Source: Enterobacterales bacterium (lineage in GTDB: Bacteria; Pseudomonadota; Gammaproteobacteria; Enterobacterales; Enterobacteriaceae). Taken from it: a stretch of DNA of 40,816 nt. The stretch lies in assembly GCA_015654745.1 (NCBI GenBank), contig JAATGH010000176.1, positions 1-40,816 of the forward strand, given 5' to 3'. Under the pieces are notes generated by a model, which ran no database searches, had not been told where the DNA came from, and worked only from the letters and a program-made list of their open reading frames with translations. The first letter of the stretch is position 1, and each line of letters starts with the position of its first letter. The translations under genes and the position numbers were made by a program. Positions 1 to 40,816 of this stretch are shown piece by piece.

Positions 1-391
1 GCCGAAGCAATAGCCGATGAGCCAACCCGCCGAGCAGACCTTCCACTACGGTTGAGATCATGCAGCTCACCGCGGTCATTCCGCCCAGAGAATAACGGTG
101 TATCCCGCCGGTCAGCCCCACCAGGATGCCCACCACCGGTCCGCCCAATAGTCCGCCTAGCACGGCGCCTATCGCCCGGGTATTGGCAATGGAATCTTGA
201 ATATGTAATCCGAAATAGGTCCCCATGATGCAAAACATGGAGAACATGACGTAGCACAGTAATTTGTGGGGTAACCGAATGGTCACTTGCATCAAGGGGA
301 TAAACAGCGGGGTTTTACTGAGCAGATAAGCAATGACTAAATAGACGCACATTTGCTGCAGTAGCAGCAAAACTAAATTGAATTCATGCAT
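1..391 (-). CDS. btsS: BtsS (YehU) pyruvate-sensing histidine kinase, 5' part
   Basis: Reading the minus strand from the ATG at 391 gives about 130 residues that continue past the window edge. The start MHEFNLVLLLLQQMC and later stretches such as LPHKLLCY, DSIANTRAIGAV and LLGGPVVG match the LytS-type membrane sensor domain of enterobacterial BtsS almost residue for residue. The visible part is the hydrophobic 5TM-LYT region with several membrane segments. The kinase half is not in the window. In E. coli BtsS senses extracellular pyruvate and works with the response regulator BtsR. The only other nearby ATG, at 387, reaches a stop after four codons, so 391 is the start. Family assignment is from recalled protein similarity. 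Confidence 0.9.
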   Translation of the reverse strand, partial: MHEFNLVLLLLQQMCVYLVIAYLLSKTPLFIPLMQVTIRLPHKLLCYVMFSMFCIMGTYFGLHIQDSIANTRAIGAVLGGLLGGPVVGILVGLTGGIHRYSLGGMTAVSCMISTVVEGLLGGLAHRLLLR

Positions 392-568
392 TCGCGGCGA
401 CTCTAGAATAACTCCCGGGTGGATCAACACCCACCCTGGGCATAATGCCATTAAACTAGCGAAAATCGGCGCTGCCGTCTTTGATGAACCTCACTAATTG
501 GCTAATTAATATAATTAATCATAAGTCGCGGCCAAAAAAATTTGCCTTATCCCGCGCATGGGAATTTG

Positions 569-620
569 ACGCATCATGTTGTATATTTGCTGCAGAAATT
601 TGCTGGCGCGCCTGATGCGT
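569..620. promoter_or_regulatory. paired TGATGCGT half-sites upstream of the GntR gene
   Basis: ACGCATCA (569-576) and TGATGCGT (613-620) are perfect inverted copies that flank the region just upstream of the GntR-family start at 638. The same half-site, with A for G, forms the arms of the 19-bp palindrome at 4859-4877 in front of the ABC transporter genes. This suggests that the regulator binds both places and controls itself. It is inferred from the shared sequence only. The rest of 392-637 is AT-rich, with a TAATTAATATAATTAAT stretch near 500-518 that could hold promoter elements for the divergent btsS. Confidence 0.4.
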
Positions 621-637
621 CCATAACACAGGATAGC

Positions 638-1297
638 ATGTTGAGTTATCAACCCGATCCGATTGAGCACGCTTTCTTGGGTTCCAGCGTGTACGCCTCT
701 TTACGGCAGGCACTGATAACCGGCCAGCTTAAACCCAACGATCGCCTGCGCATACGTGAACTGGCTGCGCAGGTCGGCACCAGCGTCACGCCGGTGCGTG
801 ACGCCGTGCTGCAGTTGGCCCGGGAACACGCGTTGGAAATGCGCACCCCTAAGGATATCCGCGTGCCGACGCTGAGCCAGGCGCAATATCTCGAAATTCG
901 GACGTTGCGCCTTGAGCTGGAGGCAATTGGCGCCCAGCGGGCGGCCCAGCTGATTAATCAGGCGGAACTTCACCAATTGACCGTCAATATCAGAAGTACG
1001 GTTCGCGCCATCGCCGAAGATGATTTGAACGCGGTCCTGCGGCTTAATAGCGAATTTCATCTGCTGGTGGCGCGCAGCGCGCAAATGCCGCTGCTGAGCA
1101 GTTTTGTCGATCGGCTGTGGATGCGCACCGGCCCGCATATTGCGCTGGCTTTTGCCGCGTCGGCCCGGCATATGGCCGTGGAGCATCACCAGGGCGTGTT
1201 GGCGGCGTTGCAGCGGCGAGATGGCGAAGCGGCGGCGGCGGCCATCCGTCAGGATATTATGGCGGGGCATCAGCTGCAGGTTAACTCGATCCTGTAG
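638..1297 (+). CDS. GntR-family transcriptional regulator, FCD (FadR-type) subfamily
   Basis: A 219-residue DNA-binding regulator. Residues about 5-75 form the GntR winged helix (GQLKPNDRLRIRELAAQVG, then TSVTPVRDAVLQLAREHALE). The remainder is an all-helical FCD ligand domain whose typical metal-ligand pattern is visible: the D/H pair in LRLNSEFHLLVAR and the late histidines in HHQGVLAAL. Such proteins usually repress genes for uptake or use of small organic acids or amino acids. The start at 638 was chosen because AGGA lies seven bases upstream and because the longer reading frame from 542 adds unrelated residues. It lies next to the minus-strand ABC transporter operon and shares operator-like half-sites with it. 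The ligand is unknown. A GC hairpin (CCGGCG-CT-CGCCGG, 1298-1311) follows the stop but has no U-run. Confidence 0.85.
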   Translation: MLSYQPDPIEHAFLGSSVYASLRQALITGQLKPNDRLRIRELAAQVGTSVTPVRDAVLQLAREHALEMRTPKDIRVPTLSQAQYLEIRTLRLELEAIGAQRAAQLINQAELHQLTVNIRSTVRAIAEDDLNAVLRLNSEFHLLVARSAQMPLLSSFVDRLWMRTGPHIALAFAASARHMAVEHHQGVLAALQRRDGEAAAAAIRQDIMAGHQLQVNSIL

Positions 1298-1383
1298 CCG
1301 GCGCTCGCCGGCAAAAAGATTCCCCGGCAATGCATCCTTGGCGCATGGCGGAGAGAATAACGTTTAGTCGATCGCCCTTCGGC

Positions 1384-1406
1384 AAAAAAAAACCCGCTAA
1401 AGCGGG
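1384..1406 (-). terminator. rho-independent terminator of the ABC transporter operon
   Basis: On the minus strand CCCGCT-TT-AGCGGG is followed immediately by nine T residues (1392-1384). This is a textbook intrinsic terminator, about 140 bases beyond the last permease codon. It closes the minus-strand binding protein-permease-permease operon. Confidence 0.85.
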
Positions 1407-1545
1407 CCTGTCATCACAACAGAAATACTATAAAGGGAATTCCACATAAGGGAGATATTTACCCTGATGTTATTAAACAAATAGCAAATGTTTAGTTTTA
1501 CTCAACATTAACCCAGCTAAATAGCACGAATACCTAAAGGGATTT

Positions 1546-2367
1546 TCATGCAGTACCGCGAATCCGCGCGCCGCGCCGGCGCAGCAGCTCCATCACCAGT
1601 AATAATATCAGCGAAGCGCCCACCATCAGCGAGGCGGCCGCGGCAATGGTGGGATCCAGGTTTTCGCGAATGCCGGCAAACATTTGAATCGGCAGCGTGC
1701 GCTGGCCGGGACTGGCTAAAAACAAGGTTACCACCACTTCATCAAAGGAAGCGGCGAAAGCAAACTACGCACCTGAGAATACGCCAGGAGCTATCAGCGG
1801 CAGCGTCACCTTCCGTAGCACTTGCCAGGGTGGCGCGCCGAGGCTGGCAGCGGCCCGCGAAAGGTTGCGATCGTAATTCTTTAATACCGCCGTCACGGTA
1901 ATCACCACAAAGGGCACGCCCAGCATGGCGTGCGCCAGGACCAACCCTACATAGCTGTTTAGCAGCGACAGGCGGGCGAAAAAGAAAAACATACCCACGG
2001 CGACAATCACCACTGGCGCAATCATCGGTGAGACGATTATCGCCATTACCACGGTTTTACCGCGAAACTCACCGCGCACCAGTCCAATCGAGGCCAGAAC
2101 CCCCAGCACCGTAGCCAAAATAGTGGCCAATGGCGCAATTAATAGACTGTTACCCAGAGCGCTTAGCCACTCCCTTGAATGGAAAAATGCCTGGTACCAC
2201 CGCAGGGACAGCCCACCCAGCGGGTAGCTGAGAAATGCGCTGGCGTTGAAGGATAACGGCACGATAATCAACACCGGCACGACCAGAAACAACAGCACCG
2301 CCGCGCCGTAGAGATTAAACAGGCCGGTCCATATCCGCATTAACGCCGTACCTTTGGGTCGTAACAT
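1546..2367 (-). pseudogene. ABC transporter permease (PotC/YdcV type) interrupted by an in-frame TAG
   Basis: The frame starts at 2367 behind GGGGA and would encode about 273 residues, the normal size for a polyamine/opine-type inner-membrane permease. Codon 201 is TAG (1765-1767). On both sides the same frame continues as conserved protein: before the stop comes the cytoplasmic EAA loop (AAASLGAPPWQVLRKVTLP), and after it FAFAASFDEVVVTLFLASP, which family members carry unbroken as GALFAFA..SFDEVV. One base change from TTG to TAG explains it. The truncated product would lose the last membrane segments. The reading frame is otherwise intact, so the mutation is recent, or the codon is read through, or it is a sequencing error. 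It would form the transport channel with the 2404-3672 permease. Confidence 0.8.
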
Positions 2368-2403
2368 AATAAATCCCCGTTGTCGGTCTAATAAATGTCT
2401 AGT

Positions 2404-3672
2404 CTAGCGCGCGGCCAGTTCCGCCTGGGTCCGGGTTACCCGGATATAGACGATATAAAGCATGATCACTATGATCAGAAGTTGGCTGCCAAGCGCCGCC
2501 GCCATGCCCCAATTCATGGTGGTATTGGTAAAAAAGGCCACAAAGTAGCTCAACATTTGATCGCCCGGCCCCCCCAATAATGCGGGGGTAATGTAATAGC
2601 CGATTGCCATGATAAACACCAGTAGGCCGCCGGCCGCCACGCCGGCGTAGGTTTGCGGCACGTAGACCCGCCAAAAGGCCACAAACGGATGAGCACCCAG
2701 CGAAATGGCCGCGCGCATATAGTTGGGTGAAATACCCTTCATTACCGCATAAAGCGGCAACACGATAAACGGCAGCAGGATATGGGTCATGGAGATATAG
2801 ACCCCGACACGGTTAAACACCAGTACCAGGGGTTTGTCGATCACGCCAAGCTGTAATAACGCGCTGTTGATCAAACCACCGGATTGCAGCAACACAATCC
2901 AGCTGGCGGTACGCACAATCAACGAGGTCCAGAACGGCAACAGCACCATGATCATCAGCAGATTAGCGCGGCCGGCCGGCTGTTTGGCCAGCCAGTAGGC
3001 CAGCGGGTAGCCCAGCGCCAAACACAATAGCGTGACGACCAGCGCCATTAACAGCGTGCGCGCCAGAACATTCACATACAGCGCCTGATCTTCCGGTAGC
3101 CGGGTTACCGTACCGGTGTGGATATCCACTTTGCGATCAAATACCGCCAGGAGATATAACGCCGTGAAGGGACTGGCGGCGCGCCGCAAAGAACGCCAGG
3201 TATCAACCTGGTTCCATAATGGTAACGCACCGGTCAGCGCCGGACGGGTGGCGCCGGAACCGCTGGCGTCATCAGGCGCGGCGCGCAGCGTATGCATAAT
3301 CAGCGAACGATAGGCCGGATCCTCATAGCTAAATCGTTTGGCCGCCGCCGAGATTTGCCCGCTGGCGCGCGCCGAACGCAGATCGCTTACCAGCGCCTCG
3401 AACGTTGCCTCATCAGGGATGGCAACACCATCCCAATGGGACAACGCCGCCGTGACGGCTGGCATGCCCGCTCTAAGATCTGGATTCGCCACGCTTTTAA
3501 CCAGCACCGACGCGATAGGGACCACAAAGCTGAGGCTGATAAAAAGCAGCAGCGGGGCCACCAGTAGCCAGGTACGCCGTTTATAGCTTTTTTGCGACTG
3601 GCGCAACTGTTGCTTAAGCGTAGTCCGGTTAGCGGCGTCGGCGCCGTTACCGGCCGGTATCGTTTCAGTCAT
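2404..3672 (-). CDS. ABC transporter permease (PotB/YdcU type) with a large N-terminal insertion
   Basis: A 422-residue inner-membrane permease. A first membrane helix around residues 35-60 (LLVAPLLLFISLSFVVPIA) is followed by a long soluble, presumably periplasmic segment up to about residue 200. The usual five-helix core comes next, with the cytoplasmic EAA loop (AAISLGAHPFVAFWRVYVP) that docks on the ATPase. Its length exceeds E. coli PotB because of that segment, which some polyamine- or opine-type permeases also have. It lies 33 bases downstream of the binding-protein gene and 36 bases before the damaged second permease, in one operon. The substrate is not readable from the sequence. The neighbouring gab genes suggest GABA, putrescine or a related amine. 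Confidence 0.85.
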   Translation of the reverse strand: MTETIPAGNGADAANRTTLKQQLRQSQKSYKRRTWLLVAPLLLFISLSFVVPIASVLVKSVANPDLRAGMPAVTAALSHWDGVAIPDEATFEALVSDLRSARASGQISAAAKRFSYEDPAYRSLIMHTLRAAPDDASGSGATRPALTGALPLWNQVDTWRSLRRAASPFTALYLLAVFDRKVDIHTGTVTRLPEDQALYVNVLARTLLMALVVTLLCLALGYPLAYWLAKQPAGRANLLMIMVLLPFWTSLIVRTASWIVLLQSGGLINSALLQLGVIDKPLVLVFNRVGVYISMTHILLPFIVLPLYAVMKGISPNYMRAAISLGAHPFVAFWRVYVPQTYAGVAAGGLLVFIMAIGYYITPALLGGPGDQMLSYFVAFFTNTTMNWGMAAALGSQLLIIVIMLYIVYIRVTRTQAELAAR

Positions 3673-3705
3673 GAATTATTCTCCGGTAGGCATGGCGAAA
3701 TCCGC

Positions 3706-4734
3706 TTACTTGGCGGCCCAGGCGTTAAAACGTTGTTCCAGATCTTCGCCATGTTCAATCCAGAATTGCGTATCCACCGGCAGCGCGTTCGCCAGATTAT
3801 CCGGCGCGGTAGGCAGATTGGCGGCAATGGCCGGATCGATCAAGGCAATGGTTTGCTTATTGGTTGGCCCGTAAGGGATATTTTCGGCAAAGACCTTCTG
3901 GTTTTCCGGCTGGTTGGCGAAAGCAATAAACTGTTCAGCCAGCGCCTTATGCTGCGATCCCTTGACGATCGCCCAGCTATCGAGATCATAAAGGCTATTA
4001 TCCCAAACCATTTTAAACGCATGTCCCTCTTTTGCCGCCGCGCCCACACGCCCATTATAAGCAGAGCTCATGACCACATCGCCGGCCACTAACCATTGCA
4101 GGGGCTGTGCGCCGGATTCCCACCATTGGATAGAGGGTTTAAGTTCATCAAGCTTACGAAACGCCCGATCCACGCCGACCTGGGTCGCCAATTGCGAATA
4201 GACATCCTCGCGCCTGACGCCGTCCGCCAGCAGGGCGATTTCCAAGGTAAACTTGGCGCTTTTGCGCAACCCGCGCTTACCGGGGAAATCTTTAACATTC
4301 CAGAAGTCAGCCCAACTGGTCGGCGCCGTCTTGAGCTTTTGCGCATCATAGGTCAAAACGGTCGACCACAAAAAGATACCCGCGCCGCATTCGGTGGCGG
4401 AACCGGGCACATAGCCGGCCTTATCACCCAGCTTGGACCAGTCCAGCGGTTCAAATAGACCTTCCTCACAGCCGCGACGTAACTCAGGACCTTCTACTTC
4501 AACGATATCCCAACCCACCTGGCCGGTTTCAACCATGGCGCGTATTTTCGCCATTTCTCCGTTATATTCCCCTGCCTGGATAACCCCTTTGCCCGCCGCC
4601 GTGAAGGGTTGATAAAAGGCTTTCTCCTGAGCATCCTTGTTTTGTCCACCAAAGGACACCACGGTCAAGGATTCCGCCTGGGACTGGAACGCCAGTCCGA
4701 TCAATAACGTCGATAGCGCAATTTTTTTCAACAT
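3706..4734 (-). CDS. periplasmic substrate-binding protein of a polyamine/GABA-type ABC transporter
   Basis: A 342-residue secreted binding protein. Residues 1-20 (MLKKIALSTLLIGLAFQSQA) are a typical signal peptide with an SQA cleavage site. The mature protein begins with ESLTVVSFGGQNKDAQEKAF, the fold start of the PotD/YdcS group, and carries the WWESGAQPLQ and YGPTNKQTIAL segments seen in that group. The start at 4734 is preferred over 4761 because AAGGGG lies directly upstream and the signal peptide then starts correctly. It is first in the operon with the two permeases. A 19-bp palindrome lies about 125 bases upstream, and CCGTAGG/CCTACGG (4781-4787, 4806-4812) forms a possible leader hairpin. 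The substrate is inferred from gene context only. Confidence 0.85.
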   Translation of the reverse strand: MLKKIALSTLLIGLAFQSQAESLTVVSFGGQNKDAQEKAFYQPFTAAGKGVIQAGEYNGEMAKIRAMVETGQVGWDIVEVEGPELRRGCEEGLFEPLDWSKLGDKAGYVPGSATECGAGIFLWSTVLTYDAQKLKTAPTSWADFWNVKDFPGKRGLRKSAKFTLEIALLADGVRREDVYSQLATQVGVDRAFRKLDELKPSIQWWESGAQPLQWLVAGDVVMSSAYNGRVGAAAKEGHAFKMVWDNSLYDLDSWAIVKGSQHKALAEQFIAFANQPENQKVFAENIPYGPTNKQTIALIDPAIAANLPTAPDNLANALPVDTQFWIEHGEDLEQRFNAWAAK

Positions 4735-4858
4735 GCCCTGCCCCTTAAAAAAAAACATCATCAGTAAGCCATTATCAGTACCGTAGGAACGATGGATGTC
4801 GATCGCCTACGGCGTGCTATTTGGCGTTTTCATCATGGAATTGGGTTGCATGGCATTA

Positions 4859-4877
4859 ATGATGCATCATGCATCAT
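4859..4877. promoter_or_regulatory. 19-bp perfect palindrome upstream of the ABC transporter operon
   Basis: ATGATGCAT-C-ATGCATCAT is a perfect palindrome around one central base. The length and single-base centre fit a dimeric GntR-type repressor. Its arms resemble the half-sites in front of the GntR/FCD gene at 638, the likely cognate regulator. The surrounding 4735-5078 region has no gene. Confidence 0.55.
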
Positions 4878-4990
4878 ATATTAAGCATCTTTCGTGCCAG
4901 ATTGGCAAAGCGTGCGAATAGGCGAGATATGGCTTGAACATCGTTGATAATCGGTAATAATGCCAAACTTATGCATTATCCTCGTGCATT

Positions 4991-5022
4991 TAAAACTGCG
5001 GTTGCACCTTGTGGATGCAACC
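4991..5022 (-). terminator. possible terminator after gabD
   Basis: On the minus strand GGTTGCA (5022-5016) pairs with TGCAACC (5006-5000) around a nine-base loop and is followed by GCAGTTTTA. The stem is sound but the T-run is short and displaced, so this is a weak call. It separates gabTD from the transporter operon. Confidence 0.4.
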
Positions 5023-5078
5023 TTTCGCCACCCCCGTCGTTATCAATCCGAACGGCGGGCGCAGCGATGAATCGAACC

Positions 5079-6530
5079 TTAGGAAAGATCCACGCAGAGA
5101 TATTTCATCTCCAGATATTCATCAATGCCAAACCGCGATCCTTCCCGTCCGAGACCGGATTGTTTGACCCCGCCAAACGGCGCCACCTCGTTGGAAATCA
5201 GGCCGGTATTAATGCCGACCATGCCATACTCCAACGCTTCCGGCACCCGCCATTGACGCGCAGCGTCGCGGGTAAAGACATAGGCCGCCAGTCCAAATTC
5301 GGTACTGTTGGCCATGGCTACCGCCTGGGCTTCATCGACAAAGGGAAATAACGGCGCTACCGGGCCAAAAGTCTCTTCACGAGCAAAACGCATGGTCGCG
5401 GTGACGCCACCTATCACCGTAGGCTCAAAAAACGTCCCGCCTAAAGCATGGGCATGGCCGCCGGTCAGCAGGGTTGCGCCCTGGGTCAGCGCGTCGTCGA
5501 TATGCGCACGCACTTTGGCGACCGCGTCAGCATCAATCAGGGGCCCTTGTGTGGTATCCGGTGTCATGCCGTTGCCCACTTTGAGCATGTTGACCGCGCT
5601 GACCAGACGCGCAGCCAGCGCCGGGTATATGCCTTGTTGGACATAAATACGGTTGGCGCAGACGCAGGTTTGTCCGCTATTACGGAACTTGGAGGCCATA
5701 ATGCCCGCTACCGCGCTGTCAAGATCGGCATCATCGAATACGATAACCGGAGCGTTACCCCCCAGTTCCAGCGACAGTTTTTTGATGGTTGGCGCACACT
5801 GCGCCATCAATAAGCGGCCAATTTCGGTTGAACCGGTAAAGCTGAGTTTGCGCACCACCGGGCTGTCGCACAGCACCTGACCTACCGCTGCCGCCGGTCC
5901 GGTCACCACCTGCAACACGCCGCTGGGGATGCCCGCCTGCTGGGCCAGCCAGGCCAGAGCCAACGCGGTAAGCGGCGTTTGCTCCGCCGGCTTGACGATC
6001 ATGGTGCAACCCGCCGCCAAGGCGGGTGCAACTTTACGGGTGATCATGGCGGCCGGGAAATTCCACGGGGTAATGGCCGCTGTGACGCCGATGGGTTGCT
6101 TGATGACCAGCAGACGTTGATTAGCTTGAGGCGACTGCAGTACGTTCCCTTCTACCCGTTTAGCCTCTTCGGCAAACCAGGTTATAAAGCTATTGGCGTA
6201 AGCCAGTTCTCCGCGCGCTTCGACCAACGATTTTCCCTGTTCCGCCGTAAGCAGCCGGGCCAGGTCTTCCTGATGTTGTTCAATTAATTGCGCCCAGGCC
6301 AGCAGCAACGCGGCACGTTGTTTGCCCGTCAAGGCGCGCCAGGTGACCAGCGCGGCGGCGGCGGCGTCGATAGCCGCAATGGTTTGGTCACGACCGACCT
6401 GCGCGACCTCAGCCAATATTTCACCGGTGGCCGGGTTGGATACCGCTTCACGCGCTCCGGTATCGCCATCGCACCATTCGCCGTTAATCAGCGCCTGGTG
6501 GCGAAGCAACTGCGGATTATTTAGCTGCAT
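5079..6530 (-). CDS. gabD: succinate-semialdehyde dehydrogenase GabD
   Basis: A 483-residue NAD(P)-dependent aldehyde dehydrogenase that oxidises succinate semialdehyde to succinate, the last step of GABA breakdown. The protein aligns along its whole length with E. coli GabD. Shared blocks include the start (LLRHQALINGEW), the nucleotide-binding region (TPWNFPAAMITRK, FTGSTEIGR), the general-base glutamate in LELGGNAP, the catalytic cysteine in SGQTCVCANR and the C-terminal GREGSRFGIDEYLEMKY. It lies 23 bases downstream of gabT on the same strand and is probably co-transcribed with it. Confidence 0.93.
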   Translation of the reverse strand: MQLNNPQLLRHQALINGEWCDGDTGAREAVSNPATGEILAEVAQVGRDQTIAAIDAAAAALVTWRALTGKQRAALLLAWAQLIEQHQEDLARLLTAEQGKSLVEARGELAYANSFITWFAEEAKRVEGNVLQSPQANQRLLVIKQPIGVTAAITPWNFPAAMITRKVAPALAAGCTMIVKPAEQTPLTALALAWLAQQAGIPSGVLQVVTGPAAAVGQVLCDSPVVRKLSFTGSTEIGRLLMAQCAPTIKKLSLELGGNAPVIVFDDADLDSAVAGIMASKFRNSGQTCVCANRIYVQQGIYPALAARLVSAVNMLKVGNGMTPDTTQGPLIDADAVAKVRAHIDDALTQGATLLTGGHAHALGGTFFEPTVIGGVTATMRFAREETFGPVAPLFPFVDEAQAVAMANSTEFGLAAYVFTRDAARQWRVPEALEYGMVGINTGLISNEVAPFGGVKQSGLGREGSRFGIDEYLEMKYLCVDLS

Positions 6531-6553
6531 ACGAATAACATCCTTACTTGATA

Positions 6554-7822
6554 TTATGACTTGAGTAACCGGCTCAGCAGGTCCAACGCCGCGGTAAACT
6601 GCTCATCGGGGATGGTAAGCGGGTAAAGAAAACGAATAACGTTGCCATGCACGCCGCAGGTCAACAGCAACAAGCCGTTTTCCAGAGCCTGTTTCTGGAT
6701 ACGCTTGGTATACAGGGCATCGGGTTTTCCGGTGGCGGGATCGGCAAACTCCACCGCGACCATGGACCCCTGACCTCGTACGGCGGAAATCGCCGGACAA
6801 GCCTGGCGTGCCTGCTGTAGTACTTCCATCAAATGGGAGCCAAGACGCTGGGCACGCGCGCAAAGCCGTTCGTCGTCAATGACCTCTAGCACCGCCAGCG
6901 CCGAGGCCACCGCCAGGGGATTCCCGGCATAGGTCCCGCCCAGCCCGCCGGGCGCGGGGGCATCCATCACCTCGGCGCGGCCGGCCACGGCGGAAATGGG
7001 AATACCGCCGCCCAGGCTTTTAGCCATGGTAATCAGATCCACTTTCACCTGCGGGCAGTGATCCATAGCGAACATTTTACCGGTGCGGGCAAATCCGCTT
7101 TGCACTTCATCGGCAATCAATAAAATGCCATGCTGGTCACAAAGTTGGCGCAACCCGATAATAAATTCGGGCGGAGCAATATTGAATCCGCCTTCACCTT
7201 GGATCGGTTCAAACAGGATGGCCGCCACCTGGTCGGGGCTAATATCCGTATGAAACAGGCTATCGATGCTGGCCAGGGCCTGAGCAACGGAAACCCCATG
7301 CAACGCATTGGGATACACCGCGTGGAAAATCTGGCCTGGCAAAGGTCCGAAGCCCAGTTTATACGGGGCCACTTTCCCGGTCAGCGCCAGCGTAAGCAAG
7401 GTGCGTCCATGGAAGGCTCCGCCAAAGGTGATCACGCCCGGTCGTTTGGTGTAGGCGCGGGCGATCTTGACGGCATTTTCCACCGCTTCCGCGCCGGTGC
7501 TGAAAAAAGTGCTTTTAACCGGACCGGCCACCGGCACTCTGGCATTCAGCTTTTCCGCCAGCTCGATATAGTTGCCATATGGGACAATTTGGTAAGCCGT
7601 ATGGGTAAAGCGTTCCAGCTGCGCCCTGATGGCCGCAATAATTTTGGGATGGCGATGGCCGGTATTAAGCACCGCGATACCTGCGGCAAAATCGGTGAAC
7701 TGGCGATCTTCTTCATCCCACAGGGTGGCATTTTCCGCCCGTGCGGCGTAAAAATCACACATAACCCCAACGCCGCGCGGCGTAGCCGATAAGCGCCGTT
7801 GATCTAATTCGCTGTTCTTCAT
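6554..7822 (-). CDS. gabT: 4-aminobutyrate aminotransferase GabT
   Basis: A 422-residue class-III PLP aminotransferase that converts GABA and 2-oxoglutarate to succinate semialdehyde and glutamate. Visible motifs are FFSTGAEAVENAVKIAR, FGGAFHGRTLLTLALTGK, EPIQGEGGF, the cofactor-binding DEVQSGFARTG and the PLP lysine in TMAKSLGGGIP. The start at 7822 (MKNSELDQRR) follows GGGAG and matches the usual GabT N-terminus; the longer frame from 7852 has no support. It is divergent from the MocR-type regulator, whose start is 130 bases away, and is followed by gabD. A close relative, 5-aminovalerate aminotransferase, cannot be excluded. Confidence 0.92.
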   Translation of the reverse strand: MKNSELDQRRLSATPRGVGVMCDFYAARAENATLWDEEDRQFTDFAAGIAVLNTGHRHPKIIAAIRAQLERFTHTAYQIVPYGNYIELAEKLNARVPVAGPVKSTFFSTGAEAVENAVKIARAYTKRPGVITFGGAFHGRTLLTLALTGKVAPYKLGFGPLPGQIFHAVYPNALHGVSVAQALASIDSLFHTDISPDQVAAILFEPIQGEGGFNIAPPEFIIGLRQLCDQHGILLIADEVQSGFARTGKMFAMDHCPQVKVDLITMAKSLGGGIPISAVAGRAEVMDAPAPGGLGGTYAGNPLAVASALAVLEVIDDERLCARAQRLGSHLMEVLQQARQACPAISAVRGQGSMVAVEFADPATGKPDALYTKRIQKQALENGLLLLTCGVHGNVIRFLYPLTIPDEQFTAALDLLSRLLKS

Positions 7823-7875
7823 GCTGCTATTTCTCCCGATATGATGCGGCATAAAATGCTGTGAAACTTACCCAA

Positions 7876-7889
7876 GCTTAACTCCCATT
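7876..7889. promoter_or_regulatory. 14-bp motif shared with the ATPase promoter, copy 1
   Basis: GCTTAACTCCCATT lies in the gabT/gabR intergenic region. An identical 14-mer occurs at 9797-9810 upstream of the ABC ATPase gene and was not noticed elsewhere in the window. It is a candidate binding site of the MocR-type regulator encoded beside it. Confidence 0.45.
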
Positions 7890-7906
7890 GCCATTTACCC
7901 CTGTTG

Positions 7907-7927
7907 TGGCTCTATAATCCAGAGCCA
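7907..7927 (+). promoter_or_regulatory. gabR promoter -10 inside an inverted repeat
   Basis: TGGCTC (7907-7912) and GAGCCA (7922-7927) are perfect inverted arms enclosing TATAATCCA, so a consensus TATAAT -10 sits in the loop. A TTGCCA at 7888-7893 would be the -35, with a long 19-base spacer. The regulator start is at 7952. A protein on this dyad would block the promoter. Confidence 0.4.
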
Positions 7928-7951
7928 GTTTTAAATAAATGAAGGTGCCAA

Positions 7952-9430
7952 TTGCGCAGTCTTTTATCCGATTTTTTATTATCCCAGCTCGGCGCGCATA
8001 CCGAAGGCCCCATGCACCGCCGGCTGTACGAGTGTATCCGCCTGGCGATCCTTGATGGCGGCATTAGGCCGGGCAGCAGGTTGCCCCCCACGCGTGATTT
8101 GGCAAAAGAGCTTTCGCGCTCGCGCAACACCGTCAGCGCCGCCTATGATCAACTGCTGGCGGAAGGCTATATTTTTACCCGGGCCGGCAGTGGTACCTTT
8201 GTCACCGACCACATGCCCGATGGGGCCATGGCCCGCATCGAGCCCGTATTGCCTGCCTGCGCCCGGCGGGCGGTTGAAGAATTTTCCCACCGCGGTTCGC
8301 ACCTGCTGGCCCACACGGGTGCCTCGCCTCATCAGTGGGGCGCGTTCATGCCGGGCGTTCCTGATGTATCGAGTTTTCCCCATAACCTGTGGCGCCGGAT
8401 TCACTCCCGACTGATCCGGCGTATCAAGCCGGACTACCTGACCTATTCGCGCATGGGCGGCAGTCCTGAGCTGCAGCAGGCGTTGGTGGATTACCTCAGG
8501 GTCGCCCGGTCGGTAAACTGCGTGGCCGAGCAGATCATCATTACCGAAGGCACGCATCAGGCCATCGATTTGCTGGCCAAAATGCTCTGTAACGTTGGCG
8601 ATCGCGCCTGGATTGAAGAGCCAAGCTATTGGGGAATACGTAATGTGCTCGCGATCAACGGCGTGGAGATCGAGCCGGTGGCAGTGGATAGCAGCGGTCT
8701 CAATCCGCCGGAAATGCATAGCGAGAACCCACCGCCGCGGTTAATATGCGTGACACCGTCACATCAATACCCGACCGGCGCGGTAATGAGCCTGCAGCGG
8801 CGCCAACTGCTGCTGTCGTTGGCACAGGAATACGGCGCATGGGTGGTTGAGGATGATTACGATAGTGAATTTCGATTTTCCGGCAACCCGATCCCGGCCT
8901 TGCAAAGCCTGATGCCCGGCGCGCCGGTCATCTATATTGGCACGTTCAGCAAAACGCTTTATCCCGGACTGCGCATTAGCTATATGGTGCTGCCCATGGC
9001 GCTCGCCGGCGAGATGCGGCGTGCGCATTCAGAGCTCTACCGCGGGGGACATTGGATAACCCAGTTGGCTTTGGCCCAATTTATCGCCGAGGGGCATTAT
9101 GCTTCGCATATTCGCCGCATGCGTCTACTGTACGCTAGGCGGCGCACGGCGCTAAGCCGTCTGATTCTGCTTTATCTCGGCCCCGACGCGCTGCGTGACG
9201 ATAGCAACGCGGGGCTGCATCTGGTTATGTCGTTGCCCGATGAGATAGATGATGTTGCCCTGGCGCGCGCGGCAGGCGAAATGGGCGTCTACGTGCGGCC
9301 CCTGTCGAGCTATTACCTCACGGCGCGGCGTAAAAAAGGCTTACTACTGGGATATGCTTGTGTGGAAGAGAACGCCATTGAACCGGCGTTCAAGGTGTTG
9401 CTGGCCTGTCTGGCTCGTCAACACCATTAA
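7952..9430 (+). CDS. MocR/GabR-type regulator (GntR helix-turn-helix plus aminotransferase-like domain)
   Basis: A 492-residue regulator. Residues about 15-85 are a GntR winged helix (LPPTRDLAKELSRSRNTVSA). The rest is a fold-type-I aminotransferase domain with WVVEDDYDSEFRFSG and the PLP-binding lysine in GTFSKTLYPGLRISY. Members bind PLP and act as activators or repressors of adjacent genes. GabR senses GABA and activates gabTD, so divergence from gabT makes that role likely, though PdxR- or TauR-like roles remain possible. The start is TTG at 7952 with AAGGTG six bases upstream; the ATG at 7938 is out of frame. Confidence 0.85.
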   Translation: MRSLLSDFLLSQLGAHTEGPMHRRLYECIRLAILDGGIRPGSRLPPTRDLAKELSRSRNTVSAAYDQLLAEGYIFTRAGSGTFVTDHMPDGAMARIEPVLPACARRAVEEFSHRGSHLLAHTGASPHQWGAFMPGVPDVSSFPHNLWRRIHSRLIRRIKPDYLTYSRMGGSPELQQALVDYLRVARSVNCVAEQIIITEGTHQAIDLLAKMLCNVGDRAWIEEPSYWGIRNVLAINGVEIEPVAVDSSGLNPPEMHSENPPPRLICVTPSHQYPTGAVMSLQRRQLLLSLAQEYGAWVVEDDYDSEFRFSGNPIPALQSLMPGAPVIYIGTFSKTLYPGLRISYMVLPMALAGEMRRAHSELYRGGHWITQLALAQFIAEGHYASHIRRMRLLYARRRTALSRLILLYLGPDALRDDSNAGLHLVMSLPDEIDDVALARAAGEMGVYVRPLSSYYLTARRKKGLLLGYACVEENAIEPAFKVLLACLARQHH

Positions 9431-9796
9431 TAAGCCAATGAGCATATTTCGCGCCGCCATGCCCGGCCGGGAAATCCGTTAATAACGCCCTATACCATAA
9501 TTAATGGCCTGGCTATGGCCGTTACGCACCGATATGACCGCTGCGGCACTCTTTTGGTGCCCAGCGATCATGTCGTGGGCACATTAGCCCGGCGGAGGAA
9601 AAAATTTAAAAAAATCCATGGGATATCAGCCAGTTGAGATTATTGTCTCACCCGGCGTTTTTTAGATGTCAGCGCTAAAAATAGCTTGTGGCGGTTAAAT
9701 CCGGATGGTAAAGATAAGGGATATCGGGCCCGGAGCCACCCAATAGGGGACTAAGCATAATCCGTGCCATAACCTCGTCGGCAAACAAATGCGCCT
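9431..9796. other. gene-free spacer between the MocR regulator and the ABC ATPase gene
   Basis: No coding frame with family similarity was recognised here. The only structure seen is TGAGA-TTATTG-TCTCA (9635-9650), followed by CCCGGCG and six T residues. It could be a weak terminator of the regulator transcript, but the stem has only five pairs. Confidence 0.3.
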
Positions 9797-9815
9797 GCTT
9801 AACTCCCATTAACAG
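9794..9815. promoter_or_regulatory. 14-bp motif copy 2, inside a CCTG..TTAA inverted repeat
   Basis: GCTTAACTCCCATT (9797-9810) is identical to the gabT/gabR intergenic copy. Here it lies within CCTGCTTAA-CTCCCA-TTAACAGG, a near-perfect inverted repeat with one extra base in the left arm. It is about 110 bases upstream of the ATPase start and may bring the ATPase under the gab regulator. Confidence 0.45.
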
Positions 9816-9920
9816 GTCATGGTTTACGTAACGGTCTTAACGCGGCTGGACTGGCGGGTGCAATACCGCCTGACCAGCTGGTTCGCATGCCGCCAAGAGG
9901 TTAAGAGGTCTGATTGTCTT

Positions 9921-11021
9921 ATGAAAAGCTATGTGAGTTTTAAAAATATCCAGAAAACCTATGACGGCGACAAGCTGGTGGTGAAGAATCTCAATCTGGA
10001 TATCGCCGAAGGGGAATTTTTAACATTATTGGGGCCTTCCGGCTCAGGTAAGACCACCAGTTTGATGATGTTGGCCGGATTTGAAACCCCGACCCAGGGG
10101 GAAATATATTTGCACGGCCAACCGCTGCATCACTTACCGCCCCACCAACGTGATATTGGCATGGTATTCCAGAACTATGCGCTGTTCCCTCATATGACGG
10201 TGGCGCAAAATCTGGCGTTTCCATTAACCATCCGCCGGATGAACCGTAGCGACATTAAAGAAAAAGTCGACCGGGTGCTGGATCGGGTGAAGCTGACCGA
10301 GCTGGCCGATCGTTATCCTGCCCAGATGTCAGGGGGCCAGCAGCAGCGCGTGGCGTTGGCGCGCGCGCTGGTGTTTGAGCCAAAGCTGGTCTTGATGGAT
10401 GAACCCTTGGGTGCCTTGGATAAGCAACTGCGGGAACATATGCAAATGGAAATTAAAGCGCTGCATCAGGCGCTGGAACTCACCATTGTTTATGTCACCC
10501 ACGATCAGAGCGAAGCGATGACCATGTCCGATCGGGTAGCGGTGTTTAACGACGGCATCATTCAACAGATAAATAGTCCCAGCACCTTGTACGAAGAACC
10601 GCAAAATGCTTTCGTCGCCCAGTTTATCGGCGAAAACAATAGTCTGCTGGCTACCCAAGCCGGCAGCGATGGGGATTATTATCTGGCCGCTTTGGATAAC
10701 GGTGCCCAATTGCGGGCCTTGAAGGTGCGGCCGAGTTCGCCGGGGCGTAAAATTATGCTGTGCATCCGGCCGGAGCGGGTCAAGATAAACGTTCCGCCCG
10801 CCGCGTTGCCGCCCGATTCACAGCGGATCGGCGCGCGTATCACGCAGTTCATTTACTTGGGGGATCATGTGCGCATGATGACCGAAGTCGCCGGACAGCC
10901 GAATTTTATGGTCAAACTCAGCGCCGCCGAGGTGGACGAGCAATGGCGGGTGGGCAGCGAGGTATGGCTGTCCTGGCATGAACGCCATATGCGGGCGTTA
11001 GACAGCGTCGCCACCCAATGA
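9921..11021 (+). CDS. ABC transporter ATP-binding protein (PotA/YdcT type)
   Basis: A 366-residue cytoplasmic ATPase that would energise import through the permeases at 1546-3672. It carries Walker A (GPSGSGKTT), the Q-loop (MVFQNYALFPHMTV), the signature SGGQQQRVALARAL, Walker B (LVLMDEPLGALD) and the H-loop (YVTHDQSEAM). A C-terminal TOBE-like domain begins at about residue 275. The start at 9921 gives the usual N-terminus (MKSYVSFKNIQKTYDG); the frame from 9819 adds residues outside the family alignment. It is unusual in being separated from its likely partners by gabD, gabT and the regulator, and in lying on the other strand. Confidence 0.88.
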   Translation: MKSYVSFKNIQKTYDGDKLVVKNLNLDIAEGEFLTLLGPSGSGKTTSLMMLAGFETPTQGEIYLHGQPLHHLPPHQRDIGMVFQNYALFPHMTVAQNLAFPLTIRRMNRSDIKEKVDRVLDRVKLTELADRYPAQMSGGQQQRVALARALVFEPKLVLMDEPLGALDKQLREHMQMEIKALHQALELTIVYVTHDQSEAMTMSDRVAVFNDGIIQQINSPSTLYEEPQNAFVAQFIGENNSLLATQAGSDGDYYLAALDNGAQLRALKVRPSSPGRKIMLCIRPERVKINVPPAALPPDSQRIGARITQFIYLGDHVRMMTEVAGQPNFMVKLSAAEVDEQWRVGSEVWLSWHERHMRALDSVATQ

Positions 11022-11136
11022 TAAGGGTGGCTAGACGCTAAGGGCGAATGTATGTTGCTCTCCCGGGGGATTCCCGGGGGCCGTGGTGTCGCCATAAGCG
11101 GATGACGCCAGGCCACAGGCCGCGTTGGGCGCTACG

Positions 11137-11385
11137 CTAGCGCCGGATCAGTCGGTAAACCCACAGCACCACGATGGCGCCGATCACCGCTACGACAAAA
11201 CTGCCGAAATTAAACCCGTCGACTCGACCATGACCAAAGAAAGTACTGATATATCCGCCGACCACCGCGCCGATAATACCCAGCAGCACGGTGACGATAA
11301 GTCCCCCGCCGTCTCGGCCCGGCATAATCCATTTCGCTATGATGCCCGCAATAAGACCAAAAATTATCCAGGATAAAATGCCCAT
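11137..11385 (-). CDS. GlsB/YeaQ/YmgE family small membrane protein
   Basis: An 82-residue, glycine-rich hydrophobic protein. The opening MGILSWIIFGLIAGIIAKW, the PGRDGGG loop and the GAVVGGYI and GAIVVLWVYRLIRR segments are the hallmark of this family, with three membrane helices. The family is called transglycosylase-associated in databases, but no enzymatic role is established; several members are stress-induced. GGGGAG lies just upstream of the ATG. It is a single gene with no operon partner. Confidence 0.9.
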   Translation of the reverse strand: MGILSWIIFGLIAGIIAKWIMPGRDGGGLIVTVLLGIIGAVVGGYISTFFGHGRVDGFNFGSFVVAVIGAIVVLWVYRLIRR

Positions 11386-11540
11386 CGTTACTCCCCTTTT
11401 TTACTGCTAAAGTAGATGCCCGCGGATTACGCTAGTGCATAATTATTAATAAAACCAGAAACCTAGCTTATTATAGACAAAGATCAAACTTTTGTACGAA
11501 ATAAACCTCTTAACGATTCTCGGCGCGGCCACGCAAGTCC

Positions 11541-12221
11541 TTATACCGGCAACGCCTTTAACTCGACAAGACTGAGTTCACCGCCAAATACCGCGCCGGT
11601 ATCAATATAGTATTGGTTATAGTAATTCCGAATGCGATTAAGTGGGGTATGACCAAAAAAGAAATGGGTCGCGCCTGAAATGGTGACGCCGCGCCCGCGC
11701 TGATTGCGGCTAATCCGACGCCGGCTCCACAAGACTTCTTCGGCGGATATCGGCCGTTCGAAGCCATAATCATCCGCAGGGTAGTCCGCATGGGCAATCA
11801 CGATATGCCGGTCGGCCATGGGAATATCGATAACCAGGGGTAGCCGGGCGCAGCGAGTGATCAATCTTTGGGCATTTCTCTGCCCTTCATCTCCCAGGCG
11901 CAAAAACCACGAGCCGCCGTTGGCGAGCCAAAGCCCGTTATCGCCGGTTTGCAGTGCGTCGATGGCCATTTGTTCATGGTTGCCGCGCACGGCGCAAAAC
12001 CACGGTTCGTTCAGTAATTTCAAGCATTGCAGATTTTCCGGCCCGCGATCGATTAAATCCCCCACCGAAATAAGCAAATCATGTTGTTTATTAAATCCGC
12101 GGCGCGCCAATTTATCCAGCAGCAGATCGTAACAGCCGTGCAGATCTCCCACGACAAACAGGCGCTGCCACGCCTCGGGATCGATTTTGCGATACACCGC
12201 GGCGCGCTCCTGGCTGGTCAT
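11541..12221 (-). CDS. PphA/PphB-like metallophosphatase (serine/threonine protein phosphatase)
   Basis: A 226-residue phosphoesterase. The metal-binding motifs of the PPP superfamily appear in order: VVGDLHGCYDLL (about residue 24), SVGDLIDRGPENL (about 52), AVRGNHEQMA (about 79), VIAHADYP and FFFGHTPLN. Size and sequence match enterobacterial PphA/PphB, which remove phosphate from Ser/Thr and some His residues and are linked to the response to misfolded proteins. GGGGGAGG precedes the start. Both PphA and PphB resemble it; the VVGDLHGCYDLL start is closer to PphA. Confidence 0.87.
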   Translation of the reverse strand: MTSQERAAVYRKIDPEAWQRLFVVGDLHGCYDLLLDKLARRGFNKQHDLLISVGDLIDRGPENLQCLKLLNEPWFCAVRGNHEQMAIDALQTGDNGLWLANGGSWFLRLGDEGQRNAQRLITRCARLPLVIDIPMADRHIVIAHADYPADDYGFERPISAEEVLWSRRRISRNQRGRGVTISGATHFFFGHTPLNRIRNYYNQYYIDTGAVFGGELSLVELKALPV

Positions 12222-12305
12222 GGCATGACCTCCCCCTTAAACATCTGGATGCAGTAAGCATAGCAGAATCATGCCCTTCGGGCGCCGGAACGGCGTGAGG
12301 CTGAT

Positions 12306-12325
12306 AAAAAAACCTGTTAAAACAG
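12306..12325 (-). terminator. minus-strand intrinsic terminator upstream of the EamA gene
   Basis: Read on the minus strand, CTGTT-TT-AACAG is followed by GG and seven T residues. It lies upstream of the plus-strand EamA gene, so it can only stop transcripts that come from hutU and run antisense across that gene toward pphA. Confidence 0.55.
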
Positions 12326-12382
12326 CCCGCCGGCAGGCAGCATAGGGTTGACGCTATTATTTACCGCCACCAGGTCTGTTTA

Positions 12383-13234
12383 ATGAATATTCGTTATGCG
12401 CTGATTGCCCTGAACCTTTCCGCCTTTTTTTTCGGTCTGTCCGGTATTTTAGGTAAGCTGGTATCCACCAGTCCGGCGTTTATCGTTTTTGGCCGCGCGG
12501 CGTTTGCCGTCATTGCCTTGTCCTTGCTGATGTCCTGTGGCAAGGGGTTTGGCTGGCAACGGCTTCCCTGGCGCAGCGCCCGGTTGTTGCTGGTATCGAG
12601 CGTTATCCTGGCCGGTCATTGGTTAACCTTTTTTATCTCGGTTAAAGCGGCTGGCGTGGCGGTTGCCACCCTGGGATTCGCCAGTTTCCCGGCCTTTACC
12701 ACCCTATTTGAAAGCCTGGGATTTAACGAGCGAATCAGCCGGGCCGAAATCAGCCTGATCGGTTTGATTTGCCTGGGTCTGATCCTGGTATGTCCCGCGT
12801 TTGATTTGGACAGCGGCAGCACTCGCGGCTTTTTATGGGGCATCGCCTCAGGCGCGCTGCTGGCGTTATTGATCGTTTGCAACCGTATCACCGCCGTCAA
12901 CATCAGGCCGGTACAGGCGGCCTGCGTGCAAAATGGGCTTATTACCCTGCTGATGCTGCCGTTCGCACTGCCTGAATTGCCGCTGGTAAGTCTGCAAGAT
13001 GGGTTCTATCTGGCGTTGCTGGGCGTGTTTTGTACCGCGATAGCCCATAGCCTGATGGTAACCAGCCTGCGCTGGGTCAAGGCCAGGGCCGCCGCGGTGT
13101 TTTTTGCGCTCGAACCGGTGTATGCCATCCTGTTTGCCTGGTGGTGGTTCAACGAGCAGCCGACGCTGCGCATTTGCGCCGGTGCCGCGTTGATTATTTT
13201 TTCAGTGATATTGTATACCCGGCGGAAAAGCTGA
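12383..13234 (+). CDS. EamA/DMT-family inner-membrane transporter
   Basis: A 283-residue protein with about ten hydrophobic helices arranged as two tandem EamA halves. The first runs from MNIRYALIALNLSAFFFGLS to about residue 135 and the second from about residue 145. The second half ends in the typical LEPVYAILFAWWWFNEQPTL followed by a basic tail (YTRRKS). The family exports amino acids or other metabolites, or imports small solutes. The substrate cannot be told from the sequence. The stop is four bases from the convergent hutU stop, so the two transcripts must overlap. It is not an obvious part of the hut pathway. Confidence 0.85.
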   Translation: MNIRYALIALNLSAFFFGLSGILGKLVSTSPAFIVFGRAAFAVIALSLLMSCGKGFGWQRLPWRSARLLLVSSVILAGHWLTFFISVKAAGVAVATLGFASFPAFTTLFESLGFNERISRAEISLIGLICLGLILVCPAFDLDSGSTRGFLWGIASGALLALLIVCNRITAVNIRPVQAACVQNGLITLLMLPFALPELPLVSLQDGFYLALLGVFCTAIAHSLMVTSLRWVKARAAAVFFALEPVYAILFAWWWFNEQPTLRICAGAALIIFSVILYTRRKS

Positions 13235-13237
13235 GCG

Positions 13238-14926
13238 TTATTTGATCATCGGCAGCTTGAGTCCATACTTTTTGGCACAGGCGATGGCGTCCGGATAACC
13301 GGCGTCGGCGTGGCGCATCACGCCGGTCGCCGGGTCGTTCCACAGGACCCTGGCCAGGCGCTCGTCGGCTTTTTCAGTGCCGTCGCAGACAATAACCATG
13401 CCCGCATGCTGTGAAAATCCCATGCCTACGCCGCCGCCGTGATGCAAACTGACCCAGGTCGCGCCGCCGGCGGTGCTGAGCAGCGCATTCAGCAAAGGCC
13501 AATCGGATACCGCATCCGAGCCGTCGCGCATTGACTCGGTTTCCCGGTTTGGCGATGCCACCGAACCACAGTCCAGGTGATCGCGGCCAATGACGATGGG
13601 CGCTTTCAGCGCCCCGCTGCGCACCATTTCGTTAAACGCCAGGCCGGCCAAATGGCGTTCCCCCAGGCCGAGCCAGCAGATCCGCGCCGGCAAACCTTGA
13701 AAGGCGATCCGCTCGCGCGCCATGTCCAGCCAACTGTGCAGTAGCGCGTTATCGGGAAACAGTTCCTTAAGCTTGGCATCGGTTTTATAGATATCCTCAG
13801 GATCCCCGGACAGCGCTACCCAGCGGAACGGACCTTTGCCTTCGCAAAACAAGGGGCGAATATAGGCCGGGACAAATCCGGGGAAGTCAAACGCATTGGC
13901 CACGCCTTCATCAAACGCGACCTGGCGAATATTATTACCATAATCCACCGTCGGCACGCCCATGGCGTGGAATGCCAGCATGGCCTCGACATGGACCGCC
14001 ATGGATTTGCGCGCGGCGCTGATCACGCTGGCCGGATCGTTTTGTTTTGCCTCTTCCCATTGCGCCAGGCTCCAGCCGGACGGCAGATAACCGTTCAGCG
14101 GATCGTGGGCCGACGTTTGATCGGTAACAATATGAGGACGAGAACCCCCGGCGGCGGCGCGTTTAGCAAGCTCAGGCATGATATCGGCCGCGTTGCCCAG
14201 CAACCCAACGGAAATGGCTTCGCCTTTGGCGCAGGCCGCCTCAATCATCTGCAGCGCCTCATCAATATCGTAGGCCTTGCGATCCAGATAACGCGTGCGC
14301 AAGCGGAAATCAATGCGCGATTCCTGGCATTCAATGGCCAGGACGCAGGCACCGGCCAGAACGCCGGCCAGCGGCTGCGCCCCGCCCATGCCGCCCAGTC
14401 CGGCGGTTAAGATCCATTTACCGCGCAAATCGTTGCCGTAATGCTGGCGTCCAGCCTCGGCGAAGGTTTCAAATGTGCCCTGGATGATGCCCTGCGCGCC
14501 GATATAAATCCATGAACCCGCGGTCATTTGGCCATACATCATCAGACCGGCCCGATCCAGCTCGTGAAAATGCTCCCAATTGGCCCAATGCGGTACCAGA
14601 TTAGAGTTGGCGATCATCACCCGCGGCGCATCCACGTGGGTACGAAACACCCCGACCGGCTTGCCGGATTGAACCAATAACGTTTCGTCTTCTTCCAGAT
14701 CGCGCAGGCTCGCCAGTATGGCCTCAAAGCATGGCCAATTGCGCGCGGCTTTACCAATACCGCCATAAACCACCAGATCGTCTGGGCGTTCTGCCACGTC
14801 GGGATCGAGGTTGTTTTGAATCATGCGGTATGGCGCTTCGATCAGCCAGTTTTTACAGGTCAATTCGGTACCGCGCGGTGCGCTGACCGGCCGGGCGACG
14901 GCATTGCTGAAATCATATTTCATCAC
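13238..14926 (-). CDS. hutU: urocanate hydratase HutU
   Basis: A 562-residue NAD-dependent enzyme that hydrates urocanate to imidazolonepropionate, the second step of histidine breakdown. Full length is normal (about 555-565). Recognisable blocks are the start region with [19 protein letters not shown] and [18 protein letters not shown], the nucleotide-binding loop [13 protein letters not shown], and the active-site region near the C-terminus with [18 protein letters not shown] and [15 protein letters not shown]. It lies 24 bases downstream of hutH on the same strand. AGGAA precedes the start codons. It is the last gene of the minus-strand hut block. Confidence 0.96.
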
Positions 14927-14950
14927 GGATTCCTATTGTCTCAAATGGGG

Positions 14951-16513
14951 TTAAATACGCGCAGGGGCGTAGCTAGGCAGCAAACTCAACACGTCGGACG
15001 GTACGCTGAATTCCGCGACCCACAGACGCATCGCCTCAATATCGGGCGCCAATAGCCGGTCTTTGGCCAGGAACGCCACCCTGCGACGGATGTCGGTCAA
15101 CTGCTGCTCCAGGATCGTGGAGCTCTGCAGCGGCCGGTTAAAATCAACGCCCTGCGCCGCGGCCATGGCTTCAATGCCCACAACCACCGACGTGTTGAAG
15201 CACATGTCGCCCAGCCGACGGGCGGCAAAAGTGGCCATCGACACATGATCTTCCTGATTGGCGGACGTCGGCAGGCTGTCCACGCTGGCGGGATGGGCCA
15301 GGGATTTATTTTCCGATGCCAGCGCGGCGGCGGTAACCTGGGCAATCATGAAACCGGAATTGACACCGCCTTCTTGTATCAGAAACGGCGGCAAGCCAGA
15401 GAGGCCGGTATCCAGCAATAATGCCAATCGCCGTTCGGAGATAGCGCCGATTTCCGCAATGGCCAGGGCGATAATATCGGCGGCGAACGCTACCGGCTCC
15501 GCGTGAAAATTGCCGCCGGAGATCACTTCGCCGGTATCGGTAAACACCAGTGGATTATCGGATGCGGCATTAGCTTCAATTTGCAGCGTGCGGGCGGCGA
15601 ATCGCAGATTATCCAGACACGCGCCCATCACCTGCGGCACGCAGCGGATGGAATATGGATCCTGTACCCGGCCGCAGTTGGCATGGGAAACCACGATATC
15701 ACTGCCGTCAAGCATGGCGGATACCGCGTGCGCCACCGCGATTTGCCCTGTCTGCCCGCGCGCCTGGTGGATGCGGGCGTCAAAAGGTTTTACCGAGCCT
15801 TTGATGGCTTCCAATGTCAGGGCTCCGGCCACCAGACCGGCGGCGAATGAACGCTCGGCCTCAAACAGACCCACCAGCGCAAGAGAAGTGGATACCTGGG
15901 TGCCGTTTAACAGCGCCAGGCCTTCCTTGGGAGCCAGTTCCACCGGCGTCAGCCCTACCAACGCCAAGCCTTCGCGCGCGCTGATAAGCTGCCCGTTAAC
16001 CCGGACCTGTCCTTCGCCGATCAGCATCAGGGAGAGGTGCGCCAGCGGGGCCAGGTCGCCGGAAGCGCCCACCGAACCTTTAGCGGGAATGCAAGGCATC
16101 ACGCCGGCGTTATAAAGCGCCAGCAGCGCGTCCACCACCGATAGGCGGATACCCGAGTGACCGCGCGCCAAGCTGATGATTTTGCACGCCATCACCAAAC
16201 GTACCACGCTATCGTCCAACAACTGCCCGGTGCCCACGCTATGGGATAAGACCAAGTTACGCTGCAATTCCGCCAGGCGCTCCGCCGGAATGCGCGTTTG
16301 CGCCAGCTTACCAAAGCCGGTGTTGATACCATAGACCACCTCGCCGGTGGCGAGAATCCGTTCCACCGTGCTCTGGGCGGCATTGATAGCATGAGCCGCG
16401 GCGGCATCGAGAGAGAGTACCACTTCGCCGTGATAGATGGCCCGCAGCGTGGCCAGCGAAACCTCGCCCGGCACCAAACAGCATGGACGCAAAGATGTTG
16501 CAGAAGATGACAT
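14951..16513 (-). CDS. hutH: histidine ammonia-lyase HutH
   Basis: A 520-residue lyase that releases ammonia from histidine to give trans-urocanate, the entry step of the pathway. The Ala-Ser-Gly triplet that cyclises to the MIO cofactor is present in [20 protein letters not shown] (about residue 150). Other family blocks are [51 protein letters not shown] and [18 protein letters not shown]. The ATG at 16513 follows AGGAA. The Shine-Dalgarno bases overlap a HutC-type operator (16522-16535), which points to direct control by HutC at this gene. It is upstream of hutU in the same unit. Confidence 0.96.
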
Positions 16514-16521
16514 AATCTATT

Positions 16522-16535
16522 CCTGTCTATACAAG
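16522..16535. promoter_or_regulatory. HutC operator at hutH (site A)
   Basis: CCTGTCTATACAAG differs from the palindrome CTTGTCTATACAAG upstream of the transporter by one base. All three sites in the hut region share the core TGTCTATACA (here 16524-16533). The site overlaps the hutH ribosome-binding sequence and ends nine bases before the ATG. Confidence 0.75.
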
Positions 16536-16592
16536 TCAAAAGCGCGGAAGCTGTAGGCTAAAAAGGCTTCACGCCGTGATTAATTTCAGTTT

Positions 16593-16613
16593 CTTGACCA
16601 GACGCCGGTCAAG
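16593..16613 (-). terminator. hairpin between the transporter ATPase gene and hutH
   Basis: CTTGACC (16593-16599) and GGTCAAG (16607-16613) form a perfect seven-pair stem with a seven-base loop. On the minus strand it is followed by GAAACTGAAATTA, without a real T-run. It may weaken read-through from the transporter genes or stabilise the 3' end. Confidence 0.35.
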
Positions 16614-16637
16614 GTAAAACCGGCAACCCTATTTAGG

Positions 16638-17417
16638 CTATTCCCGCCCGAGCGTTTCGCTGCGTATCTCCTCGGTGACGTGCGCCTTTAGCGCGGTAAA
16701 TTCCGGCGTAGTCTTTAAAGTATAATCCCGCGGATGAGGAAAATTGACCGCCACTTCGGTTTTTATCCTGCCCGGCCGGGCGCTGAAGATCGCCACCTTG
16801 CCGGCCATAAAAATGGCTTCATCAATATCATGGGTAACGAACAGTACCGTTTTGCGCGACGACTCCCAAATTTTAAGCAGCAATTCCTGCATCAGCACCC
16901 GGGTTTGGTTATCGAGGGCACCGAACGGCTCATCCATCAGCAGTACTTTCGGATCGTTGGCCAACGCCCGGGCAATAGCGGTGCGTTGCTGCATACCACC
17001 GGATAACTGGCGCGGAAAATGCTGTTCGAATCCACGCAGACCGACCCGATCGATAAAGTACTCGCAGCGTTCACGCTGCAACGCCTTGGATAATCCCCGT
17101 TCCCGAAGTCCGAAACAGATATTCTGCTCTACGGTCAGCCATGGAAACAAAGTATAGCTTTGGAATACCATGCCGCGATCCGCACCCGGGCCGTCAATCA
17201 GGCCTCCATCGAGCCAAACCTCGCCGCCGCTGGGTTGGTCCAGCCCGGCGATAATCCGCAGCAATGTGGATTTCCCGCAGCCGGACGGCCCCAGGATGGT
17301 AATAAAATCATTTTCTTCCACCCGATAATCAATAGGCAGCAAGGCTTGGGTTTGCTGCCCGTTCGGGCCTGAAAATACGCGCGACACTTGCCGGATGCTC
17401 AATTTGCTCGGGTTCAT
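16638..17417 (-). CDS. NitT/TauT-family ABC transporter ATP-binding protein in the hut cluster
   Basis: A 259-residue ATPase of the nitrate/sulfonate/taurine importer class. It shows Walker A (GPSGCGKSTLLR), the Q-loop (MVFQSYTLFPWLTV), the signature LSGGMQQRTAIARAL, Walker B (VLLMDEPFGALDNQT) and the H-loop (VTHDIDEAIFM). The start overlaps the permease stop by four bases, indicating translational coupling. The three transporter genes are flanked by hutD and hutH, with HutC-type operators on both sides, so the likely cargo is histidine, urocanate or another imidazole compound. This is inferred from context. Confidence 0.9.
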   Translation of the reverse strand: MNPSKLSIRQVSRVFSGPNGQQTQALLPIDYRVEENDFITILGPSGCGKSTLLRIIAGLDQPSGGEVWLDGGLIDGPGADRGMVFQSYTLFPWLTVEQNICFGLRERGLSKALQRERCEYFIDRVGLRGFEQHFPRQLSGGMQQRTAIARALANDPKVLLMDEPFGALDNQTRVLMQELLLKIWESSRKTVLFVTHDIDEAIFMAGKVAIFSARPGRIKTEVAVNFPHPRDYTLKTTPEFTALKAHVTEEIRSETLGRE

Positions 17418-18277
17418 GATACGCAGCTCCAGGCAAACAGGCGGCGGTTCACCGCTTTGAAAATAAAATCCGAGATCAGACCTATGCAGCCGATCACGAT
17501 AATGCCGAAAATAATTTGCCCGGTATTAAGTAGCGCCTGGCTATCGACAATCATGTGGCCAATGCCGCTGGAAGAACCGATCAGCTCGGCGACGATCACG
17601 TAAGTCCAGGCCCAGCCAAGCACCAGGCGCAATAGTTCGGCAATTTCCGGCGCCGCCCCGGGGATGAGCACCCGCCGTACAATAGTGCGGTTAGAGGCGC
17701 CTAGCGTATAGGCCGCTTCCACCAGATCGCGGCGCGCCGCGCCGACGGTGACGGCAATCATCAGTACAATCTGGAAAAACGAGCCGATAAAAATCACCAA
17801 TATCTTTTGCATCTCGCCAATCCCGGCCCACAGAATCAGCAAAGGTATAAACGCCGAGGCAGGCAAATAACGGCAAAAAGAGACAAAGGGTTCCAGAAAG
17901 GCTTCCACCAGTTTATAGGACCCCATCATGATGCCCAACGGCACCGCCAATACCGCCGCCAGGATGAAGCCACCCAATACCCGCATTACCGTCATGCCGA
18001 TATCCAGAGAAAAATTGTATTCGGTGAACAGCAGGTACCCCTCATGCACCATGGTCACCGGGTCGGCCAAAAAGGTTGGCGACACCCAGCCGCCAAAGGT
18101 CGCCAATGCCCAGAAGGCAAAAAACAGTACAAAAAAACCGATACCGAGGAACCAGCGCTGTCCGATGGATACCGCGCGCAGCGGCACCATGAGGGGATTG
18201 TGCAGGACCTTTTTCGCCGCCGGCAACGGCGCGGGTTCCCGAGCCATCGCGTTAACGTCGTCTTTTGCTGCAGACAT
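17414..18277 (-). CDS. NitT/TauT-family ABC transporter permease in the hut cluster
   Basis: A 287-residue inner-membrane permease (SsuC/TauC type). A cytoplasmic N-terminus of about 45 residues precedes roughly six membrane helices. The conserved ATPase-docking loop reads AAYTLGASNRTIVRRVLIPG and is followed by the family block EIAELLRLVLGWAWTYVIVAE. The start at 18277 has AAGGA eight bases upstream and lies ten bases after the binding-protein stop; the longer frame from 18313 would overlap the upstream gene without a ribosome site. It is coupled to the ATPase gene by a four-base overlap. Confidence 0.88.
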   Translation of the reverse strand: MSAAKDDVNAMAREPAPLPAAKKVLHNPLMVPLRAVSIGQRWFLGIGFFVLFFAFWALATFGGWVSPTFLADPVTMVHEGYLLFTEYNFSLDIGMTVMRVLGGFILAAVLAVPLGIMMGSYKLVEAFLEPFVSFCRYLPASAFIPLLILWAGIGEMQKILVIFIGSFFQIVLMIAVTVGAARRDLVEAAYTLGASNRTIVRRVLIPGAAPEIAELLRLVLGWAWTYVIVAELIGSSSGIGHMIVDSQALLNTGQIIFGIIVIGCIGLISDFIFKAVNRRLFAWSCVS

Positions 18278-18287
18278 GCCGGAATCC

Positions 18288-19265
18288 TTACTGATTAACG
18301 TAGCTGGCGTCATAAAGCGTCTTGATATCCGGAATTTTGCGGATAACCTTCATTTGCAGCAGCAGCTTGGCGGCTTCGTGACTAAAGGTGTCGATTTCAC
18401 CGCTAAAGAATTGACGGTTTTGTTCGCGATCCTGCCAACGCAGGTAGCTGGCCGATTCGGCAAATTCCTTACCGGAAGATTTAACCGCCGCGCCCATAAT
18501 CTCATTGGATTTGTCCGGCTGGAGCCTGATCATCTCCAGCGCGTCAAAGTAGCTGTCCACCAACGCCTTTGCGGCCTGGGGATGCTGTTTAAGGAACGTC
18601 GGCGTGCAGCCCAGCGTATCCATCACCATCGGATAATCCAGCGTGGTGGCCAGGATTTTTCCTTTCGCCGGGTTTTGCCGCACGCTGGACAAATAGGGTT
18701 CATAGGTCATGGCGGCATCATTACTGCCGGCGATAAAGGATTGGGCGGCCGCCTCCGGGGACAAGGTGGTGGTTTTGACATCCTTAAGGCTCATGCCATT
18801 TTTATCCAGCATCCAGGCCAGGGCGAAATAGGGTGAGGTGCCCGGTGCGTCAACGCCGACGGTCTTGCCCTTGAGCGCGGCAATGCTGTCGATACCGTTA
18901 CGTACCACCAGGCCATCGGCGCCGTAGGATTTATCCAATTGGACGATCTGGACGATCGGCACCCCGTTGGCGTTCCAGGAAATATAGGTTTCCACCGTAG
19001 TGGCGGCGCATTGGACATCGCCGGAGGCAATGGCCAGGTGGCGATCCTTTTGCGGGATCATTTTCATCGCCACATCAAGACCATGGCGTTTAAAAATGCC
19101 CGCCTTATCCGCGAGCGTCAGGGGAGCAAAACCGGTCCAGCCGGAGATACCGATGGCCACCGGCGTATCCGCCGCCATGGCTGGCGCGGCAATCACCAGG
19201 CCCAGCGCCAAGGTCACCGGACAGACACGGCGAAAAATAGACTGACTGACATGAACCTTGCTCAT
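18288..19265 (-). CDS. NitT/TauT-family periplasmic substrate-binding protein in the hut cluster
   Basis: A 325-residue secreted binding protein. The N-terminus is a long signal peptide (basic FRR, hydrophobic core, APAMAA cleavage region, about residues 1-31). The mature part opens VAIGISGWTGFAPLTLADKA, the SsuA/TauA/ThiY-type pattern, and contains VGVDAPGTSPYFALAWMLDK. AGGAG precedes the ATG. A perfect HutC-type palindrome lies about 150 bases upstream, so the transporter genes probably have their own HutC-controlled promoter. Classical HutX proteins belong to a different binding-protein family (ProX-like), so this is either a replacement or serves another hut metabolite. Confidence 0.87.
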   Translation of the reverse strand: MSKVHVSQSIFRRVCPVTLALGLVIAAPAMAADTPVAIGISGWTGFAPLTLADKAGIFKRHGLDVAMKMIPQKDRHLAIASGDVQCAATTVETYISWNANGVPIVQIVQLDKSYGADGLVVRNGIDSIAALKGKTVGVDAPGTSPYFALAWMLDKNGMSLKDVKTTTLSPEAAAQSFIAGSNDAAMTYEPYLSSVRQNPAKGKILATTLDYPMVMDTLGCTPTFLKQHPQAAKALVDSYFDALEMIRLQPDKSNEIMGAAVKSSGKEFAESASYLRWQDREQNRQFFSGEIDTFSHEAAKLLLQMKVIRKIPDIKTLYDASYVNQ

Positions 19266-19413
19266 AACCCACTCCTGAATTCAATGCCGGCGGGGCTCGC
19301 CGGTCAAAGGCAAAAAAGGCGCAGGCTGTATGCCGCACTCTCCGCTTGGCTAGCGGGCTTATTAGGATGCGATAGCACCGCCATCGCTTGCGGGACACAG
19401 CCTAGTGTATATT

Positions 19414-19427
19414 CTTGTCTATACAAG
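19414..19427. promoter_or_regulatory. HutC operator upstream of the transporter genes (site B)
   Basis: CTTGT-CTAT-ACAAG is a palindrome with five-base arms that fits the HutC (GntR/UTRA) operator pattern of gammaproteobacteria. It lies between hutD and the binding-protein gene and shares its TGTCTATACA core with sites at 16524 and 21583. Confidence 0.8.
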
Positions 19428-19548
19428 ACAACGTTATCAAGCAAAGCCTGTGCCATATTGGCGTCCACCGCCGTTACGCGCCCATGCCGCCCGCCCATTG
19501 CCGCTATAGACCGTCAAGCGTTGCGCCTTCTTGACCCATTTTGGCGCA

Positions 19549-20145
19549 CTACGCACCATCATCAGGCAGACGGTCGGTAATATCCGCCCATAGCGCGATG
19601 CCACCCGACGCAGCGGGACAGGCAGACACACCGCCGGCGCCGGGATGCCACCAGATTCCATCACCGGCCGCCAACGGCGCCAGATCCGGCAGTTGCCACT
19701 CTCCCGCCAACACATACAGCACGCCGCTATGGCCGGCCGGTAGCCGGGTTGGCCGTTCGATTTGCCGAACCGCGGCACCATAAGCATCCCGCCGCGTCAT
19801 GATATTGAAATCCTGACTAGGCCCCCCCACCAGAGTGGCCTGTATCGGCTGCTCGCCGGCAAAGGCATATGGCCGTCCCGGCTGGATCAGGGCATGACGT
19901 TCCCCGTCGTTGCCATGTAATATCACTCCTGGTCCGTCCAATAGCGTAATGATGCGGTCCACCCCGGGAAAAGCGGAAAACGCCCCATTGCAGTCGATGG
20001 TGGCGATACTGGCCCGCCAGCCAAACGTACCGGGTTCAGCGCAGTCCTCTCCCGCCCAGCTAATAATTTCCCGCGTGGAACCGCCGCCGTTACGCCAGCG
20101 GCTGACCGGCAGTTGGTCAAAGGAAAAACGCACTGGCTGGCTCAT
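19549..20145 (-). CDS. hutD: HutD family cupin protein
   Basis: A 198-residue protein of the HutD family, recognised by its start (FSFDQLPVSRWRNGGGSTRE), the FGWRASIATI block, the GVDRIITLLDGPGVILHG strand pair and PYAFAGEQPI. The fold is a bicupin. The exact role is unsettled; work in Pseudomonas suggests that HutD acts as a governor that limits pathway flux, perhaps by binding a pathway intermediate. The start overlaps the hutF stop by four bases, so it is translationally coupled to hutF. Confidence 0.9.
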   Translation of the reverse strand: MSQPVRFSFDQLPVSRWRNGGGSTREIISWAGEDCAEPGTFGWRASIATIDCNGAFSAFPGVDRIITLLDGPGVILHGNDGERHALIQPGRPYAFAGEQPIQATLVGGPSQDFNIMTRRDAYGAAVRQIERPTRLPAGHSGVLYVLAGEWQLPDLAPLAAGDGIWWHPGAGGVSACPAASGGIALWADITDRLPDDGA

Positions 20146-21515
20146 ATTACCTCCTGGCTCAGCGCCAGCAATACGCCGGCAAAGTCTCGGGCGCTGGTAT
20201 GCTCCAGGGGATGATGGCCTTGGCTTATCACCTGATCCCCGGCCACAAACACATCACGGATTTGTCTCTGTCCGCCGGCGAAAATCCAGCGATTGAGGAG
20301 TTCGCCATCGGGAGTGCTCTGGAGATAGGGATCTTGACCATCGAGCACCAGCCAGTCGGCGCGATATCCGGCCTCAAGTTTGCCGAGCGCCACGCCGCAG
20401 GCCTGGGCGCCGCCCTCAAGCGCGGCGGAAAAGAGATTGTCACCCACCGAGGGATGCCCCTGGCTCGCCAGCCGATTGCGGCGGCGATCCCGCAGGCGTT
20501 GGCCGTATTCCAACCAGCGCAGTTCCTCGACCAGGTTGAGCGAAACATGGCTGTCGGACCCGATGCCCCAACGTCCGCCCTGTCGGAAATATTCGGTGGC
20601 CGGGAATAGGCCGTCGCCCAAATTAGCCTCGGTGGTGGGACACAGCCCAACCACCAGATTGTTGCGCGCCAGGGCGCTGATTTCGGTGGAATCAAGGTGG
20701 GTGGCGTGAATCAGGGTCCAGCGGTCACTGACCGGCGCCTGATCCAATAGCCATTGCACCGGGCGGCTCCCCGACCAGGCAAGACAGTCATCCACCTCTT
20801 GTTGCTGCTCCGCCACGTGGATATGCACGGGCAGATCCTGCGCGGAGGCGGCCAGGACGTCGTTTATCTGCGCGCGGCTTACCGCGCGCAAGGAATGAAA
20901 ACACAGCCCCAGGCGCTGCAAAGGCAAGGTGGCCAGATGAGGCGCCAGCGCTTGCTGCTGGCGCAGATAGCTTTCCGTGTCCTGGAGAAACCGCCGTTGG
21001 CCGGGCTGCGCCGGCTGGGCGCCGAAGCCACCATAGCTGTAGAGCACCGGCAGCAACGTCAGGCCGATGCCGCTTTGCGCCGCCGCCTGGCTGATGTGCA
21101 GCGCCATTTCCGCCGGATTGCCATAGTTCGCCCCACCGGGGGCATGATGCAGATAATGGAACTCCGCCACCTGGCTATACCCCCCTTTCAACATCTCGAT
21201 ATAGAGTTGACGGGCTATAATGCCCACCTGTTCCGGCGACAGGCGTTGCACCATGCGATACATCACGTCGCGCCAGGTCCAAAAACTGTCCTGCGGATCG
21301 CCAAAGGTTTCGGTCAGACCGGCCATGGCGCGTTGAAAAGCATGGGAGTGCACATTAGGCATGGCGGGCACCACGGGTCCGTTCAGTAGAACCGCCCCCT
21401 GCGGACCGGCATCCGGTTGCACCTTGAAAAGATGCCCTTGCGGGTTAACATGCAGCAGGACATTGCGCTGCCATCCCTGTGGCAACAGGGCTCGGGGAGC
21501 AAAATAAACGGGCAT
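20142..21515 (-). CDS. hutF: formiminoglutamate deiminase HutF
   Basis: A 457-residue amidohydrolase that converts N-formimino-L-glutamate to N-formyl-L-glutamate and ammonia. Metal and active-site motifs are in order: MPNVHSHAFQRAMAGL, HIHVAEQQQEVDDCL, LIHATHLDSTE and GIGSDSHVSLNLVEELRWLE. Its presence, with the deformylase HutG rather than a formiminoglutamase, defines the branch that ends in glutamate plus formate. It is divergent from hutC. The 141-base gap between them holds a HutC-type operator. Confidence 0.95.
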   Translation of the reverse strand: MPVYFAPRALLPQGWQRNVLLHVNPQGHLFKVQPDAGPQGAVLLNGPVVPAMPNVHSHAFQRAMAGLTETFGDPQDSFWTWRDVMYRMVQRLSPEQVGIIARQLYIEMLKGGYSQVAEFHYLHHAPGGANYGNPAEMALHISQAAAQSGIGLTLLPVLYSYGGFGAQPAQPGQRRFLQDTESYLRQQQALAPHLATLPLQRLGLCFHSLRAVSRAQINDVLAASAQDLPVHIHVAEQQQEVDDCLAWSGSRPVQWLLDQAPVSDRWTLIHATHLDSTEISALARNNLVVGLCPTTEANLGDGLFPATEYFRQGGRWGIGSDSHVSLNLVEELRWLEYGQRLRDRRRNRLASQGHPSVGDNLFSAALEGGAQACGVALGKLEAGYRADWLVLDGQDPYLQSTPDGELLNRWIFAGGQRQIRDVFVAGDQVISQGHHPLEHTSARDFAGVLLALSQEVI

Positions 21516-21580
21516 GGCGGTTTCCGGTTAAGGTGAATACGTCGGGTTTAGGGAATGCATCCAGAGGAAATGCTTATCCA

Positions 21581-21594
21581 CTTGTCTATACATA
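21581..21594. promoter_or_regulatory. HutC operator between hutF and hutC (site C)
   Basis: CTTGTCTATACATA keeps the left arm and the TGTCTATACA core (21583-21592) of the other two sites, but the right arm reads CATA instead of CAAG. Placed in the divergent hutF/hutC gap, it would give autoregulation of hutC and control of both strands. Confidence 0.7.
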
Positions 21595-21656
21595 TACATA
21601 CGCTGAATTGAACAGTAAACTACTTTATTATCTCCCCTATCGTCGAGGTCGGAAAA

Positions 21657-22415
21657 GTGACTGAGCTACACGAACTGCAGTCCGCCGCGCAACTCACCGC
21701 CGTTATGAGTGATTCCCCCGCCCCTATTTATCAACGGGTGAAGCAAGCGATTGTGCAACAGATACGCTCCGGCGTCTGGCTACCCCACCAACGGATCCCG
21801 TCGGAGAGTGAGCTGGTGACTGAACTGGGCGTCAGCCGGATGACGATTAACCGTGCGCTGCGCGAGCTGACCAGCGAAGGTTATCTGGTGCGCATGCAGG
21901 GCGTGGGAACCTTTGTCGCTGAAATCAAACCCCAAACCGCCATGCTTGAAGTGCGCAATATCGCCGATGAGATTGCCGCCCGCGGGCATCGGCATAGCAG
22001 CAAGCTGCTGGTGCTGGAAGCGCGCCAGGCGACCGGTGAGGAAGCGCTGTCGCTCGGCATTCAGCCCGGGGAGCGGTTGTTTCATTCTTTGATTGTACAT
22101 TTCGAAAATGATATCGCCGTACAATTGGAGGACCGCTGCGTCAATCCGCTCACCGCTCCGGATTACCTGAACCAGGATTTTAATCGCATTACCCCCTATT
22201 TTTACCTGACCCAGGCCGCCCCGCTGACCGCTGGTGAACATCGGGTCGAAGCGGTTTGCGCCAGCAGCCGCGAGCGTGAATTATTGCAACTGGCGGACAA
22301 TGAACCCTGCCTGCTGATTCATCGGCGCACGTGGTTTGGCAAACTGGTGGTGACCTCGGCGCGCCTATTGTATCCCGGCACGCGCTATCAACTTTTTGGC
22401 AGTTTTATTGCTTAA
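21657..22415 (+). CDS. hutC: histidine utilisation repressor HutC
   Basis: A 252-residue GntR-family repressor of the HutC/UTRA subfamily; urocanate is the known inducer of this family. Residues about 20-90 are the winged helix (RIPSESELVTELGVSRMTIN, then RALRELTSEGYLVRMQGVGTF). The UTRA ligand domain follows, with the conserved VQLEDRCVN and the ending TSARLLYPGTRYQLFGSF. The start is GTG at 21657 behind GGAAAA; an internal ATG at 21705 lacks a ribosome site. It leads the plus-strand hutC-hutI-hutG unit. Confidence 0.95.
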   Translation: MTELHELQSAAQLTAVMSDSPAPIYQRVKQAIVQQIRSGVWLPHQRIPSESELVTELGVSRMTINRALRELTSEGYLVRMQGVGTFVAEIKPQTAMLEVRNIADEIAARGHRHSSKLLVLEARQATGEEALSLGIQPGERLFHSLIVHFENDIAVQLEDRCVNPLTAPDYLNQDFNRITPYFYLTQAAPLTAGEHRVEAVCASSRERELLQLADNEPCLLIHRRTWFGKLVVTSARLLYPGTRYQLFGSFIA

Positions 22416-22454
22416 CGCTATATCTGCAACCGGCTGTATGACGGGGGATTTACC

Positions 22455-23669
22455 ATGTCTTTAGCACATTATGACAGTATTTGGTTGGGGGCCGACGTGG
22501 TCACCCTGCGCGGCGGCCGCTATGGCATTATCGAGGACGGCGCCGTCGCGGTGCGCGGCGACCAGCTGGCCTGGGTCGGTCCGCGTAGTGAGCTGCCGCC
22601 ATCCCACGGCGCGGTAGTTCATGATTTTGGTGGCGGCATCGTCACTCCTGGATTGATTGATTGCCATACACACTTGGTGTTTGGCGGCGATCGCAGCCGT
22701 GAGTTTGAACAACGGCTCAATGGCGTGAGCTATGCGGATATTGCGGCCGCGGGTGGGGGGATCCTGTCGACGGTGAATGCGACCCGCGCGGCGGGCGAGG
22801 ACGAGCTGCTGGCGCTTGCCGAAGCGCGCCTGGCCATGTTGCTGGCGGACGGTGTGACCTGTATTGAAATCAAATCCGGCTATGGGCTAACCTTGGAGAG
22901 CGAAATCAAAATGCTGCGCGTGGCCAGGCGTATCGCGCAAACTCACCCGGTTCAGGTGAAAACCACCCTTATGGCGGCCCATGCGGTACCGCCCGAGTAT
23001 GCTGGTCGCGCCGATGACTATGTGGCGCTGATTTGCGAACACTGGATACCCGAAGTGGCGGCGCTGGGTCTGGCTGACGCCGTTGACGGGTTTTGCGAGC
23101 ATCTGGCGTTTTCCCCGCAGCAGATAGCCCGTGTGTTTGACGCCGCCCGCGCGGCGGGGCTGCCGGTAAAACTGCATGCTGAACAGTTATCATCGCTGGG
23201 CGGCAGCGCGCTGGCGGCGAATTATGGCGCGTTATCGGCCGATCACCTGGAATATGCCACCGCAGAGGATGCGCAAGCCATGGCGCAATCGGGTACCGTG
23301 GCGGTACTGTTGCCCGGCGCGTGTTATCTGCTACGGGAAACGCAGCTGCCGCCGGTGGCGTTATTCCGCCGGCACGGTGTGCCCATGGCCCTGGCCAGTG
23401 ACAGCAATCCCGGCACCTCGCCCGCCTGTTCATTGCGCTTGATGCTGAATATGGGCTGTACGTTGTTTCGCCTGACGCCGGAAGAAGCGCTGGCGGGGGT
23501 CACCCTCCACGCGGCGCGGGCGCTGGGACTGGAAGCCGAACTCGGTACGCTTGAAGCCGGCAAAATGGCTGATTTCGTACACTGGCCGGTGGCGCACCCA
23601 GCGGAACTGGCTTACTGGCTGGGCGGACAGATCGCCAGTACCGTGGTCTATCGCGGCCAACGCCGTTAA
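22455..23669 (+). CDS. hutI: imidazolonepropionase HutI
   Basis: A 404-residue amidohydrolase that opens the imidazolone ring to give formiminoglutamate. Zinc-site and substrate motifs are visible: [64 protein letters not shown] and [11 protein letters not shown]. The length is typical for HutI. It starts 40 bases after hutC with GGGGGA upstream of the ATG, and is followed by hutG after 34 bases. Confidence 0.96.
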
Positions 23670-23703
23670 TCAATTCACTCGCAGCTTGAGAGAGGGTAAT
23701 ACC

Positions 23704-24504
23704 ATGACGATTTCTGACGCATTTACCTATGAAGCGGGCACCGTTCCGTTATTGGTGAGCATTCCCCATGCCGGCACCAAACTTACTGCGGCGGTGGAGG
23801 ATGGACTGAGCGATGCCGCCCGCCCGTTGCCCGACACCGACTGGCATATTCCCCGGCTATATGACTTTGCCCGCGCCATGGGAGCGCATATTCTGACGGG
23901 AAATTATTCGCGTATGGTGATTGATCTTAATCGGCCACCGGATGATCAACCGCTTTACGCCACCGCCACCACCGGCCTTTATCCTGACACGCTGTTTGAT
24001 GGTACCCCAACCTTCAAACCCGGCGCCACGCCGGACGCTGCGGAGCGCAAGCGCTACCTGGAACAGATTTGGCGACCTTACCATCTGGAGCTGCAACAGC
24101 GCTTGAGCGCAATTAAAGCCCGACATGAATATGCGCTATTGTTCGACGCCCATTCCATTGCCTCGGTGATTCCCCGGCTGTTCGACGGCACGTTGCCGGA
24201 TCTCAATCTTGGCACCAACGAAGGGAAAAGCTGCCCGCCGTCGCTCAGCGACGCGCTCGCGGAATTTTGCCGGCAACAGCCGTTCAGTTCGGTGATCAAC
24301 GGCCGCTTTAAAGGGGGATATATTACCCGCGCTTACGGACAGCCCCATGCGCGTCAATATGCGGTGCAGTTGGAGCTGGCGCAGTGCAATTACATGAGTG
24401 AACAGGCTCCATTTGACTATTTGCCCGAGCGCGCCGGCCAACTGCAACAGGCGCTGCGCTCGCTGCTGGCGACGCTGTTGGCCTGGGGGGCCAGACCGCA
24501 TTAA
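23704..24504 (+). CDS. hutG: N-formylglutamate deformylase HutG
   Basis: A 266-residue member of the N-formylglutamate amidohydrolase family. It splits N-formylglutamate into glutamate and formate, the last step of the pathway. Blocks seen are LLVSIPHAGTKL, DTDWHIPRLYDFA, MVIDLNRPPDDQPLY, LLFDAHSIASVIPRLFDG, GRFKGGYITRAYG and VQLELAQCNYM. This is not the arginase-like formiminoglutamase also named HutG in Klebsiella-type pathways, which agrees with the presence of HutF. The start at 23704 follows AGAGGG; the frame beginning at 23551 lies inside hutI. Its stop overlaps that of nifQ on the other strand. Confidence 0.94.
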   Translation: MTISDAFTYEAGTVPLLVSIPHAGTKLTAAVEDGLSDAARPLPDTDWHIPRLYDFARAMGAHILTGNYSRMVIDLNRPPDDQPLYATATTGLYPDTLFDGTPTFKPGATPDAAERKRYLEQIWRPYHLELQQRLSAIKARHEYALLFDAHSIASVIPRLFDGTLPDLNLGTNEGKSCPPSLSDALAEFCRQQPFSSVINGRFKGGYITRAYGQPHARQYAVQLELAQCNYMSEQAPFDYLPERAGQLQQALRSLLATLLAWGARPH

Positions 24505-25046
24505 TCATCTGGCGAAAAGCAGCTCTCCCGCTCGCAGCAGCTATCGCAGCTAGGCGAGCGGCAGTTGATTTCGCCGCTTTCCATCAGGCACTGCTGGCGA
24601 TAAAAGAATTTTTTCCACCGCATATTGTGCTGGTTCATGGCCACCAGCTCTGGAAAGCAGTCCGTCATTAGCTGCCGCAATTCAGCGCGCGAAGCCAGCC
24701 CCAGATCCTGCCAGAGATGATTAAAACCCATGGAGGCGATGGCTATCAGCTGATCAAGCGGCGCCGCGTCGGTTATCATATACTGGCCCAGCCAATCCGC
24801 CAGACTCAGCCGCTCCCGTCGACGCCGTTCTTGTAATAACTGCATCAGCCGATCCTGCTCGTTCAGCGCGGCGGATCTTGGCGCCGGCGCCAGCAAGACC
24901 TGCCGCATCAGTTGCCGGTAGTCCGCCGCCGGCAGTCCCATAAATAGCGGAAAACGGGCTCGCCCCTCCAGGTGGTTGAGTACCAAACGTCGCAGCCACT
25001 GGTCCACCGGCGCGGAGAACAATATATCGTTGGGTGGGTTTTTCAT
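24501..25046 (-). CDS. nifQ: NifQ, molybdenum donor for FeMo-cofactor
   Basis: A 181-residue protein that delivers molybdenum, in a Mo-Fe-S cluster, for FeMo-cofactor assembly. The central block NHLWQDLGLASRAELRQLM and the following MNQHNMRWKKFFYRQQCLM match Klebsiella NifQ closely. The C-terminal cysteine motif is CRSPSCDSCCERESCF. The ATG at 25046 shares one base with the nifB stop (TGATG), so translation is coupled to nifB. The longer frame from 25124 would run inside nifB. It is the last gene of the nif cluster on this side and converges on hutG. Confidence 0.95.
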   Translation of the reverse strand: MKNPPNDILFSAPVDQWLRRLVLNHLEGRARFPLFMGLPAADYRQLMRQVLLAPAPRSAALNEQDRLMQLLQERRRRERLSLADWLGQYMITDAAPLDQLIAIASMGFNHLWQDLGLASRAELRQLMTDCFPELVAMNQHNMRWKKFFYRQQCLMESGEINCRSPSCDSCCERESCFSPDD

Positions 25047-26491
25047 CAGGCGACGCCCTGTATATCCGGGTCCGTGCGGGCGGTATGGGGTTTGCCCGCC
25101 AGCGCCCCGCGCTGCTGCCACCATTGTGCCACCGTGGCCGCCACCGGTTGCCAGGCGCCTTTGATATAAGGCTCGATGCCGGCCTGCTCCAACCGCTGCC
25201 AGGGCCCCATGCCAATACGCGCGCAGAATACCGCGGCCACATCCGCCAGCAGGTCAACTACCGCGTCCAGACGCTGTTCATGTTCCCTTTCATTGTCTTC
25301 CTCGCATGCGTTTTTATCAGTACAAAACGGAGGCGTAAATCTTTCACCTATCGAGATGATCCCGGCGGCCGATACGCTGTAAATCTGGAAACGCCGCACG
25401 TGGCCGAAATGTTCATCGACGGCGATACCATGACGGGTCGCCACCGCCACCAGGCACGCATCGGCCGACTCCGATTCCCCCTGACTGGCAATGCCGGCCT
25501 GGATCTGCGCGCGTTCACGCAGGATCGGCAAATAAGGGGCCTGAACCGCCGGCACCGATGAAAGAGGAAAACTTTGGCTACGATCTTCACCCAACATGCC
25601 AATAGCGTCGGCCCGGCACTGCTGGCAGTGCGCCATTTGCGGCATAGAGCCGCCACAGCTGTCGCGAACCTGATCCACTTCGGCGCTGGTGGGTTCCCGC
25701 TGCCCCCGCAGACCAAAAACCGTGCCGTGCTCCGGCCGTGAAATCAGCGGCATGACATTATGTAAAAACGCACCCCATTCACGCACTTTTTCGCTGACCG
25801 CCGGCAAATGACGATCGTTAATCCCGGGTATCAATACCGAATTGATTTTGACCAGTACCCCCCGAGCGGTCAGCAGGCGGATACCCGCCTGCTGACGTTC
25901 CAATAATATCGCCGCCGCCTCCCGGCCCTCAAGGCGGGAGCCGTCTACCCAGAGCCAAGGATAGATTTGTGCCGCGATATCCACATCAAGCGCGTTTACC
26001 GTCACGGTCACATGATCGACACCTACCTCCACCAGCCTATCGACCACGTCCGGCAGGGCCAGGCCGTTGGTCGACAGGCACAATTTGATATCCGGCAGCG
26101 CCAGCCGCAGACCTTCAAGGGTCTTGAAGGTCCGGGCGATATTCGCCAGCGGGTCGCCGGGGCCCGCAATGCCGATGACCGACAGCTGAGGCAACGCCGC
26201 CGCTACCTGACGGGCTTTGGCTATGGCCTGGGCGGGCGTAAGCACCTCGGACACCACGCCGGGGCGTGATTCATTGCTGCAATCATATTTGCGGTTGCAG
26301 TAGTGGCATTGCAAGTTACAGGCTGGCGCCACCGCCAGATGCATACGCGCGTAACGGTGGTGCGCATTGCGGGAGTAGCAGGGATGCAGCGCCGCTTTAT
26401 CCGCCTGCAGTGGGGTTAGCGACGCGTTTATATCACCTGCGCCGGTGGACCCACAGCCGCTATTGGTTGATGATGAATCACAAGATGCCAT
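25046..26491 (-). CDS. nifB: NifB, radical SAM FeMo-cofactor core synthase
   Basis: A 481-residue enzyme that fuses two [4Fe-4S] clusters and inserts carbide and sulfur to make NifB-co, the precursor of FeMo-co. The radical SAM motif CNLQCHYC lies at residues 58-65, followed by NRKYDCSNESRPGV, GIAGPGDPLANIARTF and LCLSTNGLALP. The C-terminal NifX/NafY-like domain starts at about residue 345 (DACLVAVATRHGIAVDEHFG). Length and sequence agree with Klebsiella NifB throughout. It is preceded by a sigma-54 promoter and a NifA site and is followed directly by nifQ. AAGGCGG lies upstream of the ATG. Confidence 0.97.
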   Translation of the reverse strand: MASCDSSSTNSGCGSTGAGDINASLTPLQADKAALHPCYSRNAHHRYARMHLAVAPACNLQCHYCNRKYDCSNESRPGVVSEVLTPAQAIAKARQVAAALPQLSVIGIAGPGDPLANIARTFKTLEGLRLALPDIKLCLSTNGLALPDVVDRLVEVGVDHVTVTVNALDVDIAAQIYPWLWVDGSRLEGREAAAILLERQQAGIRLLTARGVLVKINSVLIPGINDRHLPAVSEKVREWGAFLHNVMPLISRPEHGTVFGLRGQREPTSAEVDQVRDSCGGSMPQMAHCQQCRADAIGMLGEDRSQSFPLSSVPAVQAPYLPILRERAQIQAGIASQGESESADACLVAVATRHGIAVDEHFGHVRRFQIYSVSAAGIISIGERFTPPFCTDKNACEEDNEREHEQRLDAVVDLLADVAAVFCARIGMGPWQRLEQAGIEPYIKGAWQPVAATVAQWWQQRGALAGKPHTARTDPDIQGVA

Positions 26492-26529
26492 GTAGACCGC
26501 CTTAATCAGAACAACGTTAAGGAGGCTAT

Positions 26530-26545
26530 TGCAATAGCCATGCCG
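26530..26545 (-). promoter_or_regulatory. sigma-54 (-24/-12) promoter of nifBQ
   Basis: On the minus strand CGGCATGGCTATTGCA has GG and GC separated by exactly ten bases, with the TTGCA of the -12 element intact. Transcription would begin near 26519, about 28 bases before the nifB ATG. Confidence 0.85.
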
Positions 26546-26638
26546 CCGGATTAATCGAAATTATCGCTATATAAAACAATCCACTATGGAATTTTAGCCC
26601 GTGGCCGGTTTGTGGCTGCCCACGCCCTGAAAGAACAT

Positions 26639-26654
26639 TGTCTTAAAACCGACA
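26639..26654. promoter_or_regulatory. NifA upstream activator sequence of nifB
   Basis: TGT-CTTAAAACCG-ACA is an exact match to the NifA recognition pattern TGT-N10-ACA. It is about 110 bases upstream of the nifB -24 element, the normal range, and ends two bases from the stop of the glycosyltransferase gene. Confidence 0.88.
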
Positions 26655-26656
26655 AT

Positions 26657-28546
26657 TCATTCCCCCCTGTCCGACAGGCGATATAGAGTAAAGCCATTGC
26701 CGTCCGCCGGGCGCCGCCCGCGCCACAGGATCGCCCTGGATGCCTCCGCAACCGGAGGCGCCAGCCATGGCCCATGCTTTAACAGCAGTTCACAATGCGT
26801 TGCCTGGGGGTTTTTCGTGACACCGTCACCTTGGCCGGACTTCCCGGCATAGATGCGAATTCCCGTTCGACCGGTGACGTAATGCAACATTGCCAGCTCC
26901 GATTCTCCCAGCCCATCGGTGGCCAGGCAATGTGCCTTATCCAGGTGCCCGGCGAGCGAGCGGAAGGTGTCCTGATAGCTGCGCGCCGCATCCAGCCAGG
27001 GCATCAACAGCGTAAAGGTAACGCCCCAGACAACCGTCAGGCCGCAGGCCCAGGACGACAATAGTCCCGCGCCGGATCGGGGACGGATAGCCCCCCACCA
27101 GCAGGCCATCAGCCCCAGCGCAATAACCGGCGCGCCCCAGTACCGCTGTAGGCTGAATGGTACCGGGAACTGCTGCGATATTCCCGGCCAGAACATCAGC
27201 CACAGCGACGGCTCCCCGCTTTGCCCCAGCTGGATCCAGGTCAGCACGATCACCACCAGCGTCAGCCCCACCAGCGCATTCCACAGGCGCCGCATCAGGG
27301 TCGCCGCGCCAGCCCCAGGCCGTCCACGCGGGACAGCCAGCGGCACGGCCAACAACGCCAGCGCAGGATAAACCGGCAGCAGGTAAATATCCCGCATGCT
27401 GGCCGACGAACACATGACCAGAATAGCGATCGTGGAATACACCGCCACCATGGCGTAAGCCGGGCGAAGGCATGCCAAGATGAGGATACGGCGCACCCAG
27501 GCCGCCGCACCTAGGCCCATACCTCTCGCCAGACCGGGCAGCGCGGCCAGCAGAAACCAGGATGCGGGCGCACCATTGATCCATATCGACAGGATCCGGT
27601 CCCGCAGCGGATTATCGTGGCCCCCAAGCGCGGCGGCTCCGGTAAAACGGCCAATATTGTTGACCCAAAACCATTCATCAAACAGCCCTGGCGCGACGTG
27701 ATACAGCAACCAGGGCCAGGGCAGGATAAACGGCAGCGCCGCCGCGCCGGCAGCGATATAGAACGGCCGCCCGACGGCCCGCCGCCATCCGGGTAGCAGC
27801 CAGCGGCACAGAACACAGGTCAGGCCGACAATGCCGGGCACCAGCAGCCCCTTCGACAGCAGCGCTACGCCCACCCCCAGTCCCAGCATCGCACCCTGGC
27901 CGATTACCTGCCGCCGTGCCTGGCTCAGGGTAGCGGCAGCGCCGCGGGGACAAGAACGCATCAACGCCGCCAGCGCCAGGGTGGCGCCGGCCAATTGGGC
28001 CAGGTCAGCGGTAAATTTATGGATATGTTCGGCCAAACCGACGGTGCCCACCAGCAGCGTTAACGCCAGCATGCGCCAGGCCGCCGGGTCGGGCAGCGAC
28101 GCCGGGCCCCTGAGCGCGGCCGCGCAATCGCGGGTTTCATCATATAACCGGGCGGACGCACGGCAAAATGCCCCCACCGTCACGGCCACGCACAGCACTA
28201 CCGCCAGGCGTGACGCTTCATGGGGAACCATCCAGGGTAGCAGTCTGGCACACAGCGCACCGAGCCAAAACATCAGCGGCGGTTTTTCCAGAAACGGATC
28301 TGCCCCCACGTGAGGCACCAGCCACCGATCGTTTTCCAGCATATTCCAAACAATGCCAAACGAGTAAGGCTCATCCGCTTTCCAGGGGAATCGGCCAAAG
28401 GTGCCCAATAGGCAGTACGCGGCAAACAATACCAGAGCGCATCGCCGTGCCCCTATTTGACTTTTTGCCCGTTGCGCCGGACTGACGGCCACGGAAACCG
28501 GGATCGTGCCCATCGGCGACAATAATCGATAAAAGCGCGATCTCAT
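26657..28546 (-). CDS. ArnT-like polyprenyl-phosphate-sugar glycosyltransferase, inner membrane
   Basis: A 629-residue polytopic membrane protein of the ArnT/PMT (GT-C) type. The first periplasmic loop carries the acidic pair in FPWKADEPYSFGIVWNML, followed by the PFLEKPPLMFW motif of this family. A dozen or so hydrophobic helices follow (for example LPFILPWPWLLYHVAPGLF), then a soluble C-terminal part from about residue 525. Such enzymes move a sugar from an undecaprenyl-phosphate donor to a lipid or protein in the periplasm. No arn genes are nearby, so the acceptor and the sugar are unknown. It lies between nifA and nifB, which are neighbours in Klebsiella, and its 3' end abuts the NifA site of nifB. 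Confidence 0.82.
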   Translation of the reverse strand: MRSRFYRLLSPMGTIPVSVAVSPAQRAKSQIGARRCALVLFAAYCLLGTFGRFPWKADEPYSFGIVWNMLENDRWLVPHVGADPFLEKPPLMFWLGALCARLLPWMVPHEASRLAVVLCVAVTVGAFCRASARLYDETRDCAAALRGPASLPDPAAWRMLALTLLVGTVGLAEHIHKFTADLAQLAGATLALAALMRSCPRGAAATLSQARRQVIGQGAMLGLGVGVALLSKGLLVPGIVGLTCVLCRWLLPGWRRAVGRPFYIAAGAAALPFILPWPWLLYHVAPGLFDEWFWVNNIGRFTGAAALGGHDNPLRDRILSIWINGAPASWFLLAALPGLARGMGLGAAAWVRRILILACLRPAYAMVAVYSTIAILVMCSSASMRDIYLLPVYPALALLAVPLAVPRGRPGAGAATLMRRLWNALVGLTLVVIVLTWIQLGQSGEPSLWLMFWPGISQQFPVPFSLQRYWGAPVIALGLMACWWGAIRPRSGAGLLSSWACGLTVVWGVTFTLLMPWLDAARSYQDTFRSLAGHLDKAHCLATDGLGESELAMLHYVTGRTGIRIYAGKSGQGDGVTKNPQATHCELLLKHGPWLAPPVAEASRAILWRGRRPADGNGFTLYRLSDRGE

Positions 28547-28680
28547 ATTTTTACATGCACCTTATTAACATCCTTGATAATAACAAAGTTGGAATTTATA
28601 TATATTTAACTCTATTAATTATAAAATTAAAACCCACACATATACATGTATGAATAGTTAAATTGAATCAAGTGAAGTTA

Positions 28681-28834
28681 TATCCTATATAATTCGAGTT
28701 GCAGGGAGACGGCGACGCAGCGACAAATCTGTCTGGCAGAGTTGTTCGCAACCAGGCGCGGCCCGTTAGGGGTGAGGCTTAGGTAAAGGCCAAGTATTGC
28801 CAGCGCTCATGTAACTTGACGTATAATGGTATAT
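28681..28834. repeat. degenerate enterobacterial intergenic repeat with imperfect terminal inverted ends
   Basis: The left end TCGAGTTGCAGG (28694-28705) and the right end CATGTAACTTGA (28808-28819) are inverted copies with 9 of 12 matches. Both resemble the ends of a roughly 130-150 base repeat remembered from Yersinia, Serratia and Pectobacterium genomes (GAGTTGCAGGAAGGCGGC at one end, CAACTTGAAGTATGACGGGTAT at the other). Coding potential is absent. The flanks, 28547-28680 and 28835-29084, are AT-rich and hold no other recognisable feature. Confidence 0.5.
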
Positions 28835-29084
28835 TAAATATATCGACGTGGTATATAAGAAATAATACACGTTTATTAAGAAAGGAATAATAACATACCC
28901 CCGGCAGATTACGGCAAAGAATATATCACTGATATTTCACCAGCGCACCTCCCGGCAACAAAGATCGGCGTATAAACGGGTCTTGACCTCGGCGGTGAGA
29001 TTCCACCGTCTTTTTGTCGGGCGTTGTGCTATCGTATGCGCCAAAACAACGCATTATCACGTCACGTCCCGTTGGTGGAAATTA

Positions 29085-30068
29085 GTGGAAAATCCGGTGG
29101 AAAAAAAGAAGAGCTTCCCGCAGCAGAAATCGCACCTGCATCCGCGCAACCGTCATCGCTCGCGCTATGACTTCCCCGCGCTTATCGCCAGCTGTCCCGA
29201 ACTCGAGCCGTTCGTCAAACCCAATGCCTGGGGCGATATCTCGGTAGATTTTGCCGACCCGGCGGCGGTGAAAATGATTAACCGCGCGTTGCTGCGCCAT
29301 TTCTACGGTATTGAGTATTGGGATATTCCGGCCAATTATCTTTGCCCGCCAATCCCCGGACGAGCCGACTATCTGCATTATCTGGCGGATCTGCTGGCCA
29401 CGGCCAACGGCGGCGAGATCCCGCGCGGCAAGCGCGTGGCGCTGCTGGATATCGGCGTGGGCGCCAATTGTATTTATCCCATTATCGGCCAACATGAGTA
29501 CGGCTGGCGTTTTACCGGCACCGAAACCGATCCGGTGGCGCTTAACTCGGCTAAAATGCTGGTGGCGATGAATCCCACCCTGAAAAACGCGCTGCGCCTG
29601 CGGGCGCAAAAACAGCCGGACGCCATGTTTGACGGCATTATCGGTATCGCGGAGCGCTTTGACGCGACCCTGTGCAATCCGCCGTTCCATGCATCGGCCG
29701 AAGAGGCAGGCGCCAGCACCCGACGCAAGCTGCACAAGCTGGGTAAAAGCGAGGTGACCGACGTGCCGGTACAAAACTTCGGCGGCCAGCATCATGAGCT
29801 ATGGTGCGCCGGCGGCGAGCTGGCTTTTGTCGGTAAAATGGTGGAAGAAAGCGTCGGCAAGAGCAAAAACTGCCTGTGGTTTACGTCGCTGGTGTCCAAG
29901 CACACCACGCTGGCGCCGCTGTATGAGGCGCTGGAACGGGTTGGCGCCGTTGACGTGCGCACCATTGAAATGGCGCAAGGGCAAAAAATCAGCCGCTTCA
30001 TCGCCTGGTCGTTCCACAACGCCGAACAACAGCGGCTTTGGGCGGCCGAGCGCTGGCAGCAAGCGTAA
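29085..30068 (+). CDS. rlmF: 23S rRNA (adenine-1618-N6)-methyltransferase RlmF
   Basis: A SAM-dependent methyltransferase of about 327 residues that modifies A1618 of 23S rRNA. It matches E. coli RlmF (YbiN) over its length: [14 protein letters not shown] at the start, [20 protein letters not shown], the SAM-binding motif [16 protein letters not shown], the catalytic NPPF ([11 protein letters not shown]), [10 protein letters not shown], and the ending [15 protein letters not shown]. The frame is open from 28983. GTG at 29085 was chosen because it gives an N-terminus of family length and GGTGG lies just upstream; the start remains uncertain. This is a housekeeping gene with no nif role, convergent with nifA. 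Confidence 0.92.
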
Positions 30069-30078
30069 CCTGACGCAT

Positions 30079-30111
30079 CCGCCGCCCCGTCATCATCCGA
30101 CGAGGCGGCGG
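30079..30111. terminator. GC-rich hairpin between the convergent rlmF and nifA stops
   Basis: CCGCCGCC (30079-30086) pairs with GGCGGCGG (30104-30111), with an inner CGTC/GACG stem. It fills the 49-base gap between two convergent stops. There is no T-run on either strand, so it may act as a 3'-end stabiliser or a factor-assisted terminator. Confidence 0.5.
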
Positions 30112-30117
30112 CAGCGG

Positions 30118-31701
30118 TTACAGGCGATGCATATTAATATTCAGAATTTGAATGCGGTAGGCTACCTGACGGGGCGTCATGCCCAACAACCTGGCCGCTT
30201 TGGCCTGCACCCAACCGGATTTTTCCAACGCGGCAATCAGCTTTTGCCGATCGTCCATGTCGTTCTCCCCTGACGGATCCCCCAACGCGGAAGGCATAAT
30301 GACCCGCCCCTGCGCTGGCGAAGACATCGCCGGCGATTCGCTGTGGTTGAATAAAATCACGTCGCGGTCGATCACCCCTTCCTCCGACATCACCGACGCC
30401 CGCTCAAGGCAGTTTTCCAATTCCCGCACATTGCCCGGCCAGCTGTAGCTCATTAACAGCCGCAGCGCACCGTCGCTGATGCGCAGTTCGCGCCCTTGTT
30501 TAGCCGCCAGTTTGGCGATGAGAAACTGGGATAACCCAACAATGTCATCCTGACGCTCGCGCAGCGCCGGCAAATTTATCGGCATCACGTTAAGACGATA
30601 ATAAAGATCTTCGCGAAAACGGCCGTTGCGGACCTCCTCTTCCAGATTGCGGTTGGTGGCGGCAATAATCCGCACGTTAACCTTTAGGGTGGTATCGCCC
30701 CCGACCCGTTCCATTTCGCCTTCTTGCAAAATACGTAATAATTTAGCCTGAAACGACGCGCTGCTTTCGCCGATTTCATCAAGAAACAACGTGCCGCCGT
30801 CGGCTAGCTCAAAACGGCCCTTACGTTGCCGCACCGCGCCGGTAAAAGCCCCCTTTTCATGGCCGAACAGTTCGCTTTCCAGTAAGTTATCCGGCAACGC
30901 CGCGCAGTTAAATTTTACAAACGGCTCCAGAGTACGCGGGGAGTTGTAATGAATGGCATTGGCAATAAGCTCCTTACCGGTCCCGCTCTCCCCGCGCACC
31001 AGCACCGTAGTATCCCATTTGGCCACCTGCCTGATAACCTCAAAAATTTGTCGCATCGGCTGGCTATTGCCGACCATATTGTCAAAACCATACTGATGCT
31101 TGACCTTGCGTCTGAGCGTGTCGCGTTCCTGACGCAAGGCTTCGGTCTCCTGGTTCATATGGCCCACCAGTCGCACCGTTTGGCAAATCAGATTGGCCAC
31201 CATTTCCAAAAAACGGGTGCTGGCCGGTAGACGGTCCTCTTGCAGCTCCATGGGCTGCGCCGCCAGGACCCCTAACGGGATGCCATCGGGTCCGGGAATG
31301 GGCACGCAAATAAACGGCAGGCCGTAATCATATAAATTAAGCCGGTCCAAAAAGCGGGGATCGTCGGAAACCCGGGGCAATACCAGCGAGCGCTGTTGGC
31401 TCATCACCGTACCCAAAATCCCCTCGCCAATGCGGTAACGGACGTTTTTATACCCCTTGACCACTTCGGTATCCGCGCCGTATAAAGCTTCAATAAACAA
31501 CGCACTGCGTGATTTATCAAACAGGCACACCATACCGTACTGCATAAAGGCATGTTCATATAACGCCTGAATCATCGACTCCAGCGTTTGTCCCAAATCC
31601 AGCGAGCGGCTTAACGCCACGCTGATTTTATGCAGCGCGGTGAATTGTTGGGATAAATCAAAACGCCGTGAAATCGGGGTAGAGGTGGGCAACTGAGTCA
31701 T
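30118..31701 (-). CDS. nifA: NifA, sigma-54-dependent activator of nif genes
   Basis: A 527-residue enhancer-binding protein. The domains are an N-terminal GAF domain (about residues 20-180), an AAA+ domain with Walker A GESGTGKE (237-244), the sigma-54 contact loop GAFTGA (284-289) and Walker B GGTLFLDEIGE (302-312), and a C-terminal Fis-type helix-turn-helix (about 500-520, AARLLGMTPRQVAYRIQ). The linker lacks the cysteine motif of rhizobial NifA, as in enteric forms controlled by NifL. The start overlaps the nifL stop by four bases (ATGA), so the two are coupled and made in balance. It would act on the TGT-N10-ACA site before nifB. Confidence 0.97.
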   Translation of the reverse strand: MTQLPTSTPISRRFDLSQQFTALHKISVALSRSLDLGQTLESMIQALYEHAFMQYGMVCLFDKSRSALFIEALYGADTEVVKGYKNVRYRIGEGILGTVMSQQRSLVLPRVSDDPRFLDRLNLYDYGLPFICVPIPGPDGIPLGVLAAQPMELQEDRLPASTRFLEMVANLICQTVRLVGHMNQETEALRQERDTLRRKVKHQYGFDNMVGNSQPMRQIFEVIRQVAKWDTTVLVRGESGTGKELIANAIHYNSPRTLEPFVKFNCAALPDNLLESELFGHEKGAFTGAVRQRKGRFELADGGTLFLDEIGESSASFQAKLLRILQEGEMERVGGDTTLKVNVRIIAATNRNLEEEVRNGRFREDLYYRLNVMPINLPALRERQDDIVGLSQFLIAKLAAKQGRELRISDGALRLLMSYSWPGNVRELENCLERASVMSEEGVIDRDVILFNHSESPAMSSPAQGRVIMPSALGDPSGENDMDDRQKLIAALEKSGWVQAKAARLLGMTPRQVAYRIQILNINMHRL

Positions 31702-33209
31702 TCCGCTTCTCCTATCATCGCCGGTGAGTCGATCGGTGTGGCCGGCAGGGGTAAACGCAGGGTCAGGAGCGTCCCGTCTTCTTCCTGGGTATGGATATCG
31801 ATCATGCCCTGATGACTACCGATCAGGGTTTGTATCAACCGCAACTCCATACCGTGCCCCGGCATGGCGAAAGCCTGTGGCGGCGTGGTGGTCTGGGTTG
31901 GATATAACGGCAGGTTATCGCGCAAGGCAAAGAAAAACGCATTATCACGCCCATAAGCCTGCAAGGAGATCGCCAGCGGCACGGCGGGTCGGTCGCCGGC
32001 CAGGGTAAGGCAACGATCCAGCCAGAGGCTGAGGCATGCCAATATCTGATGGCGTTGTCCCCATCCCAGCAAAATGTCAGGCTGACACTGCAGCCGCAGT
32101 TCACCCACGGCGCAGATACGCGAGCGGTACAGATCGGAAAGATCCTTCAACATATCGCCGATAGACCAGAAATCACACTCCTCCATATCAAGCGAAGGCC
32201 GGCAGGCCTGCAGCCGCACCAGCGCCTGTTGTCCCTCATGCCAGGCAGCATCAAGGCCGGGGTGGGTAACGTGATCGGGATTTAAACGCCGGGCGGCCTC
32301 GAGCATATTCAGCGGCCCGCTCAGTTGGATCATCGCGGCATCAAGAGATTCACGGATCGCCGCCAGCAGTTTGCCCGATACCAGTTTGTGTTTAAGCCGC
32401 TCGAGCCGCTGTTGCTGCCGCTGTCGCTGCCGTTCGCTGTCGTCGATAAGCGTTACCAGGGTACGCGGCGGCGCAATGTCGGAAAAATAGCGGCTCACCT
32501 CTTCATTGACCTCCGACAGCGGCCAAATGCTTAAACCGAATACCCGGGGGGAGCCGCCAATATTGAGGGTGACGCGCTCCCCTGCGGCCAGGCGCGCCTT
32601 GTTGGCCGGATAACCCAGCCCGGCCAACAGTTCCCGGCCGCCGTAGTCGGCGCAAAGGGTTTTATACGCCAGGTTATCCATGACGATATTGTCAAACTCA
32701 TCCAAGACGATAACCGGCGCCGGGACATTATTCAGCACGGCGGCAATCAGCGACATTTGATTACGCAGCCGTTGCATAAGGGCATAACTGTCGGAGATAT
32801 CTTTATGCATGCCCAGGTAATGCTCAATTTTCCCGTCCGGACTGAAAACGGGGGAAATACTCACCTCCGCCAAATAGAGCGTGCCATTTTTGCGCTGGTT
32901 AATTAATTGTCCGATCCAGGGACGCCCTTGGGTGATAGTGCGCCACATGTCCTGGTAGTGCTGGTTCGGCGTCTGGCGGCTGGCCAAAATATTATGCTTG
33001 ACGCCGGTCAGTTCGATTTCACTGTAGCCTGTCAACTGACGAAACGCCTGGTTGGTATACACAATGCGCGCATTGGGGTCGGTGATGGATATCGCCACCG
33101 AGGATTGTTCCACCGCGGTATAGAAAAGATCGGGTCGCAGTGTGGACAACGCCGGCGCACCGGCGCTGGCGGCCAATACCGGGGCATCATCGAACAAGGG
33201 TATACGCAT
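31698..33209 (-). CDS. nifL: NifL, redox- and nitrogen-responsive anti-activator of NifA
   Basis: A 503-residue flavoprotein that binds and inhibits NifA under oxygen or excess fixed nitrogen. PAS1 (about residues 25-135: RPDLFYTAVEQSSVAISITD, NQAFRQLTGYSE, GTLYLAEVSISPVF) is the FAD-binding sensor. A second PAS-like region (PAPVIVLDEFDNIVMDNLAY) and a histidine-kinase-like C-terminal region (ending GMELRLIQTLIGSHQGMIDI) follow. The start at 33209 (MRIPLFDD) is preceded by AGGAG and fits the family N-terminus; the frame from 33254 lacks a ribosome site. It is divergent from rnfA, and a sigma-54 element lies upstream. Confidence 0.95.
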   Translation of the reverse strand: MRIPLFDDAPVLAASAGAPALSTLRPDLFYTAVEQSSVAISITDPNARIVYTNQAFRQLTGYSEIELTGVKHNILASRQTPNQHYQDMWRTITQGRPWIGQLINQRKNGTLYLAEVSISPVFSPDGKIEHYLGMHKDISDSYALMQRLRNQMSLIAAVLNNVPAPVIVLDEFDNIVMDNLAYKTLCADYGGRELLAGLGYPANKARLAAGERVTLNIGGSPRVFGLSIWPLSEVNEEVSRYFSDIAPPRTLVTLIDDSERQRQRQQQRLERLKHKLVSGKLLAAIRESLDAAMIQLSGPLNMLEAARRLNPDHVTHPGLDAAWHEGQQALVRLQACRPSLDMEECDFWSIGDMLKDLSDLYRSRICAVGELRLQCQPDILLGWGQRHQILACLSLWLDRCLTLAGDRPAVPLAISLQAYGRDNAFFFALRDNLPLYPTQTTTPPQAFAMPGHGMELRLIQTLIGSHQGMIDIHTQEEDGTLLTLRLPLPATPIDSPAMIGEAE

Positions 33210-33312
33210 AAAAGCTCCTGCGGTCAGGATAAAAATGTTGGTGGTGCGTTTCACGACAATTTGTCAGATCTGCCGACATGATGAGGTGAAGCGCAGATAA
33301 CCCTTAAGATTG

Positions 33313-33328
33313 TGCAAGTTTAATACCC
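33313..33328 (-). promoter_or_regulatory. sigma-54 (-24/-12) promoter of nifLA
   Basis: On the minus strand GGGTATTAAACTTGCA has GG and GC ten bases apart and an intact TTGCA. Transcription would start near 33302, leaving a leader of about 93 bases before the nifL ATG. In Klebsiella nifLA is sigma-54/NtrC dependent, but no clear NtrC palindrome was seen upstream. Confidence 0.7.
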
Positions 33329-33493
33329 AAAGTCAGACAACCGTCAAAAACCTTGATCTAAACAGGGGTTTTAACCTGCAAAAACGTGATTTTGCCGGTT
33401 TACACCGGCGTAAATCGCGCGCGCGCCCGCCGCGGCGCGCCATCATGATGCTGGCCGCGCACTAAAATCGCCCATTTTTCAGCCAGCACAAAT

Positions 33494-33509
33494 TGGCACA
33501 GGTTTCGCA
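33494..33509 (+). promoter_or_regulatory. sigma-54 (-24/-12) promoter of the rnf-nifF operon
   Basis: TGGCACAGGTTTCGCA has the consensus TGGCAC -24 element, and its GG (33495-33496) is ten bases from the GC (33507-33508). Transcription would start near 33520, about 28 bases before the rnfA ATG. No exact TGT-N10-ACA site was found in the nifL-rnfA gap. The remainder of that gap (33329-33493) shows no gene. Confidence 0.85.
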
Positions 33510-33547
33510 ATAACCCTTCTAGACGTATTGGATTTGCGGGGAAGGTT

Positions 33548-34126
33548 ATGAAGGAAATATTGCTGATCGTACTGGCCAACGGCCTGGTAAATAACATCGT
33601 ACTGTCACGTTTTCTGGGGTTGTGTTCATTTATGGGCGTGACGAATAAAGTCGATTCGGCCTTGGGAATGTCGATGGCGACTACGTTTGTGATTACGCTT
33701 TCCGCTGGTCTGGGCTGGATCATTTTTCACTGGATCCTGGTGCCGCTAGGTATGGAATACCTGCGTTTGCTGTCGCTGATTATGGTGATAGCGTCACTGG
33801 TTCAATTACTTGAACTGTTTATTGCCAAGCAAAGCCCGGCGTTATACCGCACGTTGGGTATTTTCCTGCCGCTGATCACCACCAACTGCGCCGTGCTCGG
33901 GGTAGCGCTGCTGGTTCTGGATGATAATTTAAGTTTTCTGCATAGCGTGGTATTCGGTTTCAGCTCTTCACTGGGCTACTCATTGGTCATGGTGATTTTT
34001 TCCGGCCTGCGGGAACGGCAGAACAACGCGACGCCGCCGCTGGTGTTTCGCGGGGCGCCGATCAATTTTATCACCGCCGGCATATTGGCTCTGGCGTTTA
34101 CCGGTTTTGCCGGTCTTGCGGGATAA
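33548..34126 (+). CDS. rnfA: Rnf complex membrane subunit RnfA
   Basis: A 192-residue inner-membrane subunit of the Rnf complex, related to NqrE/RsxA. It has six hydrophobic helices. The paired cysteine-containing loops LGLCSFMGVTNKVDSALGM and LPLITTNCAVLGVALL coordinate the intramembrane iron-sulfur centre shared with RnfE. GGGGAAGG lies upstream of the ATG. It is the first gene of a seven-gene rnf operon behind a sigma-54 promoter, divergent from nifL. Confidence 0.96.
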   Translation: MKEILLIVLANGLVNNIVLSRFLGLCSFMGVTNKVDSALGMSMATTFVITLSAGLGWIIFHWILVPLGMEYLRLLSLIMVIASLVQLLELFIAKQSPALYRTLGIFLPLITTNCAVLGVALLVLDDNLSFLHSVVFGFSSSLGYSLVMVIFSGLRERQNNATPPLVFRGAPINFITAGILALAFTGFAGLAG

Positions 34127-34135
34127 GGTGAGACC

Positions 34136-34678
34136 ATGAACGTTATTTTACCGGTGCTGGCGGTACCGGCCATTGGCTGCGTTATCGGATATCTGCTGGG
34201 CTATGCCGCCATTTATTTCAAAGTTGAGAAAGATCCGCGCATCGAGGCCATCGTCGCGCTGCTGCCCAACGGCCAATGCGGACAATGCGGGTTTCCCGGC
34301 TGCGTCCAGGCCGCCGGCGCCATGGTCCGCGGCGAGGCCCCGATCGGGGCCTGTACCCCAGGCGGCGCGGCGCTGGCCAAGCGTATCGCCGCACTGCTTG
34401 ATGTCGCGGCGGATGACCTGGAGGACGCGGGCCCCCAGGTGGCTTATATCGATGCATTAGCGTGCGATGGCTGCGGCCGCTGCCAGAAAAAATGCAACTT
34501 TGACGCCATTATCGGCGCGACACGCCAACTGCACGGGATCTTGGCCGACGATTGCACCGGCTGCGCCGGGTGTATTGACGCCTGTCCGCAACAGGCCATT
34601 GCGCTGCATGCCGATCCTCAGTTGACTCCCACCGCCGCCAAACCCCGTTTCGACCTGAGGGAGTCTTCGTATGTTTAG
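34136..34678 (+). CDS. rnfB: Rnf complex ferredoxin-type subunit RnfB
   Basis: A 180-residue iron-sulfur protein anchored by one N-terminal helix (about residues 3-28). Cysteines at 48, 51, 56 and 73 (GQCGQCGFPGC) bind one [4Fe-4S] cluster. Two further ferredoxin motifs lie at 110-120 (CDGCGRCQKKC) and 140-150 (CTGCAGCIDAC). In Rnf it is the exit point that passes electrons to soluble ferredoxin or flavodoxin. It starts nine bases after rnfA, and its stop lies inside rnfC (eight-base overlap). Confidence 0.96.
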   Translation: MNVILPVLAVPAIGCVIGYLLGYAAIYFKVEKDPRIEAIVALLPNGQCGQCGFPGCVQAAGAMVRGEAPIGACTPGGAALAKRIAALLDVAADDLEDAGPQVAYIDALACDGCGRCQKKCNFDAIIGATRQLHGILADDCTGCAGCIDACPQQAIALHADPQLTPTAAKPRFDLRESSYV

Positions 34679-36119
34679 CGCCAAACTCAAGCCCCATGGC
34701 GGTATCCGCCCCTATAGCCATAAATCCCTGACGCGCGATATTGCCATTCGCCCGTTAGCCATACCACGCCAGTTGATTATTCCGCTGCGGCAACACACCG
34801 GACCGGCGGCGGTGCCGGTCGTCAACGTAGGGGATACGCTGTACGCCGGGCAACGGGTGGCCGAGGGGCGTGAACGGATGTCCGCGCCGGTTCACTGTGC
34901 CCTGGCGGGAGTGGTCACCGACATTTCCTTCGGCGATCAGGGGGTCATCAAGGTGAGCGTATCGGCGGCTCAGCCGTTGGCCGCGCGCCTCACCGCACCC
35001 GCCGAGCTCGACGAAACACAGGCGATGCTGTCGCTGATCGAACAGGCCGGTATTGTCGGCATGGGCGGCGCGATGTTTCCCGCCGCCGATAAAATCAGAA
35101 TGAGCCTGCGTTACCCGATCGAGACGCTGATCGTTAACGGAGGCGAGTGCGAACCTTATCTCACCACCGACGATCGCCTGATGCGCGAGCAGGCGGAATT
35201 TATCATCGGCGGTATTCGTTACCTGCAAACCATCACCCATGCCCACCAGGTCTATATCGGCATCGAGGATAATAAAACCGAGGCGATTGCCCGACTGGAC
35301 GAACTTTGCCGCCACGAGCCGGATATCGAGGTGGTGATTTTGCCCTCGCTCTATCCGATCGGCTCGGCCAAGCAGATGATCGAAGCCGTAACCGGCCGCC
35401 AAATCCCGCAAAACCGCCGTTCAACCGAAATGGGGGTGCTGGTGCAAAATGTCGGCACCTGTATCGCCAATTTCCATGCGGTGCGCTTTGGTAAACCGGT
35501 GACGCACCGGGTGATCACCGTCAGCGGCAGGGCCATTGAGCAACCGGGCAATCTGCTGGTACCGATTGGCACGCCGATCAAAGAGATCATTACCCAGTGT
35601 GGCGGGCTAAAATCCCAACCGGCGCGCATCGTGCTTGGCGGGCCGATGATGGGGCGGGCGGTGCAAGATCTCGATACCCCGATTACCAAAGGCACCAGCG
35701 GGTTATTGTTGCTCACCGCCGACGAACTGCCGCAGACCCGGCCCAGCGCCTGTTTGCGCTGTGGCCGTTGTCTGGATGCCTGTCCCATGAGCCTGGCGCC
35801 GCAGGCGATGTTTGCCGAGCTGAAAAACGATGGTTTCGCCAAGGCGCAGCGACAGGGACTGAATGCCTGTTTGCTGTGCGGATCTTGCGCCTATGTTTGC
35901 CCCGCCGCACTGCCGTTGACCCAGTTCTTTGACTGGGGACAGCAGCAACTGCGCCTAATTAAACGACAAGAAGACAAGCTGTCGCGCACTCGGGAAAACA
36001 GCGCCCGCCGGCAGGAACGGCTGACGCGGGAAGCTGCCGAGAAAGCCGCGGCCCAGGCTGCCAAACCCGCCCGCCGCCCGCGCCGCGCCGCGCCGTCTTC
36101 GGAGGATTCCTCATGTTAA
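34671..36119 (+). CDS. rnfC: Rnf complex NADH-oxidising subunit RnfC
   Basis: A 482-residue peripheral subunit that oxidises NADH. The glycine-rich loop GIVGMGGAMFPAADK (about residue 128) and the VNGGECEPYLTTDDRLM block form the FMN/NADH region. Two [4Fe-4S] motifs lie at about residues 360-373 (CLRCGRCLDACP) and 399-412 (CLLCGSCAYVCP). The C-terminus is a short Lys/Ala/Arg-rich tail. E. coli RsxC is much longer because of repeats in this tail, so the protein resembles the compact RnfC of diazotrophs. It overlaps rnfB and rnfD at both ends. Confidence 0.95.
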   Translation: MFSAKLKPHGGIRPYSHKSLTRDIAIRPLAIPRQLIIPLRQHTGPAAVPVVNVGDTLYAGQRVAEGRERMSAPVHCALAGVVTDISFGDQGVIKVSVSAAQPLAARLTAPAELDETQAMLSLIEQAGIVGMGGAMFPAADKIRMSLRYPIETLIVNGGECEPYLTTDDRLMREQAEFIIGGIRYLQTITHAHQVYIGIEDNKTEAIARLDELCRHEPDIEVVILPSLYPIGSAKQMIEAVTGRQIPQNRRSTEMGVLVQNVGTCIANFHAVRFGKPVTHRVITVSGRAIEQPGNLLVPIGTPIKEIITQCGGLKSQPARIVLGGPMMGRAVQDLDTPITKGTSGLLLLTADELPQTRPSACLRCGRCLDACPMSLAPQAMFAELKNDGFAKAQRQGLNACLLCGSCAYVCPAALPLTQFFDWGQQQLRLIKRQEDKLSRTRENSARRQERLTREAAEKAAAQAAKPARRPRRAAPSSEDSSC

Positions 36120-37090
36120 CCGCGCCCCACGCCCACCAAGGACTGACCGTTGATCGACTGATGTATCGGGTCAATATCTCCTTGCTGCCTATCGTCATCC
36201 TGGCGTTCTTGCAGTTTGGCGCCCAGTCGGTTTTATTGATTTTTTGTTGTCTACTCACCGCACTGGCCTGCGAGGCCGTCTGCCTGCGGCTCAATCCCGC
36301 CGCGCAGGGGCATACCTTCGACGGAGCGGCGTTTCTCACCGCCCTGATCCTGGCGTTAAGCCTTCCGCCCCACGCGCCGCTTTGGCTAGGCGTATTTGGC
36401 AGCGCGGTGGCGATAGTGTTCGGTAAGCATATTTACGGCGGTCTGGGGCAAAATTTATTCAATCCGGCCATGCTGGCGCGCGTAGTGCTGCTGATCGCCT
36501 TCCCGGTGGAGATGACCCGTTGGGTTGATCCCGCCGCCTTTTATCATGGCGAATTTTACCGCCTCGGCGTGGATGGCGTTACCGGTGCGACGCTGCTGGG
36601 CGGATTCAAGGAAAACGGCCGGCAACACCTTGAACTGCTTACCAACCTGCTGGGCAACCGCAGCGGCAGCCTGGGAGAAACATCTTCGCTGCTGTTGCTC
36701 CTGGGCGGCGGCTGGCTTATTCAGCAACGTGTGTTTAGCTGGCATATACCCGTGGCGACGCTATTAGGCTGCCTGGTGCCCGGTACGCTCCATTGGCTGA
36801 TCTCGCCGGGCGGGATCGTTCCCCCCTTGGCGCAGCTGACCAGCGGCGGCCTGCTGCTCGGTGCGTTTTACATCCTCACCGATCCGGTAACCGGTCCCGG
36901 CAGCGTGCGCGGCCGATTAATCTACGGCGCGCTGGCCGGCTTTCTGACCTATTGCATCCGCGCCTTCGGCAACTTCCCGGAAGGGATGGCGTTTGCGGTA
37001 CTGCTGGTAAACGCCGTTACGCCGCTGATTGACAACTATACCCAGCCAAAAGCCTACGGCTTCGTGAGCGGCAAGGAGAAATCATCATGA
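36113..37090 (+). CDS. rnfD: Rnf complex membrane subunit RnfD
   Basis: A 325-residue integral membrane subunit of the NqrB/RnfD family with eight or more helices. The covalent FMN attachment motif is GVTGATLLGG, with the acceptor threonine at about residue 160. Other conserved blocks are FDGAAFLTALILALSLPP, GLGQNLFNPAMLARV and DPVTGPGSVRGRLIYGALAG. It starts within the rnfC end behind GGAGGA. Its stop overlaps the start of a 25-codon frame by four bases, not rnfG itself. Confidence 0.95.
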   Translation: MLTAPHAHQGLTVDRLMYRVNISLLPIVILAFLQFGAQSVLLIFCCLLTALACEAVCLRLNPAAQGHTFDGAAFLTALILALSLPPHAPLWLGVFGSAVAIVFGKHIYGGLGQNLFNPAMLARVVLLIAFPVEMTRWVDPAAFYHGEFYRLGVDGVTGATLLGGFKENGRQHLELLTNLLGNRSGSLGETSSLLLLLGGGWLIQQRVFSWHIPVATLLGCLVPGTLHWLISPGGIVPPLAQLTSGGLLLGAFYILTDPVTGPGSVRGRLIYGALAGFLTYCIRAFGNFPEGMAFAVLLVNAVTPLIDNYTQPKAYGFVSGKEKSS

Positions 37091-37164
37091 AACAGTATCG
37101 CGCCCGGCGGCATACGGCCTCGGCAATGGCGCCCGTTTGGGTGTCGAACGGGAGAAACGTATGA
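37087..37164 (+). CDS. 25-residue small frame bridging rnfD and rnfG
   Basis: An ATG overlaps the rnfD stop (ATGA, 37087-37090) and the frame ends in a TGA that overlaps the rnfG start (ATGA, 37161-37164). It thus links the two genes by four-base couplings at both ends. The peptide begins MKQYRARRHTASAM and is basic. No homologue is recognised. It may be a coupling peptide that carries ribosomes to rnfG, a real microprotein, or a chance frame; rnfG has its own GGGAG site. Confidence 0.35.
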   Translation: MKQYRARRHTASAMAPVWVSNGRNV

Positions 37165-37793
37165 TTTCCCGTGCAATGTTCCACTATTTTCCCACTAAGG
37201 AAAGCCCGGTGACTCAGGGGTTTTTGCTGGGTTCCTTTACCCTGATCGTGTGTTTGTTGGTGGCCGGGTGTTGGTGGCTGACTCATGAGCACATTATCCA
37301 GCGCGAAAAAGAAGATACCCAGAGCATGCTATCCCAGGTGTTCCCCGCCGAACGTTATGACAATGCCCTGGCGGACGCGCAGCAGACGTTATCCATTGAC
37401 GGCCGGAACATTGTTTTCTTTCGCGCCAGCCTTAATGGCAAACCCAGCGGGGTGATTCTGACCACGGAAACCCAAGGCTATGGCGGCCCGATTGAGCTGC
37501 TGACCGGTATTGACGCCAACGGCACCATCACCGGCGTCAGGGTGATCAAACATAAGGAAACTCCCGGCTTGGGCGACGCCATCGAGCTAAGCCATAGCCC
37601 TTGGATTCATAGTTTCGATGGCAAATCGCTGCAAAACCTGACAGAGCAACAATGGCATGTGAAAAAGGATGGCGGGCAGTTTGATGCGTTTACCGGCGCG
37701 ACCATCACGCCGCGCGCGGTGGTGAAAGGCGTGCATGAAACCTTGCAGGAATTTGAGCAGCAACAGGCGCAATTCCTGGGTGAACATCCTTAA
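37161..37793 (+). CDS. rnfG: Rnf complex FMN-carrying subunit RnfG
   Basis: A 210-residue subunit with one N-terminal membrane anchor (about residues 19-41, FLLGSFTLIVCLLVAGCWWL) and a periplasmic FMN-binding domain. The acceptor threonine is in GQFDAFTGATITPRAVV (T181). The block VIKHKETPGLGDAIELS is also typical. The start at 37161 is supported by GGGAG; the GTG frame at 37137 is less likely. E. coli RsxG shares the PAERYNNAL-like region (here FPAERYDNALADAQ). Confidence 0.94.
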   Translation: MISRAMFHYFPTKESPVTQGFLLGSFTLIVCLLVAGCWWLTHEHIIQREKEDTQSMLSQVFPAERYDNALADAQQTLSIDGRNIVFFRASLNGKPSGVILTTETQGYGGPIELLTGIDANGTITGVRVIKHKETPGLGDAIELSHSPWIHSFDGKSLQNLTEQQWHVKKDGGQFDAFTGATITPRAVVKGVHETLQEFEQQQAQFLGEHP

Positions 37794-37825
37794 TCAACCG
37801 TTTTGTTATTCATTAGGAGGCTTAT

Positions 37826-38524
37826 ATGAGTGAAACTAACCCACCGCGGCTACGGGAGATTTTGGTTAGCGGGGTGTGGACCAATAACGTCACCTTTGTG
37901 CAAATCCTTGGCCTTTGCCCATTGATGGCCATTACCACCACCGCCACCAACGGATTGGGACTGGGGCTGATGACCGCCATGGTGCTGGCCTGCTCGAACT
38001 TTATCGTATCGGCCCTGCGCAAGGTTACCCCCAACCAGATACGGATTCCGGTCTATATTTCGATTATCGCCTCCCTGGTGACCATCCTGGATCTGGGGAT
38101 GAATGCCTGGATGCACGATTTGCATAAGGTCATGGGGCTGTTTATACCGCTGATCGTGGCCAACTGCGCCCTGCTTGGCCGTGCCGAGGCCTTTGCCGCG
38201 CATAACGGCATTTTCCCGGCGGCGCTGGACGGCTTGTCCACCGGGCTGGGGTTTACCCTTGGGCTGACCAGCGTAGGCGCGGTGCGCGAAATTCTTGGCA
38301 GCGGCACCCTGTTTAGCGGCGCATCGTTGCTTTTAGGACCTCATTTCCATTTTCTTGAACTGCATCTGCTACCCGGCTATCGCGGCTTTTTGCTGATGTT
38401 GCTGCCGCCGGGCGGTTTTGTGGTAATGGGCATGCTGCTCAGCGGTATTCGCTTGGCAAAACGCCTGACCAGCCGCACCCACGTCACCCAGCTTAGCCGC
38501 GAGCCGGCCGGAGGGTGTCACTAA
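37826..38524 (+). CDS. rnfE: Rnf complex membrane subunit RnfE
   Basis: A 232-residue membrane subunit homologous to RnfA and NqrD. It has six helices and the mirrored cysteine loops (VQILGLCPLMAITTTATNGL and IVANCALLGRAEAFAA). The GFTLGLTSVGAVREILGSGT segment is conserved. A full AGGAGG precedes the ATG. The stop shares one base with the rnfH start (TAATG). Confidence 0.96.
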   Translation: MSETNPPRLREILVSGVWTNNVTFVQILGLCPLMAITTTATNGLGLGLMTAMVLACSNFIVSALRKVTPNQIRIPVYISIIASLVTILDLGMNAWMHDLHKVMGLFIPLIVANCALLGRAEAFAAHNGIFPAALDGLSTGLGFTLGLTSVGAVREILGSGTLFSGASLLLGPHFHFLELHLLPGYRGFLLMLLPPGGFVVMGMLLSGIRLAKRLTSRTHVTQLSREPAGGCH

Positions 38525-38778
38525 TGAAATTTTCCGTCGTCCATGTCAACGGCAACCAAGGCCGGTGCATTCAGATGCAGCTCGACGCACCGCTGACGGT
38601 GCAACAGGCCATTCTGGCGTCAAAGCTGCCGCAGCTATTTCCTTATCTCGATCTCGCAACACACCGTACCGGCATCTATGGCCGGTTATGCGCAGGGGAT
38701 ACTCTGGTAACCGAAGGGGATCGGGTGGAAATCTATCTGCCGGCCAACAGAAACGATGCAGATGATGAAGAGGCGTGA
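38524..38778 (+). CDS. rnfH: RnfH family protein
   Basis: An 84-residue ubiquitin-fold protein of the RnfH family (FSVVHVNG start, LTVQQAILAS, HRTGIYGRL, LVTEGDRVEIYLP). RnfH is encoded with nif-linked rnf operons such as that of Rhodobacter capsulatus and is thought to help the complex form or be stable; its mechanism is unknown. The start at 38524 uses GGAGG just upstream; the GTG at 38515 is less likely. It is the last rnf gene, 143 bases before nifF. Confidence 0.9.
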   Translation: MKFSVVHVNGNQGRCIQMQLDAPLTVQQAILASKLPQLFPYLDLATHRTGIYGRLCAGDTLVTEGDRVEIYLPANRNDADDEEA

Positions 38779-38804
38779 TCGGGCAGCTACAGTGTCATGC
38801 CCGA
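38779..38804 (+). other. inverted repeat directly after the rnfH stop
   Basis: TCGGGCA, beginning at the rnfH stop, and TGCCCGA (38798-38804) form a seven-pair stem with a twelve-base loop. No T-run follows, so it is more likely a processing or stability element in an rnf-nifF transcript than a terminator. No -24/-12 promoter with ten-base spacing was found between rnfH and nifF. Confidence 0.4.
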
Positions 38805-38921
38805 CCGCGCGGGGAACGGGTAGCCGACCTGCGCGGCCGATCGCGTTGAACAATCCATACCGGCATGGCGCGGCTCGCGTCGGCCTTATCATTGACGTTA
38901 ACTATTTTTATGGGGCTTAAC

Positions 38922-39449
38922 ATGGCTACTATCGGCATTTTTTTTGGTACCGACACCGGCAAAACCCGCAAGATTGCCAAATTGATTCATCAGCATTTCG
39001 CCGGCGAAGCGGATGAACCTAAAAACATCAACCGTTGTACCCTGGACGATCTGCTGGCGTATCCGGTGCTTATTCTTGGCACGCCGACCCTGGCCGATGG
39101 CCAATTACCCGGTCTGGAGGCAGAGTGCCAAAGCGAATCCTGGGCTGAATTCGCCGATACCCTGGCGCAGGCTGACCTGAGTGATAAAACCGTGGCCTTG
39201 TTTGGGCTGGGCGATCAGGAAGCCTATCCGGATAATTTTGTCAGCGCGTTGGGCGAACTGTACGATATCGTTGAGCAAGCCGGCGCCACGGTGGTCGGCA
39301 CCTGGCCCAAAGAGGGCTACGTATTCACCTCATCGGACGCCCTGGAAGGTGATCATTTCGTCGGTCTGGTGCTGGATCAGGATAACCAGGCGGATCTCAG
39401 CGCCGAGCGGGTGGAAACCTGGGTAAACCAGGTAAAAGCGGCGCTGTAG
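38922..39449 (+). CDS. nifF: NifF flavodoxin, electron donor to nitrogenase
   Basis: A 175-residue FMN protein that reduces the nitrogenase Fe protein. The N-terminal FMN phosphate loop FFGTDTGKTRKIAKLIH, then LILGTPTLADGQLPGLE and ALFGLGDQEAYPDNFVSALG, and the ending FVGLVLDQDNQADLS match Klebsiella NifF. The start at 38922 gives the family N-terminus (MATIGIFFG). The longer frame from 38865 adds an unrelated stretch. It is on the same strand as rnfABCDGEH and probably transcribed with them. It converges with nifM. Confidence 0.95.
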   Translation: MATIGIFFGTDTGKTRKIAKLIHQHFAGEADEPKNINRCTLDDLLAYPVLILGTPTLADGQLPGLEAECQSESWAEFADTLAQADLSDKTVALFGLGDQEAYPDNFVSALGELYDIVEQAGATVVGTWPKEGYVFTSSDALEGDHFVGLVLDQDNQADLSAERVETWVNQVKAAL

Positions 39450-39540
39450 TCAGCCTGGTGCGTTGATTCCGGAAGTCAGGAGATGCCCGGAGTGACCAGG
39501 CCGGGACATCGTCTGGGGCGGTAGAATGGTAAAGGTAAAT

Positions 39541-39559
39541 GCGGGGCGTTTCGCCCCGC
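39541..39559. terminator. bidirectional hairpin between nifF and nifM
   Basis: GCGGGGCG-TTT-CGCCCCGC is a perfect eight-pair stem with a three-base loop, midway between the two convergent stops. T-runs are poor on both sides (CTCGTTGCTTAT on plus, ATTTACC on minus), but stem strength and position make a terminator likely. Confidence 0.7.
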
Positions 39560-39566
39560 TCGTTGC

Positions 39567-40391
39567 TTATAAGGCGTTTAGCCATTGGCGTTGATACTGC
39601 TGGCGCATCCGCTCGCCCAATTGCTTACGCACCTGCTCCAACGCCTGCTCCCGGGGGATGGGCGCCGCTAGGCGTATTGCCCGGCACAGCAGAATATGCA
39701 GCCCCATTTCACTTGTGACAATGTCACTTATTCCTCCCGCTGGCAGATCAAACAGCGCCTGTTCGAGGGGGAAAAACAGCAGGCCACGGCTAATCCATCC
39801 CAAATTACCGCCCTCCAGCGCGGAGGGGCATTCAGAATGACGCTTGGCCAGCGAGGCAAATTCATCAATATGGTTAACCAAGCGCAGATGCAAGGCGGCA
39901 ATGCGCGCGGTCACCTGCTCCATATGGCAATCCGCCTGATCTTCATCCACCGTAAGCAGAATATGGCTGGTATCGCGTTGTTCAGGACGCAAAAATTGTT
40001 GCTGATGTTCCTGATACCAGCGCAATACCTGATCTTCCGTTGGCGTTGGCGCCGCCTGCATGACGCGCGCCAACATGTTATCCAGCAGCACTTCGTGGGT
40101 CATCGCCTGATACATGCCCCGCGCATCCAGCCCCAGCCGGGCTAACTGACGTGGCGCCACATGACTTTGCTTGAGCCGTTCATCAAGATTTGCCATCGCC
40201 GCGCGGATATCATTTTCCGCAGCGCAAAGCCCCTCGGCCAACGCATGTTCCACCACCCGGCCTTCCAAAATCAATTGCTTGGCATAACGGGGCTCGAAAT
40301 CGGTCAATTGTTGCGCGGTTAACGACCATGGTGGCGTCTGGTAGAGGGCCATGGACAACTTTAACCGGCTGAATATCCGCCATACTTCCAT
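39567..40391 (-). CDS. nifM: NifM, peptidyl-prolyl isomerase for nitrogenase Fe protein
   Basis: A 274-residue folding factor needed to mature NifH. The C-terminal half is a parvulin domain (about residues 135-235: FLRPEQRDTSHILLTVDEDQ, FASLAKRHSECPSALEGGNL, GWISRGLLFFPLEQALFDLP, ITSEMGLH-like block VTSEMGLHILLC). It matches Klebsiella NifM, including the QRQWL ending. AAGGAG lies eight bases upstream of the ATG. It follows nifZ by 12 bases in one operon. Confidence 0.93.
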   Translation of the reverse strand: MEVWRIFSRLKLSMALYQTPPWSLTAQQLTDFEPRYAKQLILEGRVVEHALAEGLCAAENDIRAAMANLDERLKQSHVAPRQLARLGLDARGMYQAMTHEVLLDNMLARVMQAAPTPTEDQVLRWYQEHQQQFLRPEQRDTSHILLTVDEDQADCHMEQVTARIAALHLRLVNHIDEFASLAKRHSECPSALEGGNLGWISRGLLFFPLEQALFDLPAGGISDIVTSEMGLHILLCRAIRLAAPIPREQALEQVRKQLGERMRQQYQRQWLNAL

Positions 40392-40403
40392 TGCACCAGC
40401 TCC

Positions 40404-40816
40404 TTAGGATTCCGTGACCCGTGCCGCCAGCGCCGCTTCCGGCACCCGAAACAGTCGCCCCTCGAACAACACCACATAGGCCATCGGCTGCCGATCGCGA
40501 ATTTCATCCATAATCTGCCCCACCTGTCCTTCGTTGACCACCGGCCGCCCGTCAATAGCCAGCGGCAACGCGGCGCTGACCCAATCGCCGTACTGGAATG
40601 CGCCGGCAATCCAGGGCGCGCTGCCGGAGATAATCTCCTGTTCGCGGCAACCGGCGATGCAATTTTCCTCGACAAATTGGACCTGATAAATCAGATTATC
40701 CTGCGGGAAACCGCCCCATTCCCGCACATATCCGATGCTGCCCTTGCGCACCAGCAGCGCCCCGAGCGCTTTGCCGGGGAAAGCGCCGTCATTGCGCAAT
40801 GAACGGATAACCCGTA
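40404..40816 (-). CDS. nifZ: NifZ, 3' part (start lies beyond the window)
   Basis: About 137 residues continue in frame to the window edge. Matches to Klebsiella NifZ include RNDGAFPGKALGALLVRKGS, GYVREWGGFPQDNLIYQVQF, CREQEII and the GRLFRVPEAAL ending. NifZ helps P-cluster assembly in the MoFe protein. Upstream codons keep the family pattern (RVIRS before LRNDG), so the apparent TTG start at 40799 is not the true start. nifW, nifV and others are expected further right. Confidence 0.9.
   Translation of the reverse strand, partial: RVIRSLRNDGAFPGKALGALLVRKGSIGYVREWGGFPQDNLIYQVQFVEENCIAGCREQEIISGSAPWIAGAFQYGDWVSAALPLAIDGRPVVNEGQVGQIMDEIRDRQPMAYVVLFEGRLFRVPEAALAARVTES

Follow-up and report, generated by a model that had tools for sequence, protein, structure and literature searches.

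The nif cluster in the window, the whole stretch of 40,816 nucleotides analysed here (contig JAATGH010000176.1 of an Enterobacterales bacterium of the Sodalis type), accommodates a complete rnfABCDGEH operon between nifL and nifF, comprising seven intact frames, all on the forward strand and in line with nifF, as the preliminary description had recognized. The arrangement is likely to be an Rnf operon of the Rnf1 kind that is dedicated to nitrogenase and has been united with nifF, the Klebsiella-type line having later lost rnf and gained nifJ. It is also probable that (i) the Klebsiella-type nifF promoter is a fossil rnfA promoter, (ii) the NifJ-NifF route arose from one exchange, in which nifJ was acquired and rnf disappeared from its place between nifL and nifF, and (iii) the window displays the stage that preceded this exchange, FdxN having been lost and nifF already held within the rnf operon. 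In Klebsiella, whose nif cluster is the best studied, nitrogenase obtains its electrons from pyruvate via NifJ.

Gene organization of the locus

The locus comprises the following genes, with profile scores and cut-offs in bits:

24501..25124, reverse strand: nifQ (Pfam PF04891, 143.9)
25046..26491, reverse strand: nifB, without fdxN behind it (TIGR01290, 648.8)
30118..31701, reverse strand: nifA (NCBIfam TIGR01817, 690.8 vs cut-off 528.85)
31698..33209, reverse strand: nifL (NCBIfam TIGR02938, 244.1 vs cut-off 242.45, a narrow pass)
33548..34126, forward strand: rnfA (TIGR01943, 248.6 vs cut-off 229.3)
34136..34678, forward strand: rnfB, ferredoxin-like subunit (TIGR01944, 164.9 vs cut-off 68.7)
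34671..36119, forward strand: rnfC, two CxxCxxCxxxC motifs in the translation (TIGR01945, 462.4 vs cut-off 245.95)
36113..37090, forward strand: rnfD (TIGR01946, 333.9 vs cut-off 207.05)
37161..37793, forward strand: rnfG (TIGR01947, 185.1 vs cut-off 102)
37826..38524, forward strand: rnfE (TIGR01948, 255.5 vs cut-off 213.4)
38524..38778, forward strand: rnfH, RnfH ubiquitin-like family (Pfam PF03658, Ub-RnfH, 67.9 vs cut-off 23.7)
38922..39449, forward strand: nifF, flavodoxin (TIGR01752, 208.2 vs cut-off 146.75)
39567..40391, reverse strand: nifM (TIGR02933, 239.1 vs cut-off 168.2)
40404..40814, reverse strand: nifZ, truncated by the window end (Pfam PF04319, 83.9)

The A, B, C, D, G, and E subunits are all encoded in one operon with continuous frames and score above the cut-offs of six of six NCBIfam subfamily models, whereas RnfH falls below its NCBIfam equivalog cut-off (48.5 vs 75) and above that of the Pfam Ub-RnfH family. 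The reported position beside the NifL/NifA switch is borne out by the nifA and nifL frames, which lie directly upstream on the reverse strand and both pass equivalog models, with rnf adjoining nifLA in the divergent orientation that defines nif-linked Rnf of the Rnf1 kind. The presence of rnf between nifL and nifF, with no nif-type nifJ found in the 83.7% complete genome, sets the window apart from the Klebsiella-type cluster. Chance is far from sufficient to account for the eight-gene rnf-nifF order, which recurs in relatives.

A second complete set, rsxABCDGE-nth, occurs in the same genome on contig C237, linked to nth and not to nif, with all six products above the cut-offs of the NCBIfam Rsx models. 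The window copy passes the RsxA, RsxC, RsxG, and RsxE models, fails those for RsxB (154 vs 203) and RsxD (292 vs 415), and is flanked on both sides by nif genes, a pattern distinct from the nth linkage and full set of passing scores that characterize housekeeping Rsx. The separate rsxABCDGE-nth operon rules out the window rnf as the housekeeping copy, and the concern that this might be the only rnf/rsx operon of the genome falls away. The subunits of enteric RsxABCDGE are homologous to those of the window Rnf; enteric RsxC forms a separate clade in the RnfC tree, at 36-40% RnfC identity. The Rnf complex is predicted to draw on NADH and the ion gradient for the uphill transfer of electrons to NifF, which would then reduce the nitrogenase Fe protein.

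Promoter architecture and its relatives

The regulatory sites of the nifL-rnfA intergenic region comprise:

33243..33258, forward strand: degenerate NifA upstream activator site, GGT-N10-ACA, from intergenic alignments (9 rnf-positive rows; 10 mixed rows)
33313..33328, reverse strand: sigma-54-like site of nifLA, GG-N10-GC, score 12/15 (consensus scan)
33494..33509, forward strand: putative sigma-54 promoter ahead of rnfA, its -12 element having the odd sequence TTCGCA (consensus scan)

The consensus scan relies on a 15-point score against the sigma-54 consensus; by this measure the rnfA site, TGGCAC-N5-TCGCA, scores 14/15 and ends 38 bases upstream of rnfA. The NifA upstream activator motif has the strict form TGT-N10-ACA, and the window site carries GGT instead of TGT; the strict form is found in most relatives, being present somewhere in the intergenic region of 3/5 genus members, 4/4 members of genus g214, and 25/25 Klebsiella-type clusters.

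The 143-base gap between rnfH and nifF discloses no sigma-54 site scoring at least 11, no strict NifA site, and no sigma-70-like site upon scanning. These scans are consistent with the proposal of a single sigma-54 promoter ahead of rnf-nifF and lend no support to a separate strong nifF promoter. With rnf and nifF on the same strand and no second nif-type promoter in the gap, rnf probably reads into nifF, as originally suggested; NifA and sigma-54 would then transcribe rnfA through nifF as a single unit. On the other hand, the gap also includes one weak terminator-like hairpin (38877-38898), so that some or all nifF transcripts could originate elsewhere. Terminator-like hairpins number 15 across 33200-39700, compared with 7.7 +/- 3.2 in shuffles, and the RNA fold of the gap is uninformative (z -1.63).

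The odd -12 element TTCGCA is common to the nifF promoters of 25/25 rnf-minus genomes and the rnfA promoters of 11/11 rnf-positive ones, the latter comprising nine from the family and two from G163 and G186, the nearest outgroup. The trinucleotide CGC at -12 occurs in 0/57 other promoters (other-family rnfA, 0/16; other-family nifF, 0/10; nifL, 0/22 and 0/9). The scoring of sigma-54 sites is weighted towards T at -12 and picks out C there less easily, equally in all the sets compared. Outside the 16-base core little is shared, with a mean identity of 0.33 over the 14 bases downstream vs 0.25 in shuffles.

In the other families outside genus g85, nifF is preceded by its own sigma-54 site (score 11-14) and a NifA site in 11/11 gaps scanned, and the scan detected no NifA site in the rnfH-nifF gaps of the nine rnf-positive family genomes and of G163 and G186. 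The fdxN gene follows a parallel pattern behind nifB, occurring in 15/15 other-family genomes outside g85, 0/2 of g85, 0/8 rnf-positive family genomes, and 0/24 rnf-minus genomes, and a genome-wide FdxN search returned the same distribution. In the window, no fdxN-like frame was found behind nifB with a relaxed regular expression, a stricter version with two regular motifs having matched 0/62 genomes.

Distribution and phylogeny of nif-linked rnf

Among the sampled nifL-positive genomes of the order, rnf adjoins nifL in 18/18 from other families (17 with the full set, the G127 contig stopping inside rnfB) and in 9/34 from the same family, the latter belonging to the window's genus and genus g214, giving 27 rnf-positive genomes. 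The other 25 family genomes, termed rnf-minus, are those of the Klebsiella type. A nif-type RnfC is encoded in the nine and in 0/25 rnf-minus family genomes. At the class level, rnf lies directly beside nifL in 14/19 nifL-positive genomes, 13 of them divergent; among the remaining five, four lack an rnf set within the stretch and G786 has it about 6 kb away. Divergent rnf beside nifLA is common outside the enterics. The placement had been regarded as unusual, and its rarity among enterics stands. Two wider searches were of little use: a contig scan with NifL (seven loci, two of them enteric, L066 and L067) and a tblastn of RnfC against plasmids (21 records at no more than 39.4% identity, several chromosome-sized).

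The preliminary description had envisaged an insertion, in which rnf would have entered between the nifF promoter and nifF in an ancestor whose nifL-nifF pair was Klebsiella-like. The minority of rnf-positive genomes within the family and the resemblance of the rnfA promoter to the Klebsiella-type nifF promoter are both compatible with such an event; nevertheless, the distribution in the order and class would require several matching insertions, G163 and G186 already bear the odd promoter on rnfA outside the family, and RnfC follows the branching of NifA, NifL, and NifB. Insertion is thus very improbable; a loss of rnf from the Klebsiella-type line fits these comparisons, and the rnfA-type -12 element of the Klebsiella-type nifF promoter, better than an insertion in the window's line.

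The proposed RnfC tree with the host rsx and other nif-linked rnf operons places the window copy inside a 44-row nif-linked RnfC clade, apart from Rsx (SH-aLRT 100, quick tree). The nif RnfC stands well apart from enteric RsxC, with G163/G186 as its neighbours, and NifA, NifL, and NifB likewise adjoin G163/G186 in their own trees; on this agreement, a transfer of rnf by itself from another family is rejected. In the NifA, NifL, and NifB trees, the rows of the family form one clade each (33, 33, and 32 rows; SH-aLRT 98, 100, and 96), with rnf-positive and rnf-minus members side by side. The rnf-minus rows form one clade in the NifA, NifL, NifF, and NifB trees (SH-aLRT 98, 99, 96, and 99; 24 rnf-minus rows each, G681 left out), and also in the joined tree with 11 rnf-minus rows (support 100/100). 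The single trees conflict in the branching order of the Sodalis-type, g214, and rnf-minus lines, NifL grouping the Sodalis-type with rnf-minus (support 93) and NifB grouping g214 with rnf-minus (support 78); the two rnf-positive lines together give an AU p of 0.213 and 68/47 in the joined tree. The NifF tree does not resolve the family and g85.

Import of the whole rnf-bearing nif cluster from another family into the Sodalis-type and g214 lines would make the placement uninformative on Klebsiella. Cluster replacement does occur, as exemplified by G605, which belongs to the window's genus by RsxC, yet has a nif cluster that is of the Klebsiella type and includes nifJ. Import is nonetheless unlikely, given the single family clades of NifA, NifL, and NifB and the shared nifF/rnfA promoter that links the rnf-positive and rnf-minus kinds; moreover, transfer between lines leaves the inferred order of rnf loss unchanged.

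Proposed exchange of rnf for nifJ

A nif-type NifJ (68-100% identity) is encoded in 25/25 rnf-minus family genomes and in 0/27 rnf-positive genomes of the order, although the tree places the exchange largely in a single event and the 25 and 27 are therefore not independent tests. It lies within 35 kb of nifL in 22/25 rnf-minus family genomes, and next to nifH in G605, where this was looked at. One genus displays two states: nifJ in G605, and rnf in the window, G516, G669, G727, and G754. The search detected no nif-type nifJ in the window's genome (G000, 83.7% complete) or its rnf-positive kin, absence being weak evidence in incomplete drafts such as this one, G113 (88%), and G127 (60%).

The rnf-positive family genomes still carry a NifJ paralogue (47-52% identity), in G000 as two pieces at contig ends, which opens the alternative that NifF is fed by a housekeeping pyruvate oxidoreductase while the main task of the nif-linked Rnf is regulatory or the balancing of redox state. 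PMC7341956 cites regulatory roles of Rnf1 in A. vinelandii and Azoarcus. This alternative is unlikely in view of (i) the separate rsx operon, (ii) the mutual exclusion of nif-type rnf and nif-type nifJ within the order, and (iii) the common direction of rnf and nifF with no second nif promoter found. Beyond the order, exclusion at the whole-genome level fails: a NifJ homologue (48-52%) occurs in 8/19 class genomes, close to nif in G890, more than 400 kb off in G879, and on another contig in six, and six of the eight also have rnf beside nifL. In G890, nifJ is close to nifLA and a nif-type Rnf is encoded at another place, which indicates that both can coexist in one genome.

Proposed history

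The preferred reading, rnf loss in the Klebsiella-type line, would involve three stages: (i) an ancestor in which rnf and nifLA were divergent, nifF followed rnf under a sigma-54 promoter of its own, and fdxN followed nifB; (ii) in the line to genus g85 and this family, loss of fdxN and of the nifF promoter, by which nifF would have come to depend on the rnf promoter; and (iii) in the Klebsiella-type line, a deletion that removed rnf, leaving nifF directly behind the old rnfA promoter, and gain of nifJ (pyruvate:flavodoxin oxidoreductase). The window, its kin, and genus g214 would still be at the second stage; with fdxN gone, nifF in the rnf operon, and rnf not yet swapped for nifJ, the window looks like an intermediate. 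The textbook nifF/nifLA neighbourhood would then be the scar of an rnf deletion, and the locus suggests by which steps the Klebsiella-type cluster came to NifJ and no rnf.

Sodalis-type fixers are predicted to rely on NADH and the membrane gradient, with a smaller dependence on pyruvate; this prediction bears on nitrogen fixation in deadwood and on the choice of electron module for moving nif genes into other hosts. The genus with both states allows a direct comparison of rnf with nifJ.

Relation to described nif clusters

In most of 25 Klebsiella-type clusters, nifM, nifZ, nifF, nifL, nifA, nifB, and nifQ have the same order and orientation as in the window, and the nifF promoter resembles the window's rnfA promoter; the difference resides in a nif-type nifJ without rnf, as against rnf in the window. 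Full-text literature searches, with subscription papers mostly outside their coverage, returned no statement of the rnf/nifJ exchange or of the nifF/rnfA promoter relation.

The nifL-rnf-nifF order is not new in itself. For Vibrio porteresiae MSSRF30, Table 1 of PMC12625758 lists nif cluster 1 as nifF - rnfHEGDCBA - nifL - nifA - nifB, a gene order identical to that of the window, with one protein number skipped between nifF and rnfH. V. porteresiae keeps fdxN behind nifB, unlike the window; the genes listed for its cluster are described there as induced in nitrogen-free medium, and the cluster as resembling those of Azotobacter and Pseudomonas (PMC12625758). In the rnf1-nifLA systems of Azotobacter vinelandii, Pseudomonas stutzeri, and Azoarcus, as summarized in PMC6490700, rnf is divergent from nifLA as in the window, and rnf1 is NifA-regulated in the cited strains; the window differs by having nifF in line behind rnf. 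The same review reports no rnf beside nifLA in Enterobacteriaceae clade G1 (PMC6490700), a generalization that needs qualifying, since it does not hold for genus g214 or for the genus of the window. A Klebsiella variicola genome report mentions 'the rnf ABCDEG operon' along with the nif genes (PMC8042378), which is presumably the housekeeping set.

Organization of the nif-linked rnf locus

Seven intact rnf genes lie between nifL and nifF in the window, in the following arrangement:

31698-33209, minus strand: nifL, identity confirmed
33243-33258: NifA site of the form GGT-N10-ACA, located by alignment
33548-38778, plus strand: rnfA, rnfB, rnfC, rnfD, rnfG, rnfE and rnfH
38922-39449, plus strand: nifF, behind rnfH

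The window genes pass all six NCBIfam Rnf subfamily models, with RnfH scoring over the Pfam cut-off and under the NCBIfam equivalog cut-off, and the identities of NifA and NifL were confirmed. The neighbouring nif genes comprise nifM and nifZ to the right and nifB and nifQ to the left. The nif-linked genes represent an extra set, since contig C237 of the same assembly carries a complete rsxABCDGE set, with nth after it, that encodes Rsx, the housekeeping homologue of Rnf in enterics. This assembly is a draft of 5.05 Mb, spread over 495 contigs and 83.7% complete, in which nifH on contig C415 starts at the contig edge and has stop codons among its first residues, and a NifJ paralogue is split over two contig ends.

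Two further genes are located between nifB and nifA: (i) RlmF, a 23S rRNA methyltransferase (28983-30068, plus strand), found inside the nif cluster only in the window and G516 among 71 regions compared; and (ii) a 629-residue hydrophobic protein (26657-28546, minus strand) with no Pfam or NCBIfam match, for which G669 has a relative of 48% at the corresponding position and G727 has fragments. To the left of nifQ, the histidine utilization genes hutU, hutH, hutF, hutC and hutI, with transporter genes among them, occupy 13238-23669.

Distribution of rnf beside nifL

NifL was searched over 394 genomes of the order Enterobacterales (20 matched), 392 of the family Enterobacteriaceae (33) and 369 of the class Gammaproteobacteria (20), each count including the window's genome, and up to 20 kb around the matches was taken for gene-order comparison; with G754, added from a further search, the family total comprises 34 genomes. 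The comparison of nif clusters called for by the preliminary description reveals rnfA adjoining nifL, in divergent orientation, in all 18 genomes from other families of the order. The rnf set is complete in 17 of these, the contig of G127 ending in rnfB, and nifF follows rnfH in 14 of the 17 (at 2.4 kb in G175); nifF was not found within the compared stretches of G075, G150 and G082. Within the family, 9 of the 34 NifL-bearing genomes carry nif-type rnf (rnf+), including the window's genome, G516, G669, G727 and G754, as well as G492, G587, G655 and G713 of genus g214. The other 25, of Klebsiella type, are rnf-minus, among them G605, a member of the window's own genus. In the single-contig genome G727 (L075, 5778-7959), rnfC runs over two frames and only part of rnfD can be aligned, at 61%, reflecting either error or decay. 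In the class, rnf lies directly beside nifL in 14 of 19 genomes, divergent in 13 and oriented otherwise in G1036, and about 6 kb away in G786; no rnf set occurs within the stretch in G1019, G930, G1015 and G890. Among class genomes, some with short contigs, nifF was seen to follow rnfH in G910 only.

The placement, first regarded as unusual for an enteric-type cluster, is indeed so within Enterobacteriaceae and is not beyond the enterics: according to a review (PMC6490700), a divergent rnf operon adjoins nifLA in most groups, the Enterobacteriaceae clade being one of two exceptions. A like order, with rnf between nifL and nifF, has been published for Vibrio porteresiae as nifF-rnfHEGDCBA-nifLA, induced in nitrogen-free medium (PMC12625758). 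Nif genes have been reported from deadwood Sodalis, in a paper whose main text returned no 'rnf' in a word search; the named relatives found here are Sodalis sp. dw_96 (L067) and MAG bin_27 (L066).

Phylogeny and direction of change

The trees were mostly quick maximum-likelihood searches without bootstrap. With G681 left out, the 24 rnf-minus rows of the family form one clade in the NifA, NifL, NifF and NifB trees (SH-aLRT 98, 99, 96 and 99), and the 11 of them included in a carefully built joined tree covering 26 genomes do so at 100/100, this tree carrying a long-branch warning for G163/G186 versus the outgroup. G163 and G186, of genus g85 outside the family, are the nearest outgroup in the NifA, NifL, NifB and RnfC trees, the NifF tree leaving family versus g85 unresolved; both are rnf+ and carry nifF downstream of rnf, and every further NifL genome sampled from other families of the order is likewise rnf+. 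An RnfC tree including enteric RsxC, as the preliminary description had suggested, places the RnfC of the Sodalis-type and g214 genomes within the nif-linked clade, far from enteric RsxC and sister to G163/G186 (SH-aLRT 100). The proposal that rnf had been inserted behind an old nifF promoter is disfavoured by these outgroups and by the RnfC branching, which make joint inheritance of rnf and nifLA most likely, the absence of rnf being the derived state. Single trees disagree on which rnf+ group, Sodalis-type or g214, is nearer the Klebsiella type. G605 falls deep within the rnf-minus clade, yet by RsxC it belongs with its own genus; its Klebsiella-type nif cluster (contig C112; L076, L238), nifJ included, probably arrived by transfer, replacing the cluster as a whole.

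Promoters of rnfA and nifF

The sigma-54 consensus has T where the TTCGCA motif of these promoters has C. TTCGCA occurs at -12 of the rnfA promoter in G163/G186 and in all nine rnf+ genomes of the family, and the same oddity marks the nifF promoter in each of the 25 rnf-minus genomes. It is absent from other-family rnfA (0/16) and nifF (0/10) promoters and from the nifL promoters of rnf-minus (0/22) and rnf+ (0/9) genomes. Agreement over the 16-base core is 0.80 between rnf+ rnfA and rnf-minus nifF promoters versus 0.50-0.59 for other sets; over the 14 bases downstream it is 0.33, with shuffles averaging 0.25 and reaching 0.29 at most (0/500 as high, not a probability since the rows are related). 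Before nifF, a separate sigma-54-like site and a NifA site are present in all 11 other-family rnfH-nifF gaps scanned outside g85, the former scoring 11 of 15 in G009 and 12-14 in the others. In the corresponding gaps of the 9 rnf+ family genomes and G163/G186, no NifA site was found, and a sigma-54-like site only in G516 (weak, 11 of 15). The NifA site near nifL is alignable across rnf+ and rnf-minus kinds (ten rows). Judged by their sequences, the promoters appear to tell the same story as gene order and trees.

The intergenic alignments between nifL and rnfA/nifF also disclose a near-palindrome, GACAAWTTGTC, in most rows (window 33255-33265) and TTGATC, preceded by A-rich sequence, in all rows (33348-33358).

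Electron supply to nitrogenase

Rnf uses an ion gradient to drive the oxidation of NADH and the reduction of ferredoxin for nitrogenase, and NifJ, the pyruvate:flavodoxin oxidoreductase, performs a job of like kind with pyruvate. Searched with the copy adjoining nifH in G605, nif-type NifJ (68-100% identity) is present in 25/25 rnf-minus and 0/27 rnf+ genomes among the 52 in the order that have NifL; in the 27, the search at E 1e-100 gives either no match or a paralogue of 47-52%. Nif-type NifJ is in pieces in G671, G681 and G737. Its distance from nifL is at most 35 kb in 22 of the 25 and 226 kb in G446, and in G475 and G588 it is on a different contig; the 24 rows of the NifJ tree form one clade, for which the tool gave a long-branch warning. 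Conversely, nif-type RnfC is absent from all 25 rnf-minus genomes, where all matches, at 36-40%, are of the Rsx kind or among a few weaker homologues. The division represents mainly one exchange on the tree, and the 52 genomes show consistency rather than independent tests; outside the order the exclusion is looser.

G890 (L221), which is not a member of the order, carries nifJ (49%) some 3 kb from nifA; its stretch contains no rnf, and a nif-type RnfC is found about 660 kb away.

An FdxN-kind ferredoxin is encoded directly behind nifB in 15/15 testable other-family genomes outside g85 and in 11/13 class genomes, and in none of the g85 (0/2), Sodalis-type (0/4), g214 (0/4) and rnf-minus (0/24) genomes. 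A whole-genome search agrees: 15 of the 18 other-family genomes return a close match (53-100%); in G163, G186, G127 (60% complete) and all 34 family genomes the best match is a shorter homologue (39-48%), taken for a housekeeping ferredoxin. With FdxN and the nifF promoter lost, NifF would have become the only low-potential carrier visible in this region of the cluster, tied to the rnf operon. Because Rnf is described (PMC10936413) as oxidizing NADH and reducing ferredoxin for nitrogenase with an ion gradient as the drive, an inducible pump moving electrons from NADH to NifF is most likely what the window encodes, with transcription and all that follows from it predicted.

Contig C40 of the window's assembly (L293, 3-2328) carries a second nifH beside anfD (TIGR01861, iron-only nitrogenase alpha chain), this being the one genome in which anfD was looked at. 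Since each of the six genomes of the genus has a further nifH, scoring about 450-459 bits, an alternative nitrogenase may be general there.
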